From Parabacteroides distasonis (GTDB taxonomy: Bacteria > Bacteroidota > Bacteroidia > Bacteroidales > Tannerellaceae), in NCBI RefSeq assembly GCF_004793765.1, contig NZ_SRYM01000001.1, positions 62,001 through 126,000 on the forward strand: 64,000 nt of DNA, written 5' to 3'. Shown here one piece after another: positions 1 to 64,000 of this stretch. A program made the position numbers and the translations under genes. The notes under the pieces are model-generated. The model saw nothing but the letters and a program-made list of their open reading frames with translations. It did not search any database and had not been told where the DNA came from. Each line of letters begins with the position of its first letter. Position 1 is the stretch's first letter.

Positions 1-1217
1 CGCACAAATTGGTTCGCTTGCTCTTTTCGGGAATAATTTGATAGCTTATCCCGATCGACGGGTGAGGTTGTATATCCTTTTTCCTGCCATTCCTCATAGT
101 AATGTTTCAAGAAATCGTATACCTCGTCTACGTGGGTAGCGGCCAATCCGGAATGGGTCTCCTTGATGGCTTCGGCGAGGTAAGCCTCATCACTCTGTAC
201 GCATAAGATAGGCTTTTCTACTGCGAGCGATTCAAAGAACTTAGTTGTCATGAAGCCTTTTGGACCAGACGTGTCAAACTTATTCGTCAAAGAAAGCAGC
301 ACCGAGCTTTTGTTCAATATGAGGGGAATATCGGATGCCGGTACATACTCATGATAATCCATGAAAGATTGCACTCCATGTCGTTCGGCCTCTTGGTGGA
401 TGATGGAGCGGGATTCTTGATCGGTATACCATACTACTCGAAAAGTTTCGGGGACAATGATCTTGTCCTTCATGAGATGGGTGATGGCCGCAAATAATAA
501 TTCTGGATTTCGGATCGCTAAGCTTAACAACCGTCCGGTATAGGTAATGATGAACCGGGAGGTCTTGATTTGTTGCGGGTAGAATAACTCGGGATCGAAT
601 CCGTTATAAATCAGTTTTACGTTAGGATTATATTGTTTGAGTACCTCCACATGCCAAGGCGATACGGTCGTTACACAATCTGCTACCTCCAAAGCGTTAT
701 TCCGCTTTCTAAGTAATCGTTTGCGAAATCGTTTTGTGATAAATGCGTCTAGCCATGGAAATGTGTGGAATTTATGCGATATGTATTCGTTGGAGGCGTA
801 TTGCTCGATAATATCTCGTAAATCCACGACGAAAGGGAGATTGGTATGGACCGCTAACGTCTTGGCGGCGGTTAAAGGAAAGGTGCGGTATGTGCTACAC
901 AATATTCCCTTGTACTGGTTGGTCTTTATCAAGGGGATGCATGCGTTGATTATTCTTATGTCTTTATAACCAAACAAGATGTCTAGAAACATGACCCATA
1001 TCCATTCGATATACTTTGATATCTTGCCTGAAGCCTTGTAGTAGCGGACACAATACACGTTCGCATATCCTGTGAGAAATTCGAATGTATTGTCTTTTAT
1101 GTATTCTGTCACTACGGTAACTTCCCACCCCATGCGTGTTAAATATTTGCATAGATATCCCATTCTGGGGGCGAAAGCGGGTGGGAACATATCACATATG
1201 ATAAGGAGTTTATTCAT
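1..1217 (-). CDS. Glycosyltransferase family 4-like protein (3' end cut by window)
   Basis: The minus strand is open from an ATG at 1217 (MNKLLIICDMFPPAFAPRMG) to the window edge, about 405 codons. The N-terminal FPPAFAPR-type start and later VADCVTTVSPWHVEVLK, IYNGFDPELF, ITYTGRL and TNKFDTSGPKGFMTTKFFESLA segments follow the GT-B plan of GT4 enzymes: acceptor-side Rossmann fold, then donor-binding domain with a conserved acidic region near the nucleotide-sugar site. It should transfer a sugar from a nucleotide donor to a surface glycan at the inner membrane. It is the last visible gene of a minus-strand cluster with a PIG-L deacetylase 14 bases upstream. Donor and acceptor cannot be told from sequence. 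The C-terminus lies outside the window. Confidence 0.85.
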   Translation of the reverse strand, partial: MNKLLIICDMFPPAFAPRMGYLCKYLTRMGWEVTVVTEYIKDNTFEFLTGYANVYCVRYYKASGKISKYIEWIWVMFLDILFGYKDIRIINACIPLIKTNQYKGILCSTYRTFPLTAAKTLAVHTNLPFVVDLRDIIEQYASNEYISHKFHTFPWLDAFITKRFRKRLLRKRNNALEVADCVTTVSPWHVEVLKQYNPNVKLIYNGFDPELFYPQQIKTSRFIITYTGRLLSLAIRNPELLFAAITHLMKDKIIVPETFRVVWYTDQESRSIIHQEAERHGVQSFMDYHEYVPASDIPLILNKSSVLLSLTNKFDTSGPKGFMTTKFFESLAVEKPILCVQSDEAYLAEAIKETHSGLAATHVDEVYDFLKHYYEEWQEKGYTTSPVDRDKLSNYSRKEQANQFV

Positions 1218-1231
1218 GGATTCAATCAGGG

Positions 1232-1867
1232 TTATAAGAATAGACGAACGACTTCAAACGCTTCCGCATAGGTACATCCAGCCTGGACGCCCCGGGCTCT
1301 GGCTAATGAATAGATAAAGTCTTTGGATAGATAATCTCTCGCTCCTTGCGATTTATAGGCTTTCAATGATTCTACCTTTGTGCCGATATGGCACTCTTCC
1401 AGCCTTATAAAACATTGCGTGTTGAATGTCAAATTGTTCCAGATTAACTCATAACCTAATATATTCGTGTTTTTGAACGCTCGTAGCCCCTCTTGGGCGA
1501 TCGTCGTATGATCTTGGTGGATGTCGTGCAAGCTAGGGATGAAGACCAGATCAAAATCGGAAGCTTTTTTCAGGCGTATTAACTCCTCTAATATCTCTTG
1601 TCTTGCGTATCCCAGTTTTCTTACTTCGTAATTGTATATGATTAGGTTTTCCGGTTCTATACCTAAGGTCTGGGTAGCTTGCTTGACCTCAGTCTTTAGG
1701 ATATCTTTCGGAAAACCCTCGGGAACCGATTGCTGTGCGGTGGAGAAAGCCACGTAGGTCACTTTCTTACCCTCTTCTATCAAGCGTGAGATGGTTCCCC
1801 CCAATCCAAGTTCTCCGTCGTCCGTATGAGGGGCGAGGACTAAAATATTTTTACAATTAGTAATCAT
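1232..1867 (-). CDS. PIG-L (LmbE-like) family N-deacetylase
   Basis: The 211-residue protein has the PIG-L zinc-site signature near its N-terminus, APHTDDGELGLGGT at residues 12-25, as a variant of the usual PHPDD motif, and HDIHQDHTTI at about 113-122 supplies the distal His-Asp-His. The family removes N-acetyl groups from GlcNAc-type sugars. In bacterial glycan clusters it usually acts on a lipid-linked or free amino sugar. Length is normal for the family. It lies between a polysaccharide-deacetylase gene and a GT4 gene on the same strand, so a role in tailoring a surface or secreted glycan is likely. The substrate is unknown. The Pro to Thr change in PHPDD is seen in other family members and need not be inactivating. 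Confidence 0.88.
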   Translation of the reverse strand: MITNCKNILVLAPHTDDGELGLGGTISRLIEEGKKVTYVAFSTAQQSVPEGFPKDILKTEVKQATQTLGIEPENLIIYNYEVRKLGYARQEILEELIRLKKASDFDLVFIPSLHDIHQDHTTIAQEGLRAFKNTNILGYELIWNNLTFNTQCFIRLEECHIGTKVESLKAYKSQGARDYLSKDFIYSLARARGVQAGCTYAEAFEVVRLFL

Positions 1868-1905
1868 TCTTTCTTATTTATTTGAATACAGGGATTTTAT
1901 TGTTT

Positions 1906-3213
1906 TTACAGCTTCGCTAATTCTTTCAATAGCTGGGCGTATAACTTACGTAAATAACTTCCAGATCCTTCTTGTACGGAGTCATTATGCCATAGTAAAA
2001 CCAATTCACCTCCTACATTATTTACTTGTTCCACTAAATTCCGGCAATAGGTTAAAGCCCTATCAAAATCCAGTCCCATATATTTCTTCTCCTCTAGGGT
2101 ACAATCCATTATGATAAGTGGATGCAGTCGGAGAGGAGATAGCCGACGGGTGATCGGATTGATCCAACGAACCGGGTAACAAGTCCCTAACCGGAACCCG
2201 GAGACATCGGCGTACCCCATGGTGAAATCGTCCGTAACCCCGGCTGCTTCTATTTGATCCATATCTTCTGGTTCTCGGATTGCCAAGAAATGATGACGGT
2301 TGAACCGAACATTTTTGCCGATATGATCTTCCAGATCGGTTTTCTCTTTTCGGATAAGGCTAGGAGTCGTACCCGCTTGGTAGCTACTATGTAAACCTAT
2401 AGTTACATTATGCTCTAGAGCACTTTTTATCAATTTACGAATATCTTTATTCCTCAAATCGTAATGGGGTTTGTCGTGTTTGGCTTTGCCCCCGTTCCGG
2501 ATAAATAGGATAGGGTGGCATTGTTCTTTCCCGATCAAGTCCTGAAGGATACTATTCTGGCGGAAGAACCAAGGGAAGGTATAAAACGGGTCTTTTTCAA
2601 GGGAACCAAATTTACCTTGAATGGATTTATATAGTCCTCTTCTATCTCTAATAGACCGTATCAAACCTTTCCACGAACGATATAGAGTCGGAGAATCTAC
2701 GTCATGTGTAAGGTAAATCTTCCGGATTTGCTTTTTTACCTCGGGTACACGTAACCGGGATTGGCGTAACCAGCGACGAAGTAGCATGCGATATTCATCC
2801 ACGATCGGACGATGTAAGAAACCGGCCCGGTAAGGTAAGGACTCTTTACCGGGAAACCTTCCATGCTCATCTCGAAGCCCACGCCGTACCATCTCCTCGT
2901 ATCTGGAAATTAGAAAATAAGTACTTGCGATAATATCCGCATGAACCACCCATGTATCTCTTACCCATTCCTCTTTCGGCGAGCCGAATAACAAAGGGAT
3001 ACCCTGAACCTCTTGCAAGGGAAGTTCTGGTAAGGAAGCGGAAGTCCCGTATGTCTGTCCATCGAAAAAGCCGGATGGGATGATAACGACGTTATAACGG
3101 TCGAATTTATTGGGATCAGCCGTGTACCCGATCGTTTCTACCAGTTCGCTAGGGACGTCATCTCCTACAAGAAAACGTATTATATAATGTAAAGTACGAT
3201 TTTTCATATCCAT
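1906..3213 (-). CDS. Polysaccharide deacetylase-like protein (DUF7033-type N-terminus)
   Basis: This 435-residue protein has an N-terminal half of about 170 residues with no catalytic motif that I recognise, then a NodB-like region that opens with YLTHDVDSP (about 168-176), where the Asp pair would bind metal. Later IGLHSSYQAG and FNRHHFLA segments look like the metal-ligand and active-site strands. There is no signal peptide. Bacteroidetes carry this architecture in exopolysaccharide loci, where it is annotated as polysaccharide deacetylase family protein. Its start overlaps the end of the upstream FemAB-like gene by 10 bases, so the two are probably translationally coupled. The start used, MDMKNRTL, could be shortened by two codons to MKNRTL. 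The substrate is unknown. Confidence 0.75.
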   Translation of the reverse strand: MDMKNRTLHYIIRFLVGDDVPSELVETIGYTADPNKFDRYNVVIIPSGFFDGQTYGTSASLPELPLQEVQGIPLLFGSPKEEWVRDTWVVHADIIASTYFLISRYEEMVRRGLRDEHGRFPGKESLPYRAGFLHRPIVDEYRMLLRRWLRQSRLRVPEVKKQIRKIYLTHDVDSPTLYRSWKGLIRSIRDRRGLYKSIQGKFGSLEKDPFYTFPWFFRQNSILQDLIGKEQCHPILFIRNGGKAKHDKPHYDLRNKDIRKLIKSALEHNVTIGLHSSYQAGTTPSLIRKEKTDLEDHIGKNVRFNRHHFLAIREPEDMDQIEAAGVTDDFTMGYADVSGFRLGTCYPVRWINPITRRLSPLRLHPLIIMDCTLEEKKYMGLDFDRALTYCRNLVEQVNNVGGELVLLWHNDSVQEGSGSYLRKLYAQLLKELAKL

Positions 3214-4157
3214 TTGCTTAGTTTAATGCGTGCTCTGTCTAATAAACTTAGTTTCCCCCTAGATATTGTGAAAAACGGGGTTTGGATAGCTCCGAACTCC
3301 CGGAAGAAACGTTCTACTCCAGGTAGCATAGATCCTTCGAAGTCAAATACCGTCGTAAATTGAGAAACGAAATGAAGGCATTCCCACAGGACGTAGCTTT
3401 GCGCTCCGGAACCTCTATAGGCCGGATTTCCTCCTCCTGCGAGATAGTAAGCCGATCGATCTTGCCATACGATGAAAGCGGCCGCATGTAAATGGCCTTG
3501 CTCGTCATAACCTCCCCATAAATCACCTTGTCCTCTTTGCCTACAAGTGACGATCAAATCTTTCAGTACATTCGTGTCTTCCTTGATCCGTACGTGCTGG
3601 CGGTCAAATGTTTGGGACTGTACGGTCAGGAACTCATCCAAGGGAATCCCCTTTTTTACGGATATATGGTATTTATGTTGAGCTTTCGTAATATTTCGCC
3701 GAATATTGGAGCTCATATTCTCCCATATCGCTTGATGATCCCGGATATTTTTTAATAAATAGGTATAACGTGTCGTTTGGTTATATCCCGCCCAATAAAA
3801 CGGAAGCCAATCTGTGACGTCATAATTGAAATTTTGGAGGAAATACTGATAGCGTTTTAGTTCTTCCGTGAATTGTTTGCATAATTCTTGACGTCGTCCT
3901 AACTCGGTCGTATATTTCGTGTCGGAGGAACTTGCGGTGAACCAAGGGCCCATCGTTTGGGTGTAAGAAGGCATTGAGACAATATCGGAATGGGGGACGT
4001 AAATGGGGAGGGTTGCCTGTATCCTTCCCTTTTGTTCTATAAGTAAGACATCCCATTTTTTTTCTCCGCAAACTGTATCTAACCACCAGTCATGTGAGAA
4101 GATTGGTATATTTTTTTCAATATTGCAAAGTAAACGATATTTGTCTTTATTACTCAT
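3204..4157 (-). CDS. FemAB-like GNAT-fold acyltransferase
   Basis: The 317-residue protein resembles the FemAB/GNAT-like proteins of exopolysaccharide clusters. A DWWLDTVCG segment near the start is followed by a TMGPWFTA region, a central helix with RRNITKAQHKY, and then a GNAT-like core with GHLHAAAFIVW, AYYLAGGGNPAYRGSGAQSY and FDFEGSMLPGVERFFREFG near the C-terminus. FemAB proteins transfer aminoacyl groups to peptidoglycan, but those found with glycosyltransferases probably acylate a sugar. It is cytosolic, with no signal or TM segments. It is the first gene of the visible minus-strand group, 42 bases from the end of recA, with a GC-rich hairpin in between. Confidence 0.75.
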   Translation of the reverse strand: MSNKDKYRLLCNIEKNIPIFSHDWWLDTVCGEKKWDVLLIEQKGRIQATLPIYVPHSDIVSMPSYTQTMGPWFTASSSDTKYTTELGRRQELCKQFTEELKRYQYFLQNFNYDVTDWLPFYWAGYNQTTRYTYLLKNIRDHQAIWENMSSNIRRNITKAQHKYHISVKKGIPLDEFLTVQSQTFDRQHVRIKEDTNVLKDLIVTCRQRGQGDLWGGYDEQGHLHAAAFIVWQDRSAYYLAGGGNPAYRGSGAQSYVLWECLHFVSQFTTVFDFEGSMLPGVERFFREFGAIQTPFFTISRGKLSLLDRARIKLSKWI

Positions 4158-4171
4158 TACAATTTCGTATA

Positions 4172-4192
4172 GGGGCGGGGGTTGCCCGCCCC
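4172..4192. terminator. GC-rich hairpin between recA and the glycan cluster
   Basis: An 8-bp perfect stem, GGGGCGGG against CCCGCCCC, closes a short loop directly after the recA stop codon (minus strand). There is no T-run on either side, so if it ends recA transcription it does so as a non-canonical or 3'-stabilising structure. Confidence 0.45.
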
Positions 4193-4198
4193 CGCAAA

Positions 4199-5251
4199 TT
4201 ACTTGTTGGCTTTTAATGCCTCAAATATTAATTCGGATAATTCGTCTGCCAATTCGGGATTGTCCTCGACACATTGTTTTGCCGCATCACGACCCTGTCC
4301 CAATTTGGTATCGTTGTAGCTGTACCATGAACCGCTTTTCTTGATGATATTCAGTTCTGAGCCAAGATCGATGATCTCTCCGGAACGGGAGATACCTTGC
4401 CCGAACATGATATCGAACTCTGCCTTGCGGAATGGAGGAGCCACCTTGTTTTTTATAACTTTCACACGCACTTGGTTTCCCTTGATCTCGTCACCATCTT
4501 TCAGCTTTCCAATGCTACGGATATCCAAACGGACTGAAGCGTAGAACTTCAACGCATTACCTCCAGTCGTTGTTTCCGGGTTTCCGAACATTACGCCGAT
4601 CTTATCACGCAATTGGTTGATGAAGATACAGGTCGTATTCGTCTTATTGATTGCGGCCGTCAACTTACGAAGGGCTTGTGACATTAGACGAGCTTGTAGC
4701 CCCATCTTGCTGTCTCCCATATCACCTTCAATCTCGGCTTTAGGAGTCAAAGCGGCTACTGAGTCGATAACAATGATATCTACAGCGGATGAACGGATCA
4801 ACTGCTCGGCTATTTCCAAGGCCTGCTCACCGTTATCCGGCTGAGAGATCCATAAGTTCTCTACATCAACGCCTAACTTTTCAGCATAGAAACGATCAAA
4901 AGCATGCTCCGCATCAATAAATGCGGCGATACCTCCTTTTTTCTGAGCCTCGGCGATCGCATGGATCGCTATGGTTGTCTTACCGGAAGATTCCGGACCA
5001 TAGATCTCGACGATACGTCCTTTCGGATATCCGCCTACGCCTAGCGCTGCGTTTAAAGCGATAGAACCTGTCGGTATCACCTCGATATCCTCGATGCTCT
5101 CATCGCCTAGTTTCATGATCGAACCTTTTCCGTAGTTCTTCTCGATTTTATCCATTGCCGCACGTAAAGCCTTTAGCTTATCCGTGTTAGCGGCTGGTTT
5201 ACCACCTTCTTCTTTCGCTTTTTCTTCGAACAAATTTTCTTCTTTTGCCAT
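4199..5251 (-). CDS. recA: Recombinase A
   Basis: This is a full-length 350-residue RecA. The Walker A motif GPESSGKTT lies at about residues 85-93, the Walker B strand is [10 protein letters not shown], the DNA-binding loop region is [20 protein letters not shown], and the MAW/L2 region includes [21 protein letters not shown]. It forms ATP-dependent filaments on single-stranded DNA for homologous recombination and repair. It is the last gene of a probable three-gene minus-strand operon, 9 bases after the bcp stop. I see no LexA-type operator; transcription probably comes from the promoter ahead of the dehydrogenase gene. Confidence 0.99.
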
Positions 5252-5260
5252 ATGTGTCCT

Positions 5261-5719
5261 TTATAAATTAAGGATTTGATTTGCATGGTCTTTTGTCTTC
5301 ACCTCTTTCGGCCCGATGATATTGGTAACAATACCTTCCTCGTTGATGATAAAGGTGGTCCGGAGAGTCCCCATGTATGAACGTCCGTACATTTTTTTCT
5401 CAGCCCACACACCAAACTGTTCTTGTAAGGTTGTGTCTATGTCCGCTATTAAACGGAAAGGTAAGTTTTGCTTTTGTATAAAACCTTGATGCGATTTGGC
5501 GCTATCTTTACTTACTCCGATGATCTCGAAGCCTTTCGCTTGTAAGGCTTGATAGCCGTCACGTAAGCTGCATGCTTCCGCCGTGCAACCGCTCGTATTA
5601 TCTTTCGGATAGAAATAGAGCGCTACTTTCTTTCCTTGGTAGTCACTCATCTTTACCTCTTTACCATCTTGATCGGTTCCCAAAAATTCGGGAACCTTAT
5701 CGCCTATTTGTATTGCCAT
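5261..5719 (-). CDS. bcp: Thioredoxin-dependent thiol peroxidase (Bcp/PrxQ)
   Basis: The 152-residue AhpC/TSA-fold protein carries the Bcp active site YFYPKDNTSGCTAEACSLRD, with the peroxidatic Cys at residue 45 and a resolving Cys at residue 50, the spacing typical of alpha-type PrxQ. It reduces hydroperoxides in the cytosol using thioredoxin. The start lies 1 base after the stop of the upstream dehydrogenase gene and its stop is 9 bases before recA, so the three are co-transcribed. The pairing of a peroxidase with recA makes sense as protection and repair, but that is inference. Confidence 0.95.
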   Translation of the reverse strand: MAIQIGDKVPEFLGTDQDGKEVKMSDYQGKKVALYFYPKDNTSGCTAEACSLRDGYQALQAKGFEIIGVSKDSAKSHQGFIQKQNLPFRLIADIDTTLQEQFGVWAEKKMYGRSYMGTLRTTFIINEEGIVTNIIGPKEVKTKDHANQILNL

Positions 5720-5720
5720 A

Positions 5721-6914
5721 TTACAATTCTAGGTCAATGTTAAACAATTCATGCCAAGGCAAACCTTGCTCATTCAGCTCTTTCATGAATGGGTCTGGAT
5801 TGAATTCCTCCACATTCCATACACCCGGTTTCTTCCAAATACCTTGCATAAATAATTTGGCGCCGATCATGGCAGGAACACCGGTGGTATAGCTAACGCC
5901 TTGCGCTCCTGTTTCCAGATAAGCGGCATGGTGGCTACAGTTGTTGTATACGTAATAAGTTAATTCCTTACCGTCCTTGATACCACGGATGCGGCAACCA
6001 ATGGAAGTCTCGCCTGTATAATTTTCTCCCAAATCACCCGGATTCGGCAGTACGGCCTTTAAGAACTGGATCGGAACGATTTCCTGCCCATTGTAAAGGA
6101 TCGGGTCGATACGAGCCATGCCGATATTTTGGATGACACGCAAATGAGTCAAATATTCCTGTCCGAAAGTCATCCAGAAACGAGCCCGTTTGAGGGTCGA
6201 GAAATTTTTAGTCAGACTTTCCAATTCCTCGTGATACATCAAATACGATTCTCTCGGTCCTACGTTCGGATAATTCAATGCCTTATGTACGCTCAGCGGA
6301 TCGGTCTCCTTCCATTCCCCATCCTCGAAATATTTGCCACGTTGAGTGATCTCGCGGATATTAATTTCTGGGTTGAAATTGGTAGCGAAAGCCTTATGGT
6401 GATCTCCGGCGTTACAGTCTACGATATCCAAATATTGTATCTCGTCGAAATGATGCTTTGCCGCATAAGCTGTGTACACACCGGTAACCCCCGGGTCGAA
6501 ACCACATCCCAAGATAGCGGTAAGACCGGCTTTCTCGAAACGATCTTTATAGGCCCATTGCCAGCTGTATTGATATTTGGCTTCATCGAGCGGTTCGTAG
6601 TTGGCCGTATCTAAATAGCTAACACCATATTCCAAACAAGCGTCCATGATATGCAGGTCTTGATAAGGTAAGGCCAGATTTACCACCAAATCCGGTTTGA
6701 AGGCGTTAAACAAGGCAACGAGCTCTTGTACGTTGTCTGCGTCTACCTGTGCGGTTTGCACGTTCACATTCTTGATATCGGCAGCGATCTTGTCGCATTT
6801 ACTTTTCGTACGGCTAGCTACCATGATATCCGTGAAGACATCCGCATTCATCGCTATTTTCTTAACAGCAACGGTACTTACGCCCCCTGCACCAATAACT
6901 AATACTCTTCCCAT
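5721..6914 (-). CDS. Saccharopine dehydrogenase family protein (carboxy(nor)spermidine dehydrogenase-like)
   Basis: The 397-residue protein starts with a Rossmann fingerprint, MGRVLVIGAGGVSTVAVKKI, and continues with SRTKSKCDKIAADI and NLALPYQDLHIMDACLEYGV, typical of the saccharopine-dehydrogenase family. The LGCGFDPGVTGVYTAYAAKH and IDIVDCNAGDH-like segments match the carboxyspermidine/carboxynorspermidine synthase group, which reductively joins aspartate semialdehyde to a diamine. Bacteroides use this route to make spermidine, so a polyamine role is more likely than lysine catabolism. It heads the operon with bcp and recA. A TATATTTG element lies about 57 bases upstream. Confidence 0.88.
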   Translation of the reverse strand: MGRVLVIGAGGVSTVAVKKIAMNADVFTDIMVASRTKSKCDKIAADIKNVNVQTAQVDADNVQELVALFNAFKPDLVVNLALPYQDLHIMDACLEYGVSYLDTANYEPLDEAKYQYSWQWAYKDRFEKAGLTAILGCGFDPGVTGVYTAYAAKHHFDEIQYLDIVDCNAGDHHKAFATNFNPEINIREITQRGKYFEDGEWKETDPLSVHKALNYPNVGPRESYLMYHEELESLTKNFSTLKRARFWMTFGQEYLTHLRVIQNIGMARIDPILYNGQEIVPIQFLKAVLPNPGDLGENYTGETSIGCRIRGIKDGKELTYYVYNNCSHHAAYLETGAQGVSYTTGVPAMIGAKLFMQGIWKKPGVWNVEEFNPDPFMKELNEQGLPWHELFNIDLEL

Positions 6915-6970
6915 TTACTAATAGAATTAATCTTGTTAATATACAGTTTACAAGGTTTTCAACCAATGGA

Positions 6971-6978
6971 CAAATATA
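6971..6978 (-). promoter_or_regulatory. Bacteroidetes -7 element for the dehydrogenase-bcp-recA operon
   Basis: On the minus strand TATATTTG matches the TAnnTTTG consensus of the Bacteroidetes primary sigma factor. It lies about 57 bases before the first ATG. No clear -33 TTTG is seen at the expected distance. Confidence 0.5.
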
Positions 6979-7082
6979 CGGCTTTTCCTTGACAATCCCT
7001 ATAAAAGATTTATTTATTCATTTTAGAAGGGATGAAGGAAAAGAAAGACACAACTAATGAATGTGAATACTGAAAATAGTCG

Positions 7083-7090
7083 TACTTTTG
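7083..7090 (+). promoter_or_regulatory. Bacteroidetes -7 element for the decayed kinase / methyltransferase unit
   Basis: TACTTTTG fits TAnnTTTG and lies 26 bases before the ATG at 7117. The downstream methyltransferase gene starts 6 bases after the kinase remnant, so this promoter probably also drives it. Confidence 0.5.
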
Positions 7091-7116
7091 TCACATTTAC
7101 TGTTTAAAGATTGGAC

Positions 7117-7872
7117 ATGAGATTTTTAAATTATGCCGGGGGTGTTTTTATTCTGCTTTTATTAGCGTTGGGGTGCAAACCCGAGGCGAAGCGGAGCCGT
7201 GTGTTTGTGATCCAATCTTTTCGGTGGGGCGACAAGAGTTATCCGGAATTAAACTCGGGCATCCGCACATTTTATCTCGACTGCGAGTGCTATATGGCTG
7301 AGGAGGAAGAGGAACGGATGTATAACTTTATCGATACGATCCGTCTTTGGAATCCCGACATCATCTCGGTGAATGATGATCAGGTTACCTATACGTTGAT
7401 GGAATGCGGCTGTCCTTTTGTAAAGAAAGTTCCGGTTGTTTTCTCTGGCGTCAATTTCCCTAATTGGGATTTGCTGGAAGAATATCCGAACGTAACAGGT
7501 AGTTGGGACAAGATTGATTATAAGGAAAACCTTCGTTTGATTGATCAGCAAATGGGAAAGTCTCGTATTTATATCAATAATGCCATCAAGTTCACGACTT
7601 CAGGCTATATAGAAGTGGGGTACTATCTCTGTACGAAAGGCGACTGTTTTCATATTTATGTAGAAGACACGGGTATCGGTATCCCTGAGGAGAAACAGAA
7701 GCAAGTATTTGATCATATTTGCAAATTGGATGAGTTCGCACAAGGCACCGGACTCGAATTGGCGATTTGTCAAGTGATAGCGCAGCATTTCGACGGTGAG
7801 ATACAATTGAACTTGGAATATGGTAAAGATAGTCGTTTTACGCTAACTTTGCCTAAAGAACGTATAGGTTGA
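7117..7872 (+). pseudogene. Internally deleted sensor histidine kinase remnant
   Basis: The open frame joins two parts that are normally hundreds of residues apart. Residues 1 to about 145 are a lipoprotein-type signal (lipobox LALG|C) plus the start of a periplasmic ABC-substrate-binding-like sensor (RVFVIQSFRWGDKSYPE, VVFSGVNFPNW). From about residue 150 the frame enters the ATP-binding domain of a histidine kinase at its N-box (YINNAIKFTTSGYIEVGY), followed by VEDTGIGIPEE and GTGLELAICQVIAQHFDG. The rest of the sensor, the membrane anchor and the phospho-accepting HisKA domain are missing, so it cannot work as a kinase. The fusion is in frame, with the junction near 7550-7575. The ATG at 7117 is preferred to a TTG at 7111. 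It may still be expressed, since it has a promoter-like element. Confidence 0.75.
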
Positions 7873-7878
7873 CAAAGT

Positions 7879-9087
7879 ATGGAGCAAATAAAGGAACTTT
7901 CACGATTTATCAAGGAACATGCGTCGGATGATTTGAATCGTCTGTTGCTTTCTGCCTCTCGTTATCCGGGGATTGATATTCCTTTCGTGGTGGATCAATT
8001 AAAATCCCGGCGGCAGATCAAGGATAAACTGCCTTCATGGTATCAAAACGATCGACTGGTTTTTCCGGCGAAGATAACGGTGGAGCAATGTTCCTCGGAA
8101 CAGACCGCCTTGTACAAACAGAGGTTGGTAGAACCGCACGCACATGTATGTGATTTAACCGGAGGATTGGGGATCGATAGTTATTTTTTCTCCCTGAAAG
8201 TACGGCAGGTTACTTATATCGAACGCTTTCCTGTTTATTGCGAGGCGGCTATTCATAATTTCAAGGTCTTAGATGTTGGTAATATAACGGTATTGAATGG
8301 TGATTCTACAGAGTTGATAGATAAGATCGATGGAATAGATGTGTTTTATATCGATCCGGCTCGTAGGGGAGAGGGAAATAAGCGGGTTTTTGCGCTGCAA
8401 GATTGCGAGCCGGATTTGACAAAGTTGGTTCCTGTCTTGTTTAGTCATGCCCCTAAAGTGATTGCGAAACTATCCCCGATGGCGGATATTCATATGACGA
8501 TGGATTTGCTTCCGGATGTGACAGCCATACAGGTACTTTCGGTGAAAAATGAATGTAAGGAACTTTTGTTTGTGTTGGAACGAGGCTCGAGAGGCGGTAG
8601 CCCTCGGATCTGTTGCGTGAATTTTATCTCGGAGGAAGAACCGGAATTGTTTACGTTCTCAATGGAGGAAGAGCGGGAAGCTGTCGTCTCCATCCGTGGG
8701 GAAGTCAAGCGTTATTTATATGAACCGAACGCTTCCATCTTGAAGGCGGGTGCGTTTAAAGCGGTCGCTATTCGTTTTGGGTTGAGTAAATTGCATGTCA
8801 GCAGTCATTTATATACGTCGGATGATGTAGTTCCTTGTTTCCCGGGACGTTCTTTTGTGGTAGACGAGGTGATCCCCTTTACGAATAAACAATGTAAGAC
8901 TTTGTCGAGACTGATCCCTCAAGCGAATATAACAGTCCGCAATTTCCCTCTCTCGGTGGATGAGTTACGTAAGCGAACCAAAATTGCGGATGGAGGAACC
9001 ATTTATCTTTTCGCCACTACTCTGGAAAATGGGGATAAGATACTTATCAAAACTCACAAGCTTGCACTTGATATCTTTTCCGGTTAA
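7879..9087 (+). CDS. THUMP-like class I SAM-dependent methyltransferase (PG_1098 type)
   Basis: The 402-residue protein has an N-terminal helical region of about 90 residues, then a Rossmann methyltransferase core with motif I VCDLTGGLGIDSYFFS (about 93-108), the acidic residue after strand 2 in TYIERFPVYC, and motif IV VFYIDPARRG (about 155-164), a (D/N)PP(Y/R)-like catalytic loop variant. The C-terminal 120 residues match the THUMP-like domain described for the P. gingivalis PG_1098 family. An RNA or other nucleic-acid target is likely, but no substrate is established to my knowledge. It follows the kinase remnant by 6 bases and may rely on its promoter. Confidence 0.85.
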   Translation: MEQIKELSRFIKEHASDDLNRLLLSASRYPGIDIPFVVDQLKSRRQIKDKLPSWYQNDRLVFPAKITVEQCSSEQTALYKQRLVEPHAHVCDLTGGLGIDSYFFSLKVRQVTYIERFPVYCEAAIHNFKVLDVGNITVLNGDSTELIDKIDGIDVFYIDPARRGEGNKRVFALQDCEPDLTKLVPVLFSHAPKVIAKLSPMADIHMTMDLLPDVTAIQVLSVKNECKELLFVLERGSRGGSPRICCVNFISEEEPELFTFSMEEEREAVVSIRGEVKRYLYEPNASILKAGAFKAVAIRFGLSKLHVSSHLYTSDDVVPCFPGRSFVVDEVIPFTNKQCKTLSRLIPQANITVRNFPLSVDELRKRTKIADGGTIYLFATTLENGDKILIKTHKLALDIFSG

Positions 9088-9250
9088 TAAATACGTTCCT
9101 TATGTTCATTCTGATTGAATACATCGAGGACACCACTATAATAAACTGGCAGGAACAGCGGGCTTTTGATTATGCTACTGTTTCGAATATCGTCCGAAGA
9201 TAAGGTAAGTGAAACAAAAAACAGGTCGAATATTAGACTTTTTTAAGCGG

Positions 9251-10918
9251 TTAAGTGAATAACATGATCAATAATTGGGCGGAAATCACCCGGATGAACA
9301 TGGATAACGGGTAAACCGTAGCGTAAGATACGGAAGGCTCATCGCCCTCGACGGTTGTATTGGCATAACTCAAGGCCATCGGATTGGCCATGCTTCCGCA
9401 TAGCATACCTATGTTGTGGGCGTAATCCAACTTGAAAAATTGCGAGGCGATGAACCCGACGACTAAGACTGGCACGATCGTCAATAGGAAACCGAGGCCG
9501 ATCCATAATAATCCTTCGGCACGGAAGACGGTCTCGAAAAAATGAGCTCCAGAGTCAATTCCTAGTCCCGCCAGATAGATCACTATACCGAACTGCCGCA
9601 TCATTAGGTTTGCGCTCTGGGTGGTATAAGTTGTTAGGTGGAAACGGGGGCCGAACGCACCCATCAAGATTCCAACGATGATTGGTCCTCCGGCAATACC
9701 CAGCTTGATGGAGGTACTCATTCCTGGTATGGCGATTGGGACCGCCCCGATTAATACGCCCAGCGTAAGTCCAACGAATATGGCAAGCAGGTTGGGGTTA
9801 TCCAGCCGTTTCAACTCGTCTCCCAAGATTTTACCTACGTTATTCACAGAATTAGCCTCGCCTACGATCGTTAGTTTATCCCCGATCTGCAGACGGAGGT
9901 CACGGGAGGCCACCAGATCGATACCCGCTCGGTTTACTCGGGTGATGTTGATCCCGTATAGGTTGCGGAGCCGGAGTGAGCCTAGCTTTATCCCGTTTAC
10001 CCGGTTGCGGGTTACGACAATACGGCGGGAGATCAATTGGCTGTCGATAGCGTTCCAGTCAATATCTTCTTTATTCCAGTCTGTAGTCTCTTGTTCTCCG
10101 AAAAGTACCTTGATGGATTCTACATCTGCCTTTACGGATATAATAAGCAAATGGTCTTTTTCCTTTAAGATGGTTTCAGAGGTGGGGATCGTCACCTTTC
10201 CATCCCTCCAGAGGCGGGAGATCACGAAATGTTTCTCTGTTAATTTCATAACCTGCTGGATACTCTTATTGTAAATAGAGGGGTTTAATACCTGAAATTC
10301 CGCTACGTTTGTCGTCGTGTCTTGCTCCTTATGTGTGTTTTGTGTCTTTTTAGCGAATAAGGCCCTCAAAATGATAATAGCCAGAATTACACCTACAACT
10401 CCTAATGGATAAGCTACGGCACAGGCCAAAGCCATATCCGTTATGTTTCTCGTATTTTCTGGGTCCATCTGTAAAAGTGCTTGCTGGGCGGCACCTAGAG
10501 CTGGGGTATTCGTTACGGCACCGGATAGTAACCCTACCATAACGGGGACAGAGATTCCTGTTATCCAATGAAACATCAACGTCAAAATCAACCCTAAAGC
10601 GATTACTCCTAATCCCATCGTATTCATTTCCACCCCACCTTTTTTTAAAGAAGAGAAGAAACCGGGACCTACCTGCAATCCCAAGGTATATACGAAAACG
10701 ATAAGCCCGAAATTTTGGGCGAAGTTCAGCATGTCCTTATTTACGACAATACCTAGATGCCCTGCCATAATACCGGCGAAGAATACAAAAGTGATGCCTA
10801 ATGAAATGCCAAATATTTTTAGCCGCCCTAAATACACACCAATCGCCGCCACGATAGAAATGATAGCCACGGCCTGTATCATCGAAGGTTCTGTAAGCGT
10901 CTCAAGTAACCAATTCAT
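9251..10918 (-). CDS. AspT/YidE-type putative transporter with two RCK_C domains
   Basis: This 555-residue inner-membrane protein has five or more TM helices in the first 185 residues, two TrkA-C/RCK_C-like cytosolic domains in the middle (about 205-280 and 290-372, the latter with LQIGDKLTIVGEANSVNNVGKILG), and a second hydrophobic half to the end. This duplicated layout is that of the aspartate-alanine antiporter (AspT) and YidE/YbjL family. The two halves share a T(N)TPALGAAQ / GSMANPMALSYANT-type motif. RCK_C domains normally bind small ligands and gate transport. The substrate is unknown. It stands alone, convergent with the methyltransferase gene. Confidence 0.88.
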   Translation of the reverse strand: MNWLLETLTEPSMIQAVAIISIVAAIGVYLGRLKIFGISLGITFVFFAGIMAGHLGIVVNKDMLNFAQNFGLIVFVYTLGLQVGPGFFSSLKKGGVEMNTMGLGVIALGLILTLMFHWITGISVPVMVGLLSGAVTNTPALGAAQQALLQMDPENTRNITDMALACAVAYPLGVVGVILAIIILRALFAKKTQNTHKEQDTTTNVAEFQVLNPSIYNKSIQQVMKLTEKHFVISRLWRDGKVTIPTSETILKEKDHLLIISVKADVESIKVLFGEQETTDWNKEDIDWNAIDSQLISRRIVVTRNRVNGIKLGSLRLRNLYGINITRVNRAGIDLVASRDLRLQIGDKLTIVGEANSVNNVGKILGDELKRLDNPNLLAIFVGLTLGVLIGAVPIAIPGMSTSIKLGIAGGPIIVGILMGAFGPRFHLTTYTTQSANLMMRQFGIVIYLAGLGIDSGAHFFETVFRAEGLLWIGLGFLLTIVPVLVVGFIASQFFKLDYAHNIGMLCGSMANPMALSYANTTVEGDEPSVSYATVYPLSMFIRVISAQLLIMLFT

Positions 10919-10983
10919 AAGCGTTTCTTTTTTGCTTTAGGAGCGCGAAAATACATAAAACAAAGCAATTAAAAAAATTGTAG

Positions 10984-10991
10984 TATCTTTG
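10984..10991 (+). promoter_or_regulatory. Bacteroidetes -7 element ahead of the His-rich protein / TonB receptor
   Basis: TATCTTTG fits TAnnTTTG and lies 37 bases before the ATG at 11028, with an AT-rich stretch upstream. It probably starts the two-gene transcript that ends with the TonB receptor. Confidence 0.55.
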
Positions 10992-11027
10992 CCCTCAAAA
11001 TAACGATGATACAGGGTGAGGGAAACG

Positions 11028-11369
11028 ATGGTTAAATATATAAAGTGGTTGCTTCCGGTACTTTTTATTGCGTACTATAGTAGCATTTTGCTTTTTACGC
11101 ACGTCCATGTGGAGCATGGTACGACTATCGTGCATGCGCACCCTTTCAAGAAGATGGCGGACGCTACTTGCCATCATCATACCTCTTTGGCGGAGATACA
11201 GTTGTTTCATACGCTCTCGTCTATTCACGTGATGGATGGGGCAATTCACCCGTTGCGTTTACAATTCTATTCTTTAAAAATATCTAATCTCTCTGAGTCT
11301 CCAGTCTATCTGGATCATGTCGCTTCCGTTGAGGGACTGCGGTATCTGCGGGCTCCTCCGATTGTTTGA
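11028..11369 (+). CDS. Small His-rich membrane-anchored protein upstream of a TonB receptor
   Basis: From the ATG at 11028 the 113-residue product begins with a hydrophobic segment (IKWLLPVLFIAYYSSILLF) that acts as an uncleaved anchor or signal. Then come closely spaced histidines: THVHVEHG, HAHPF and CHHHTS. A longer reading from 11016 adds four residues. No family name comes to mind; short His-rich proteins of this kind are often found just ahead of metal- or haem-related TonB receptors in Bacteroidetes. The histidines suggest zinc, copper or another transition metal bound in the periplasm. It is 99 bases from the receptor start. The function is inferred only from composition and neighbour. 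Confidence 0.65.
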   Translation: MVKYIKWLLPVLFIAYYSSILLFTHVHVEHGTTIVHAHPFKKMADATCHHHTSLAEIQLFHTLSSIHVMDGAIHPLRLQFYSLKISNLSESPVYLDHVASVEGLRYLRAPPIV

Positions 11370-11395
11370 TTACATATTCAGAAATCAATACTGTC

Positions 11396-11421
11396 TGTAG
11401 AGACGAGGTATGCCCTGTCTC
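11396..11421. repeat. Degenerate copy of the GTAGAGACGGGGC palindromic repeat
   Basis: GTAGAGACGAGGTATGCCC followed by TGTCTC aligns with the two exact copies at 38979-39005 and 39047-39073, with a few changes. It lies in the 99-base spacer before the TonB receptor and could fold as an imperfect hairpin. Confidence 0.6.
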
Positions 11422-11468
11422 CTCGGCATTTCGTAATCATTAATATTCAAACAACTATTAATCAAACA

Positions 11469-13775
11469 ATGAATAAGTTTATTACACTTATACTATGTCT
11501 GTGCTGTGTCTTTACATCAGCGTGGGCAGAGGGAGACGATCATGTTTCCTTGAATCCTTCCGATGCTAATATCATAGGCCATATCCTCGATAAGAAAACA
11601 GGAGAGCATCTTGCTTTTATTAATGTCTACCTCCACGGTACGACAATCGGTACGACTACCGACGCTACTGGTCATTACTATATGAAGAATCTTCCCGAGG
11701 GGAAATACACCTTGGTCATGAAATCTATCGGTTATAAAACTGAGGAAAAGACGGTGACTCTTAAGAAAGGGAAAACCTTGGAGATCAATTTTAACGCTGA
11801 GGAAGACGCTGTCTCCTTGGACGGTGTTGTCGTATCGGCAAACCGTAACGAGACAACCCGCCGTTTGGCTCCTTCTTTGGTAAATGTACTCGACTCCAAG
11901 GTGTTCGAGACTACGCACGCCACTTCCTTGGCCGACGGTCTGAACTTCCAGCCTGGCGTGCGTGTGGAGAACAACTGCCAGAATTGCGGTTTCCAACAAG
12001 TGCGTATCAATGGTCTGGAAGGCCCTTATACTCAGATCTTGGTGGATAGCCGGCCGATCTTCAGTGCCCTGACTGGCGTATATGGCTTGGAACAGATACC
12101 GGCGAATATGATCGAGCGGGTAGAGGTGATGCGCGGAGGAGGCTCGGCCTTGTTTGGCTCGTCTGCTATCGCTGGAACGATCAACATCATCACGAAGGAG
12201 CCGATGCGTAACTCCGCCCAGATCGCCCATTCGTTGACGATGATCGGGGGAAGCCGTCCGGATAATAATACGACCGTGAACGCCTCGTTGGTAACGGATG
12301 ATCATAAAGCGGGTATCTACCTCTTCGGACAAGGCCGCCATCGTGCCTCTTACGACCATGATGGCGATGGCTACTCGGAGTTAGGTAAACTGGAGGCGAA
12401 GACCCTCGGATTCCGTTCTTACCTAAAGACCAGCAATTACTCCAAGTTAACTTTCGAGTACCATAACATCAGCGAGTTCCGTCGGGGCGGTAATTTATTG
12501 GATCTTCCGCCTCACGAAACGGATATCACCGAGCAGACTGATCACCAAATCAATGGGGGAGGTTTGAAATTCGATCTTTTCTCTCGTGACTATCATCATC
12601 GGCTGAATGTGTACACCTCCGCCCAGCATACGAAACGCCAGAGTTATTACGGTGCCGGAAAAGACCCGAACGCCTATGGTAACACAACAGACATGACTTT
12701 TATCGGTGGTGCCCAATACTCCTACGAATGGGACAAATGCCTTTTTATGCCCGCTACCTTTACGGGAGGTGCCGAGTATAACTACGATGATTTGCAGGAC
12801 GAGATGCTTGGCTATAACCGTACGATCGCTCAGACCGTGCATATCGGTAGCGCTTTTGCTCAGAACGAGTGGAAAAACGACCGTTGGAGTTTCTTGATCG
12901 GTGGCCGTTTGGATAAGCACAACATGATGGATCATGTGATCTTTAGCCCTCGTGCGAACGTGCGTTTCAATCCGACGAAGGATATCAACCTGCGTATGTC
13001 GTACTCCAGTGGTTTCCGGGCCCCTCAAGCGTTCGACGAGGATCTGCATATCACCGCCGTGGGGGGCGACGTGGCGATCATCCAGATCTCTCCGGATTTG
13101 AAGGAGGAGAACTCGCAGAGTGTGAGCGCTTCCGTGGATTTTTATCATCGCTTCGGCCCGGTTCAAGTGAATTTCTTGGTAGAAGGTTTCTATACGGATT
13201 TACGGAACGTGTTTATTTTGGAGGAGATCGGCCGTGACGAGGACAATAACCTGCTGATGGAACGCCGTAATGGAAAGGGTGCCCGTGTGATGGGTATCAA
13301 TCTGGAGGGTAAGATGGCCTATTCTTGGATGCAGATACAGGCGGGTGCTACCTTGCAACGGAGCCGCTACAAAGAGGCGGAGCAATGGAGCGAGAATCCG
13401 AATATCGCCCCGCAGAAGAAGATGTTCCGCTCTCCGGACGTGTATGGCTATTTCACCTCTACCTTCACGCCCGTGAAACGTTTCTCCGCCTCATTGACGG
13501 GAACCTATACGGGCAGCATGTTGGTGCAGCACTTGGCGGGTTACATTCCCGAGGATCGTGAAGAGAAGACTCGTGATTTCTTCGATTTGAATCTTAAGCT
13601 GGCTTACGACTTCCCGATCTTCAAGTCCGTGACTTTACAGGTAAATGCCGGAATCCAGAATATATTCGACTCTTATCAAGATGATTTCGACAAGGGAGCG
13701 CATCGGGATGCCGGATATATCTATGGCCCGGGGATTCCCCGAAGTTATTTCGTGGGGTGCAAGATCAGTTATTAA
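11469..13775 (+). CDS. TonB-dependent outer-membrane receptor
   Basis: The 768-residue protein starts with a cleavable signal peptide (MNKFITLILCLCCVFTSAWA). A CarboxypepD_reg-like beta-sandwich follows at about 33-115 (IIGHILDKKTGEHLAFINVY, KSIGYKTEEKTV), then a plug domain at about 125-235 with a VEVMRGGGSALFGSSAIAGTINI segment, then a 22-strand-type barrel with a C-terminal aromatic strand ending in KISY. It takes up a ligand across the outer membrane using TonB energy. The BtuB/FepA-like plan, with no SusD partner, argues against a glycan-uptake system. With the His-rich protein upstream, a metal or metallophore ligand is the better guess. Confidence 0.92.
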   Translation: MNKFITLILCLCCVFTSAWAEGDDHVSLNPSDANIIGHILDKKTGEHLAFINVYLHGTTIGTTTDATGHYYMKNLPEGKYTLVMKSIGYKTEEKTVTLKKGKTLEINFNAEEDAVSLDGVVVSANRNETTRRLAPSLVNVLDSKVFETTHATSLADGLNFQPGVRVENNCQNCGFQQVRINGLEGPYTQILVDSRPIFSALTGVYGLEQIPANMIERVEVMRGGGSALFGSSAIAGTINIITKEPMRNSAQIAHSLTMIGGSRPDNNTTVNASLVTDDHKAGIYLFGQGRHRASYDHDGDGYSELGKLEAKTLGFRSYLKTSNYSKLTFEYHNISEFRRGGNLLDLPPHETDITEQTDHQINGGGLKFDLFSRDYHHRLNVYTSAQHTKRQSYYGAGKDPNAYGNTTDMTFIGGAQYSYEWDKCLFMPATFTGGAEYNYDDLQDEMLGYNRTIAQTVHIGSAFAQNEWKNDRWSFLIGGRLDKHNMMDHVIFSPRANVRFNPTKDINLRMSYSSGFRAPQAFDEDLHITAVGGDVAIIQISPDLKEENSQSVSASVDFYHRFGPVQVNFLVEGFYTDLRNVFILEEIGRDEDNNLLMERRNGKGARVMGINLEGKMAYSWMQIQAGATLQRSRYKEAEQWSENPNIAPQKKMFRSPDVYGYFTSTFTPVKRFSASLTGTYTGSMLVQHLAGYIPEDREEKTRDFFDLNLKLAYDFPIFKSVTLQVNAGIQNIFDSYQDDFDKGAHRDAGYIYGPGIPRSYFVGCKISY

Positions 13776-13798
13776 ATACTCGGCGAGCCTCTGCGGGG

Positions 13799-15679
13799 CT
13801 ATTCCTCTACTATTCTCTCTATATAATTTGGCGGCAGGGTGGTGCGTGGCACTTTCATGCCGCCAAACCATTTATGCAAAGGCAAATCGAAACCAGTTCC
13901 ATTCATGTAATTATAGAGGGAGATACGAAGCCCCTCGCTGAAAAGCTCCGGATCGCAGCCGGAAAGCGCCTCGAACTGTACGTCATTACGGGCGAATCCC
14001 CCAAAGGGAGGCTCCGTGACACGGCAACTGTACTCGGCGGGGTGTAACCCCACAGGACTATGTGCTGTCATGGCGAAACGATGCCAAAATCCGGATTGGA
14101 TCAGCCCTAGCTCAAACATCTGCCGGACTGTTTCCAAGGAATCTATAGTTTCTTGAGCGGTTTGGGTCGGGAAACCATACATCAAATAGGCATGGACCAT
14201 GATACCTGCCCCGGTAAAGTTGTTGGCGACCCGTGCCACTTGAGCCACTGTCACCCCTTTATTTATCAGTTTGAGGAGTCGGGGAGAGGCTACTTCCAGA
14301 CCTCCCGATACGGCGATGCAACCACTTCGCTGAAGAAGATCGCATAGTTCCTCGGTATAGCTTTTCTCGAAACGGATATTTCCCCACCATACGACGGTTA
14401 ACCTGCGGCGGATGATCTCCTGTGCCATTTCCCGCAGCAAGGCAGGCGGAGCGGCCTCGTCCACGAAATGGAAACCGATCTCGCCGGTTTGCTCGATCAA
14501 GCGCTCCATACGGTCTACCAAGGTCTTGGCTGTATTCGGCTCATATCGTTTGATGTAATCCAATGAGCCGTCGCAGAAGGCGCATTTCCCCCAGTAGCAA
14601 CCGTGCGCCAAGGTCAGTTTGTTCCAGCGGCCGTCGCTCCAAAGCTTGTGCATCGGGTTGGCCATTTCCATGACGGAGATGTATTTGTCCAGCGGCAAGC
14701 CCTTGTAATCCGGGAATCCGGTCTCGCTTTGCCGGCAAACGGGGTGAGCGGGGTTATCTCGATAAACGACCCGGCTGCCGTTCTCGTCCAAGGAGAAGGT
14801 GCGCACCAATTCCTCTTTGGGGATCGCCCCGTCCAGATAGCGTAATACTTGGTAAAGCGGGTCCTCTCCATCATCTAGCAAGAGGTAATCGATGTATTTG
14901 AAGAAGCGGGTATCTGTGATGGAACGAAGTTCCGTATTCACGAAACCACCTCCCATGAGGATTGGGATATCGGGATGTACCTGCCGTAGCCACTGGGCGA
15001 GCCTGAGGGTACTGAATAAGTTCCCCGGGAAAGGTACGCTGAAAGCGATCACCTTGGGCTTGCTTTCGGCTATGTGCTTTTCCAATAGCGGCTGTGTCAA
15101 GCGGTCGATAAAGCCGAAAGGCTTTTTAAGGGCTTCCTCGATCTCGTCGAAGGAGGAGGCGCAACGGCCCAGATGCTCGGCATATCGGCTGAAACCGAAA
15201 TCCGGGTCGATCGTTTCCCGGATCAAGTCACAGAGATCCTCCAAATACAAGGTCGCCAGATAACGGGCTTTATCTCGTAATCCGGAAGTGCCGAACGCCC
15301 ATTCCAGCTCCTCTTCGTTTTGGCTCCCGCGATCGCTCTCGGGAAGGTAATCTTGATTACAGATGCGATAAGCGAGAGGATCGTTCTTTCCTTGAAGGAA
15401 AGCGACGACGGCGGCTATCGTGTCGATATACCGTTGCTTATTAGCCAGTACCCTCCGGACTTTATCCGGATATTTACCTTTCCATCGCTCGATTTCGGCA
15501 AACAACCCTCTGAGGCCCTGCGTGGAAAACAAAGCCAAGATCGTCTCGATACCCAGATCGGTTTGCCCGGCATGTATTCCTTTTGCTTCCAAATAACCCT
15601 TTAGGTAAGCCGTGGAAGGATAAGGCGTATTGATCTGCGTAAACGGAGATAAAACTAGAAGAACTGAAGCTGGCCCCAT
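13799..15679 (-). CDS. B12-binding-domain radical SAM protein
   Basis: The 626-residue protein has an N-terminal region that fits a cobalamin-binding Rossmann fold (FSVPFPGNLFSTLRLAQWLR, ILMGGGFVNTELR at about 210-250). The radical SAM core follows at about 350, with its cluster motif in LAHGCYWGKCAFCDG (CxxxCxxC spacing of the three cysteines), then VDEAAPP and a GGLEVASPRLLKLINKGV beta-strand region. The family uses a 4Fe-4S cluster and SAM to generate a radical, with cobalamin often assisting methylation. The reaction is unknown. It lies 16 bases downstream of engB on the same strand and converges on the TonB receptor. Confidence 0.88.
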   Translation of the reverse strand: MGPASVLLVLSPFTQINTPYPSTAYLKGYLEAKGIHAGQTDLGIETILALFSTQGLRGLFAEIERWKGKYPDKVRRVLANKQRYIDTIAAVVAFLQGKNDPLAYRICNQDYLPESDRGSQNEEELEWAFGTSGLRDKARYLATLYLEDLCDLIRETIDPDFGFSRYAEHLGRCASSFDEIEEALKKPFGFIDRLTQPLLEKHIAESKPKVIAFSVPFPGNLFSTLRLAQWLRQVHPDIPILMGGGFVNTELRSITDTRFFKYIDYLLLDDGEDPLYQVLRYLDGAIPKEELVRTFSLDENGSRVVYRDNPAHPVCRQSETGFPDYKGLPLDKYISVMEMANPMHKLWSDGRWNKLTLAHGCYWGKCAFCDGSLDYIKRYEPNTAKTLVDRMERLIEQTGEIGFHFVDEAAPPALLREMAQEIIRRRLTVVWWGNIRFEKSYTEELCDLLQRSGCIAVSGGLEVASPRLLKLINKGVTVAQVARVANNFTGAGIMVHAYLMYGFPTQTAQETIDSLETVRQMFELGLIQSGFWHRFAMTAHSPVGLHPAEYSCRVTEPPFGGFARNDVQFEALSGCDPELFSEGLRISLYNYMNGTGFDLPLHKWFGGMKVPRTTLPPNYIERIVEE

Positions 15680-15695
15680 ATCGGTTCAACCCTTT

Positions 15696-16298
15696 TTAAT
15701 GATTCAAACTATTGTTGATAGACTCGATATAGTCAAGGATCTCATCCCGTCCTTCTTTCTTTTCCGAGGAAGAGACGAAGATCGGAGGAAGCTCTTCCCA
15801 AGTCTCCAGTAATTTATCCGTATAGGCTTTTAAGTTCTCTTTCAAGCGTCCTTTGCTGATCTTGTCGATCTTCGTGAAGATAATAGAGAAAGGAACCCCG
15901 TTCTCACCTAGCCATTCCATGAATTCCAGATCGATTTTCTGTGCCTCGTGACGGCAGTCTAAAAGGACAAATAGGCTGGTCAGTTGCTCCCGGCCGAGGG
16001 TATAGTTCTCGATGATACGTTTCAATTGCTCCCGGTTTTCTTTACCTCGTTGGGCGAAACCATATCCCGGAAGGTCTACCAAATACCATTCGTTGTTGAT
16101 GAGGAAATGGTTGATAAGTAAGGTCTTACCCGGTGTTTGCGAAGTCATCGCCAAGCCCTTCTTGTTGGTAAGCATATTGATCAAGGAGGATTTGCCTACG
16201 TTGCTTCGTCCGATGAAGGCATACTCCGGCTTATTACCTTCGGGGCATTTCCTTACGTCTGTGTTGCTGATAACAAATTCTGCACTTTTAATTTCCAT
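15696..16298 (-). CDS. engB: Ribosome biogenesis GTP-binding protein EngB (YihA/YsxC)
   Basis: The 200-residue protein has all the G motifs: G1 [10 protein letters not shown] at about 27-36, the G2 Thr in TSQTPGKT, G3 DLPGYGFA, and G4 FTKIDK. It is the size of EngB, a GTPase needed for assembly of the large ribosomal subunit. It is followed closely by the radical SAM gene on the same strand. The lysine-rich switch region [10 protein letters not shown] is typical. Confidence 0.96.
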
Positions 16299-16343
16299 AA
16301 GATATAAATTAATGAATAATGAGTAAATGAATAATGGCGAGGC

Positions 16344-17807
16344 CTAATTCTCAATTTTTAATTTTCCATTTTCAATTGCCGAAAGCCACAGCCCGGCGAA
16401 CGTGATGCTACCGTTTACCATAAGCATCTCGTAGCCGAATGTATAGCCTGCGTATTGTTTCACCAAGAAATCAGTGGCGAGGCAAATCAACGGGGAGGCT
16501 ATACAGATATAAGGCACGTATTTGTCACGAGGTTTCCGCTTCGTGAAAAGCCCGAAAACAAACAGCCCCAATAGAGGACCATACGTGTACGACGCTATCA
16601 TGTAGATCGCATCGATAACGCTCCGGTTATTTACGGCCTTAAACGCCAAGATGATCAAGACGAACAAGATGGATATCATCACGTGTACCTTCAAGCGGGT
16701 ACGTTTCGCTCTTTTAGCTTCCTCTTTCTGCACGCCGAGGATATCCACGCAAAAAGAAGTGGTGAGTGCTGTCAACGCCGAGTCGGCACTACTGAAAGCC
16801 GCCGCTATGATGCCGATCGTGAAGAAGATCAAGATACTCCCGCCTAATATCCCCGAGGTACAAAACATCGGGAGGATATCGTCGCCTAAGGTCGGCAATT
16901 GGATGTTTTGTTGTGCCGCCAATGTCAGTAGCAGTACCCCCAGTGCGAGAAACAGGAAGTTGACTGGCGTGAAAGCGAAGCCATATGTGTACATATTCTT
17001 CTGGGCATCCTTCAAGCTCTTGCAGGAGAGGTTCTTTTGCATCATGTCTTGATCCAGCCCGGTCATGACGATCGTGATAAAAATACCGCTGAAGAACTGC
17101 TTGAAGAAGTTCTGCGTACTATGCCAATCGCCGAACTCGAAGATCCGGAAATGGGGGCTTTCCACCAAGGTCTGCGCCATACCCCCGAAATCCAGTCCCA
17201 TCTTGTCCTTCACCTGCCAGATGATCACGATCAACATCACTACAAGACAAAGAGCCTGCAACGTATCTGTCCAGATGATCGTCTTGATGCCGCTCCGGAA
17301 CGTATATAGCCATACCAGCAGGATACTTAGGATAGCGGTCATGGCGAATGGAATGTCCCAAGCATTGAACACGTAGGTTTGCAAGATCAAGACTACCAGA
17401 TATAAGCGTGCGGCTGCTCCTACGATCTTCGAGAGCAAGAAGAACGAGGCCCCTGTCTTGTACCCCCTTCTTCCGATCCGGTCCTCCAGATACGAGTAGA
17501 TGGAGGTAAGTCGCAACTTATAGTATAGCGGTAGCAATATCTTGGCTATAATGATATATCCTACGAAGAAGCCCAATACCGTCTGCATATACGTCATATC
17601 GATCGCTCGCACCATACCGGGTACCGATACGAACGTCACCCCCGATAAGGATGTCCCTACCATGCCGATCGAGACGATATACCAAGGGGATTTCCTGTTC
17701 CCGAGGAAGAATGCCTCGTTACTGTTATTACGCCCCGTAATCCATGCTATCAGCAACAAGACGGCGAAATAGGCAGCGATAATAAAAAGGATCATATAGC
17801 TGTTCAT
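16344..17807 (-). CDS. Sodium:solute symporter family protein
   Basis: The 487-residue protein has about 13 hydrophobic helices and an SSS-family signature near the start: GRNNSNEAFFLGNRKSPWYIVSIGMVGTSLSG is reflected by the NEAFFLGNR and GMVGTSLSGVTFVSVPG segments. This is the LeuT-like fold that couples Na+ to uptake of sugars, amino acids or organic acids. SSTrees of this family do not allow a substrate guess from sequence by eye. It is followed by engB after 45 bases and stands downstream of a hairpin-repeat spacer. The C-terminus ends with a short charged tail. Confidence 0.9.
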   Translation of the reverse strand: MNSYMILFIIAAYFAVLLLIAWITGRNNSNEAFFLGNRKSPWYIVSIGMVGTSLSGVTFVSVPGMVRAIDMTYMQTVLGFFVGYIIIAKILLPLYYKLRLTSIYSYLEDRIGRRGYKTGASFFLLSKIVGAAARLYLVVLILQTYVFNAWDIPFAMTAILSILLVWLYTFRSGIKTIIWTDTLQALCLVVMLIVIIWQVKDKMGLDFGGMAQTLVESPHFRIFEFGDWHSTQNFFKQFFSGIFITIVMTGLDQDMMQKNLSCKSLKDAQKNMYTYGFAFTPVNFLFLALGVLLLTLAAQQNIQLPTLGDDILPMFCTSGILGGSILIFFTIGIIAAAFSSADSALTALTTSFCVDILGVQKEEAKRAKRTRLKVHVMISILFVLIILAFKAVNNRSVIDAIYMIASYTYGPLLGLFVFGLFTKRKPRDKYVPYICIASPLICLATDFLVKQYAGYTFGYEMLMVNGSITFAGLWLSAIENGKLKIEN

Positions 17808-17879
17808 GTATTGCTAACTTCTTTCTTCTTTTCCGCAAAGATACAGCTTTACTTTGAAATAACCGGCATATGCGTGAAT

Positions 17880-17945
17880 TCTACCGTGATGGGTTTCAAG
17901 AAACTCATCACGGTAGTCCATGAAAGCATCCAGATTTTGGACATC
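17880..17945. repeat. Three degenerate 22-nt units with a strong hairpin
   Basis: The spacer between the SpoIID-like gene and the symporter reads as three 22-nt units (17880-17901, 17902-17923, 17924-17945). The first two pair as a hairpin: CTACCGTGATG against CATCACGGTAG, plus GTTTC against GAAAC. It sits where a terminator for the OPT/SpoIID operon would be expected, but no T-run follows. The period matches arrays elsewhere in the window. Confidence 0.6.
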
Positions 17946-17950
17946 CTTGT

Positions 17951-19264
17951 TTAATACCTTTTCTCAATAGAGGCTCCGGGGAAATAATGCGTGAGGATTT
18001 TCCGGTACGAATACCCTTTGGCTCCCATCACGGCGGCTCCGATCTGGCAAAGCCCTACGCCATGTCCCCATCCGGCTCCTGTCAAGATGAAGCGAGAGGG
18101 GATATCAAGGCGGATATCCTTCTTATCGACAACAAAGGCCGAGCTGTATAGATGCGTCTCGGACAATGTCCTGCGTATCTCAAGCTCTTTGCCGATGGTG
18201 AACGAACGGCGTACCCCTAGGATCTTGAGTTTCGTGATACGTCCGGACGAACCTCTTTCCAACGGTATGAGATCGATGATCGGCCCGAAATCCATACCCG
18301 TTTTCCGGAGGATCAACCCCGATAGTTCCTCCTGCGTATATTCTACTTTCCAACGGTAGAAATCCGTGGTCTCCTGATCATAGTGGTTTAGCACTTGGCT
18401 AAGGATCTCCTTGTCTGCCGTATTGCAGAAGGCTTCGGGTGAGGTACGTATCCATTGTTCCGCTTCCCGTTCGTCTGTCAAGTCGGGATAGGAGGGAGCC
18501 TCATCATCCCTCAAGGCGGTAAGATAGGAGTGAGGAACCGGTTCCCAGCAATTCTCGAATTTCTCGGTCACGCCTCCGCAGCATTTCGAGAAGCGGGCGT
18601 CGCAGATCGTATCGTTATCCATCAATATCTCTCCACATGTCTCTTTGATCACCTCCCCGACTATCGGGTTTGATGCCCGGGTAATACCTTGGTAACGCTG
18701 GCAATGGTCGTCGGCACAGACATCGAACAAATCATGGTCCTCCCGGTCGTACCAGCGGATCAAGGTCTTGTTGTCGCGGTAACAACTTTTATAGGACGTA
18801 ACCGATCCGTTCAAGTTGAAATTCTTCTCGACCTGTGCCAAGAGCCAGCTTCGCGAGATCACGGCATGGGCTTTCAGCAACTCTTTGGAGGCGTTGGCAC
18901 TCATCTCCGAGGAGATTACGCTGGTAAGGTATTCCTCCACGTCCACTTGATTGATCGTGACGATACCTTTATCGGTCGCCACGAGGTTCAACGCTCCCTT
19001 GAAGCGTTGATCCTCCTGTCGTTGCCAGTGGAAATCCACGCCGATCGTGACCGCCTTCAAGTCGAAAGAGGATTGCGGGCTGGTCGGCTCGAAGAATAGC
19101 TCCTGATAAAGCTTCCCATTGTACACGATTTTGCCGTTTACCCAGAGGGCACGTTGCTCGCCTATCGTGAACGTGCCGGTTTCTGCATGTACATACTCCT
19201 CGTTAAAAACAAATGAGATTGCTTTGTGGGTCATGATTCCCACATTGATTACAGGTGCTTCCAT
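17951..19264 (-). CDS. SpoIID/LytB domain protein
   Basis: The 437-residue protein contains the SpoIID core: VDVEEYLTSVISSEMSANAS, KAHAVISRSWLL, a cysteine-rich CCGGVTEKFENCW segment and the C-terminal GWGHGVGLCQIGAAVMGAKG motif. SpoIID in sporulating Firmicutes is a lytic transglycosylase that acts on stripped glycan strands; in Bacteroidetes a cell-wall remodelling role is inferred. No signal peptide is obvious, since the N-terminus is EAPVINVGIMTHKAISF, so the start may be misplaced or the export unusual. It is 18 bases after the OPT transporter gene and likely co-transcribed with it, which would be consistent with muropeptide uptake and processing. Confidence 0.88.
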   Translation of the reverse strand: MEAPVINVGIMTHKAISFVFNEEYVHAETGTFTIGEQRALWVNGKIVYNGKLYQELFFEPTSPQSSFDLKAVTIGVDFHWQRQEDQRFKGALNLVATDKGIVTINQVDVEEYLTSVISSEMSANASKELLKAHAVISRSWLLAQVEKNFNLNGSVTSYKSCYRDNKTLIRWYDREDHDLFDVCADDHCQRYQGITRASNPIVGEVIKETCGEILMDNDTICDARFSKCCGGVTEKFENCWEPVPHSYLTALRDDEAPSYPDLTDEREAEQWIRTSPEAFCNTADKEILSQVLNHYDQETTDFYRWKVEYTQEELSGLILRKTGMDFGPIIDLIPLERGSSGRITKLKILGVRRSFTIGKELEIRRTLSETHLYSSAFVVDKKDIRLDIPSRFILTGAGWGHGVGLCQIGAAVMGAKGYSYRKILTHYFPGASIEKRY

Positions 19265-19282
19265 ATCCTTATTCCTTATATT

Positions 19283-21280
19283 CTATTCTTTTTTCGCGTT
19301 CAGGGAATTAAATGTGAGGTAAGCGATCATGACAAGGTACATGACAACCGCCAGTATCTCGGCGGCATTGCTAGATGCCCATTCCTCGTTCATCAAGTTG
19401 ATTCCGCCGAAACGTAAGGCCGCGCTGACCACGCCCATCAAGGCACCGCCGGCGATAAAGCCGGAAGCCAGTAACGTACCTTTCTCCAAGCGGGCTGAGT
19501 TCAAGTTTTGGTCTTTGCTACGGCTTCCTACGTACCAACTGATCGCTCCACCGATCAAAAGCGGCGTATTCAGGTCCAAAGGGATAAACATACCCAAGGC
19601 GAATGCCAACGCCGGTATCTTGCAGAAGTTCAATACGACGGCGAGGACGGCCCCGATCGCGTATAAAGCCCATGGTGCCCCCGAACCACTCATCAACGGC
19701 TCGATAACGGCGGCCATAGCGTTCGCTTGCGGAGCGGCCAATTGTCCGGTCGTGAAACCGTACGTCTGGTTCAATATCAAGATCACGCCTCCTACCGTAG
19801 CGGCAGAAACTAATGTGCCTAAGAATTTCCAAGTCTCTTGCTTGGCGGGTGTGCTCCCCAGCCAATAGCCGATCTTTAAGTCGGTAATGAAACCTCCTGC
19901 CATGGAAAGCGCCGTACAAACCACGCCTCCGATAATCAAGGCGGATACCATACCGGCCGGCCCCTTCAACCCTACGGCGACCAAGATGATGGAGGCGAGG
20001 ATCAACGTCATGAGCGTCATGCCCGATACCGGGTTCGTTCCTACGATAGCTATAGCGTTTGCCGCTACGGTCGTAAAAAGGAATGCGATCACCCCGACCA
20101 GCAATAAGCCGATGGCGGCATGGAACCAATTATGAAGTACGCCGAACTGGAAGAACAGGAAGGTGACGATCAGCGATACGATGATACCGATCGTTATCAC
20201 CTTCATCGACAAGTCCTTTTGCGTACGTATGGTATTACTCTCCACGGTGTCTCCTTTTCCTTTCAATTCGTTCGCAGCCAAGCCTACGGCTCCCTTGATG
20301 ATCCCCCAAGATTTGATGATGCCGATCACCCCGGCGGTAGCGATACCCCCGATACCGATGTGGCGGGCGTAGGTGGTGAAGATTTGCTCGGCGCTCATGC
20401 TTCCGACGGTCGCCGTGATAGCGTCATTGCCGAACGTAAGTACGTCGGCACTGAAAATAGCGGACATGGCCGGGATGATCACCAGCCATACCAAGAATGA
20501 GCCGGCACAGATAATCAAGGAGTATTTTAATCCGATGATGTAACCCAAACCAAGCACGGCGGCTCCCGTATTGACCTTTAACACGATCTTGGCTTTCTCC
20601 GCCAGCATCTCGCCGGCCCCGACGATACGGGTACTGATCGTCTCGCCCCACCAACCGAAGGTAGCGATGATGAAGTCGTACAAACCACCGATTAATCCGG
20701 CGAATATCAAGGGCTTCGCTTGACTTCCGCCTTTCTCGGCGGAGACGAGTACTTGCGTGGTTGCCGTAGCCTCCGGGAAAGGATACTTACCGTGCATATC
20801 GGATACGAAATATTTACGGAACGGGATCAAGAGCAAGATCCCGATGATACCTCCTAACAAGGAACTCATGAAAACCTCGAAGAAATTGACCGTGATCTCC
20901 GGATATTTGTCTTGCAGGATATAAAGGGCGGGCAAGGTGAAAATGGCTCCCGCCACGATCACGCCGCTACTGGCCCCGATAGACTGTATGATGACGTTTT
21001 CTCCCAAAGCGTTCTTCCGCTTGAATCCGCTGGACAACCCCACGGCGATGATAGCGATCGGGATGGCGGCCTCGAATACCTGACCGACCTTCAGGCCCAG
21101 ATAGGCGGCCGCCGCGCTGAATATCACCGCCATGACCAATCCCCAAAGGACGGACCAAGGCGTAATCTCCGGATAGTGTTTGTTGGGAGACATAAGAGGC
21201 TTGTAGCTTTCCCCTTCTTTTAATTCTCGGTAGGCGTTTTCAGGCAGCCCGGTTACCTTTTCTTCATTTTCTGGTTTCAC
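19283..21280 (-). CDS. OPT family oligopeptide transporter
   Basis: This 665-residue protein has about 15 TM helices and the OPT-family features: an ITPWSVLWGLVMAVIFSAAAAY start, YPFPEATATTQVL, and a long hydrophobic C-terminal half with GGAISWYVGSRSKD. Members import peptides or, in some branches, metal chelates using a proton gradient. It heads a two-gene operon with the SpoIID-like protein. A TAAATTTG promoter element lies 59 bases upstream. The reading frame starts at a GTG or ATG near 21280 with MKPENEEKVTGLPENAY. Confidence 0.92.
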   Translation of the reverse strand: MKPENEEKVTGLPENAYRELKEGESYKPLMSPNKHYPEITPWSVLWGLVMAVIFSAAAAYLGLKVGQVFEAAIPIAIIAVGLSSGFKRKNALGENVIIQSIGASSGVIVAGAIFTLPALYILQDKYPEITVNFFEVFMSSLLGGIIGILLLIPFRKYFVSDMHGKYPFPEATATTQVLVSAEKGGSQAKPLIFAGLIGGLYDFIIATFGWWGETISTRIVGAGEMLAEKAKIVLKVNTGAAVLGLGYIIGLKYSLIICAGSFLVWLVIIPAMSAIFSADVLTFGNDAITATVGSMSAEQIFTTYARHIGIGGIATAGVIGIIKSWGIIKGAVGLAANELKGKGDTVESNTIRTQKDLSMKVITIGIIVSLIVTFLFFQFGVLHNWFHAAIGLLLVGVIAFLFTTVAANAIAIVGTNPVSGMTLMTLILASIILVAVGLKGPAGMVSALIIGGVVCTALSMAGGFITDLKIGYWLGSTPAKQETWKFLGTLVSAATVGGVILILNQTYGFTTGQLAAPQANAMAAVIEPLMSGSGAPWALYAIGAVLAVVLNFCKIPALAFALGMFIPLDLNTPLLIGGAISWYVGSRSKDQNLNSARLEKGTLLASGFIAGGALMGVVSAALRFGGINLMNEEWASSNAAEILAVVMYLVMIAYLTFNSLNAKKE

Positions 21281-21338
21281 GATATTAAAATGTTAGATTA
21301 TTAGTTCGTAATAGCCCCACCAAACGGGTGTTGGGTGA

Positions 21339-21346
21339 CAAATTTA
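21339..21346 (-). promoter_or_regulatory. Bacteroidetes -7 element for the OPT-SpoIID operon
   Basis: On the minus strand TAAATTTG fits TAnnTTTG, 59 bases before the OPT start codon. No good -33 element is visible. Confidence 0.5.
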
Positions 21347-21425
21347 TGTTTTCTGGCTGAGACCTGCAAGGATTCTTTAGAATAGTTAGGGGAATTCTTG
21401 CCCGGTAGCGTATGCATTCTTGTTC

Positions 21426-21509
21426 GCATGCTGTATAATTCTACAAACCACGGCGTGATCTGTACAGACCACGCCGTGGAATATACAGATCACGTCGTGG
21501 TCTGTACAT
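21426..21509. repeat. Array of four degenerate 21-nt palindromic units
   Basis: The 355-base spacer between the OPT gene and the GTPase cassette holds units at about 21426-21446, 21447-21467, 21468-21488 and 21489-21509. Each has a CACG(G/C/T)CGTG-like core and ends near TACA(G/T). Neighbouring units are inverted, so 21448-21479 is a near-perfect 32-base palindrome. The rest of the spacer shows no gene. Confidence 0.75.
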
Positions 21510-21634
21510 CCCATGTCGATCTTTTGGAAATAGATCAAGTAGCAAGTATGTTTGTATATGGCAAAAAGAATGTTTATTGTTTGGGGATACGAACAATTGT
21601 ATTTGGAGCCGTTGTGGCTACATGTGCGAGGCCG

Positions 21635-22966
21635 CTATCGGCTTAAGTCAAGCGTGACTTCATGCAAGTATCCTTCGGCATTCCCATATTTCACTCTATA
21701 GTATCCGTCTTTGTGATTCAGATAGAAGACATCTACTTTCCAACCTTTGTGCAGGGTGATGATTGGGCGAGCTAACGGGTCTCTGTCCACTCGAAGATCG
21801 ATGTTATTGAATTTCACTGTGCCGGTTATGGTTTGTCTGTTGCCTGATCTCTTATGGGATGAAGAGGATTGATTGTTGTTCGATTTATAAGTGGAAGAGG
21901 TCGAGCTCTCATGCTTCCTTTGGTTTTGGGCAGCTAGAAGGTTATAATAATAATCCCGGTCTGAGATTGCGCCATTAAGAGATGCTCTTAGTTTAGCGTT
22001 GTTTGCCAAGGCATCGCTTAATTCTTGCTGTAATTCTTCGATTTCTCTATCTTTCGTTGCCATATGGGTTAAGAACGTTGAGCGTTCATCTGCTTGGTCT
22101 TGCCTTAGTTTCGAAAGTCTGTTTTTCGTGTTTTCGTGCTGGCTTTGCTCTGATGACAAATCACTTTCAACTTTGCTCAATGTTTCCTGTGTCTCGATTA
22201 AAGAATGACTCGTCTTGTTGATCTTTCCAGCGAATATGAACAATCCTAAGATACATATCGAGGCTACTATGCTCAGGAATATGACCTTGTTTTTTTGTTT
22301 CTTCTCTTTTTCTAATCTGATTATATTGGCCATTAGTTTATCATTATCTTCTTGCAACTCTTTTTTTTCTTGGTTGAGTCGTTTGATCCTCCTTTTATAG
22401 CCAGTCAACGCTTGCGAGTCCTCTTCTTTCGTTATGAACGTATAACCATACGTATAAGAAGCTCTCAATATATCTTCCTGCGTATCCGAGGAGATGGCGA
22501 ATCGCTTTTCTTCTTCCTTAGATATACTATAGGGCTGGGTCGGTAGTTTCTGTAGGCTGGGTTCCAGCTTGTTCAGATCGTTCTCTAATGAACTGATTAT
22601 TTGAAGCAGGATGCGTTTATGAGAGACTAACGAGGCCGCATGAGCCACGATCTCTCCTAGATTATTGATCTTTAAGATCTCCCCGCTCACGGAAAGATGG
22701 GTGATCGTGTTTTCAAACAACTCGAAAAGACCGTTGAGATCGCTTATCATGACTGAGTTAAGTAGGAAGCAGAATCCGATATACTCATTTCTCTCCAAAT
22801 GGCGTGTATAGGTATAATACATTAAGTTATTGCTCCTGTGTATGACTAATTGCGCCGGGGAGGATTGCTTCTTGTTTACATTTTTGAAGATGTTCTGTGT
22901 ATAATCTTGGGGATATTGGGCATAACCAGTCCCGAGGTTTCCGAATATATAAGTCGTGGTATTCAT
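21635..22966 (-). CDS. GAP1-N-like coiled-coil membrane protein with C-terminal SH3b domain
   Basis: The 443-residue protein has an N-terminal domain of about 150 residues (YIFGNLGTGYAQYPQDY, LVIHRSNNLMYYTY) resembling the N-terminus of the 23484-24677 product. Then come a coiled coil (about 185-222), one TM segment (about 226-246, VIFLSIVASICILGLFIFAG), a second coiled coil (about 250-340), a Ser/Asn-rich linker and an SH3b-like domain from about 383 to the end (NIDLRVDRD, GYYRVKYGNAEGYLHE). The first half should lie in the cytosol and the SH3b domain in the periplasm, where it could touch peptidoglycan. It is the last gene of the cassette, 2 bases after the retropepsin gene. No established function is known to me. 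Confidence 0.75.
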   Translation of the reverse strand: MNTTTYIFGNLGTGYAQYPQDYTQNIFKNVNKKQSSPAQLVIHRSNNLMYYTYTRHLERNEYIGFCFLLNSVMISDLNGLFELFENTITHLSVSGEILKINNLGEIVAHAASLVSHKRILLQIISSLENDLNKLEPSLQKLPTQPYSISKEEEKRFAISSDTQEDILRASYTYGYTFITKEEDSQALTGYKRRIKRLNQEKKELQEDNDKLMANIIRLEKEKKQKNKVIFLSIVASICILGLFIFAGKINKTSHSLIETQETLSKVESDLSSEQSQHENTKNRLSKLRQDQADERSTFLTHMATKDREIEELQQELSDALANNAKLRASLNGAISDRDYYYNLLAAQNQRKHESSTSSTYKSNNNQSSSSHKRSGNRQTITGTVKFNNIDLRVDRDPLARPIITLHKGWKVDVFYLNHKDGYYRVKYGNAEGYLHEVTLDLSR

Positions 22967-22968
22967 CG

Positions 22969-23487
22969 CTATTTTAGTTTGAATTTGAGTTTGTTGTTAT
23001 CGTTGTCGATCGTTATGGTTGCGAGGCGGTTTAGAATTTCATTCCCTAACAATAGCGGGGCGTTGAGATTGTTCGAGACGGTGGCAGTGACGTTCGGACA
23101 GACAATTTGATCATCTATGACTATCTCTTTTAAGTTCACGACCATATTTTCCACGATACTACCATCCGCTATTTGGGATTTGCTGATACCTAAAAGATCC
23201 TCTTTTGCCAACTTCCCTTTCTGGTAAAGATAGTTGGCTTCTGCCAACGATAAAAGCGTACTGGAACAGCCTGTGTCGAATATCATTTCCAAAGGCATTC
23301 CGTTGACCTCTACCTGTATGTATTTCACGCCATTCTCTTCTCGGAAAGGGATCGAAATCTCTTTATCGGACAATGTGATGTCCTGATACTCCAAGTTCGT
23401 GTCATCGGAGTAATAGACGGGTCTCTTTTTTTCTTGGGTACAGGAGAGTAAAAAAACAATCATCAAAGCGTATAATACTGTTTTCAT
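22969..23487 (-). CDS. Retropepsin-like aspartic protease lipoprotein
   Basis: The 172-residue protein has a lipoprotein signal with the lipid Cys at residue 16 (FLLSC). The mature part is a single clan AA aspartic-protease domain: MIFDTGCSSTLLS carries the catalytic Asp at residue 71 in a DTG motif, and APLLLGNEIL near 143-152 is the typical hydrophobic-hydrophobic-Gly element. Such domains act as homodimers. It should sit in the periplasm, tethered to a membrane. It overlaps the upstream gene by 4 bases and is followed 2 bases later by the SH3b protein. Cleavage of one of its membrane partners is an attractive idea but is only inference. Confidence 0.82.
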   Translation of the reverse strand: MKTVLYALMIVFLLSCTQEKKRPVYYSDDTNLEYQDITLSDKEISIPFREENGVKYIQVEVNGMPLEMIFDTGCSSTLLSLAEANYLYQKGKLAKEDLLGISKSQIADGSIVENMVVNLKEIVIDDQIVCPNVTATVSNNLNAPLLLGNEILNRLATITIDNDNNKLKFKLK

Positions 23488-24677
23488 CCCTTGTCCTTTT
23501 GAGAATGGTTTTTGTTTGTGCTAGTCGAATCTTTTTCTGTTTCCATTTGCGCCTGCCATTTTTCCTCCAATTCTCTGTTGGCATTCTTCAAGCTATCATT
23601 CTCTAGTTTGAGTCTTTCTATATCATTGTCAGTTTCTTGATTCAAGGGAACTGGGATTTTGAACATCCCGTTTTGAAATACGCATGATAACAGAAGAATT
23701 AACATGCACATATTTAAGAAGGGTATGAACCGCCTTATAGCTTTTATTGATTTGCCAAGCCATTTCTCTTTTTGCTCCTCCAGCTTGTCTTTAAAGGGAG
23801 GTGCGGCTTGCGTGAAGTAATCCGTTATTTGTGCGATAGGAACTTTGATGTGTTCGATCAATTGCTCCACATTTTTAGCTCGTTCGATGCTTTTCAACTT
23901 GGAACGTAAGTCATGAATGTCTTGTTTTAATTGCTTGATCTCGGACTCTTGTTTTTGTACCCTTTCTCGTGCGGCTGCTAATTCTTGGTGGAGTTGCTCT
24001 TTCTTCTCCTCATTTGTATTTTTTATTACCTCATATTGTTGGATCGTGTTTTGCAGATTTTTGTCACACAGCTCTTTCACTTGATTGATCTTAATGGTTG
24101 GGTAGTCTGGAGATACATCGAGCTTCCCTGTCTGCCAGATCATTTTTTGTAGGTCGGTCTCCGAATAATCATACAAATTGACAAAGTTGCTTTGTCTGGT
24201 CTTTGCTGAAAAAGTAGAGTCCAAGGGCTGGAAGTTGTCTGAAGTGAAAGCTCTTTTGAGTAATTCGAATGCGCTTAGGTTTAGCTCTTCGATCTTTTTG
24301 GATATCGAGGTATCCTTGAAGCCGCCAACTAGGAACTGAGTCTTTTCGCCGATCTTCTTGACGAGCGTATTTTTAATGTACATATAATAGAACGTGTCCA
24401 GCAGCCGATACATATTCCGGATATCTGAGCAATAGGCATCCAATCGTAACGAGATGCCAAAAAAAGAACCCGGTCGCCCTTCGGAATCTATTACATCTCT
24501 ATATATTAGATAGTTGTAATAACAATACAGGATGCCATTGCTTGATCGTCGGATCTCAATGAGCATTTTGTTCTCGTTCGAATTGTTGTACATGGTATCG
24601 AAGTAAGCTTTGTCTTCTTCTTTGCCCCAATAGCTGTAGCCAAGTGGCGTTCCGTATATGAAAAACTCTACATTCAT
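23484..24677 (-). CDS. GAP1-N-like coiled-coil protein with C-terminal TM segment
   Basis: The 397-residue protein begins with a domain of about 150 residues (FIYGTPLGYSYWGKE, IEIRRSSNGILYCYYNY, SFFGISLRLDAY). Its order of motifs follows the start of the 21635-22966 product and, from memory, the GAP1-N domains described with TRAFAC GTPases. A long coiled coil runs from about 205 to 265. One TM segment lies at about 322-343, and a charged helical tail rich in Lys, Glu and Ser/Thr follows. The large N-terminal part should be cytosolic, where it could meet the GTPase encoded directly upstream (4-base gap). The function is not established. Confidence 0.75.
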   Translation of the reverse strand: MNVEFFIYGTPLGYSYWGKEEDKAYFDTMYNNSNENKMLIEIRRSSNGILYCYYNYLIYRDVIDSEGRPGSFFGISLRLDAYCSDIRNMYRLLDTFYYMYIKNTLVKKIGEKTQFLVGGFKDTSISKKIEELNLSAFELLKRAFTSDNFQPLDSTFSAKTRQSNFVNLYDYSETDLQKMIWQTGKLDVSPDYPTIKINQVKELCDKNLQNTIQQYEVIKNTNEEKKEQLHQELAAARERVQKQESEIKQLKQDIHDLRSKLKSIERAKNVEQLIEHIKVPIAQITDYFTQAAPPFKDKLEEQKEKWLGKSIKAIRRFIPFLNMCMLILLLSCVFQNGMFKIPVPLNQETDNDIERLKLENDSLKNANRELEEKWQAQMETEKDSTSTNKNHSQKDKG

Positions 24678-24681
24678 TGTC

Positions 24682-25629
24682 TTATCCTCTAATCAGTTTA
24701 ACAATTGTCTTCCAAAAATTCTCAGGATAGATATCGTGTCCGTTCTCGAACCCCAATGTCCCATCTGTACACTTGGGATAACTTCCTGTTTGGAAGGCTA
24801 TAAATTCGAAGTTGTACTCTTTCCACCACTTGAAGATCGGCACCTCATTTTTGAATGGAACAAACACGTTTGGATAGAGATTCCGGATCTCCCTCATGGC
24901 CTCTCTCATCTGTACTTTCCCCGGATTTATGATATAGGGGGTCTCATCGATCTTGTTGAATACAAATAAGATCTTATCCCTTGATTTTATGTTCTTTTTC
25001 AGATTAGTGATCTTGTCTACGTAATTTTTTCGGTCTTGCTCGTTCTTCATATTTTTGTTGGTATGATCAGGCTCCACTATGATCGCCCAGATTTTCCGGT
25101 TCTTGCTATTGATGATGGTGTTTATGTAGCGTATATCTTCAGGTTTTCCTGTAGGAACTTGCGGATTGAAGTAATGCTCTCCGGGTGCTTCCAGTATTTG
25201 GCAAATCGATTTGCCTTGATACAGTATTTTTACTAACATGAAGTTGATTAGGTTCGTGCTATCAGCGGCGTTTTCGCTATTTATCATAGAGTCGAAGTGG
25301 GTACATATCTCCTTATAATTTTTGTCGGTCGATGGTCGGAACGACGTGACGGGTTGTATGGTATATCCATTCAAGCCTCGTAGGTATCTCGCCAAACGTA
25401 CCAAGGTCATAGTCTTCCCGCAAGAGGGAGGACCGAACAGAATCACTAGCGGTGTAGTCTCGTCCGCTATGGTCACGGTGATTTTATTTGGGTCATTCTC
25501 GGTTTCGACATCATTGTCTTGAGTAAGGATGTCTTGTCGGATGTTAGTGGAGGATGTAGAGATTCCCCCTTTGTTCTGTGTCTTTCTGTTGCTCTCGTCA
25601 GCGGGAGAGCTGAAATCTATGTCTGCCAT
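24682..25629 (-). CDS. TRAFAC-like P-loop GTPase
   Basis: The 315-residue protein has an about 50-residue polar N-terminal tail, then a GTPase core. Walker A is GPPSCGKT at residues 66-73. The G3 position reads LEAPGE (146-151), where the usual DxxG is replaced by EAPGE. The G4 motif is NKID at 225-228, in KILFVFNKIDE. There is no TM segment. NKxD plus this G3 variant fit the TRAFAC GTPases that Bacteroidetes encode beside GAP1-like proteins; this family link is from memory. It lies 21 bases after the four-TM gene and 4 bases before the coiled-coil gene. It is probably the nucleotide-driven switch of the cassette. Confidence 0.8.
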   Translation of the reverse strand: MADIDFSSPADESNRKTQNKGGISTSSTNIRQDILTQDNDVETENDPNKITVTIADETTPLVILFGPPSCGKTMTLVRLARYLRGLNGYTIQPVTSFRPSTDKNYKEICTHFDSMINSENAADSTNLINFMLVKILYQGKSICQILEAPGEHYFNPQVPTGKPEDIRYINTIINSKNRKIWAIIVEPDHTNKNMKNEQDRKNYVDKITNLKKNIKSRDKILFVFNKIDETPYIINPGKVQMREAMREIRNLYPNVFVPFKNEVPIFKWWKEYNFEFIAFQTGSYPKCTDGTLGFENGHDIYPENFWKTIVKLIRG

Positions 25630-25650
25630 TTCTTTTTTATTTGTTTATGA

Positions 25651-26709
25651 TTAGTATTCACTTTCCTTGAAGGCGATGTCAAAAAATATGAATGCTGCGA
25701 TATCTACGAGTATGGATATGATGATCCAAAAGGTGAAGCCATATCCATTATAGTTACCCTTCAGGTAATCAATCCATACGTCGAATACGCTGGTGATACG
25801 TTTCACTTCGGTGATGGGATTGTCGGCCGTGTATTTGGCTTTGTCGTTTTCAGAAGCGAAGTTCACGAAATTCTGGTTTTTCTTGACAGTGTTGTAACCT
25901 ACGTTCAATTTGTCGCAAACATCGGTTATGTCCTTGGCATCGTTGAGGTTGATGGTTCCATCATCGATATATTTTTTAACCAGTGTAAGATTTTCGTCAT
26001 GAAGTTTCACCTCTTTCAGGTTGTCTTGGTTTGGGCTTAATATGTGTGACATAAGGTTAGTCGCTTTGGAATCTGTAAGAATTAGCACTTTCTTGCGGTA
26101 AGCATTGCATAGTTTGTTTCGCTCTTGCACGGATAATCCTTGATACGTGAGAGGCTCGATTTTATCTACGCCCAATTGAGCGGCCAGTTTGCGAAGAATA
26201 TCGTTTGATTTCGGACCAAACCCGGGATTCGCCTCGTTTTTGATCTCCGCCTCTAGTTCATCCAATAAGATGTCTACATCATTTCTCAGCTCATTGATCT
26301 TTATCGTGGCTTGGTTCTTATTGTTCGTATTGTTCTTTATTTGTCCGAGGTATCCTCGTGTGGAGGAAATGTCTGTGTTTACTTTATCATTGATGATGTT
26401 GCGATAAAAGAATGTATGGGTGTTTGTCGGCATGCTACATATCAGCCAAAACATGAGCAGTATAAGAATGCCTAGGATCAACTTAGATCCTCGTCTTTCG
26501 ACATAGATGTTTTGGCTTATGCTATCAGTGATCATCTTGGTACCTATGGAGGCGATGATGAAGAAGCCCACCGTGACCACCCAGCACATGACTTTGGGAA
26601 AAGCGGGAAGAAGTAGGTGCAAGGACTCAGCGGTCGCCCAGCAACTGACTGCGGCGAATGCGGTAAACGCAATCAACGAGAATAATTTCTTGTAATTTGT
26701 TTGGTTCAT
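25651..26709 (-). CDS. Four-TM membrane protein heading the GTPase cassette
   Basis: The 352-residue protein has three TM helices in the first 100 residues (about 10-30, 36-58, 77-96) and one near the C-terminus (about 325-345, FWIIISILVDIAAFIFFDIAF). Between them is a polar region of about 220 residues with Lys/Asn-rich helices, which from helix counting should be outside the cytosol. I do not recognise the family; the plan is similar to DUF4407-like membrane proteins. It is the first gene of the cassette and lies about 65 bases downstream of the ncRNA candidate's terminator. A sensor or channel role is conceivable but unproven. Confidence 0.72.
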   Translation of the reverse strand: MNQTNYKKLFSLIAFTAFAAVSCWATAESLHLLLPAFPKVMCWVVTVGFFIIASIGTKMITDSISQNIYVERRGSKLILGILILLMFWLICSMPTNTHTFFYRNIINDKVNTDISSTRGYLGQIKNNTNNKNQATIKINELRNDVDILLDELEAEIKNEANPGFGPKSNDILRKLAAQLGVDKIEPLTYQGLSVQERNKLCNAYRKKVLILTDSKATNLMSHILSPNQDNLKEVKLHDENLTLVKKYIDDGTINLNDAKDITDVCDKLNVGYNTVKKNQNFVNFASENDKAKYTADNPITEVKRITSVFDVWIDYLKGNYNGYGFTFWIIISILVDIAAFIFFDIAFKESEY

Positions 26710-26774
26710 GATGCATGTGTTTTTAACCTGCTGTTCCCCAAACAGTGTAGGATTGTACCTCTTAAAAAACGAAA

Positions 26775-27052
26775 GGCGTGGGAACTGTACCTGTCACTCG
26801 TTCCACGCTAAGAGGCCTTCGCATTGCCCATCAAGTCTGAACGAGCAACGCAGAAGCCCACGCCGATATGTAATATAGTCTCAACCGTATAAAATCAGCT
26901 AAGATATATGTGTACACATCCCGTAGACATCTACTGTTGCTTTGTTTTCGACTTGATTTGGAAATTGCGAAGTTCCTTAGCGTCAAAACCAAAGCGTCAA
27001 GTAAACGCCTTTCTAATATATATATGTCCCCACCCATATATCGGCGTGGAAA
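26775..27052 (-). ncRNA. Structured ncRNA candidate with own promoter and terminator
   Basis: On the minus strand a TATATTTG element (27059-27066) is followed by a sequence that folds well. A 12-bp closing helix pairs 27038-27049 with 26858-26869 (CCACGCCGATAT against ATATCGGCGTGG) around about 168 bases, in which ACTTGA/TCAAGT and TTTGG/CCAAA form an inner stem. A second hairpin follows (GGCTTCTGCGTTGC with GCAATGCGAAGGCC). The transcript would end at a terminator hairpin (26775-26809, GCGTGGAAC with GTTCCCACGC) and a T-rich tract. The rod of about 190 bases with inner loops recalls 6S RNA, but I see no decisive 6S signature. It matches neither tmRNA, RNase P nor SRP RNA. No protein gene is plausible here. 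Confidence 0.6.
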
Positions 27053-27058
27053 CGTTTG

Positions 27059-27066
27059 CAAATATA
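27059..27066 (-). promoter_or_regulatory. Bacteroidetes -7 element of the ncRNA candidate
   Basis: TATATTTG on the minus strand fits TAnnTTTG. It would start transcription about 7 bases downstream, just before the closing helix of the RNA. Confidence 0.55.
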
Positions 27067-27275
27067 CGTTTTTTATATGACTCATAGGGTAATTGTTCTG
27101 ATTTTTTTATAAATAAGTAAATTGTTGTTTTGGCCTCATTCATATCTTTAAATAGAACCAAGATAACTGCGGCAAAATATATAAAAAGAGAAGATCTTCC
27201 TTAATTAAATCCGATGATAATAGAGGTTTATTGTCGATTCTTTAGTATACCTTAATATTTCCCAGTTGTACTTCG

Positions 27276-27342
27276 TGAGAAACATGTACGACTTTTCCCG
27301 AAAACACGTACGTATTTTGATGAATACATGATCGTGTTTTTT
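27276..27342. repeat. Three degenerate 22-23-nt units with CATGTACG/CACGTACG cores
   Basis: In the 430-base spacer between the ncRNA candidate and recR, units at 27276-27298, 27299-27320 and 27321-27342 share (A)A(A/T)ACA(T/C)G(T/A)(A/T)CG followed by a T-rich end. The cores ACATGTACG and CACGTACGT are partly palindromic. The rest of the spacer is AT-rich with no gene seen. Confidence 0.65.
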
Positions 27343-27465
27343 TGCAATTGGTATTCAAAGGCTTATGCTCTTATTTCGTTTTGTGTGCTTATTGTCCGGA
27401 ATTTCTCTTTGAATGTGATTTTGATTTTGGTGTGGTTACCCTATGACTAACTCGTAAATTCTTCC

Positions 27466-27473
27466 TATTTTTG
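27466..27473 (+). promoter_or_regulatory. Bacteroidetes -7 element for recR
   Basis: TATTTTTG fits TAnnTTTG and lies 20 bases before the recR ATG, giving a very short leader. No obvious -33 element. Confidence 0.55.
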
Positions 27474-27493
27474 TAGTCAAATAGAGAAAGTAG

Positions 27494-28120
27494 ATGAATC
27501 AAAGATATCCTTCTGCCTTGTTGGAAAATGCCGTGAATGAATTGGCTTCCTTGCCGGGAGTGGGGCGGAAGACAGCGCTCCGGCTGGCGCTTTATATGTT
27601 GCGCCGGGATGTCGGTTATACGGAAAACTTCGCTGCGGCCTTGGTCGCCCTCCGTCGAGACGTGAAGTACTGCAAGGTCTGTCATAATATATGTGATGAT
27701 GAGGTTTGCTCTATTTGCGCCAACCCCAGCCGTGACCATTCCTTGGTTTGCGTGGTAGAGAATATCAAGGAGGTAATGGCGATAGAGAATACCGGGCAAT
27801 TCCGTGGCGTATACCATGTGTTGGGCGGGATCATCTCGCCAATGGATGGTATCGGACCGGGAGACTTGCGTATCGACAGTCTGGTGCGACGTGTGGCCGA
27901 AGGTGAGGTGAAAGAGATCATCTTGGCGTTGAGCACCACCATGGAAGGCGATACGACTAATTTTTTTATTTACCGGAAGTTATCCGGTTACGATGTGAGG
28001 ATCAGTGTCATCGCACGTGGCGTGTCTATTGGCGATGAGATCGAGTATGCCGACGAGATCACCTTAGGGCGGTCCATTATCAATCGTACTGAGTTCAACC
28101 TCACTTCTCCTAATTCATAA
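27494..28120 (+). CDS. recR: Recombination mediator RecR
   Basis: The 208-residue protein has all RecR parts: the helix-hairpin-helix [17 protein letters not shown] (about 20-36), a four-Cys zinc finger [16 protein letters not shown] (about 58-73), a Toprim domain beginning [17 protein letters not shown] (about 82-98), and the C-terminal [20 protein letters not shown]. With RecO and RecF it loads RecA on gapped DNA. It starts a run of plus-strand genes (glycosyltransferase, GNAT), with 23 bases to the next gene. Confidence 0.97.
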
Positions 28121-28143
28121 ATCCTAATTCATAAATATCTGGA

Positions 28144-29310
28144 ATGACCTACGAAGAAACCAAGTTGTCCGTTATCATCGTTAACTATAACGTGAAGTAT
28201 TTTCTGGAGCAATGCCTCTATTCTGTCCGTGCCGCCGTAACGGGGATGGATGCCGAGGTGTTCGTGGTGGATAATAACTCGACGGATGGATCTGTCGAAT
28301 ATCTCCGGCCTAAGTTCCCGGAGGTGGTTTTCATTGAGAATAAAGATAATCCCGGTTTCGCCAAGGCCAATAATCAGGCGATTCGCCAGTGCGCCGGGGA
28401 ATACGTGTTATTGCTGAATCCCGATACCGTGGTGGGAGAGGAGAGCCTCCGCAGCCTGTGCTTCCAGATGGATGAGGACCCGGAGATCGGAGCTATCGGC
28501 GTGAAGATGTTGAATGGGCATGGGGTATTCTTGCCGGAGAGCAAACGGGCTTTCCCTTCGCCTTGGGTGTCGTTCTGCAAGATATTCGGCCTTTCAAAGC
28601 TGTTTCCTAACTCTCCGGCATTCGCACGTTATAGCCTTCCGTATCTGGATAAAGAGCAGACGCATAAGGTGGAAGTGCTGGCGGGTGCGTTCATGTTGCT
28701 TCGTCATGAGGCGTTGGATAAGGTTGGTTTGTTGGACGAGTCGTTCTTCATGTATGGGGAGGATATCGATCTGTCTTATCGGATCGTGTTGGGAGGTTAT
28801 AAGAACTTGTACGTGCCGGAACGGATCCTGCATTATAAGGGGGAGAGTACGAAGCATGGCGACTTGAAGTACATAAAGGCTTTTTACGGTGCCATGTTGA
28901 TTTTCTATAAGAAATATTATCCGGGGTCCGGCTGGTTGATGCGAATATTGATCCGGTTGGCTGTCCTGCTGAAAGCTTGTTGGGCGACGATTTTCGCCCC
29001 TCTACGTAAGAAGACTAAAGCGGCTAAGCATCGCCGCCTTTTGATCTTGTGTAGGGAGGATCATTTTGAGGAGGTAAAGGCTGTTTGCCTGAAAGCTATG
29101 CCGGATCTGGAGTTTGTGAATCTCTGGGATTTAGACGTGGAGCGTGTGATGGATGCTATCTGCCGCAAGAATCAGATGAAAGGCTTTACGGACTACGCTT
29201 TCTGCTTCCCCGATGCCCGTTACGAGCAGATGCTCTTGTTTATGGACAAGCTCGTGAACAAGAAAGCGGTTTACCATATATATACGAAGAAGAGTGGCCG
29301 GCTTGTTTAA
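28144..29310 (+). CDS. Glycosyltransferase family 2 protein with extra C-terminal domain
   Basis: The 388-residue protein is a GT-A enzyme: LSVIIVNYNVKYFLEQC near the start, VVDNNSTDGSVEYLR, LLNPDTVVGEE with the metal-site DxD equivalent, and FFMYGEDIDLSYRI, the acceptor-side motif of rhamnosyl- and related transferases. After a hydrophobic segment at about 260-285, the last 85 residues (LLILCREDHFEEVKAVC to the end) form a small added domain that I do not recognise. It probably transfers a sugar to a lipid-linked or cell-surface acceptor at the membrane. It follows recR by 23 bases. Confidence 0.88.
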   Translation: MTYEETKLSVIIVNYNVKYFLEQCLYSVRAAVTGMDAEVFVVDNNSTDGSVEYLRPKFPEVVFIENKDNPGFAKANNQAIRQCAGEYVLLLNPDTVVGEESLRSLCFQMDEDPEIGAIGVKMLNGHGVFLPESKRAFPSPWVSFCKIFGLSKLFPNSPAFARYSLPYLDKEQTHKVEVLAGAFMLLRHEALDKVGLLDESFFMYGEDIDLSYRIVLGGYKNLYVPERILHYKGESTKHGDLKYIKAFYGAMLIFYKKYYPGSGWLMRILIRLAVLLKACWATIFAPLRKKTKAAKHRRLLILCREDHFEEVKAVCLKAMPDLEFVNLWDLDVERVMDAICRKNQMKGFTDYAFCFPDARYEQMLLFMDKLVNKKAVYHIYTKKSGRLV

Positions 29311-29327
29311 GTAATCCTTGGGTAAAT

Positions 29328-29843
29328 ATGTTGTTATCGAATGATAGAGTCCGTTTGAGGGCATTGGAACCAGAGGATCTGGATTTGTTGTATCGTTGGG
29401 AGAATGATCCGGTGTTATGGGAAGTAGGGAATACTTTGGCTCCCTATTCCCGTTATCTATTGAAGGAATATATAGCGGGTAGTGACCGGAGTATCTATGA
29501 GTCTCGCCAACTTCGCTTCATGATCGAGGAATGCGATACGGGGATTTCCGTGGGGATCGTGGACTTATTCGATTTCGAGCCTCATCCGAACCGGGCGGCT
29601 TGCGGTATTATGCTAGATCGTAAGTATCAAGGACGTGGCTTCGCTACGGAAGCGTTAAGGCTATTGATGGAATACGCTTATACGTTCTTGAAACTTCATC
29701 AACTTTATGTGCATATTCCCGTGGCAAACGAGCCTAGCAAAAAATTATTTACCCGTTTGGGATTTGTTGAGGCGGGGACGCTTAAGGACTGGATCAGGAC
29801 ACCAGGTGGTTATTCTGATGTCTGCATAATGCAGTTAATTTAA
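29328..29843 (+). CDS. GNAT family N-acetyltransferase (RimJ/SpeG-like)
   Basis: Using the ATG at 29328, 17 bases after the glycosyltransferase stop, the protein is 171 residues. A longer frame from 29085 overlaps the previous gene out of frame and is not credible. The sequence shows the GNAT fold: RVRLRALEPEDLDLLYRWEND at the start (strand 1 and helix 1), GIVDLFDFEP, the acetyl-CoA-binding loop YQGRGFATEALRLL (about 105-118), and VANEPSKKLFTRLGFVEAG (helix 4 region). The substrate could be a polyamine, an amino acid or a protein N-terminus. Its 3' end overlaps the convergent yqgE gene by 9 bases. Confidence 0.92.
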   Translation: MLLSNDRVRLRALEPEDLDLLYRWENDPVLWEVGNTLAPYSRYLLKEYIAGSDRSIYESRQLRFMIEECDTGISVGIVDLFDFEPHPNRAACGIMLDRKYQGRGFATEALRLLMEYAYTFLKLHQLYVHIPVANEPSKKLFTRLGFVEAGTLKDWIRTPGGYSDVCIMQLI

Positions 29844-30431
29844 ATACGGGTCCTTCGGATATTTTGTCCAAGTCTTATAATCATTGCCTAATAATTCTAC
29901 GGAATCTTTCCAATAACTCTCCCCATCGGCAGACAGGATATTATCAGTGGTAATATGGCTTACGGCCCATGAGTTCCGTTTGATTTCATGGTTTAATTGT
30001 CCTTCGGTCCATCCGGAGTATCCCAAGAAAAACTTCACTATCCTATCGATTGGATGCCCGTTGAGGATATATTGTTTCAATGCGTTGAAATCCCCATCGA
30101 AATATAAATTATCATTGATCTTTAATGCGTCCGGAATGATGTTATCCCCTAAGGAATGAATAAAGAACAAGCGGTTGGGGCTGACCGGTCCCCCCAGATA
30201 AATCGGTATCTCCGGAAACTCGGCGAACTCCTTGAAAAAAGTATTTACGATGAGATCCGTCTTTTTATTCAGGACAAATCCCATCGATCCGTGTTCCGTA
30301 TGCTCTATTAATAATACGACGGAACGTTGAAAGTAGGCATCTTGTAAAAAGGGCTCGGCAATCAGAATACTTCCTTGGGCTGGAAGGACATCGTTATGTG
30401 TTATTTTGAATATATTTTTGTAAGATGCCAT
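29835..30431 (-). CDS. YqgE/AlgH family protein
   Basis: The 198-residue protein begins LPAQGSILIAEPFLQDAYFQRSVVLL and contains GSMGFVLNKKT, YLGGPVSPNRLFFIHS and FFLGYSGWTEGQLNHEI, all diagnostic of the YqgE/AlgH family. The molecular function is not settled; the fold is a compact alpha/beta domain and roles in regulation have been proposed for AlgH. Length is normal. It stands alone on the minus strand, tail to tail with the GNAT gene. Confidence 0.93.
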   Translation of the reverse strand: MASYKNIFKITHNDVLPAQGSILIAEPFLQDAYFQRSVVLLIEHTEHGSMGFVLNKKTDLIVNTFFKEFAEFPEIPIYLGGPVSPNRLFFIHSLGDNIIPDALKINDNLYFDGDFNALKQYILNGHPIDRIVKFFLGYSGWTEGQLNHEIKRNSWAVSHITTDNILSADGESYWKDSVELLGNDYKTWTKYPKDPYLN

Positions 30432-30501
30432 GATCGTGAATGTTAGGTTGTTACTAATTCACCGACAATATAAGACGATTTTTAATAAGATGCAAATGAA
30501 A

Positions 30502-30541
30502 AGCCCGGAATTCGAGTTAATAAACGTGAATTGATCGGGCT
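30502..30541 (-). terminator. Terminator of the PLP aminotransferase gene
   Basis: On the minus strand, AGCCCG ... AATTC ... GAATT ... CGGGCT forms a stem just after the aminotransferase stop and is followed by TTTTCATTTG, a weak T-tract. Confidence 0.65.
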
Positions 30542-30551
30542 TATCGTTAAT

Positions 30552-31865
30552 TTATGCTTGATGATTTTCCTCGAATAATCTTAGTCTTTCGTCCAGCAAG
30601 TCATATTGGTGCTCTTTTATGAAAGAGGTACAAGCCCGTAGTCCTTGTTGGTTACTGCCTGTGGTACTTAATGATATGGCGCTTACTCCGTAATAAATCA
30701 GCTCTTCCATCAATTGTCCGCCGGTCATTCCCGGGTAACCGATCGTGAAATAGAAACCGTCGGCTATCGGTTGGTCCAGATCGTGATCATAAACGATTGT
30801 GAAACCATGATCCGTAAAAATCTTCTTTAGTTTCTCCGCTCGACGTCCGTATTCTTTCACTTGTGAGACAAAGTCGAACGTTCCGTCCGCGGCGGCCTTG
30901 AACATGGCGGCTAGGGCGAATTGGGCGGAGTGGCTGGTTCCGGAAGATAGGGCGTATAAGACACGGTGGATATATACCGTACCGAACGTACCGCCTCCAT
31001 AACGCTGAGTCAATCCCGGATAGGAGCGATGATAAAGTTTATTGGAGATCGCTGTTACGCCGATACGCTGTCCGGCATAGCTGAACGCCTTGGAGCCGGA
31101 TATCTGCATGATATAATTATCGGTATAACGGGCTACGCTCGCTTGGTAAGGAGGCTCGAAAGGACATCCGAGGTCCTTGCGAAAATCCATGGCAAAGTAG
31201 GCGAGGTCTTCTATGACAATCACGTCGTATTTGTTGGCCATCTCGCCGATGATCTTTAACTCCTCGTCGGTGAGGCAAAACCAAGCCGGATTGTTTGGGT
31301 TAGAATAGATCATCGCGGCAATGTTGCCTTTGGAAAGTTGTGTTTCCAAGACTTCACGTAATCGCTCACCACGATATTCGTATACGTCGAACGACTCGTA
31401 TTTATAGCCCATAACGGCTATTTGCTGTTTCTGCACGGGGAATCCGGGGTCGATAAACAAGATGGTGTCTTTTCCCGGCATACATTGTCCGGCCGTAAGG
31501 AATGAGGCGTATGTGCCCTGCATGGAACCGGTTACGGGTACGCAACACTCCGGGTCTATATCTATATTTATAAACGCTTTGATAAAGCGGGAAGCTTGCT
31601 TTTTCACTTCGGGAGTTCCGTTGATGTTCGGGTAGATGGATGCTATACCGTTACGAAGGGCTTCGATCTCAGCGTCTACGCCTACTTGGGCAGCTTTCAA
31701 GCCCGGTACGCCCATTTCCATATGGATGAACTCGGTTCCCGTTTCTTGTTCCAATTGCGTGGATATGGCAACTACCTCCCGGATAGTCGCTTTCCCAAAA
31801 TCGGGAAGTCCAAAGCCATCGATAATTCGTCTGGCTGTCTGATAGTCTACAGGAGTATTTTTCAT
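30552..31865 (-). CDS. Pyridoxal-phosphate-dependent aminotransferase (class I/II)
   Basis: From the ATG at 31865 the protein has 437 residues; an upstream start at 31892 would add a poorly conserved nine. It is a fold-type I enzyme: NGTPEVKKQASRFI, TGSMQGTYASFL as the phosphate-binding region, NPNNPAWFCLTDEEL, VIEDLAYFAMDFR with the cofactor-nitrogen Asp, and SGSKAFSYAGQRIGV, whose Lys forms the Schiff base. Amino-donor specificity cannot be read by eye. It stands alone, divergent from tRNA-Asp, and has its own terminator. Confidence 0.9.
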   Translation of the reverse strand: MKNTPVDYQTARRIIDGFGLPDFGKATIREVVAISTQLEQETGTEFIHMEMGVPGLKAAQVGVDAEIEALRNGIASIYPNINGTPEVKKQASRFIKAFINIDIDPECCVPVTGSMQGTYASFLTAGQCMPGKDTILFIDPGFPVQKQQIAVMGYKYESFDVYEYRGERLREVLETQLSKGNIAAMIYSNPNNPAWFCLTDEELKIIGEMANKYDVIVIEDLAYFAMDFRKDLGCPFEPPYQASVARYTDNYIMQISGSKAFSYAGQRIGVTAISNKLYHRSYPGLTQRYGGGTFGTVYIHRVLYALSSGTSHSAQFALAAMFKAAADGTFDFVSQVKEYGRRAEKLKKIFTDHGFTIVYDHDLDQPIADGFYFTIGYPGMTGGQLMEELIYYGVSAISLSTTGSNQQGLRACTSFIKEHQYDLLDERLRLFEENHQA

Positions 31866-31938
31866 GCTAGTGTTAATTATATATGGGGACAAAAGTATGA
31901 AATTTATCGATTTGTTCTAATTTTTTCATCCTAAACTA

Positions 31939-31968
31939 TTGCTAATTCAAAAAATCCACCTATCTTTG
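31939..31968 (+). promoter_or_regulatory. Promoter of tRNA-Asp
   Basis: TTG at 31939-31941 and TATCTTTG at 31961-31968 are 19 bases apart, an exact fit to the Bacteroidetes -33/-7 pattern. The tRNA starts 40 bases downstream. Confidence 0.75.
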
Positions 31969-32008
31969 CACCGCAATTCAACGGAATAGCGATAAAGAAT
32001 AACATTTT

Positions 32009-32082
32009 GGTCTGGTAGTTCAGCTGGTTAGAATACATGCCTGTCACGCATGGGGTCGCGGGTTCGAGTCCCGTCCAGACCG
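32009..32082 (+). tRNA. tRNA-Asp (anticodon GTC)
   Basis: A full cloverleaf is visible: acceptor GGTCTGG with CCAGACC, D-arm AGCTGGTTAG, anticodon stem CATGC/GCATG with loop CTGTCAC, and T-arm GCGGGTTCGAGTCCCGT. The discriminator base is G. No CCA is encoded. A T-run (CTTTTTATTT) follows and may end transcription. Confidence 0.97.
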
Positions 32083-32234
32083 CTTTTTATTTCTCCTTCC
32101 TCCTCTTCAATATTCCTTTCGTACATATTTTTCAATACGATATCATCATCATCCGGCTTGGTGGATTTTATCTGATGGCATGAGGCTGTTAGATTTGGAA
32201 TGTTTATCTTTGCTTTCAATAAAACAATAGCCTT

Positions 32235-33137
32235 ATGGAGAATCTAATAAAGATCGATACCGTCGATCAATACAACAAGATGTTTGGTTTGGAGACGTTG
32301 CACCCTTTGGTGAGCGTGGTAGATTTATCCAAGTCCGAGACATGGCCTACTAATTTCCGGGTTAATTATGGTATATACGGACTTTTCCTGAAAGATACGA
32401 AGTGCGGGGATATCCGGTACGGGAGGCAATATTATGATTATCAAGAAGGCACCGTGGTAGGGTTCGCTCCCGGGCAGGTGACGGGTATTGAGCTTAAGGA
32501 CGGGACCCGGCCTTTGGCACATGGGGTGCTTTTCCATCCGGACTTGATCCGTGGTACGGCTTTGGGACGGGACATCACTCGTTATTCTTTCTTCTCCTAT
32601 GAATCAAATGAGGCGTTACATCTCTCTGAGGAAGAGAAGGGGATCTTCGTGGATTGCCTGAGGAAAATCCAGATCGAGTTGGAGCATTCCATCGACAAGC
32701 ATAGCAAACGGTTGATTGCGATGAATATCGAGTTGTTGCTCGATTATTGCCTGCGTTTTTATGACCGTCAGTTTACGACCCGTGCGGAGACGAATAAGGA
32801 TGTGTTGGTGAGGTTCGAACGATTATTGGATGAATACTTGCAAAGCGATCTGTTAAGACAGGAAGGGCTACCTACTGTACGGTATTTCGCCGAGAAGATT
32901 TGTTTGTCCCCGAACTATTTCGGTGATCTGATCAAGAAAGAGACAGGGAAAACTGCCCAAGAAAATATACAAGACCGGATTATTTCCTTGGCGAAAGAAT
33001 GGATAGTAGGGACAAACAAGACCGTCAGCCAAATCGCTTACGACCTAGGATTCCAATACTCCCAGCATTTCAGCCGCATATTCAAGAAGACCGTGGGGTG
33101 CACCCCGAATGAATATCGGAAATCCCAGATGTCGTAA
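32235..33137 (+). CDS. AraC family transcriptional regulator
   Basis: The 300-residue protein has an N-terminal cupin-like ligand or dimer region (YDYQEGTVVGFAPGQV, HGVLFHPDLIRGT) and a C-terminal AraC DNA-binding domain of two helix-turn-helix units from about 205: VRYFAEKICLSPNYFGDLIKKETG, then VSQIAYDLGFQYSQHFSRIFKKTVGCTPNEYR. It is likely a local activator or repressor. The convergent sugar O-acetyltransferase 13 bases downstream is not obviously its target; oxidoreductase targets are common in this branch but none is adjacent. The ligand is unknown. Confidence 0.93.
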   Translation: MENLIKIDTVDQYNKMFGLETLHPLVSVVDLSKSETWPTNFRVNYGIYGLFLKDTKCGDIRYGRQYYDYQEGTVVGFAPGQVTGIELKDGTRPLAHGVLFHPDLIRGTALGRDITRYSFFSYESNEALHLSEEEKGIFVDCLRKIQIELEHSIDKHSKRLIAMNIELLLDYCLRFYDRQFTTRAETNKDVLVRFERLLDEYLQSDLLRQEGLPTVRYFAEKICLSPNYFGDLIKKETGKTAQENIQDRIISLAKEWIVGTNKTVSQIAYDLGFQYSQHFSRIFKKTVGCTPNEYRKSQMS

Positions 33138-33150
33138 TCGGTGTTACGGG

Positions 33151-33714
33151 CTATTGGATGTATTTTATGACCTTGGCGGGAACACCTCCCACGATGGCAT
33201 TGTCCGGTACATCTTTAGTAACTACCGAGCCGGCTCCGACTATAGCGTTCTCGCCAATGGTTACGCCGGATAGGATCGTTGCGTTCGAGCCTACCCAGAC
33301 ATTCTTCTTCAGAACGATCGGGGCAGGGTAGGTAGTGCTCCGGTCCTCGGGGGCGAAGCCGTGGTTGAGGGTGGCAAAGACCACGTTATGCCCGATCTGG
33401 CAACCGTCGTCCAGTGTCACCCCACCATGATCTTGAAAATGACAGCAAGCATTGATGAAAACGTTCTTACCTACTGTGATATTCTTCCCAAAATCCGTAT
33501 AGAACGGGGGGAATACACGGAAAGACGGATCGACCGGCTTATTAAACAAGTGAGATAACTGCTCACGGATTTCCTCGGGAGCGTGATATGAGCCGTTTAA
33601 CTCGAATGTAATGCGTCTGGCCTCATCACTCATCTTGTTCATAAACTGATGGATCTCATCTCCTTTAAGAGGCTTTCTTGTCTCTACGTACTTCAAGAAT
33701 TCGTTTAATGTCAT
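33151..33714 (-). CDS. Sugar O-acetyltransferase (maltose/galactoside type, hexapeptide repeat)
   Basis: The 187-residue protein has the N-terminal Mac-type helical segment ([22 protein letters not shown]), then a left-handed beta-helix of hexapeptide repeats with the catalytic His in [13 protein letters not shown], and ends [25 protein letters not shown]. It moves acetyl from acetyl-CoA to a sugar hydroxyl, in the cytosol as a trimer. Length is normal for Maa/LacA. It stands alone on the minus strand. Confidence 0.93.
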
Positions 33715-33839
33715 AATTGCTATTTTAATAAGTTCTACTTCTTGGTTTGTTTATCTCTTTTCGATTCCAACGGCAAAGATCGATGAAATCCGGAGAAACT
33801 TTTGTAGATAGATTACAGGAATTATGACCTAAATTACGT

Positions 33840-34268
33840 TCATCGATTCTCCAAGGTCTTATATTTCTCGATTAGTTTCTTGACCGTGACAGCGTCCGAG
33901 ACCTCTTGCTTATAGGTGGTCGGATTATAATAGGCCTCGAGGAAACTGTCTGCACCGGACCAGATTGTCTCGATAATCCCTTGGAAATGGCGAGACATTT
34001 CCGGATTTGAATGTTTGCGGAAATGGATCATATCATCAATCGTTTGCCTTGTGAGGCTAAGTGGTTTTGTATTTTAGTGACCTCACCGGCATATAACTCA
34101 GCCTTGTCATGTCCGCTGCAACGGGCGCAACTATCATGTCCGATATAAAAGACCTCGTCCATTCCGGCATGGAATCAGCGTGTTCGAGATAATGAGAGAC
34201 ATCATGATAGCCCGGAATATATCGATGGCTATGCTGCGTTGCGTAAAATCTATTGGTTGATCGCTCAT
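33840..34268 (-). pseudogene. Chimeric gene remnant: DUF5009-type acyltransferase start joined to glycoside-hydrolase-like end
   Basis: Reading the minus strand from the ATG at 34268: MSDQPIDFTQRSIAIDIFRA is the start of a heparan-alpha-glucosaminide N-acetyltransferase-like (DUF5009) membrane protein. In another frame HDVSHYLEHADSMP follows, as in that family's next motif. The sequence then switches to GMDEVFYIGHDSCARCSG and DKAELYAGEVTKIQNHL, a piece from inside a GH20-like glycoside hydrolase domain. Finally the 63-residue open frame 33840-34031 (HFRKHSNPEMSRHFQG, IIETIWSGADSFLEAYY) reads like the end of the same hydrolase. Stops and frame changes separate the parts. Two genes were evidently fused by deletion and then decayed. 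The family names are from memory. Confidence 0.65.
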
Positions 34269-34368
34269 AATATATTTAGATTAAAGGTGAATTTAATACA
34301 AGACAAATATAATCAATAAGAGACATATCATTACATTTGTGCCTTATAAATATGAATAATAATCAAAA

Positions 34369-34866
34369 ATGATAGACATGATAAGACGATTGATTTATTG
34401 GGCTCTCCTGCTTTTTGTTTGTATGGGTGCCCATGCCCAATTCCGGGTGACAGCCCATCAAGAGGGTTGGGACCGGATTCCTCCGCAAGCGCAAAAAGAC
34501 GGCTTTTGGTTTCAACAATCCGTTTTAGCGAATATGGATGATGATGCCGCTATGGAAGAGGTCATGCTTTTCGGGCGGGATAATGGGCATTACCCTACTT
34601 TCGACCTGTTTAAGTTTTATTACGTGATCGTGGATAATTATACGAAAGAGATCCAATATATATCGGATGAGATCTATGTGACGGATAAATATGCGCTTAC
34701 GGTGGAGGATCGTAATAATGACGGGATCTCCGAGTTATATATCGATTATTTCAAGGATGGGAAGTTTACGGTTGATGAGCGAGGATATAATTTGCGAACC
34801 ACCCGTTGCTACGACCGTATCGAATGGAACCCCAAGAGTAAAAACATTAAACCCCAACAACCATGA
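34369..34866 (+). CDS. Secreted protein of unknown function
   Basis: The 165-residue protein has a signal peptide (IRRLIYWALLLFVCMGAHAQ) and then about 140 residues without a family that I recognise. The sequence contains NMDDDAAMEEVMLFGRDNG and VEDRNNDGISELYIDYF, both D/N-rich segments like those in FG-GAP or calcium-binding repeat strands, which suggests a small beta-propeller-like fragment or a metal-binding surface. Its stop overlaps the start of the ThuA gene by 4 bases (ATGA), so the two are translationally coupled and probably exported together. Confidence 0.75.
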   Translation: MIDMIRRLIYWALLLFVCMGAHAQFRVTAHQEGWDRIPPQAQKDGFWFQQSVLANMDDDAAMEEVMLFGRDNGHYPTFDLFKFYYVIVDNYTKEIQYISDEIYVTDKYALTVEDRNNDGISELYIDYFKDGKFTVDERGYNLRTTRCYDRIEWNPKSKNIKPQQP

Positions 34867-35774
34867 GAAAGTATATCTATTTTATAGCGCTTATCTGTTG
34901 CGCCTTATCAGCCTCAACCTCTTACGCCCAGAAAAAGGTGATAAAAACGATGATGATCGCCGGGCAAGATGGCAGTCATTATTGGCGAGGGGCTTGCGAG
35001 GCCATGAAGCAGATCTTAGAGAACAGTGGAATGTTCAAGGTGGATTTCGTTTTTACCCCGGATTTCGGAGGAGATATGAATACCTTTAAGCCCGATTTCG
35101 CTAAATATAACTTGGTTGTTGTTAATTACGGAGGTGAAGTCTGGCCCGAGCCTGTCCAAAAAGCTTTCGAGAACTATGTAGCGGATGGGGGCGGGGTCGT
35201 GATTATCCATTCTTCCGTGGTGCCTATGGCCGGTTGGAAAGCGTACAACGAGATAATCGGCATGGGAGCTTGGGAGGGTCGGAACGAGAAAGACGGTCCT
35301 TACCTGTATTGGAAGGAGGGCAAATATGTATACGATTATACACCCGGTTATGCGGGTTATCATGGCTTGCAGCATGAGACGATCCTAGAGCATCGTGCGC
35401 CGGAGCACCCTATTTTGAAAGGTCTGCCTATAAGATGGAAACATTTCAAGGACGAGATTTATACCCGCTTGCGTGGTCCGGTACGGAATGTGGAGATATT
35501 GGCTACCGCTTATGAGCGTGGACGCCATGAACCGTTGATGTGGACGGTGAAATGGGGGAAGGGGCGTGTCTTTGTCGATCTGTTGGGGCATTGCGGCAAT
35601 GACCCGAATATGATTTACTCGATGGAGTGTACGGGTTTTCAGATAACCTTACTAAGAGGGGCTGAATGGGCAGCCACCGGAGAGGTGACGCAAGAGGTCC
35701 CACGGGATTTCCCATTGGAAGATACCTGTACGCTCCGTCCGGAATTCAAGGCTCCTTTCCATGCGACGAATTAA
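34863..35774 (+). CDS. ThuA domain-containing secreted protein
   Basis: The 303-residue protein has a signal peptide (IYFIALICCALSASTSYAQ) and a ThuA-like, class I glutamine-amidotransferase-related fold: TMMIAGQDGSHYWRGACEAM, NLVVVNYGGEVWPEPVQKAF, YVADGGGVVIIHSSVVPMAGW, and a late HPILKGLPIRWKHFKDEIY and RVFVDLLGHCGNDPNMIY. ThuA domains are found in trehalose and other sugar utilisation genes and in PVC/Bacteroidetes glycan clusters, with unclear chemistry. It is probably periplasmic and coupled to the preceding secreted protein. Confidence 0.88.
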   Translation: MRKYIYFIALICCALSASTSYAQKKVIKTMMIAGQDGSHYWRGACEAMKQILENSGMFKVDFVFTPDFGGDMNTFKPDFAKYNLVVVNYGGEVWPEPVQKAFENYVADGGGVVIIHSSVVPMAGWKAYNEIIGMGAWEGRNEKDGPYLYWKEGKYVYDYTPGYAGYHGLQHETILEHRAPEHPILKGLPIRWKHFKDEIYTRLRGPVRNVEILATAYERGRHEPLMWTVKWGKGRVFVDLLGHCGNDPNMIYSMECTGFQITLLRGAEWAATGEVTQEVPRDFPLEDTCTLRPEFKAPFHATN

Positions 35775-35834
35775 ATGCCTTAATAAGATGGTGTCTTTCG
35801 ACAGAATAATCAAATTGACAAATTGTAAAGTTAA

Positions 35835-35861
35835 GTCCCGGAGAATCGATTTTCCCGGGAC
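35835..35861. terminator. Hairpin after the ThuA gene
   Basis: GTCCCGG pairs with CCGGGAC around a 13-base loop, 60 bases after the ThuA stop. No T-run follows, so it is a possible but not canonical terminator. Confidence 0.4.
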
Positions 35862-35968
35862 AAAGTACAGCTCGCTCCTAAATACGCAAGAGAAAATCGG
35901 TAATCATCTGTTAAATAGATAGATGTCAAAAAATAGCCTTTCATTCTAGCGAAATTAGTTCATCGTAA

Positions 35969-36145
35969 TTCATGTCTTATGGGTTGTTTGGGCTATCTCA
36001 TAGGGTTACGATGGGGAAATGATAGGGTTATGATGCCTATTCATGACAGTTTATAACCCTATTCATGACTGCTTTCGATGCCCAACGTGACTATTGGCGT
36101 TGCCTAACACGACTAGTTGCGTAGGCTTTCATGACCTATCGTGTG
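35969..36145. repeat. Array of eight degenerate 22-nt units
   Basis: The 500-base spacer after the ThuA gene contains eight units with a 22-base period (units start near 35969, 35991, 36013, 36035, 36057, 36080, 36102 and 36124). Most begin (G/C)(C/G)C(T/C)(A/T) and carry a (T/A)CATGAC, ACGTGAC or ACACGAC core; the first two after 35991 carry the complementary ATAGGGTTA(C/T)GAT form. It is not coding: all frames have stops. Nothing else is seen in the spacer apart from the hairpin at 35835. Confidence 0.7.
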
Positions 36146-36272
36146 TAAAAAGCGGCCTTTTTGAATAAAAAGCGCCATATATAGCTATCCTCTTTCCTCT
36201 ACTTGGCAATCTCTCTCAAAAGGTAGTGTTACAAGATACGCTTTATATCTATTAAAAAGACAGGATTAGATC

Positions 36273-36833
36273 GTGTCTGATATGACTTTTATGGATTCCA
36301 TCGAGACCGTTTGTGAGGCTTGTGGAGGATTGCGTTATTCCCCGGAAGCCTTGCGGTATACAGTGGATGGTCTTACGATCGCCGAGGTGATGGACTTGAC
36401 AGTCCGCAAGGTTTCCCTTCGTTTTGCGGGAACGGTGATAGCGGAGAAACTCCGTCCGCTTATGCTGGTTGGTCTGGGGTATTTGCATTTGAACCAAGCC
36501 TTATCCACGTTATCAAGAGGTGAGTTGCAACGGGTGAAACTGGCGTGTTATCTAGGAACCCAAAGCAAGGTCTTTGTCTTGGATGAGCCGACGGATGGCT
36601 TGCACGTGAAAGATATCAGGCATATTATCTCCTTATTCGATTCTATGGTAGATCAAGGCAATAGTGTCTTCTTGATCGAACATAATCTGGATGTCTTGAA
36701 AGCGGCGGACTATGTGATCGAGATAGGCCCCGGAGGCGGACTAATGGGGGGTGAGATCTCTTGTTGGGTTTCCAAGTCTGTCATACAGATTAATATCCGT
36801 GTTTTCCACGAAGGAAGGTGGTCAATCCGTTGA
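36273..36833 (+). pseudogene. UvrA-family C-terminal fragment
   Basis: The 186-residue frame is only the last part of a UvrA-like ATPase, which is normally over 800 residues. It has CEACGGLRYSPEALRYTVDG (the zinc-module CxxC end), the ABC signature as LSRGELQRVKLA (Gly to Arg), Walker B VFVLDEPTDGLH, and the H-loop FLIEHNLDVLKAADYVIEIGPGGG. After GGLMGGEI the sequence stops resembling UvrA. There is no N-terminal half. UvrA paralogues of this kind are often linked to drug resistance, but this fragment cannot be active alone. It ends in the convergent GH2 fragment. Confidence 0.8.
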
Positions 36834-37731
36834 TGTTGAATTGTGTTCTAAGTGCTTTGAAATCTCTTAACCCGAAAGTAGTACTTTGGCTATCTTGGAT
36901 ATTCTCTCCTTGGATGTTCGCTGTCAAGCGATACAAGGTAGGGGAGAACTCGCTCCATTCCAAGGCGTCATCACCCATTGGTATTTGGAATACGATCTCA
37001 TCTTGTTGAACTACGATATTCTTATTGAATTTGATATGGTGCTCTAAGCCTGTGTTGAAAGCCTCCATCTCTATTTGAACGGCGGCTACTATCATTTGCT
37101 CGAATGGATTTGAAAGCTTTATTTTTACGTCCACCGTTTTTTGATCCGCATGTGGATATACTTGTATCCGGCGGATATGGAATTGCGGACGGGCTTCCAA
37201 TTTTAGGTCTCCGATAATACCGTTCCAGTTTGTCTGCGTGGATTCCGTATAAGCGTGTGAATTGTCCAATAATTGGGGCGGTACGCTCAAACCGTTATCG
37301 ACAAGAATAGTCAAGTGATGCTTCCCAGCCCTGAGATATGCGGACAGATCGTATTCTTGAGGGGTGGAAATATGGTCGGATGAACCGACATATATGCTAT
37401 CTACCCATATTTGGGTCGGTTTTGTTCGCTCCAAGATTAACCAAATGCTCTTGCCTTCCCAGTTCTCCGGAATCGTGATCTCTTTCTGATACCAAGCCTT
37501 ACCTTGATAGCGGAAGGGCCTAGACAAATGAGTTGTCTCCTCCTTGTCATTGTTAGGGTATCCTTTTTGGTTGGTGTCCGTGGTACCCGGTAATTGAACT
37601 TGCTCGGTGACATCTGTTGAATCCAATCGTAATTCCCAGCAACCGGCAAGCGATAATTCCTCTCTACTCTCTTTGGGAGTTTGGCATGCGAATAGCATGA
37701 GCATAAGTGGAATACTCCAAAATCTCTTCAT
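36790..37731 (-). pseudogene. GH2 glycoside hydrolase N-terminal fragment
   Basis: The 313-residue frame starts with a lipoprotein signal (lipid Cys at residue 16, MLFAC). It contains the sugar-binding and immunoglobulin-like domains of a GH2 enzyme: QVQLPGTTDTNQKGYP, AWYQKEITIPENWEGKSIWL, and FGLRDFKALRTQFNINGLTTFLRGKH at the start of the catalytic barrel. It then ends three codons later. The TIM barrel with both catalytic glutamates is missing, so the protein is inactive as an enzyme. It could still be exported and bind sugar. The break lies at the junction with the UvrA fragment. Confidence 0.82.
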
Positions 37732-37815
37732 GGTAATGTTTTTACTCTAAATATGGTTTACTTAATTAATAGTGTACAAAGGTAGTATTTTTGGCCTTTT
37801 TATTAAGGAGAAGAT

Positions 37816-38751
37816 ATGAAAAAAGAAGAAGATTTTGTTATGGGCCTGTCCATCTACATGGCTTGTCTGCGTGAGAAAAAACGGTATTCCACGGCGAAGA
37901 GTTATCAAGATGCCTTGAATTCGTTCAAGTGCTTTTGCGGTATGGAGGCGATTCCTTATGCCTATATTAATAGGAACAGGCTTTTGTGCTATCAGTCATG
38001 GTTGTTGGGTGGGGGCCGTTCGTTGAATACGGTGTCTACCTATATGCGTCGGATTCGTCACATTTATAACTTAGCCGTGGAGGCGAACGAGGCTCCCTTT
38101 GTACCCAACCTGTTCAAAGATGTCTTCACGGGCGTTGAAAGCAAGCGGAAGAAGGCGTTGCCGCGAGAGATGCTGGAGCGTATGTTTAACGCCCCGTTGG
38201 AGGATCCGTCCTTGCGGCGTGTACAGTTGACCGTTCGGTTGATGTTCGCGTTCAGCGGGATAGCGTTTGTGGATCTCACGCATTTGAAATGGGAGAATAT
38301 CCGGGATGGGATATTGCAGTATTACCGACAAAAGAGCGGGTCTCTCATACAGCTGGAGATTCCCTCCGGGGCGTTGCGGCTGTTGGATGAGTTGTCCGCT
38401 TGTACGGCAAAGGAATCCCTTTATTTATTTCCTTTTTTGAGTGGAACGAGAACCGGTGAGGCGGCCTACAAAGAATATAACAGGACCTTGTCCCGCTTTA
38501 ACCATGACTTGAAGTTGTTGGCGAGATCGACAGGCGTTACGCTTCCGGTCACCTCATATACGATCCGTCATTCATTCGCCTCGTTCTTGAAGGAACAAGA
38601 TGTATCGATCGAGGTTATCAGTGAGTTGTTGGGGCATAAGTCTATTAAGACAACACAGATCTATTTGAAGAGCTTCTCGTTGGAACGTTTGTCGACAGTG
38701 AACCGGAATTGTTTTGAGAGCGTGTGTAAACCGATACCCAAAGTGGGGTAA
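37816..38751 (+). CDS. Tyrosine site-specific recombinase next to the CPS invertible promoter
   Basis: The 311-residue protein has a SAM-like N-terminal core-binding domain (YSTAKSYQDALNSFKCF, SLNTVSTYMRRIRHIYN) and a catalytic domain with YTIRHSFASFL and LLGHKSIKTTQIYLKSF, which give the Arg/His, His and Tyr residues. The place of the first catalytic Arg reads SGIAFVDLTHLKW, as in IntDOT-type enzymes where this Arg is not conserved. It stands directly upstream of the 17-bp inverted repeats at 38759 and 39104. Such recombinases flip promoters of capsule loci in Bacteroides and Parabacteroides. Flipping this segment is the likely job. Confidence 0.88.
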   Translation: MKKEEDFVMGLSIYMACLREKKRYSTAKSYQDALNSFKCFCGMEAIPYAYINRNRLLCYQSWLLGGGRSLNTVSTYMRRIRHIYNLAVEANEAPFVPNLFKDVFTGVESKRKKALPREMLERMFNAPLEDPSLRRVQLTVRLMFAFSGIAFVDLTHLKWENIRDGILQYYRQKSGSLIQLEIPSGALRLLDELSACTAKESLYLFPFLSGTRTGEAAYKEYNRTLSRFNHDLKLLARSTGVTLPVTSYTIRHSFASFLKEQDVSIEVISELLGHKSIKTTQIYLKSFSLERLSTVNRNCFESVCKPIPKVG

Positions 38752-38791
38752 GAGGCTTGCTACTTGGGAAGTAGCGTATTCTTTCACGGCG

Positions 38792-38820
38792 CAAAAGTAA
38801 TAAAAAATAACAAATAACAA
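38792..38820 (-). promoter_or_regulatory. Promoter inside the invertible segment, pointing away from the CPS genes
   Basis: On the minus strand TTG (38818-38820), 18 bases, then TACTTTTG (38792-38799) match the Bacteroidetes -33/-7 pattern. Transcription would run leftward, into the 3' end of the recombinase gene. Inversion would place it near 39060-39087 reading toward upxY. I see no comparable plus-strand promoter in the segment, so this copy looks OFF. Confidence 0.7.
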
Positions 38821-38978
38821 GCAATCATAAGGCTTAGTTTGTTCATTAGTTTGTGCTCCGACCTTGATTCTCCTTAAATCTTCGTTCTTATTCCTAGTGC
38901 ATAGACATGGCAATAGAGACGAAATGATCTCGTATTTCCTACATCATCACGTCCCTCCTAAAAATCGAACATACATTT

Positions 38979-39073
38979 TTGTAGAGACGGGGCGTGCCCC
39001 GTCTCATCCCCTCAAAATGGTATTCTAAATTACTGTCAGACGGTGGGAGACGGGGCACGCCCCGTCTCTACAA
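38979..39073. repeat. Nested 27-bp inverted repeat inside the invertible segment
   Basis: Two exact inverted copies lie at 38979-39005 and 39047-39073. Each contains the palindrome GACGGGGCGTGCCCCGTC (or its complement) and the outer GTAGA. They are 41 bases apart and could form a long hairpin. A degenerate relative lies at 11396. This looks like a dispersed palindromic repeat or MITE-like element. Confidence 0.8.
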
Positions 39074-39275
39074 CTGGGTAATAACCATTCTCCTACCTTT
39101 TAGGCTACTTCCCAAGTAGCTTAATATTTCAAGCGATGGTGATTTTCAGAAAAGCCATTTTTAAAGACGTAAAGTGTTGTTTATCAGGAGTAAATATGGT
39201 GCTCTTGGTAGGGCTTTGAATTGTCGTGAGGCTTGAGTGGAGATCCTGCTATAATCTTAGGAAAAGATAATCATA

Positions 39276-40388
39276 ATGATGAATGTTTTGAGAGACGGTT
39301 GCTCGGAGAGGGGTACGGCGCAGGTTGGCAAGCGTCATGACTTGAAGACTGTACGCTGGTACGTGCTCACGCTTCCTACTACGGGTGTGGCACGACGTGA
39401 CAAGATCAGCCCCGCTAAAAGCTTGGATGCCGAGCTTTCCCGGCGCAAGCGTCGTGGGGAGACGTTGTTCGAGTATTTCGCCCCCTCCTATGTGGAGGTG
39501 AGGAAGGTGGACGGAAAGATGGTCAACATGAAACGACCCCTGCTGTTCAACTACGTGTTTGTCCGGTCCTCGGTTGAGGAGATCTTCCAGATGAAGCGCA
39601 CGCTTCCCCTATACAATTTCCTTCCCCGGGTCTCTTCCGGAGGCATGACTCATTTCCCTTATCTGTCGGATGACGAGATGGGGAATTTACGTTGGGTGGC
39701 GGAATCTTATTCCAACGAGCTTCCGGTGTACGTACCGGACAGCGACCGCTTGCTGAAGGGCGACCGTGTGCGTATCACGTCCGGTTATTTTACCGGTATG
39801 GAGGCGGAGGTGGTGATCCAGCCGGGTGGCGGGCATAAAGATGTCATGGCGCGTATCCTCGATTGCATGTGGGTCCCCTTGTTGGAGGTGAAGCCGGGCG
39901 AGTACGAGCTGATCGAGCTGAACACCAAGGGCAAGCACGTCTATACCCATCTGGACAACGACCGTCTGCGGGAGGGTTTGCACGATGCCTTGGGACGTTA
40001 CCATGCCTCCGGCAGCGTATCAGAGGAGGATACTCGTTTGGCCCGTGAGGTGTTGAGATCCTATGGCTCGCTCCGTGCGGAGACGGACGTGATGCGTTGC
40101 AAGATCTACTCATTGCTTCTTTCTGCCTACAAGTTGTTGGGCGATGAGGAGGAGTTCACACGTTTGCATGACACGATGCGTGGTATGCTCCCGGTGGTGA
40201 AAGCTCCGCAATCCCGTGCCTTGTTGCTGGTGACGCTCTACGGTTGCACGGACAGCGCCCTTTACCGGCAGATGGCACATGAGGTGGTGGACCCGTGGCG
40301 GGGTGAGTCCTCGCCCAAGAAAAGCAAGTTATCCTTGATCCGCCGGCTGGACGATTGCGATCGCTGGCTGAAACACGAAATCAGTTGA
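39276..40388 (+). CDS. Long UpxY-family transcription antiterminator (possible UpxY-UpxZ fusion)
   Basis: The 370-residue protein has an N-terminal NusG-like (NGN) domain (WYVLTLPTTGVARRDK, FNYVFVRSSVEEIFQM, about 28-150) and a KOW motif (LLKGDRVRITSGYFTGMEAEVV, about 165-186), as UpxY antiterminators have. They keep RNA polymerase reading through the long capsule operon. At 370 residues it is about twice the usual UpxY size. The last 170 residues (REGLHDALGRYHASG to the end) are helical, and RALLLVTLYGCTDSALYRQ MAHEVVDPW resembles the C-terminus of UpxZ, which inhibits other loci's UpxY. A fused pair is thus possible. It is the first gene downstream of the invertible segment. Confidence 0.85.
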   Translation: MMNVLRDGCSERGTAQVGKRHDLKTVRWYVLTLPTTGVARRDKISPAKSLDAELSRRKRRGETLFEYFAPSYVEVRKVDGKMVNMKRPLLFNYVFVRSSVEEIFQMKRTLPLYNFLPRVSSGGMTHFPYLSDDEMGNLRWVAESYSNELPVYVPDSDRLLKGDRVRITSGYFTGMEAEVVIQPGGGHKDVMARILDCMWVPLLEVKPGEYELIELNTKGKHVYTHLDNDRLREGLHDALGRYHASGSVSEEDTRLAREVLRSYGSLRAETDVMRCKIYSLLLSAYKLLGDEEEFTRLHDTMRGMLPVVKAPQSRALLLVTLYGCTDSALYRQMAHEVVDPWRGESSPKKSKLSLIRRLDDCDRWLKHEIS

Positions 40389-40435
40389 CAAGTGACAGTT
40401 GACAGTTTAAATCAAAAATCATAAATCAAAAAGAA

Positions 40436-40825
40436 ATGTCTTCCCTTCCTTCCGGCGTTCGTTTGGTGCGGTTGCTGAACGAGCATTTTAGTGAGATCAT
40501 GAGCCGCGAGCGTGCGAACCAAAACTCGATTCACCTGTATTGCACGGGTCCTTACTGGGTGGCATTTGAGCGCTCGGCCTATCAGTTGCGCCATGTGTTC
40601 CCGGACAGCGAGATTACGCCAATGCGTTTGCTCGGCTACCCTTTTCCTGTGGTGATGGTGTCCGTTACGGATCGTTCGCTCCGCTCGTATGTCCGCAGGC
40701 ACATCTTGCGAAGAGACGACATAGATTACAAATTATTAACAGCATCCCAACTCTCCCATGAGGACTACCAAGCGTGGCATGCCGGCGAGGTGAAGGGGTT
40801 GCCTTCATTAAGTGAGATCGTATGA
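40436..40825 (+). CDS. Small conserved CPS-locus protein, UpxZ position, function unknown
   Basis: The 129-residue protein has no signal peptide and no TM segment. It contains ANQNSIHLYCTGPYWVAFER, FPDSEITPMRLLGYPFPVVM and VRRHILRRDDIDYKLL. I cannot name a family. Its place after upxY is where UpxZ is usually found, but the sequence does not look like UpxZ as I remember it. Its stop overlaps the start of the sugar-1-phosphate transferase gene by 4 bases. A regulatory role in the capsule operon is a guess from position. Confidence 0.65.
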   Translation: MSSLPSGVRLVRLLNEHFSEIMSRERANQNSIHLYCTGPYWVAFERSAYQLRHVFPDSEITPMRLLGYPFPVVMVSVTDRSLRSYVRRHILRRDDIDYKLLTASQLSHEDYQAWHAGEVKGLPSLSEIV

Positions 40826-41964
40826 GTGAGGTGCAAATTCTATTATTGTTATTACTGTCCGGATATCTGATCTCCGTGTCTTTGGGCATGGTGATCATCC
40901 CGAGGATCTTGGTGATCTCCCACAAGAAAAGACTGTATGATGTCCCGGATTCTCGAAAGGTACACACGACCCCGGTTCCCCGCTTGGGTGGCCTGTCGTT
41001 TTTTCCCGTGGTTTTGATGTCGTTTGCCTTGGTGATAGGCTTTCGCCTTTATCTGTGGCCCTCGGATCTGTCTAGCTTCTCGATCGAGATGCTCCATGAG
41101 TATCTTTTCTTGTTCGTGGGCATGACACTTCTTTATCTGGTGGGTGTCTGCGATGACTTGGTCGGGGTGGGTTACCGCTACAAGTTCATCGTACAAGTCG
41201 TGTCGGCCCTCCTGCTGGTGTTGTCCGGCAATTGGCTCGATACGCTGGGAGGCCTATTCGGGATCTATTCGGTCCCGGCCTTGCTGGGTGTGCCAGTCAC
41301 GGTTTTCGCCGTGGTTTATGTGACAAACGCTATCAACCTGATTGACGGGATCGATGGTCTGGCCTCCGGTTTGTGCTGTATCGCCTTATCGCTCTTGAGC
41401 GTGTTCTTTTTCATTCAAGATCAATGTGTTTATGCCTTGCTCGCTATCTGTACGCTGGGAATCCTCATGCCTTTCTGGTGCTACAATGTCTTTGGCAATG
41501 CCAACCGCGGGCATAAGCTCTTCATGGGCGATGCTGGGAGTTTGACGTTGGGCTACGTGATCAGTTTCCTGATCATTCATTTATGCGTATCGAATAGTAC
41601 CTCTACGGAGCGTTTGAATCCTTATTTGGTGATTGCCTTTTCCACGGTCTTGGTACCGTTGCTGGACGTGGTACGTGTGGTGCTGCGCCGCCTTCGTGAG
41701 CACAAGAACCCGTTCTTGCCGGACAAGAACCATTTCCATCATAAGTTGTTGCGCACGGGTATGCGGGTGCGGATGGTGATGGTGACGATCATTTGCGTGT
41801 CCGTTTTCTTTATCGCATTGAATATTGTATTGGTTAATCATTTGAATGTCAATTGTATATTATTTTTAAACCTGTCTCTATGGACGGTTCTTCACTTGGT
41901 GATCGATTGGCTGATCGCCCGGAATCGGCAGAAGAGGGAATCGGCATTCGACAAGAGGTTCTAG
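40822..41964 (+). CDS. MraY/WecA-type polyprenyl-phosphate sugar-1-phosphate transferase
   Basis: The 380-residue protein has about 10 TM helices and the family motifs: RKVHTTPVPRLGGL, LVGVCDDLVGVGYRYK (the metal-binding DD), NAINLIDGIDGLASG, LFMGDAGSLTLGYVIS and KNHFHHKLL. It moves a sugar-1-phosphate, in this branch usually an N-acetylhexosamine or its derivative, from UDP to undecaprenyl phosphate, which starts the repeat unit of the capsule on the cytosolic face of the inner membrane. It overlaps the preceding gene by 4 bases, as in a coupled operon. Confidence 0.93.
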   Translation: MSEVQILLLLLLSGYLISVSLGMVIIPRILVISHKKRLYDVPDSRKVHTTPVPRLGGLSFFPVVLMSFALVIGFRLYLWPSDLSSFSIEMLHEYLFLFVGMTLLYLVGVCDDLVGVGYRYKFIVQVVSALLLVLSGNWLDTLGGLFGIYSVPALLGVPVTVFAVVYVTNAINLIDGIDGLASGLCCIALSLLSVFFFIQDQCVYALLAICTLGILMPFWCYNVFGNANRGHKLFMGDAGSLTLGYVISFLIIHLCVSNSTSTERLNPYLVIAFSTVLVPLLDVVRVVLRRLREHKNPFLPDKNHFHHKLLRTGMRVRMVMVTIICVSVFFIALNIVLVNHLNVNCILFLNLSLWTVLHLVIDWLIARNRQKRESAFDKRF

Positions 41965-42015
41965 GCAAGGATAACCGGAAAGGGCAATTCCGTCCTTCCC
42001 ATAAATCAAAATACC

Positions 42016-42777
42016 ATGAAGAAAGTATTGAAAGGCTGGCTTATCGACAATTCGGTGACCACCGACAACAAGACGGACAAGATCCTGCTGCTGGCTTCGG
42101 CTGGAAGTTTAACTTTGGATGACGTGTTGGAGGAGATGTACAAGCAAGACACCGGTCTACGCCCGGAGACGATGCGTCACTCTGTGACTCTCTACCATCG
42201 GATAGTAATGGACTTGATCTTAAACGGCTATAGCGTGAACACGGGTCTGTTCCGTGCCGTCCCCCAGTTGAAAGGCGTGGTCGAGGGCGGCGTTTGGAAC
42301 AAGGAGAATAATTCCATCTACGTCTCTTTCACGCAAGACAAGGCCCTGCGCGAGGCGATCGCCAAGACCGTGGTTGAGATCCTCGGCGAGAAGTCTAATA
42401 TCATGTACATCCTGGAGACCGAGGATCGCAAGACGGGCTTGAAGGACGGCAGTGCCACTGCGGGCCACAACTTCTTTGTCCGTGGCGCGATGCTGAAGGT
42501 GGTTGGTGACCACGAGTCGGTAGGTGTTACGCTGACCGATTCCAAAGGTGCCACCACGAAACTGACGGACGACCAGATCACCATCAACAACCCTTCTTCG
42601 CTCACGTTGCTCCTGCCGGCTGATTTGGCGGAAGGTGAGTACACGCTGACTGTGATGACGCAGTATTCCACATCAAACCGTCTTTTGAAAACGCCCCGTA
42701 GCGTAAGCGTGCCAGTTTGGATTGGCGGCAAACCCGCTGATGGCGGTGGCGACAGCGAAAGTCCTAATGAGATTTAA
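42016..42777 (+). CDS. HU-like DNA-binding protein with Ig-like C-terminal domain (DUF4469 type)
   Basis: The 253-residue protein has an HU/IHF-fold N-terminal half (about 1-130: SLTLDDVLEEMYKQDTGLRPET, RIVMDLILNGYSVNTGLFRAVPQLKG) and a beta-sandwich C-terminal domain (about 150-245: FFVRGAMLKVVGDHESVGV, GEYTLTVMTQYSTSNRLLK), then an acidic tail. This family is common in Bacteroidetes, and some copies lie in capsule loci. A chromatin or regulatory role is likely but not shown. It lies 51 bases after the sugar-1-phosphate transferase gene. Confidence 0.85.
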   Translation: MKKVLKGWLIDNSVTTDNKTDKILLLASAGSLTLDDVLEEMYKQDTGLRPETMRHSVTLYHRIVMDLILNGYSVNTGLFRAVPQLKGVVEGGVWNKENNSIYVSFTQDKALREAIAKTVVEILGEKSNIMYILETEDRKTGLKDGSATAGHNFFVRGAMLKVVGDHESVGVTLTDSKGATTKLTDDQITINNPSSLTLLLPADLAEGEYTLTVMTQYSTSNRLLKTPRSVSVPVWIGGKPADGGGDSESPNEI

Positions 42778-42834
42778 AATCTGGGGAACGACAAACCCTC
42801 TTTATCCATAAATAGAATAGGCTCGCTGTATGAT

Positions 42835-42902
42835 CCCTTCATTCAGCCTTGTATAACCGCCTTATTCAAGACTGGATGAAGTCCTTATACAGGGTTGGAT
42901 GA
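42835..42902. repeat. Three degenerate 22-23-nt units before the patatin gene
   Basis: The 154-base spacer between the HU-like gene and the patatin gene contains units at 42835-42856, 42857-42879 and 42880-42902 sharing C(C/T)TTAT(T/A)CA(A/G)..(C/G)TTGGATGA. The first and third are also imperfect inverted repeats of each other (CCTTGTATAA with TTATACAGGG), so the region can form a stem. Confidence 0.6.
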
Positions 42903-42931
42903 TGGGATTAGATAAAATTAGGTTCGTGTAG

Positions 42932-44470
42932 ATGTTTCAAAATACGTTCAACATATTAGCTTTATCCGGAGGAGGAATAAAGGGTATCTTCCAAGCTGCA
43001 TTTTTGAAATTGTTGGAGGAAAGGTATGAATTTCCTTTATATGATGTGTTTGATCTGGTGGCCGGTACCTCTACTGGCTCTATAGTGGGGGCTGCGTTGG
43101 CTTGTGGCATCAGAATGGAAAAGGTTGTTGACCTCTATAAAAAGGATGGAAATGCGATTTTTAGGGGGAAACATTTGAAGTATATAAGACATTCCTGGTA
43201 TTCCAGTGAGAATCTACAGAAGAAATTGTCTTTGACTTTTGGAGATACTTGTCTGAATGAGGCAAAAACAAAGCTTCTCATCCCTTCGACAAGCCTGGAG
43301 AATTACAAGCATAATATATTCACTCAGGACAGTAACACCTCTATGGTGGATGCTTTGATGTCAAGTGCTGCTGCCCCGTTTTATTTTGATGCTTATCGGG
43401 CTTCGAGCAATGTGGATCATTATTTCTTGGATGGAGGGTTGTGGGCTAATAATCCTACATTACTTTCTGTTTTGTATTGCGTGAATGAGTTGGATATACC
43501 TGTTGATAGGATACGGGTCTTGTCGCTTGGAACCCAATGTATTCCTCCGGGAGAACAGGCAAGGCAATATAATTCCTTGAGGACATTTAACCCGTCAAAG
43601 ATAAAGAACGTGATAAGTGCTATGTTTAATTCCTCTGAATCATTTTCCAAAGAATATTCGGAAGACCTGATTCACTCAAAGAACATCATACATATCAATC
43701 CGTCGGACTCTGTCCGTTCAGAAATAGAATTGGATGAGGTGAGTAAGGCTATAGATGAACTTCCGGGGATCGCTGACACTGTCTTTAAGGAGAAAATATC
43801 GGTCGTTCTTGATTTATTGGGTTATGAGGGGCGTTGTGCTTGTTCTCTTAAGCGTAAGGATTTTATAAAGGAAGAAGCCATATTGAGAAGTGGATTGGCG
43901 GACTTTGTTCCTACAAGGAAAAACTATCGGGAGAGCGACAAGGATTCTAGTATAGAGAGCTATTTATTTAAGGCGACCTCTTCCATAAGAATAATGAGTG
44001 TTTCTCTGAGTAACGCTATTCTTTATCATGATCTTGAAAGGGTATTGGAATCCTTATTGAAGAAAAACAAAGAATTGGAACTGAAAATCTCGTTATTGAA
44101 TCCGGATAATCCCAGTTTGATAAAAGTGATGGCTCCTATATTGGATCTACCAGAGGAAACTTTACGGTCAAATATAAGGAAGTCCGCAGAGTCCCTTTTC
44201 AGACTGTGTAAAAATAACAAGAAAATTCAGATCTATCTGCATAATACAATTCCTTTTGGAACCGTGATAGCCGTGGATGAAAAAAAGGCTACAGGCTCCA
44301 TAATCTTGGAGACCAAGCCCTATAAGACCGCCATAACGACAAGTTTCTCTTGTAAGTTGTTGAATTCAGAGAACTCAGTCTTGTTCAAGAATATTATGGC
44401 GGGGTGCCATAATATAGAGAAGGAATCAAAAAAAATGAATAAGAAAATATTATCCAAATGGAAAGGTTAA
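42932..44470 (+). CDS. Patatin-like phospholipase with C-terminal PLD/DUF5919-like domain
   Basis: The 512-residue protein has a patatin domain in residues 1 to about 300: the oxyanion loop LSGGGIKG (11-18), the nucleophile elbow GTSTG with Ser47, and the catalytic DGG at 167-169. Patatins cleave membrane phospholipids. The C-terminal 170 residues (SSIRIMSVSLSNAILYHDLE, LELKISLLNPDNPSLIKVM, IYLHNTIPFGTVIAVDEKK) resemble the PLD-like sensor domains (DUF5919 type) found with effectors in biological-conflict proteins. It begins a three-gene group whose members overlap: the next gene starts 13 bases inside this one. It does not look like a capsule enzyme. No CD-NTase is beside it, so this is not a standard CBASS. 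Confidence 0.82.
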   Translation: MFQNTFNILALSGGGIKGIFQAAFLKLLEERYEFPLYDVFDLVAGTSTGSIVGAALACGIRMEKVVDLYKKDGNAIFRGKHLKYIRHSWYSSENLQKKLSLTFGDTCLNEAKTKLLIPSTSLENYKHNIFTQDSNTSMVDALMSSAAAPFYFDAYRASSNVDHYFLDGGLWANNPTLLSVLYCVNELDIPVDRIRVLSLGTQCIPPGEQARQYNSLRTFNPSKIKNVISAMFNSSESFSKEYSEDLIHSKNIIHINPSDSVRSEIELDEVSKAIDELPGIADTVFKEKISVVLDLLGYEGRCACSLKRKDFIKEEAILRSGLADFVPTRKNYRESDKDSSIESYLFKATSSIRIMSVSLSNAILYHDLERVLESLLKKNKELELKISLLNPDNPSLIKVMAPILDLPEETLRSNIRKSAESLFRLCKNNKKIQIYLHNTIPFGTVIAVDEKKATGSIILETKPYKTAITTSFSCKLLNSENSVLFKNIMAGCHNIEKESKKMNKKILSKWKG

Positions 44471-44787
44471 AGTATATCCGTAAAGTGTGTTTTTCGGAAG
44501 GCGTTGAGATGCTGATATTTAAGGCTATTAGATCATTCAAGTTATCAGATATAAGATTTGAGTTTAATGTGTTATGGACTCGAGATCTGATTCGTTTGCC
44601 AAACATGAAAATTGGTGAAGGTGATTTTATTTGGATCACGAATATGAAGGATGAAGCCTTGGAGGATATTATAAGCTGCGGGAATACTTCAAGGACAAAT
44701 ACGATCGTATTACAATTTGATGATATTCAAATTATCAATGATTTAAGCTCTTGTGTAAATGTTGAAGAATCCGTTCTCGTTTTATGA
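44458..44787 (+). CDS. Small unknown protein linked to the patatin gene
   Basis: The 109-residue protein starts with an ATG overlapping the patatin stop by 13 bases. The sequence (SEGVEMLIFKAIRSFKLSD, IRLPNMKIGEGDFIWITN, LQFDDIQIINDLSSCVNVEE) has no signal, TM segment or motif that I recognise. It overlaps the following membrane-protein gene by 29 bases. The two overlaps and the shared strand make a functional unit with its neighbours likely. Confidence 0.6.
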   Translation: MERLKYIRKVCFSEGVEMLIFKAIRSFKLSDIRFEFNVLWTRDLIRLPNMKIGEGDFIWITNMKDEALEDIISCGNTSRTNTIVLQFDDIQIINDLSSCVNVEESVLVL

Positions 44788-45601
44788 TTTCTTGGGATAT
44801 CTTTTCCCGGGTTTACTGTGCGTCATGTTGGTGAAGGTGGTCTATTCCGTAGAAGGGCCTGTGACGATACAAGCTCTTTATTCGAAAGGTATAGAAGGAT
44901 CCATCGCTTGGAATGATACGATCCCTTATACGGTCTTGGCTTATGTGGCGGGACATTTTATCTCTTACTTTTCCTCATTGACAGTAGAACCGTTCTTGAT
45001 CTGGAGTTATGGATATCCCTCCGTATTTCTGCTGAACGACAATCATGATAAGAGTTTTTTTGATGTAAATGATCAATTAGGAAAGTGTTGGACGAATTTC
45101 TGGAAAGGTTTGGTCTGTGTATTTATTTTTCCGATCGCTTTTGCCTCTCTTCTCTTTGGAAAATGGTTGAAGTTTCGTGTCTATGTTTTGAAGCCATTGG
45201 ATGGCTATTTGAAAGAATCAATAAGGAAGAAGATGAGATTATTGTCGGAATATTTGTCCTTATCTCCTATCGATGAGAATAAAGATATCCATCGGATTAT
45301 TATGCATTATTGCTACGAGAATTACAAAAATCATATTCCTAAATACGACAATTACGTGGCTCTTTATGGATTTTTAAGGAGTCTTAGCTTCTTGTTCAGT
45401 AGTCTGTTTATCTACTGCCTTTGGATAGAAGTGTTGACCATAGATATACATTCGGATATAGACTGGCCTGCTATATGCGTATTGGCTCTTCTTTTTTGTG
45501 CGACATATGTTTTTTATCTAGGTTTCGTGAAATTTTACCGACGTTATACGCTCGAAAACTTGATGAGTATTACGGTTGATCCTAATTTGAAGGGAGAATG
45601 A
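44759..45601 (+). CDS. Five-TM membrane protein of the patatin module
   Basis: The 280-residue protein has hydrophobic segments at about 12-28, 55-76, 115-137, 203-224 and 238-258 and a Lys/Arg-rich loop of about 65 residues between the third and fourth. I do not recognise the family. Its start overlaps the preceding gene by 29 bases, the largest overlap in the group. With a patatin effector next to it, a membrane sensor or effector role is conceivable; the alternative is a capsule-related transport function. Confidence 0.65.
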   Translation: MLKNPFSFYDFLGYLFPGLLCVMLVKVVYSVEGPVTIQALYSKGIEGSIAWNDTIPYTVLAYVAGHFISYFSSLTVEPFLIWSYGYPSVFLLNDNHDKSFFDVNDQLGKCWTNFWKGLVCVFIFPIAFASLLFGKWLKFRVYVLKPLDGYLKESIRKKMRLLSEYLSLSPIDENKDIHRIIMHYCYENYKNHIPKYDNYVALYGFLRSLSFLFSSLFIYCLWIEVLTIDIHSDIDWPAICVLALLFCATYVFYLGFVKFYRRYTLENLMSITVDPNLKGE

Positions 45602-45623
45602 TTGTTTGTGATTTAAATTAATA

Positions 45624-46802
45624 ATGATATTGATGATTCAAGTAGGAAAAGACTGTACTGGTTGTGCCGCATGTATCGACATCTGTCCCAAAGGATGTAT
45701 CCGCATGGAGGAAGACGATAGGTTGGGACATATTTATCCGGTGGTGGATAAAGAGTCCTGCGTGGATTGCCACCTGTGTGAGAATGTGTGTCCGGTTGAC
45801 AACGCAGAATTTATCTCTCCCGATTACGTAAAGGCATACGTAGGGAAAGGATCCGCGGAGGAAGTATTTAGTAGTGCCTCTGGTGGTGGATTAGCGATTC
45901 TTTCGAGAAGTCTTATTGATAAAGGTTTCGTGGTGTATGGAGTCCGGTATGATCATGACCTAAGTGTGATACACGATAGGGCGACCACGGTTGAGGAATG
46001 CGAGGCCTTCCGGAAATCCAAATACGTGCAAAGTGATACCAACCATTGTTATAGGCGTATCGGCGAGGATCTGAAACAAGGACGCAAGGTCTTCTTTACC
46101 GGTGTCTCTTGTCAATGCGCTGCGTTGATGAACTTCCTTCGTCAGCGACATATACCCACGGATAATCTTTTGACAGCGAATATTCTTTGTCACGGGGTTC
46201 CTTCCCCAAAAATGTTCGAATCCTATCGGGAGGAACAAAAACAACTTTTCGGGAGAAAAACGATCGGATTTCAGTTCAAAAACAAAAGGGCTTTTAAAGG
46301 TGAGATCAACTCACGAACCGCTTACATCGAATATGAGGACGGAAGTTCTAGGATCGTGGGCATAAAGGAGGATCCGTTTCTCTCATTTTATTATCATCGT
46401 ATAGGCTATAGGCCTTCGTGTGGGTCTTGTAGGTTCACGACGAAGCAACGCGTTTCGGATTTCACGTTCGCGGATGCTTGGAATTACGATAAGGTTGATC
46501 CATCCTACGATCCTTTGTCTGGCGTCTCATTGATCCTTGTCAATACGGATAAGGCATCCCTTTATTTTGAGGATGTGAGGGACGCGTTGAACGTGAAATC
46601 TATATCTAAAGAATGGGCGTTGAATAGCCAAGGGCTCTTTAATCACCCCACCTCGCTTCATCCTCGTGATGAGGAGTTCTATGCCTTGTTCGAGGAATTG
46701 GGTTTTAGCGGAGCCGTTTTCAAACTGACCAAACTCTCCTTGTTCAAGAGAGTAAAAAGAAAGGTTTATGCGTTGATTAATAACGTAATGAATACACAAT
46801 AA
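45624..46802 (+). CDS. Coenzyme F420 hydrogenase/dehydrogenase beta-subunit-like protein
   Basis: The 392-residue protein starts with two 4Fe-4S motifs, CTGCAACIDICPKGC and CVDCHLCENVCPVD, and continues with the FrhB-type domain (FSSASGGGLAILSRSLID, FTGVSCQCAALMNFLRQRH, CGSCRFTTKQRVSDFTFADAW). The family occurs in many Bacteroidales capsule and exopolysaccharide loci, often beside polysaccharide pyruvyl transferases or glycosyltransferases, where it may carry out a redox modification of a sugar. The start may be ATG 45624 or 45633. It overlaps the licD start by one base. Confidence 0.88.
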   Translation: MILMIQVGKDCTGCAACIDICPKGCIRMEEDDRLGHIYPVVDKESCVDCHLCENVCPVDNAEFISPDYVKAYVGKGSAEEVFSSASGGGLAILSRSLIDKGFVVYGVRYDHDLSVIHDRATTVEECEAFRKSKYVQSDTNHCYRRIGEDLKQGRKVFFTGVSCQCAALMNFLRQRHIPTDNLLTANILCHGVPSPKMFESYREEQKQLFGRKTIGFQFKNKRAFKGEINSRTAYIEYEDGSSRIVGIKEDPFLSFYYHRIGYRPSCGSCRFTTKQRVSDFTFADAWNYDKVDPSYDPLSGVSLILVNTDKASLYFEDVRDALNVKSISKEWALNSQGLFNHPTSLHPRDEEFYALFEELGFSGAVFKLTKLSLFKRVKRKVYALINNVMNTQ

Positions 46803-47656
46803 TGGAAAATCAAGATTATTTGCGAAAATTACATGGGGAGATTCTTCGTATCATGGATGAGATCCATCGTATCTGTACGAGAAACGGTCTTCGATATTAT
46901 TTGGTAGGAGGAACACTGCTAGGAGCTGTCCGGCATCAAGGATTCATCCCTTGGGATGATGATTTGGATATTGCGATGCCAAGGGTGGATTTCGATAGAT
47001 TTATCCGTATTGCGGAAAAGGAGCTTGGACCTGAATTCTATCTGAATTGGATAACGACGAATCCTAACTACTGGCTTTTCTTCCCCAAGGTTTGTTTGCG
47101 AAATACGACGTTTGATGAGGGTGTCATAAAAAGTGATAGGCCGATGGGGATATTTATAGATGTTTTCCCTTTGGATTTATCTCCCGCTTATTCTCCCGGC
47201 ATGGAAGTTTTGAAGAGGCGGATTCAACGGCTTAGCTATTTATATTTAGCGAGAGGAGCGAAGGAGGTAAAGACTTTAAGGTTGTGTCTTTATAAGATGG
47301 CCTCCTTTTTTATATCTAATGAAAATTGTTTTAAATGGCAGAGAAGAGTGGCGCTTTCCGTATGTGAAAAAGGAAAATCGCATTACGCAAATTTTGGTTC
47401 TCAATATGCGTTGAGGAAACAGACGATGCCCGTTGAGTGGTATGGCGAGGGTGTTACCGTATCTTTTGAGGGCAAAGAATATAATGCGCCGACAGAGTAT
47501 CAGAAGGTTTTGAGATCTATTTATGGGGAGAACTATATGCTATTACCTCCTTTAGAGAAGAGAAGAAGCCATTATCCGGAAAGGGTAGTTTTCTCGGATC
47601 AAACGGAACTCATTTTTGAGAAAGCGCCGCATCGGGTTACGGTTGAAGAACAATAA
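46802..47656 (+). CDS. LicD family phosphotransferase
   Basis: The 284-residue protein has the LicD core: RNGLRYYLVGGTLLGAVRHQG, FIPWDDDLDIAMPRVDFDRF with the DDDxD metal site, and MGIFIDVFPLD. LicD proteins transfer phosphocholine or other phosphoalcohols (such as ribitol phosphate) from a CDP-activated donor to glycan sugars. The cytidylyltransferase encoded 9 bases downstream could supply that donor. It probably decorates the capsule repeat unit with a phosphodiester substituent. Confidence 0.92.
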   Translation: MENQDYLRKLHGEILRIMDEIHRICTRNGLRYYLVGGTLLGAVRHQGFIPWDDDLDIAMPRVDFDRFIRIAEKELGPEFYLNWITTNPNYWLFFPKVCLRNTTFDEGVIKSDRPMGIFIDVFPLDLSPAYSPGMEVLKRRIQRLSYLYLARGAKEVKTLRLCLYKMASFFISNENCFKWQRRVALSVCEKGKSHYANFGSQYALRKQTMPVEWYGEGVTVSFEGKEYNAPTEYQKVLRSIYGENYMLLPPLEKRRSHYPERVVFSDQTELIFEKAPHRVTVEEQ

Positions 47657-47665
47657 TAATCGATT

Positions 47666-48076
47666 ATGATAATAGGTTATACGACAGGTGTATTCGATAT
47701 GTTTCATATCGGGCATCTCAATATCCTTCGCCGGGCGAAGGAGAAGTGTGATTATTTGATAGTGGGGGTTAGTACGGACGAATTGGTCCAGTCTTATAAG
47801 CATAAGACTCCCATCATTCCCTTTGAGCAAAGATGCGCCATTGTAAAGGCGATTAGGTATGTGGATGAGGTGGTTCCCCAGGTATCGATGGATAAATTGG
47901 CATTCTTGAAAGAGCGTCATTTTGATGTCATGTTCCATGGGGATGAGTGGAAGGGAACAGAACTCTACAATCGATATGAAGAGGAATTCTCGAACTATGA
48001 GGCACGTATAGAGTATTTATCTCATACGGAAGGGATAAGCAGCAGCTCTCTTCGGAAGAAGTTAAGGAAGGAATGA
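47666..48076 (+). CDS. Cytidylyltransferase (TagD/glycerol- or choline-phosphate type)
   Basis: The 136-residue protein is a single nucleotidyltransferase domain with TTGVFDMFHIGHLNILRRAKE (the HxGH signature), GVSTDELVQSYK, RCAIVKAIRYVDEVVPQ and SSSSLRKKL. It resembles glycerol-3-phosphate cytidylyltransferase and choline/ethanolamine-phosphate cytidylyltransferase. It makes CDP-alcohol from CTP and a phosphoalcohol, and with the preceding LicD gene forms an activation and transfer pair. Which alcohol is used cannot be told by eye. No choline kinase or permease is beside it. Confidence 0.88.
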   Translation: MIIGYTTGVFDMFHIGHLNILRRAKEKCDYLIVGVSTDELVQSYKHKTPIIPFEQRCAIVKAIRYVDEVVPQVSMDKLAFLKERHFDVMFHGDEWKGTELYNRYEEEFSNYEARIEYLSHTEGISSSSLRKKLRKE

Positions 48077-48085
48077 GATAAAAGC

Positions 48086-49615
48086 ATGGAGAAAACAGAA
48101 AGCATTAATAAACGAATCGCAAAAAATACCTTATATCTCTATGTCCGTATGGCTTTCGTGTTGGGTATTGGCCTATTTACGACGAGAGTCCTTTTGCATA
48201 CATTGGGAATAACGGACTATGGGATTTATAATGTGGTGGGTGGAGTTGTCTCATTTATGGCATTTTTGCGGACATCCATGGCGCATGGCTTTCAGCGTTT
48301 TTTTAATATAGAGCTAGGCAAAGGAGACTTAGAAAAGTTCTTGAGGTTATTCTCTGTATCGGTAGGGGTACAATTGATAGTCGGGGTTGTTTTTCTATTT
48401 TTCTCTGAGACTGTGGGACTATGGTTTGTTAATACCCAACTAGCGATACCGGAGGATCGAATATTTGCGGCCAATATCGTATATCAAAGTGCTATATGTG
48501 TGTTTCTTCTTACACTGATCGCATCACCTTGCGAGGCTATCATTATCGCTTATGAGGAGATGCGGATTATGGCAGGTATAAGTGTCATAGATGCTATTTT
48601 AAAACTGGCGATCGCATATATGATAATAGTGGGAGAAGACAAGTTGATCTTGTACTCTTCCTTGACCATCGTGGTTCAGCTTATCTCAGTCTTATTATAT
48701 CTGCGTTATTCTTTGCGCTTGAATAAAAGCTTGGTTTTTAGACCTGCTTTTGATAAGGATTTGCAAAAGAGATTGATGAGCTTTAGCGGGTGGAACCTGT
48801 TTGGCTCGTTGTCTCATGCGGGGGAGGGAGCCGGGGTTAATCTTTTGCTTGGTATGTTTTTCTCGCCATCCATTAATGCCGCACGAGGTGTGGCTTTTCA
48901 GGTAAAGGCGGGAGTAACCTCGTTCTTTCAAAATTTCCAGGTTGCGGCTCGTCCACAGGTCATGAGGTTTTACGCCCAAGATAACATATCAGAGATGCTT
49001 TCCTTGACTAATCAGATATCGAAATTTTCCTTTATGCTTTTGTGGATGATAAATTTGCCCTTTTTGTTTACAGCCGACTATTTTATTGCTTTATGGTTAG
49101 GAGAGGGAATGCCTTCGTATGCTCCGATTTTCACGAATATCACGTTTTTGACAGTAATGATAGAATGCTTTTCCGGTCCTATAGGCACCTTGGTTCATGC
49201 CACGGGGCGGATGCGTAATTATCAGGTGATAGCGAGTTCGGTTATTATGTTGATAGTACCGATCTCGTACATCATGCTCAAGTGTGGAGGAAGTCCAGAA
49301 AGTGTGTTTTATTGTGGTTTGTTTTTGGCGCCTATCGTACAAGTAACAAGGATTATCTTAGTGAAAAGATTGTTGCCGTTTTCGGTCGGTAGATATATAA
49401 AGGAGGTGATGAAACCTTGCGCATTGGTATTATTGGTCTCTATCGTACCTTCTTATTATATTGATAGATATGTCCAGATGCATCCAATAGCATTATCCTT
49501 TGTTCTTTTTATTATTGCTTGTGTCTCTGTTTTTTTATTAGGTTGTACGAAGGGAGAAAGGGGTATGGTTTTACGGAAAGCAAGAGGAGAATGCTTTTGT
49601 CTGAAAAAACTTTAA
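48086..49615 (+). CDS. wzx: Polysaccharide flippase (Wzx, MATE/MVF-like)
   Basis: The 509-residue protein has 12-14 TM helices and starts NKRIAKNTLYLYVRMAFVLGIGLFTTRVLL, typical of the polysaccharide-transporter family. GVNLLLGMFFSPSINAARGVA and a conserved charged loop RLMSFSGWNLFGSL follow the Wzx pattern. It moves undecaprenyl-linked repeat units across the inner membrane, after which Wzy joins them. It begins 9 bases after the cytidylyltransferase gene. Symbol given by function, not by close match. Confidence 0.9.
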   Translation: MEKTESINKRIAKNTLYLYVRMAFVLGIGLFTTRVLLHTLGITDYGIYNVVGGVVSFMAFLRTSMAHGFQRFFNIELGKGDLEKFLRLFSVSVGVQLIVGVVFLFFSETVGLWFVNTQLAIPEDRIFAANIVYQSAICVFLLTLIASPCEAIIIAYEEMRIMAGISVIDAILKLAIAYMIIVGEDKLILYSSLTIVVQLISVLLYLRYSLRLNKSLVFRPAFDKDLQKRLMSFSGWNLFGSLSHAGEGAGVNLLLGMFFSPSINAARGVAFQVKAGVTSFFQNFQVAARPQVMRFYAQDNISEMLSLTNQISKFSFMLLWMINLPFLFTADYFIALWLGEGMPSYAPIFTNITFLTVMIECFSGPIGTLVHATGRMRNYQVIASSVIMLIVPISYIMLKCGGSPESVFYCGLFLAPIVQVTRIILVKRLLPFSVGRYIKEVMKPCALVLLVSIVPSYYIDRYVQMHPIALSFVLFIIACVSVFLLGCTKGERGMVLRKARGECFCLKKL

Positions 49616-49724
49616 TGGCTGTGAGGATTTAATAGATGATAATTTTAAAAGCGTATTGTTTAAAGGAAAATCAACTTTTCTTGGTTAAGTAATTTAGAAG
49701 AAAATCAATTCTTATGGTGATAAT

Positions 49725-50696
49725 ATGTTGAAAGTTTCGATTATTATTCCGGTTTATAATGTGGCTCCCTATATTGAGGATTGTCTGAATTCTGTATTGA
49801 GCCAAACTTATCCAAATATAGAGTGTATTATTGTAGATGATTGTGGGCAAGATGATTCCATGCGTATTGTGAAATCTATCCTGACAGTTAAATCGCCTAG
49901 TCTGGAGGTCCGGATTGTGACTCATGAGGCCAATAAAGGTTTGTCAGAGGCTAGAAACAGTGGTATCCGAGAAGCTACGGGTGATTATCTATACTTTTTG
50001 GATAGTGATGATTATATAGCGGAAGATGCCATAGAGCGTATGGTTACGATGTTGGAGAAACATGCGGTAGATTTTGTGGTTGGGGATATCGCAACTTTCG
50101 GAGAGGATTCAGAACAGAAGGATTACCTACGTATGGAATCAGGCTATTTGTTCGGAAATAAAAAGATATCCCATTCATATTCGGAATCTCTGTGGTATAT
50201 GATGGCTTGGAACAAGATGGTCTCTCGTTCATTTCTTTTGAAGAATGAAGTTTTTTTTGCCCCCAATATATATCATGAGGATGAATTATGGTCATTCAAA
50301 TTAGCATTAGTCGCTAATTCTATGGCTGTTTGTAATAGGGTTACTTATTTCTATCGAATTCGGAAAAATGGTTCAATCATGAGTAATTTGACAATGAAAC
50401 ATGTGGAAGATATGCTTTTTATTTTTGACACCTGTTTGTCATTAAGCGAAAAGTATCATCGAGCATGTATTTACTCAAAGTTAAGAACATTTTATCTTAC
50501 TTTGATATGTAATGGGTATAGACTAAATGACAAAGCATATGCGAGTGAGCTGTTACAATGTTTAGGGCGGAAGCATAAACGCTTTTTTTATCGAATAAAT
50601 CTTCTATCTTGCTCTTGGAAGAATAAGGTTAAATATGTTCTATGCCTTATGCCGATCCGGATTTTATATGCCATGGCTAGAATATTACCTTTTTAA
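49725..50696 (+). CDS. Glycosyltransferase family 2 protein
   Basis: The 323-residue protein has the GT-A start VSIIIPVYNVAPYIEDCLNSV, the nucleotide-site IIVDDCGQDDS, LSEARNSGIREATGDYLYFL and the DSDDYI metal site. Two short hydrophobic segments lie near the C-terminus. It adds one sugar of the capsule repeat on the cytosolic face of the inner membrane. A 109-base AT-rich gap separates it from wzx. DNA from here to about 52800 is clearly more AT-rich than the capsule start, a sign of separate origin. Confidence 0.93.
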   Translation: MLKVSIIIPVYNVAPYIEDCLNSVLSQTYPNIECIIVDDCGQDDSMRIVKSILTVKSPSLEVRIVTHEANKGLSEARNSGIREATGDYLYFLDSDDYIAEDAIERMVTMLEKHAVDFVVGDIATFGEDSEQKDYLRMESGYLFGNKKISHSYSESLWYMMAWNKMVSRSFLLKNEVFFAPNIYHEDELWSFKLALVANSMAVCNRVTYFYRIRKNGSIMSNLTMKHVEDMLFIFDTCLSLSEKYHRACIYSKLRTFYLTLICNGYRLNDKAYASELLQCLGRKHKRFFYRINLLSCSWKNKVKYVLCLMPIRILYAMARILPF

Positions 50697-50719
50697 ATCA
50701 TATAATGGTACTATAAAGT

Positions 50720-51877
50720 ATGATTGAGTCTTATTTTCTGTATTTATCATTGATTACTTTTTTATTCGTGTATTTTGGGCTGAGTAATGAATTTTCTTCT
50801 CTTTTTGCTTCTTCTATAGGTTATAGATCTGTATCTTTCAATACTTTCAGGAAAAAAACAAAATTGGTGTATGCAATTCCTATTATGGTATTGTCGTTAG
50901 TCCTAGGTTTAAGATATAATATAGGGACAGATTATCTTGCTTATGAAGAAATATATGACACTCAAAATGCTGACTTGTTATGGAATATATTGAATGAAAG
51001 AATAGAACCTTTATATCAAATTGTAAACCATATACCTTTTTTGTTCGGTTTACCTTATTATTGCATGAGTATATTGGTATGTTTTATTATGTTTTCTTTG
51101 TTTTATATTTCTCTTGATAAAGATAGAGATATGGTCAAATGGTATAGTGTGACTTTGTTAATTTCGGGTACGCTGTTTTCTTTTCTTAACATACAACGTC
51201 ATGCAATGGCCTTTTGTATATTTTTGTTCTCTATCCGATATATTTATAATAGATCGTTGTTTAAATTTTTGATTTGTATATTGATAGCGATGGGATTCCA
51301 TTATTCGTCCTTCATCTTATTGCCGTGTTATTTGTTAGGTGTGAAACGTAAGATTCTTATTGATGATTGGCGGATTCAATGTATGCTATGTGTGTTGGTG
51401 ATTTTTCTGTCCAAACCTATATTATCGTACATGTTTGACCTTATTATAAATTATGCTCCCCGAGGCTATGCAGGGTATGGAGAACAAGTATTTTCCAAGG
51501 AAACAGGGCTCAGTGAACAAAGCCTCTTTTTAAATTTTGTAACTACATTGATTATTGCCATATCCTCTAAATATCTCCTCCATAGGCATACCGATGAAAT
51601 TTTTGTCGTGTATTACAGATTATATTTTATGGGAATGCTGTTTACGGCTATATTCGCTAATTCTATATTGCTCTCTCGATTGATCTATCCGTTAGTAAGC
51701 TTGAATTTTATCGTTTATGCTTATATGTACAGATATGTCTTTCATCATATTAGGAAATGTAATTTAGTGATGATGGCGTGTTCGTTCACTATCTTTTTTA
51801 TTACAAATATTACATTTCTGCTTTATATATGGAACTCCGTGCATAAATGTTCTCCTTTCCAGTTCGTAAATCTTTAA
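50720..51877 (+). CDS. wzy: EpsG-family/Wzy-like polysaccharide polymerase
   Basis: The 385-residue protein has about 10 TM helices, the pattern of EpsG/Wzy polymerases, with GLRYNIGTDYLAYEEIYDTQ, NERIEPLYQIVNHI, RHAMAFCIFLFSIRYI and AMGFHYSSFILLPCYL, all typical of the EpsG family. It joins undecaprenyl-linked repeats in the periplasm into the long capsule chain. The DNA is very AT-rich. The gene lies 23 bases after a GT2 gene and 10 before the next. Symbol reflects inferred role only. Confidence 0.9.
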   Translation: MIESYFLYLSLITFLFVYFGLSNEFSSLFASSIGYRSVSFNTFRKKTKLVYAIPIMVLSLVLGLRYNIGTDYLAYEEIYDTQNADLLWNILNERIEPLYQIVNHIPFLFGLPYYCMSILVCFIMFSLFYISLDKDRDMVKWYSVTLLISGTLFSFLNIQRHAMAFCIFLFSIRYIYNRSLFKFLICILIAMGFHYSSFILLPCYLLGVKRKILIDDWRIQCMLCVLVIFLSKPILSYMFDLIINYAPRGYAGYGEQVFSKETGLSEQSLFLNFVTTLIIAISSKYLLHRHTDEIFVVYYRLYFMGMLFTAIFANSILLSRLIYPLVSLNFIVYAYMYRYVFHHIRKCNLVMMACSFTIFFITNITFLLYIWNSVHKCSPFQFVNL

Positions 51878-51887
51878 AAATAATAAT

Positions 51888-52787
51888 ATGGAAGTTACCA
51901 TATCGGTTATTGTACCGGTTTATAACTCAGAACTTTTTTTGGATAGATGTCTATCTTCTGTTTTATCTCAGACATTTGTGGATTTCGAGGTGTTACTTAT
52001 CAACGATGGCAGTACCGATAGCTCTGTTACTATTTGTGAACGATATGAGAAAGAGGATTCTAGAATACGTTTTTTTAATCGTTCTAATCATGGGGTAAGC
52101 GCTACTAGACAGTTTGGTATAGACCATTGTAGAGGAAAGTATTGCATACAGATCGACTCTGATGATTGGATAGATAAAGATTGCTTTGAAAAACTGATAA
52201 GTAAGGCGAAGTCTACTCAAGCGGATATAGTTTATATGGGATTAGTTAAAGAATTCGAGGATAGATCCGAGCCTGTAAGGATGTATAGAGCAAATGATAT
52301 AGAGGATTATTTGTCTGCTGTAATGTGTGGAAAATGTTGGGGGGCTATAGTTAATAAACTTGTTTTGACAGATCTGTTTAGAATTAATGAAATTGTTTTT
52401 CCTGAAAATGTTTGTATGTGGGAAGATTCTATATTTTTAATTAAATGCTTGATGTGTGCTAAAAGTATAATGTTTTGTGAAGGAATATATTATCATTATA
52501 CACAATACAATAGTAAATCTCTTTGTTCCACTATTTTTAGTTATGATGTACCTGCTCATATGATAGCAGCAGTCTCAGACTTGGATAGGTTTGTAGAGTC
52601 TATAGGGAAATCTAATAAATATAGAAATAAATTAGCGGTACTCAAACAGTTTGCAAAACAGAAATTGTTATTAGATCCTCATTTTAGGAATATAAGTGAA
52701 TGGTTTTTAATATTCCCTGAGTCAAATAAATACTTTGTTCCTTTTGTGTTTTGTGCATTGCAAAGGAAAATATTCTCTTATTATTAA
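51888..52787 (+). CDS. Glycosyltransferase family 2 protein
   Basis: The 299-residue protein has ISVIVPVYNSELFLDRCLSSV, LINDGSTDSSVTICERY, VSATRQFGIDHCRGKYCIQI and the metal site DSDDWID. It is a GT-A enzyme of the capsule repeat unit. It is AT-rich like its neighbour wzy and has a separate short frame overlapping its start in another phase, which is not credible. The donor and linkage are unknown. Confidence 0.93.
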   Translation: MEVTISVIVPVYNSELFLDRCLSSVLSQTFVDFEVLLINDGSTDSSVTICERYEKEDSRIRFFNRSNHGVSATRQFGIDHCRGKYCIQIDSDDWIDKDCFEKLISKAKSTQADIVYMGLVKEFEDRSEPVRMYRANDIEDYLSAVMCGKCWGAIVNKLVLTDLFRINEIVFPENVCMWEDSIFLIKCLMCAKSIMFCEGIYYHYTQYNSKSLCSTIFSYDVPAHMIAAVSDLDRFVESIGKSNKYRNKLAVLKQFAKQKLLLDPHFRNISEWFLIFPESNKYFVPFVFCALQRKIFSYY

Positions 52788-52811
52788 TAATAAATTACAT
52801 ATATACTTTTT

Positions 52812-53624
52812 ATGTTATTTTCCGTATTACTTTCTTTATATCATAAAGAGAGCCCACTATTTTTACGTCAAAGTCTGACCAGTATCTTCACGCAAACGCT
52901 ATTGCCTATAGAAGTTGTCTTGGTGGAAGATGGTCCTTTGACGGATGAGCTGTATGCGGTCATAAAAGAATTCACAAGCCAGCATCCTGAGTTAAAAGTG
53001 ATTTCTTTGCCCACCAACCAAGGTCTCGGCAAGGCTCTGAACGAGGGGTTGAAGCATTGTTCGTATGACCTTGTGGCCCGTATGGACACGGATGATATCG
53101 CTAAGCCGGATCGTTTTGAGAAGCAATTGGCGATATTTCGGGAACATCCGGAAATTGATGTAGTGGGGGCTTGGATCGATGAGTTTGAAGGAGAGGTATC
53201 GAATGTGCTTTCCGTGCGGAAAGTACCGGAATGGCATGAAGATATCTTGAGGTTTTCCAAAGGAAGATGCCCGGTGAATCATCCGGTAGTGATGTTTCGG
53301 AAGTCGGCCGTGCTAAAGGCTGAAGGATATAAGCATTTTCCTTTGTTCGAGGATTATTATCTGTGGGTACGGATGCTGATGAATGGTGCCCGGTTCTATA
53401 ATATACAAGAGAGCCTGCTCTTTTTCCGCTTTTCGCCGGATATGTTTCGGCGGCGGGGAGGATGGCGGTATGCTGTAACGGAAGTGAGGTTGCAGACGCT
53501 GTTTTACAAGATGGGTTTTATCGGCTTTTTCTCCTTGCTAAAGAATGTCTGTATTCGCTTAGTGACCCGTCTTCTCCCTAATGGCTTGCGTTCGTTGCTC
53601 TATAAGAGGCTCATCCGGGGGTAA
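52812..53624 (+). CDS. Glycosyltransferase family 2 protein (WcaA-like)
   Basis: The 270-residue protein opens with FSVLLSLYHKESPLFLRQSL and has VVLVEDGPLTDELYAV, NQGLGKALNEGLKHCSYDLV and MDTDDIAKPDRFEKQ, followed by GAWIDEFEGE and NHPVVMFRKSAVLKAEGY. This is the WcaA/amylovoran-type GT2 group. Base composition returns to that of the locus start. It is the last biosynthetic gene of the capsule operon in the window. Confidence 0.93.
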   Translation: MLFSVLLSLYHKESPLFLRQSLTSIFTQTLLPIEVVLVEDGPLTDELYAVIKEFTSQHPELKVISLPTNQGLGKALNEGLKHCSYDLVARMDTDDIAKPDRFEKQLAIFREHPEIDVVGAWIDEFEGEVSNVLSVRKVPEWHEDILRFSKGRCPVNHPVVMFRKSAVLKAEGYKHFPLFEDYYLWVRMLMNGARFYNIQESLLFFRFSPDMFRRRGGWRYAVTEVRLQTLFYKMGFIGFFSLLKNVCIRLVTRLLPNGLRSLLYKRLIRG

Positions 53625-53668
53625 ATAGCTTTTTGTCCTCATCCGCAGTATCGCTCACGGAAGGTGTC

Positions 53669-53857
53669 TCAAATATCAAATAACATTTTATCAATAGTCA
53701 TTTTTATGGCTGGCAGATTATTTTTCATCACATCAAACACTATAACAGCGTCTATATCGAAATAATGATGTGCTATAATGTCTCGCATTCCCATAACTCC
53801 TTCCATGTTCACGGACAATGTCGCTATCGCTATAAACCATTGGCAGTACTTGCTTGT
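53669..53857 (-). pseudogene. HepT-like toxin C-terminal remnant
   Basis: Minus-strand codons read GVMGMRDIIAHHYFDIDAV and MKNNLPAIKMTIDKMLFDI before a TGA at 53669. RDIIAHHYFDID holds the RxxxxHxY motif of HepT (DUF86) RNases, which pair with MntA-type nucleotidyltransferase antitoxins. Only about 60 codons are open, with a stop upstream and no MntA gene beside it, so it is a fragment of a lost toxin-antitoxin pair. Confidence 0.7.
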
Positions 53858-53892
53858 TTAATAGCCATTATTACGTTAATAAAATAGAGAAT

Positions 53893-54066
53893 ATGAGAAC
53901 AAATGATTCAAAAACATCCGTAGACTCTAAATTGGAGGAGATGGAGGAAAAGTATCCTGTAGAGCAAATCGCTGTTAAAAATGAGAAGAAAATAACGGCC
54001 AAGGATGTAAAGGAGGCTGTGAAAGAGATTAATCCCGATACGGACAGCTTGGGTAGCAGAGGATAA
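53893..54066 (+). CDS. Small charged protein at the end of the capsule locus
   Basis: From the ATG at 53893 the product is 57 residues: Lys/Glu-rich, helical in the middle (EEMEEKYPVEQIAVKNEKK, ITAKDVKEAVKEINPDTDS) and ends GSRG. There is no signal peptide. It lies 269 bases after the last capsule gene, between the HepT remnant and aspS. A 70-residue reading from a TTG at 53854 is less likely. Small proteins of this kind are seen in Bacteroidales, but I cannot name a family. Confidence 0.5.
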   Translation: MRTNDSKTSVDSKLEEMEEKYPVEQIAVKNEKKITAKDVKEAVKEINPDTDSLGSRG

Positions 54067-54114
54067 AACGTATTTTAATTTGCTTAAAAGAATAATTATT
54101 AAGATTTATAGTAT

Positions 54115-54122
54115 TATCTTTG
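54115..54122 (+). promoter_or_regulatory. Bacteroidetes -7 element for aspS
   Basis: TATCTTTG fits TAnnTTTG and lies 64 bases before the aspS ATG in an AT-rich region. This gives a leader of about 57 bases. Confidence 0.6.
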
Positions 54123-54186
54123 TGGTTGCGGTTTGTAATAAACCGAGGTATAAAGATTGGTAAATCTAGCAAATTAAATAATAAAG

Positions 54187-55944
54187 ATGTATAGAACAAG
54201 AACTTGTGGCGACTTGCGCCTTGCGGATGAAGGTCTGGTGGTTACACTGGCCGGTTGGGTGCAGAAAACCCGCAAAATGGGAGGAATGACATTTGTCGAT
54301 ATCCGCGACCGTTATGGTATTACTCAGTTGGTATTTAATCAGGAGGTTGATGCAGCTCTTTGCGAAAAGGCAAATAAGTTGGGCCGTGAATTCGTGATTC
54401 AGGTTACGGGTACGGTTCGTGAGCGTTCCAGCAAGAATGCGCATATCCCGACAGGTGATATTGAGTTGATCGTTTCTGAATTAAATGTCCTGAACACTGC
54501 GCTTACCCCTCCGTTCACGATCGAGGAGGAGACAGATGGCGGTGATGACTTGCGTATGAAATATCGTTATCTGGACTTGCGTCGTGCCCCAGTTCGTAAG
54601 AATCTGGAACTTCGTCATAGAATGGCGTTCGAGGTTCGCCGCTATTTGGATGAGCAAGGTTTCTTGGAGGTAGAGACTCCGGTTCTTGTAAATTCTACCC
54701 CGGAGGGTGCCCGTGACTTCGTGGTTCCTTCCCGTATGAACCCGGGACAGTTCTACGCTTTGCCTCAGTCTCCACAGACCTTGAAGCAATTGTTGATGGT
54801 TTCCGGTTTCGACCGTTATTTCCAGATCGTAAAATGTTTCCGTGACGAGGATTTGCGTGCGGATCGCCAGCCGGAGTTCACGCAGATCGACTGTGAGATG
54901 AGCTTCGTGGAGCAAGAGGATGTCTTGAATATGTTCGAGGGCATGGCGAAACATTTGTTTAAGGTAATCCGTGGTGTCGAGTTCAAGGAGTCGTTTATGC
55001 GTATGACTTGGCAAGATGCTATGAAACAATATGGTAGCGATAAACCGGATTTGCGTTTCGGCATGAAGTTCGTCGAGTTGATGGACATCATGAAAGGCCA
55101 TGGTTTCTCCGTATTCGATAACGCCGCTTACATAGGGGGTATCTGTGCGGAAGGTGCTGCAAGCTATACCCGTAAACAACTGGATGCGCTGACTGAATTC
55201 GTGAAACGTCCGCAGGTAGGTGCTAAAGGTTTGGTTTACGCCCGTGTGGAAGCGGATGGTAACGTGAAATCAAGCGTAGATAAATTCTATAGCCAAGAGG
55301 TTCTTCAAGAAATGAAGAATGCGTTCGGTGCTAAACCGGGTGATTTGATTTTAATCCTTTCTGGCGACGATGCGATGAAGACTCGTAAGCAACTTTGCGA
55401 GTTGCGTTTAGAGATGGGTAATCAATTAGGTCTTCGTGACAAGGATAAGTTCGTTTGCTTGTGGGTAATCGACTTCCCGCTGTTCGAATGGAACGAGGAC
55501 GATCAACGTTTCTACGCTATGCACCATCCGTTTACCTCTCCGAATCCGGATGATATACCGTTGTTGGATACGGATCCGGGTGCTGTTCGTGCGAATGCGT
55601 ATGATATGGTTATCAATGGTGTTGAAGTGGGTGGTGGTTCTATCCGTATCCACGACAGCCAATTGCAGGATAAGATGTTCAAGCTGTTAGGATTCACTGA
55701 AGAAAGAGCGCAAGAGCAATTCGGTTTCTTGATGAATGCGTTTAAGTATGGAGCGCCTCCTCATGGAGGTTTGGCTTATGGCTTGGATCGTTTCGTGTCT
55801 TTGTTCGCCGGTTTGGATTCTATCCGCGACTGTATCGCTTTCCCGAAGAACAATTCCGGACGAGATGTTATGCTTGATGCTCCGGGCGTTTTGGATCCGG
55901 CCCAGTTGGATGAACTGAATTTGATCGTTGATATCAAGAAATAA
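54187..55944 (+). CDS. aspS: Aspartyl-tRNA synthetase
   Basis: The 585-residue protein is a full bacterial-type AspRS: N-terminal OB fold with [25 protein letters not shown], class II motif 2 [18 protein letters not shown], the bacterial insertion domain (GAT-like region, about 285-415), and motif 3 [15 protein letters not shown]. It charges tRNA-Asp, for which one gene lies 22 kb upstream at 32009. It is the start of a run of housekeeping genes. Confidence 0.98.
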
Positions 55945-55956
55945 TCCAATCTGAAA

Positions 55957-56023
55957 TTCCATTCGAATGGGAATCTTATTCCATCCGAATGGAATTTTCT
56001 TTTCTTTCTAAAGGAATTTTCTT
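55957..56023. repeat. Three degenerate 22-23-nt units forming the aspS terminator
   Basis: Units at 55957-55978, 55979-56001 and 56002-56023 begin TTCC or TTCT, contain a C(G/A)AATGG or AAAGG core and end in T-rich sequence. ATTCCATTCG (55956) pairs with CGAATGGAAT (55986-55995), followed by TTTTCTTTTCTTTCT, so the first two units act as an intrinsic terminator. The period equals that of other arrays in the window. Confidence 0.7.
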
Positions 56024-56055
56024 TTCTCCCGAACATAAATCAAAGGATATTTAGC

Positions 56056-57153
56056 ATGGTAAAGGTTAAAGATATATTGAGAGAAATTGAGCATTATGCC
56101 CCGCTTCCGCTTCAAGAAGGTTTTGATAATGCGGGTGTGCAAGTTGGCGACGTGAATCAGTATGCGACGGGGGTGTTGCTATGCCTAGATGTTACCGAGG
56201 AGGTGCTCGATGAAGCGATCGAGATGGGATGCAACCTGATCATCTCCCATCATCCTTTGGCCTTTAAGTCGTTTAAGTCGTTGACGGGTTCCAATTATAT
56301 TGAGCGTTGCATGATGAAGGCATGTAAGTATGACTTGGTGATTTATGCCGCCCATACCAATTTGGACAATGCTGTAGGAGGCGTGAACTACCGTTTGGCG
56401 GAGTTGATAGGCTTGCAAAATGTACGGATCTTGAGTCCTCAGAAGGGCGCTTTGTTAAAGCTGGTGACATTTGTCCCGGAGATTTATGCCGAGGTCATGC
56501 GGAATACTTTGTTCAATGCCGGTGCGGGAAGTATCGGGAACTATGACGCTTGTAGTTATAATTTACACGGCGAGGGAACATTCCGTGCCAATATGGGATG
56601 CAATCCGTTTTGTGGTGAGATCGGCGAGTTGCATGTAGAGAAAGAGGTGCGTATCGAGATGATCCTTCCGGCATTCAAGAAGACGGCGGTGACCCGTGCC
56701 TTGTTATCCGTTCATCCGTATGAGGAGCCGGCTTTTGATTTCTATCCGTTGTCGAACACCTGGGAACAGGCAGGTTCCGGTGTAGTGGGAGAGTTGCTTG
56801 CCGAGGAGGATGAGTTGAGTTTCTTGTTGCGAATCAAGACCCTGTTTGACGTTGGTTGCGTGAAGCATTCTCCATTTACGGGTAAGCCTATCCGAGAGGT
56901 TGCTATTTGCGGAGGCAGCGGCGCTTCCTTGATCAAGGACGCTATTGCGTATGGAGCCGATGTCATTATAACGGGGGAGGCGAAGTACAACGATTTTTAT
57001 GATGTGGAGGATCAGATTTTACTGGCGGTTATCGGTCATTATGAATCGGAAATCTGTACAAAAGACATATTTTATAACATAATATCGAAAAAATTCCCTA
57101 CCTTTGCAGTACATTTTTCGAATGTTAATTCAAACCCAGTAAAATATTTATAG
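56056..57153 (+). CDS. Nif3-like dinuclear metal centre hexameric protein
   Basis: The 365-residue protein has the Nif3 metal-binding segments NLIISHHPLAFKSFKSLTG and YAAHTNLDNAVGGVNYRL in its first half, a PII-like insert of about 120 residues in the middle, and ITGEAKYNDFYD plus VIGHYESE at the end for the other metal ligands. Such proteins form hexamers with a pair of metal ions per subunit; a GTP cyclohydrolase-like or hydrolase role has been suggested, but the physiological function is unclear. It is followed by the zinc-ribbon gene with one base between them. Confidence 0.94.
   Translation: MVKVKDILREIEHYAPLPLQEGFDNAGVQVGDVNQYATGVLLCLDVTEEVLDEAIEMGCNLIISHHPLAFKSFKSLTGSNYIERCMMKACKYDLVIYAAHTNLDNAVGGVNYRLAELIGLQNVRILSPQKGALLKLVTFVPEIYAEVMRNTLFNAGAGSIGNYDACSYNLHGEGTFRANMGCNPFCGEIGELHVEKEVRIEMILPAFKKTAVTRALLSVHPYEEPAFDFYPLSNTWEQAGSGVVGELLAEEDELSFLLRIKTLFDVGCVKHSPFTGKPIREVAICGGSGASLIKDAIAYGADVIITGEAKYNDFYDVEDQILLAVIGHYESEICTKDIFYNIISKKFPTFAVHFSNVNSNPVKYL
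57099..57106 (+). promoter_or_regulatory. Internal -7 element before the zinc-ribbon gene
   Basis: TACCTTTG fits TAnnTTTG and lies 49 bases before the next ATG, inside the 3' end of the Nif3 gene. It could give the zinc-ribbon gene an extra start. Confidence 0.45.
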
Positions 57154-57154
57154 A

Positions 57155-57919
57155 ATGGCTACAGATAAACAATCAGCTGAAAAGGAATATACGGTTGAAG
57201 AAAAGCTTTCTACGCTGTATCAACTTCAGACGATGATGACTGAAATTGATAAGATCAAGACCCTTCGTGGTGAGCTTCCTCTGGAGGTTCAAGACTTGGA
57301 GGACGAGATCGTAGGACTGGAAACACGTCTCCAGAACTATCAAGCGGAGATCAAGGAGTTTGAGGCTTCTGTTGTTGAGCAAAAGCATAAGATCACAGAA
57401 TCTGCCACATTGATAGATCGCTATAAGGCACAATTGGATAATGTGCGTAATAACCGGGAGTTTGATAACCTGTCTAAGGAGATCGAGTTCCAAGGTTTGG
57501 AAATTGAGTTCTCAGAGAAAAAAATCCGTGAATTCGGAGAGGCGGTAGACTCCAAGAAAAAAGATATCGCAGAATTGACTGAGAAGTTAGAAGGCCGTAA
57601 AGCTGACTTGGTTCAGAAAAAGAGTGAGTTGGAACAGATTATTTCCGAGACAAAGCAGGATGAGGAGAAACTTCGTGAGAAAGCGAAGAAATTGGAGGCC
57701 ACTATCGAACCTCGTTTGTTGACCGCTTTCAAGCGTATCCGTAAAGGTGCTCGTAACGGTTTGGCTGTTGTTTATGTGCAACGTGGCGCTTGTGGTGGTT
57801 GCTTTAATAAGATCCCGCCTCAGAAGCAATTGGATATCAAGTTGCGTAAAAAAATTATTGTTTGCGAATACTGTGGTCGTATTATGATCGACCCGGAATT
57901 AGCAGGTGTAGAAGATTAA
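57155..57919 (+). CDS. C4-type zinc-ribbon coiled-coil protein
   Basis: The 254-residue protein has a long coiled coil (about 20-190, with regular Leu/Glu/Lys heptads such as LPLEVQDLEDEIVGLETRLQN) and ends in a zinc ribbon: CGGCFNKIPPQKQL and CEYCGRIM supply the four cysteines. This is the CT398/HP0958-like family, usually paired with Nif3-like genes in Bacteroidetes. The zinc ribbon may bind nucleic acid; the related H. pylori protein binds flagellar mRNA and sigma-54, but these roles do not apply here. Its start lies one base after the Nif3 stop. Confidence 0.93.
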   Translation: MATDKQSAEKEYTVEEKLSTLYQLQTMMTEIDKIKTLRGELPLEVQDLEDEIVGLETRLQNYQAEIKEFEASVVEQKHKITESATLIDRYKAQLDNVRNNREFDNLSKEIEFQGLEIEFSEKKIREFGEAVDSKKKDIAELTEKLEGRKADLVQKKSELEQIISETKQDEEKLREKAKKLEATIEPRLLTAFKRIRKGARNGLAVVYVQRGACGGCFNKIPPQKQLDIKLRKKIIVCEYCGRIMIDPELAGVED

Positions 57920-57937
57920 TTCAAAAGATCTGTAAGT

Positions 57938-57979
57938 AATGGCTCTAGCTAAAACCGGCTAGGGCCATTATTATTTTTA
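57938..57979 (+). terminator. Intrinsic terminator after the zinc-ribbon gene
   Basis: AATGGC-CTAGC pairs with GCTAG-GCCATT around a short loop, followed by ATTATTTTTAAT. This is a good stem and T-run 19 bases after the stop. Confidence 0.85.
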
Positions 57980-57992
57980 ATACAAAGGCATT

Positions 57993-59309
57993 ATGATACA
58001 TACGATACGTTTATATATAGAGAAGTACCGGCTGTTATCCGAAGATGGTCCGGTTTTGGTCGGATTGAGCGGTGGGGCCGATTCAGTGGCTTTGTTGGGT
58101 GTATTGGTGCGTTTGGGATATTCGTGTATAGCACTTCATTGTAACTTTCATTTACGCGGGGAGGAGTCGGATCGGGACGAGGCATTCGCCTGCGAGTTTG
58201 CGGGGGCTTTGGAAGTACCCTTTCATAAGGTAGATTTCGATACGATCTCTTATGCGGGAGAGAAACATCTCTCGATAGAGATGGCTGCCCGTGAATTGCG
58301 CTATGCTTGGTTTGAGGAGATGCGGGAGCGGTTGGGAGGGCAGGCGATTGCCGTTGCCCATCATCGGGACGATAGCGTGGAGACAGTCTTGATGAATTTG
58401 GTACGGGGTACGGGAGTTCGGGGGATGAGCGGGATTCGTCCGAGGAATGGTTTCATCGTCCGTCCTTTGCTATGCGTAAGCCGTGAGGATATCTTGGCTT
58501 GGCTAGCGGATCAAGACTACGCCTATATAACGGATAGTACGAATTTATCGGATGCTTATACCCGTAATTTCATCCGTTTAAATGTGTTGCCGCTTTTGGA
58601 GGAAATAAATCCATCGGTTCGGAATACCATCGCACGTTCTGCTGAGCATATTTCTGCTGCCGAGACTATATATATATATGTATTGGAGCAAGCCCGGAAA
58701 AAGGTTATCGTATCGCATGATCGTCTTTCTATTGAGGCGTTGATGTGGTTTCCGGCTCCGGAGACGATTTTATATGAGCTATTAAAAGAATATGGTTTTA
58801 CCCGTCTGGTCTCGGACGATGTTTTCGCTGCCTTGACTAAGGAGCCTGGTAAGCTGTTTTACTCTTCCACGCATCGTTTGCTGAAGGATCGTGATTATTT
58901 ATGGATTACTCCTTTAGAGAAAAAGGAAGAGCGAACTTTTGTTTTAGATCCGGAAAAGGGTATTAATCACGAACCTGTTGAACTATCTTTCCGTAAACTT
59001 GTTATAACTATAGATTTCCCTATCGAAAAGAATAAGCGAATCGCTTATTTGGATTATGATAAACTCGATTTCCCTTTAACATTGCGGACTTGGAAAGAAG
59101 GCGATTGGTTTATTCCCTTCGGAATGAAAGGACGTAAGAAGTTGAGTGACTATTTTTCCGATCATAAATTTAGCCGGATTGAGAAGGAGCGCACATGGCT
59201 TCTTTGTAGTGGCGACGCTATAGTTTGGGTGGTAGGAGAAAGGATTGATAATCGTTTTCGTATAGGCGAATCAACAAAACGTGTGCTAATTGTGAATTTT
59301 TTTGGCTAA
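57993..59309 (+). CDS. tilS: tRNA(Ile)-lysidine synthase
   Basis: The 438-residue protein has the PP-loop ATPase motif GLSGGADSVALLG (about 25-37) and AVAHHRDDSVETVLMNLVRGTG, followed by the TilS C-terminal domain (LRTWKEGDWFIPFGMKGRKKLSDYF, about 370-394). It changes C34 of the tRNA-Ile(CAU) anticodon to lysidine so it reads AUA. It stands downstream of a terminator and so has its own promoter, not clearly visible. Length is typical of the long TilS form. Confidence 0.96.
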   Translation: MIHTIRLYIEKYRLLSEDGPVLVGLSGGADSVALLGVLVRLGYSCIALHCNFHLRGEESDRDEAFACEFAGALEVPFHKVDFDTISYAGEKHLSIEMAARELRYAWFEEMRERLGGQAIAVAHHRDDSVETVLMNLVRGTGVRGMSGIRPRNGFIVRPLLCVSREDILAWLADQDYAYITDSTNLSDAYTRNFIRLNVLPLLEEINPSVRNTIARSAEHISAAETIYIYVLEQARKKVIVSHDRLSIEALMWFPAPETILYELLKEYGFTRLVSDDVFAALTKEPGKLFYSSTHRLLKDRDYLWITPLEKKEERTFVLDPEKGINHEPVELSFRKLVITIDFPIEKNKRIAYLDYDKLDFPLTLRTWKEGDWFIPFGMKGRKKLSDYFSDHKFSRIEKERTWLLCSGDAIVWVVGERIDNRFRIGESTKRVLIVNFFG

Positions 59310-59335
59310 ATCCTCGTTTATTGTAAAATTATTCT

Positions 59336-59343
59336 TACATTTG
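59336..59343 (+). promoter_or_regulatory. Bacteroidetes -7 element and long leader of rho
   Basis: TACATTTG fits TAnnTTTG. It would give a leader of about 160 bases before the rho ATG at 59511, an unusual length here. Rho is often autoregulated by attenuation in its leader. Confidence 0.55.
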
Positions 59344-59510
59344 CGAAGATTTACTCCGCAGATATGTTACTAATGGTTCAAATTAGCTGAACAATCCGGT
59401 TATTACATGAAAATTTTAATTTAATAAAGATACAATGATACCATTGGGCATACATCGTGTTTGTATATGTGATCCGTATGTATGTGCCATTTATATTATT
59501 ACTTCGCAAT

Positions 59511-61487
59511 ATGCAGAAATATAACATTCTAGAACTAAATGAAAAACTTCTTCCCGAACTTCAAAGTATTGCGGAAGAGTTGGGAATAAAAAAAGTTAGC
59601 AGCTTAAAGAAAGAAGAGTTGGTTTATCGGATTCTTGATGAGCAGGCGATCTCCTATGCCGGCATTCAGGCTGAAAAGATGAAAGAGAAAGAGGCTAAGA
59701 AGCCTGCTGAGGGTCGTAAGAGAGGCCGTCCGGCTAAAGCTGCTTCTCCTAAAGTAGCGAAGGCTGAGACTGCTGAAGCTACAGAGAGTACCCAACAGGC
59801 TCAGGAAAAGTCAGTGGCTGCTCCGGCTGATAAGAAAGAGCAAAAAGAGCAACCTGAACGTAAGAAAAGAGTCCGTATCGAGAAAAGGGAAAAGGTAGCC
59901 GGTGCTATTGCTCCTTCCGAGGATAACAAGGAAGTGGTGGTTTCAAAAGAGCCGCAAACGATCTCTACGGTAATGGAAATCCCGATCGTGGAAACTCCGG
60001 CGGTAATAGAAAACCCGGTGGAGAAACCGTTGTTGCCCCCTGTTGTGGCAGAATTTAAAACGGAAGAAGAAACCGCTTTGCCGGAAAATACGACTTCGGT
60101 AGAGGTAGCGGGAGAAACAACTTCACCACAAGCGACGGAAGAAGAGCCTAAGCGCATTGTATTCCGCCATCCGGACGCTAAATCCGTATTGGATCAGATT
60201 TTTCCGTTCTCCGCTCCGAAACCCGAGGCAAACAAGCCTCAACCTGAGGCCGCTCCCCAGCAGAATAATCCTCGACAGAACAATCGACAGAATAATCATA
60301 ATAACAACCGTAATAACGCTAATAACAACCAGCAAGCTCAAGAGAAAATGTATGAGTTTGATGGTATCCTTACAGGAACCGGCGTGTTGGAGATGATGCA
60401 AGATGGTTACGGTTTCCTTCGTTCTTCCGATTATAACTATTTGACTTCACCGGATGATATTTATGTCTCTCAATCTCAGATCAAGTTATTTGGACTGAAA
60501 ACGGGTGACGTGGTAGAAGGTTCGATCCGTCCGCCGAAGGAAGGTGAGAAGTATTTCCCGTTGGTAAAAGTGGATAAGATCAATGGTCGTACGCCGGAAG
60601 AGGTTCGCGACCGTGTTCCTTTCGATCATTTGACCCCGTTATTCCCGGATGAGAAATTTATGCTTACGGCACGTAAATCACCGAAAGTATACGATAATAT
60701 CGCTGTACGCGTGGTTGATTTATTCTCCCCGATCGGAAAAGGGCAACGTGGTTTGATCGTCGCTCAACCGAAAACCGGTAAGACGATGTTATTGAAAGAT
60801 ATTGCGAACGCTATCGCTTACAACCATCCCGAGGTTTATATGATTATATTATTGATCGACGAACGTCCGGAGGAGGTTACAGATATGGCTCGTAGCGTGG
60901 ATGCGGAAGTGATCGCTTCTACATTCGACGAACCGGCTGAACGCCACGTGAAAATCGCTGAGATCGTATTGAACAAGGCGAAGCGAATGGTAGAATGTGG
61001 TCATGATGTCGTGATTCTTTTGGACTCGATCACTCGTTTGGCTCGTGCTTATAATACGGTACAACCGGCTTCAGGAAAGGTACTTTCCGGTGGTGTTGAC
61101 GCAAATGCGTTGCAGAAGCCGAAACGTTTCTTTGGTGCCGCCCGTAATATTGAGAACGGCGGTAGCCTTACGATTCTAGCCACTGCTCTTACGGAGACTG
61201 GCTCTAAGATGGACGACGTGATCTTCGAGGAATTTAAGGGTACGGGTAACATGGAGTTGCAATTGGATCGTAAATTATCCAATAAACGTATCTATCCAGC
61301 TGTGGATATCACGGCTTCCAGTACTCGCCGTGATGATTTATTGCAGGATGAGAGTACTTTAAACCGTATGTGGATTTTACGCAAATATTTATCAGACATG
61401 AACTCTATGGAGGCTATGGAATTTGTTAAGCAACGGATGGAACAAACCGTTGATAATATGGAATTCTTGGCATCCATGAACGGTTGA
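59511..61487 (+). CDS. rho: Transcription termination factor Rho with long disordered insert
   Basis: The start is placed at the ATG at 59511 ([20 protein letters not shown]), giving 658 residues; an upstream GTG frame has no Rho similarity. It has the Rho N-terminal helical domain (1-45), then about 250 residues of Lys/Glu/Ala/Pro-rich and Asn/Gln-rich sequence ([19 protein letters not shown] near 262), then the RNA-binding and ATPase parts: [20 protein letters not shown], Walker [13 protein letters not shown], and [14 protein letters not shown]. coli Rho has 419 residues; the insert is typical of Bacteroidetes, and in B. thetaiotaomicron it has been reported to drive phase separation important for gut fitness. 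Confidence 0.98.
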
Positions 61488-61499
61488 TAATATCCTATA

Positions 61500-61561
61500 A
61501 AAAACACTATACTTTTGTGTTCAAGACAATATTGTTTTAATTCCAAAAGTATAGTGTTTTT
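61500..61561. terminator. Bidirectional terminator between rho and the DEAD-box gene
   Basis: AAAAACACTATACTTTTG and its exact reverse complement CAAAAGTATAGTGTTTTT bound a 26-base loop. It has A/T tracts on both sides, so it can end transcription of both convergent genes. Confidence 0.9.
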
Positions 61562-61562
61562 A

Positions 61563-62840
61563 TTACGTCTTTTTAGGTCTTCCACGGTGTCCTATATTCC
61601 GTTTCTGTGGGCTCGAGGATGATCCTTTATCCCCGCCTTTGCGAGGCCGCCCTCTGCCTCTTTTATTCATACCGTATTTTTCTGGCTCATACAAGGGTAC
61701 TTCCCCGAATTCCGGACTGATCGGTATCTTGTAAACCTTTTTTTCTAAGAAATCCTCTATACGCTTGAATTGTGGTTGTTCATCAACTGATACGAAAGTA
61801 ATCGCTAATCCTTCCCCATTCGTACCCCGTGCCGTACGTCCGATTCGGTGTACGTAATCCTCTGGATCATGTGGGATATCGAAGTTCACGACCAACTTGA
61901 TGTCATTGATATCGATTCCACGTGCCACTACATCCGTAGCCACGAGGATATCGGTATGTCCGCTCTTGAATTCTTTCATGACTTCCTCCCTTTGGGATTG
62001 CTCCAAATCCGAGTGCATGGCAGCTACATTGAACTTTAATCTTTTTAAGGTAGACGCTAATTCTTTCACCTTCATTTTAGAAGAGGAGAAGATTATTACC
62101 CGTTGAGGGCGGCTTTGAGTGAAGAGATCTTGTAGAATCTTGAGTTTTTGTGAATCGTAGCAGATATATGCGGTTTGCATGATAGATTCGGGCGGGCGTG
62201 AGATAGCGATCTTGACTTCTTCTGGATCTTTTAGGATGGTTTTAGCCAACGTCCGTATTTTAGGTGGCATGGTAGCCGAGAACATGATCGTCTGGCAATA
62301 GGGGGGCATTTGTTTATGAACTTGCATGATGTCATCATAAAAACCCATATCTAGCATGCGGTCTGCCTCGTCTAAGACGAAGAAAGACACTTTAGACAAA
62401 TCGACAGTACCTAATTTAATATGGGACAATAAACGCCCCGGGGTAGCGATCACGATATCCGCCCCCATCTCTAAACCTCTCTTTTGTTGTTCCCAAGCGA
62501 TTCCATCGGTACCTCCATACACGGCGACTGCGGATATGGAAGGTATAAAATAAGTGAATCCTTGAATTTGTTGGTCTATTTGTTGAGCCAATTCCCGGGT
62601 CGGTGCCATAATGACCGCATTCACCGCATCTATCGGATGACAACCTTTGCTTAGTTCATTAATAACTGGCAAAACATACGCCGCCGTTTTACCGGTTCCG
62701 GTCTGTGCGCAAGCGATGATGTCTTTACCTTCTAAAATGACAGGAATCGTTAACTCTTGGACTGGAGTCGCTTCGTTAAAATTCATGTCATAAAGCCCGT
62801 CTAATACGGCATCTTCCAAATCTAATTCATCAAATCTCAT
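61563..62840 (-). CDS. DEAD-box RNA helicase
   Basis: The 425-residue protein has all helicase motifs: Q motif region ATPVQELTIP, motif I ACAQTGTGKTAAY, Ia PTRELAQQI, II VLDEADRMLDMG, III SATMP, and VI HRIGRTARG. The C-terminal tail (NKRGRGRPRKGGDKG and RRGRPKKT-like) is basic and disordered, as in RNA-remodelling helicases of the RhlE type. It probably helps ribosome assembly or mRNA turnover. It is transcribed alone and converges on rho, sharing a terminator. Confidence 0.95.
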   Translation of the reverse strand: MRFDELDLEDAVLDGLYDMNFNEATPVQELTIPVILEGKDIIACAQTGTGKTAAYVLPVINELSKGCHPIDAVNAVIMAPTRELAQQIDQQIQGFTYFIPSISAVAVYGGTDGIAWEQQKRGLEMGADIVIATPGRLLSHIKLGTVDLSKVSFFVLDEADRMLDMGFYDDIMQVHKQMPPYCQTIMFSATMPPKIRTLAKTILKDPEEVKIAISRPPESIMQTAYICYDSQKLKILQDLFTQSRPQRVIIFSSSKMKVKELASTLKRLKFNVAAMHSDLEQSQREEVMKEFKSGHTDILVATDVVARGIDINDIKLVVNFDIPHDPEDYVHRIGRTARGTNGEGLAITFVSVDEQPQFKRIEDFLEKKVYKIPISPEFGEVPLYEPEKYGMNKRGRGRPRKGGDKGSSSSPQKRNIGHRGRPKKT

Positions 62841-63004
62841 CTTTTTACATTCAAATTCTCGGTAAAGATAAAGATTATTTAGAAATGTTATGCAATAGCT
62901 AGTTTTCTCTTTGGTGATAAATAGAAAAATAATACCTTTATCCCCGAGTTATACTCTAAAAACGAAAGAATAAATATGAATAGTCCGCTAAATATCCTAT
63001 TTCC

Positions 63005-64000
63005 TTGAATAATGGTAAGCCGCTTATCTTGGCTTTATGGAGAGATATAACTTCCGAGTTGGCTACGGAAAATACTTTGAGAAGAACCTGGATCTTGACG
63101 AAAATGGCATTGCGGATAAGTGATATACGTACATGCTCGGTTTTCATCGATCCGTATAGTACCCATAATTTCAAGGATTCCGTTGTGACCTTGAACGATT
63201 GGAATGCCATGTCGGAAAATATGATAGAGGTGCTGTGGGGACAGTTTGTCAGTCGAGCGCATCCGGATGATCAGGAACATTATTATAGTGTGTTTACCCG
63301 TCTTTGTAGAGGGGAGATATCCGAGGCAAGGATCGAGGTCCGTATGCTATTCCCGGTAAGAAGGAATATGCTTGGAGAGAGAGATTCGCTACCGTGTATG
63401 AATGGGACGAGAAAGGAAGACCTTCTTATCCTTGGATGCTCAACGAATATTCAGGAACGGAAGAATCAAGAACTAAGTCTTGAGGAGGCAAAGGTGAAGA
63501 CCGAGGCCGCTGATAAGATGAAATCGAAATATTTGGCGGATATGAGCCACGAGATCCGGACTCCTTTGAATGCGATTACCGGTTTCTCAGAGTTGATGGC
63601 TTTTGCTGATACGGATGAGGAACGTATGTCGTACTACGACGTGATCAAGATGAATAATCAATTGTTGATGCAATTGATCAACGATATTTTGGATATCTCG
63701 AAGATCGAGGTGGATGCGATAAAGATCACATATGAGCAATTAGATGTCAGTGAATTGATGGATACGATTTATGTTTCTGCCAAGCTGCAGGTTCCGGAAG
63801 GAGTTAAGTTGGTTTTGGAGAAAGGGGCTGACCACCATATGTTTGGTACGGATAGCATGCGCCTGTTGCAGTTGATCAATAATTTTGTGAACAACGCTAT
63901 TAAGAACACGAAAGAAGGTAATATCACGATGGGATATACCATTCAACCGAATAATCCCTTACGTTTTTACGTAAGGGATACGGGTATTGGCATCGATAAG
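63005..64000 (+). pseudogene. PAS-histidine kinase with several frameshifts (continues past window)
   Basis: The frame from about 63005 is open to the window end. It contains a PAS-like part (IDPYSTHNFKDSVVTLND, VLWGQFVSRAHPDDQEHYY), the H-box YLADMSHEIRTPLNAITGF with the phospho-accepting His, and the N-box INNFVNNAIKNTKEG, VRDTGIGI. Two stretches are garbled but make family-like sequence in a neighbouring frame: 63085-63121 (NLDLDENGIADK) and 63343-63430 (AIPGKKEYAWRERFATV, VYEWDEKGRPS). Each is flanked by indels that cancel. A further frame break near 63000 separates MNSPLNILF from the rest. It may be a decayed gene or have sequence errors. It may still give a kinase with an altered PAS domain. 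Confidence 0.6.

Follow-up and report, generated by a model that had tools for sequence, protein, structure and literature searches.

What do the five closely packed genes at positions 21635-26709 of this Parabacteroides distasonis contig encode, and could their products act as one device? In the window (the whole stretch of 64,000 nucleotides that was analyzed), these open reading frames (ORFs) lie on the minus strand with gaps of 21, 4, -4, and 2 bases, and the limits assigned to them in a first-pass annotation proved exact. Along that strand, they encode a four-TM protein of 352 amino acids (25651-26709), a Ras-like GTPase of 315 amino acids (24682-25629), a first longin protein (longin 1; 23484-24677), a retropepsin-like aspartic protease lipoprotein of 172 amino acids (22969-23487), and a second longin protein (longin 2; 21635-22966). 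A leader RNA, rod-like and with a T-rich 3′ end, occupies positions 26764-27013 of the same strand, outside the segment covered by the annotation. Farther upstream, a promoter-like TAnnTTTG element, identified by its pattern only (TATATTTG; 27059-27066, minus strand), resembles the Bacteroidales promoter consensus. No tmRNA or tRNA was found in window positions 20000-29000.

The GTPase contains all three motifs by which it had been recognized as a P-loop GTPase (GPPSCGKT, EAPGE, and NKID). They correspond to the G1 (GxxxxGKT), G3 (xxPG), and G4 (NKxD) motifs of Ras-like TRAFAC small GTPases, with a Glu in G3 where Asp is usual. In an alignment of 23 GTPases (A1, excluding the truncated L022, L024, and L025 and the duplicates L001, L005, and L026), residues G71, K72, T73, E147, P149, G150, E151, K226, and D228 were invariant, and N225 was retained in at least 90% of the sequences. 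Hydropathy analysis gave zero hydrophobic helices. The predicted structure displayed a Ras-like fold; Gtr, Arl-type, and YsxC proteins were tied as its structural neighbors, and the likeness to Rag is therefore not specific. The top Pfam families were of the AAA/ATPase_2 type, none of which reached its cut-off with the window GTPase, and a sequence-profile search of solved structures yielded nothing convincing (best, SRP54 at 1.3e-3).

Two of the remaining proteins had been described as membrane-anchored coiled-coil proteins with related N-terminal domains. Both points were borne out: each protein has one hydrophobic helix by hydropathy, and hhalign matched the N-terminal domains over 177 columns (probability 97.4, E value 9e-12). 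Longin 1 consists of a longin-like N-terminal domain (residues ~1-190), a coiled coil, a transmembrane helix (317-335), and a short tail, while in longin 2 the homologous domain is followed by a coiled coil, a transmembrane helix (228-246), and another coiled coil, with a variable C-terminal part (alignment A2, excluding L006:10704, L006:12420, L008, L015, and L017; alignment A3 excluded the truncated L027 and L028). The N-terminal domain of longin 1 was predicted as a longin fold (b-b-a-b-b-b-a, pLDDT 94), and longin 2 would share this fold, given its hhalign homology. The nearest structures to the longin 1 model were a Lokiarchaeal longin, Lst4, and FLCN-FNIP2; Foldseek returned no match at an E value of ≤0.001, with LOV domains in its first rows, and searching solved structures by sequence with the longin profiles produced nothing convincing. 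One match to the longin-2 profile was present in the own genome. The SH3b end attributed to one of the coiled-coil proteins found no backing, as the Pfam search with the window protein, at E values up to 1, brought up no family of the SH3 type; in the relative L012, SH3_3 was detected at 8.8e-4, below cut-off. A YkuD-like end in L006, proposed by eye, was likewise unsupported by Pfam.

The protease, annotated as a DTG retropepsin lipoprotein, matched the gag-asp_proteas family of Pfam above cut-off (PF13975; 43.3 bits against a cut-off of 28.2, E value 5.7e-11) and also Asp_protease_2 (PF13650; 1.2e-8, above cut-off), while NCBIfam TIGR02281 scored 33.9, below its cut-off of 57.95. In 14 aligned proteases (A5), D71 and G73 were invariant with T or S between them, as was the lipobox cysteine C16; hydropathy gave zero hydrophobic helices, and a search of solved structures with the protease profile returned nothing convincing. 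Motif and profile thus mark the protein as retropepsin-like, and an active homodimer is putative. The first protein of the operon indeed showed the four hydrophobic helices ascribed to it by hydropathy (alignment A4, n=23), with ~230 residues separating TM3 from TM4. DUF4407 matched such proteins weakly (best E value among members, 0.0012).

The five genes were said to form a unit, and the order four-TM, GTPase, coiled-coil 1, (protease), coiled-coil 2 recurs across Bacteroidales. A GTPase scan of genome contigs gave 24 loci, all of them presumably from Bacteroidales. Independent loci were counted, with L005, L026-L031, L034, L035, and L038 treated as repeats. The four-TM gene preceded the GTPase gene in all 29 loci with upstream DNA (28 via search and L047 by eye) and did so directly in 28 of them; in L022, a macrodomain-like ORF, recognized by eye, lies between the two, and in L024 the four-TM reading frame is split in two. 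Longin 1 followed the GTPase in 26 of 26 loci with a downstream region (24 via search, L047 by eye, and L040 by position alone; the first longin protein of L040 matched neither longin profile). Longin 2 was equally present in 26 of 26 (25 via search and L047 by eye), some copies being cut by contig ends. The protease was found in 19 of these 26 cassettes (18 via search and L047 by eye); it was not found in seven (L007, L010, L013, L014, L015, L023, and L036) and is therefore not an obligate output. Extra ORFs occur among the cassette genes of L036, L037, and L047, and additional longin-type genes occur in L004, L006, and L036. Such a recurring order in many other genomes points to more than a chance arrangement, and the outcome that the annotation had named as a refutation, a lack of co-occurrence elsewhere, was not observed.

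The operon is a horizontally variable, swappable cassette. When window positions 14001-34000 were compared with L085 by blastn, identity was 95.6% up to 21613 and 96.4% from 27448, and only 81 bp lie between the counterparts of these two positions in this close relative. The block missing there (21614-27447) comprises the cassette plus its leader. In this same relative (genome G036), RecR was identical and tblastn detected no cassette protein; the sampled stretches of three further relatives lacked the cassette too. Its G+C content is 0.41, against 0.50 and 0.46 in the flanks. The GTPase is sparse: within the family, 4 of 123 genomes had it, and within the order, 4 of 393, the own genome included in both counts. 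Among 296 genomes of the phylum, a full GTPase match was seen in the own genome only; three of the four matches were short and partial and were not counted as cassettes. Viral contigs contributed two loci: L047 carries the full cassette adjoining ORFs that by eye look tyrosine-recombinase-like and hsdS-like, and L048, with the P-loop only, was not used. The GTPase had no match in plasmid or phage collections.

The homologous N-terminal domains, the longin model, and the Ras-like GTPase together make the cassette resemble a system in which two paralogous longin regulators accompany a small GTPase. The annotation had suggested a signaling or defense complex in which the GTPase might control the protease; GTPase-centered membrane signaling is the part that we retain, on the strength of the gene order, the Ras-like model, and the longin 1 model. 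We consider it an evenly balanced proposition that this horizontally variable, leader-headed operon encodes a membrane-spanning small-GTPase switch, a function that we infer from the predicted folds, although a shared fold does not in itself establish a function. Its parts would be distributed over the cytosol, the inner membrane, and the periplasm. The N-terminal domains would face the cytosol, pair, and bind the GTPase, for which the longin pair may be a GAP, a GEF, or an effector. Longin pairs act in this way on Rag and Rab GTPases, and by analogy the longin domains of the cassette would bind or regulate their GTPase. The variable periplasmic ends might sense the envelope or a foreign ligand, the protease might trim or activate periplasmic parts where it is present, and the four-TM protein could be a scaffold or the output. 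Production of the components would probably be gated by the leader, whose candidate folds are a long rod and, alternatively, a 5′ hairpin followed by a terminator-like domain at the 3′ side. As to the biological role, defense or envelope sensing is a guess. A broader reading, which we offer tentatively and hold to be somewhat improbable as a whole, is that of a bacterial transmembrane receptor class in which paralogous longins relay an outside signal through the inner membrane to a Rag-like GTPase with processing by a periplasmic retropepsin, placed in a shared regulon of new bistable leaders at Bacteroidales accessory operons.

The Rag/Gtr GTPases and their regulators FLCN-FNIP, GATOR1 (NPRL2-NPRL3), and Lst4-Lst7 likewise combine a Ras-like GTPase with two longin-fold proteins, and chains of Rag/Gtr-longin complexes were among the nearest solved structures to both models. 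Unlike these systems, the cassette is bacterial, has one GTPase gene, and carries its longins on transmembrane proteins with outer parts. The likeness, as judged from the models, would be a resemblance of folds and does not imply common descent. MglA-MglB, also bacterial, likewise joins a Ras-like GTPase to a regulator of its own. That regulator is a roadblock protein, and the system is not known to have membrane-spanning regulators or a protease. Longin pairs that control small GTPases are known from eukaryotes, and longin and Rag-like proteins occur in Asgard archaea. An operon uniting longin, GTPase, and retropepsin genes in a bacterium was not described in the literature searched. If real, a bacterial, membrane-built longin-GTPase system would be a new route for outside-in signaling and would help to explain how Rag/FLCN-type control originated.

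The first-pass annotation had also likened the operon to conflict systems that pair a TRAFAC GTPase with GAP1. In a very divergent version of such a system, longins would replace GAP1, the variable ends would recognize invaders, and the four-TM protein would mediate death or membrane damage. Kaur et al. 2020 (PMC7159879) describe DO-GTPases in which a glutamate of Walker B is conserved, with a downstream partner and, in some, membrane parts and SH3/β-sandwich ends. E147 and E151, both invariant in the 23 cassette GTPases, are two candidates for the equivalent of that glutamate, and the patchy, swappable nature of the cassette, with recombinase- and hsdS-like ORFs beside L047, fits as well. We compared eight GAP1-N1 systems (L033, L045, and L049-L054; six were plasmid-borne, and the other two came from Bacteroidota), using alignments of all eight first GTPases (A8), seven of the eight second GTPases (A9), and seven of the eight GAP1 N termini (A10; the frame of L051 is uncertain). 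By hhalign, the cassette GTPase matched the first DO-GTPase type at 24.4% (E value 8e-4, spanning G1, G3, and G4) and the second at 28.8% (6e-4, spanning G1 and G3), whereas the two DO-GTPase types, as a positive control, found each other at 94.6%. With GAP1-N1, the alignment to longin 1 covered residues 1-27 at 4.6%, and longin 2 reached 0.2%. DO-GTPase2 (PF19993) scored 12.3 bits against the GTPase, below the cut-off of 27, and appeared at E values up to 1 in 3 of 23 members (best, 0.052). None of the five window proteins had a GAP1, GASH, or FNIII family in its Pfam results, and no GAP1 family was among the 25 best Pfam families listed for each longin alignment. PF20012 and PF20013 had no match in the own genome; among 148 Bacteroidota genomes, GAP1-N2 occurred in none and GAP1-N1 in one, and GAP1-N1 occurred in 2 of 246 genomes of another order. 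PADLOC gave weak, partial matches (for the GTPase, at best 1e-5 with mad8 over 89 residues around the P-loop), and NCBIfam had nothing over cut-off or covering most of any of the five proteins. Pfam, the genome family searches, and hhalign thus lent no support to membership, although a distant tie is conceivable; the cassette, with its retropepsin and longin pair, has a single GTPase, the only one matched in the own genome, and the absence of GTPase matches from the phage and plasmid collections also speaks against this reading, which we regard as unlikely. A defense role, suggested by the sparse distribution, the empty site, and the integrase-like ORF beside one copy, is a guess.

Another reading makes the cassette an accessory regulator of envelope stress or secretion, in which TagF-like longins restrain an envelope machine and the protease is the periplasmic output. 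TagF is a soluble regulator of type VI secretion and belongs to another pathway. It gave the longest structural alignment to the longin 1 model, but it scored lower than the leading longin rows, the sequence search of solved structures gave no TagF match at E values up to 1, and no secretion genes were recognized by eye in window positions 19000-29500. We judge this explanation quite unlikely.

The leader is 250 nt long and ends 54 nt before the start codon of the four-TM gene. Its minimum free energy is -109.3 kcal/mol, compared with -63.3 (standard deviation, 4.9) for 200 shuffles (z, -9.5). DNA upstream of several cassettes is alike (window and L039, 72% over 289 nt; L022 and L025, 77% over 283 nt). 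A covariance model (R1) matched the leader in its own genome at 1.9e-56, the leader being one of the five training sequences, and among 27 cassettes whose upstream DNA could be searched it matched in 13, five of them by construction, as R1 was built from five cassette leaders. The other 14 had no model match; one of them, L040, folds as a rod alone. Rfam 15 had no match in window positions 26600-27500 at E values up to 1 and, at gathering thresholds, none at the leader in eight sources. No description of this leader RNA was found in the literature searched; PMC8040213 reports candidate palindromic RNAs from Bacteroidetes, 80-132 bp in length, among which it might be included.

Two mutually exclusive folds were compared in pair counts. 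In 38 copies (excluding L021, the weak L115, L117, L118, and L120-L122, and the duplicates L089 and L098) aligned to the model (A14, which is fitted to the rod and favors it), 90.8% of cells of the rod were paired (shuffles, 71.2), 65 of 75 pairs changed on both sides (45.5), and covariation was 0.529 (0.196 for shuffles and 0.07-0.12 for slid pairings). The alternative consists of a 5′ hairpin and a 3′ domain, with GGCGTGGG/CCCACGCC as its closing arms ahead of the T run; in the same 38 copies it gave 83.0% (79.0) and changes in 24 of 39 pairs (18.0; reached by 4 of 500 shuffles). In nine copies aligned without structure (A11, unfitted), the rod scored 83.3% (77.3) and 27 of 67 pairs (15.0) and the alternative 91.7% (85.8) and 16 of 39 pairs (6.2); all nine rows had been used to derive the alternative and five of them to derive the rod, so that each is favored there. 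Because the same strands take part in both folds, the two sets of changes depend on each other; relatedness among the sequences can also raise such counts above those of shuffles. The rod was more stable than separately folded halves in 38 of 38 copies (median, 18 kcal/mol), and the 3′ end had at least six T's in eight positions in 36 of 38; a simple terminator scan, restricted to loops of 3 to 8, did not flag the leader end. Because the terminator-like fold also covaries, these patterns suggest a bistable leader, a candidate attenuator.

The repeat could instead be a hairpin at the DNA level (the end of a mobile element or a recombination site) and not an RNA device. It is self-complementary, often lies beside accessory genes, and was found in 26 of 198 Bacteroidales genomes at 1 to 9 copies each (stricter filters). 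A DNA element does not account readily for its orientation, however: the nearest downstream ORF was on the strand of the RNA in 28 of 29 cases (binomial, 5.6e-8), and for 20 of these 28 the gap was 45-85 nt; the nearest upstream ORFs were split 14 to 14. This count covered 32 loci, three of them without a downstream ORF, and excluded L091 and L093, which lie at contig ends; the ORF called in L104 and in L106 overlaps the RNA end, and L089 and L098 are cassette loci. The T-rich 3′ ends and the finding that both competing folds exceed shuffles also argue against it, and with the strand bias and pair counts disfavoring a mobile-element end or invertible DNA, we consider this explanation very improbable. 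The model also matched the opposite strand twice (A13, kept out of the counts), which a DNA hairpin would allow.

As an RNA, the leader shares with riboswitch and attenuator leaders a 5′ position and two exclusive folds, one with a terminator-like stem, but differs from them in lacking an Rfam 15 counterpart and in heading unlike operons. That it is exclusive to this cassette was rejected, as five copies are present in the own genome and other Bacteroidales operons are headed too. It offers a testable class of structured RNA, with covariation in both folds, common to GTPase, vWA, kinase, and other accessory Bacteroidales operons. Among ten downstream proteins examined with Pfam, four had no family, two had weak matches, TerB was just below cut-off, and vWA, protein kinase, and ResIII/PLD helicase matches exceeded their cut-offs.

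The leader RNA was not restricted to the position upstream of the four-TM gene. Four further copies were found by the covariance model in the genome that carries the window (C105:38917-39173, C168:174-419, C90:61829-62050 and C132:297-530 of G000). Two of these four copies were followed by a same-strand open reading frame (ORF), 63 and 45 nt downstream, and two of the four were located close to contig ends. In another genome that also carries the GTPase cassette (G379), the leader RNA precedes a vWA gene and, separately, a protein kinase gene (loci L100 and L125). An ORF that by eye resembles PP2C adjoins the leader-headed vWA gene of this genome.

Overlapping palindromes (window positions 21442-21508; arms of 16 to 32 nt, 84 to 94% complementary) are located directly downstream of the cassette. 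Since a similar sequence is also present in L085, the relative with an empty site, we assigned these palindromes to the flank. In another relative (L086), the same intergenic site, flanked by the OPT transporter gene and by recR, carries a short gene that was judged by eye to be of the helix-turn-helix type; therefore, this site may be a hot spot.

Several cassettes contained additional ORFs. L022 is the only cassette in which a macrodomain-like ORF (by eye; 7308-7841) separates the four-TM and GTPase genes. In the divergent cassettes L036, L037 and L047, longin 1 is followed by a secreted-looking ORF of 208 to 242 amino acids. In L039, a secreted-looking 76-amino-acid ORF (10542-10772) separates the leader RNA from the four-TM gene. 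BACON was detected above the cut-off in the longin-2 end of the L040 cassette. By eye, the genes that follow the cassettes in L002 (12347-14329) and L019 (11913-13520) resemble repeated BACON-type secreted proteins. A further RNA, the FopS sRNA (Rfam RF04319), was observed in L006 (3225-3298), approximately 3.6 kb away from the cassette.
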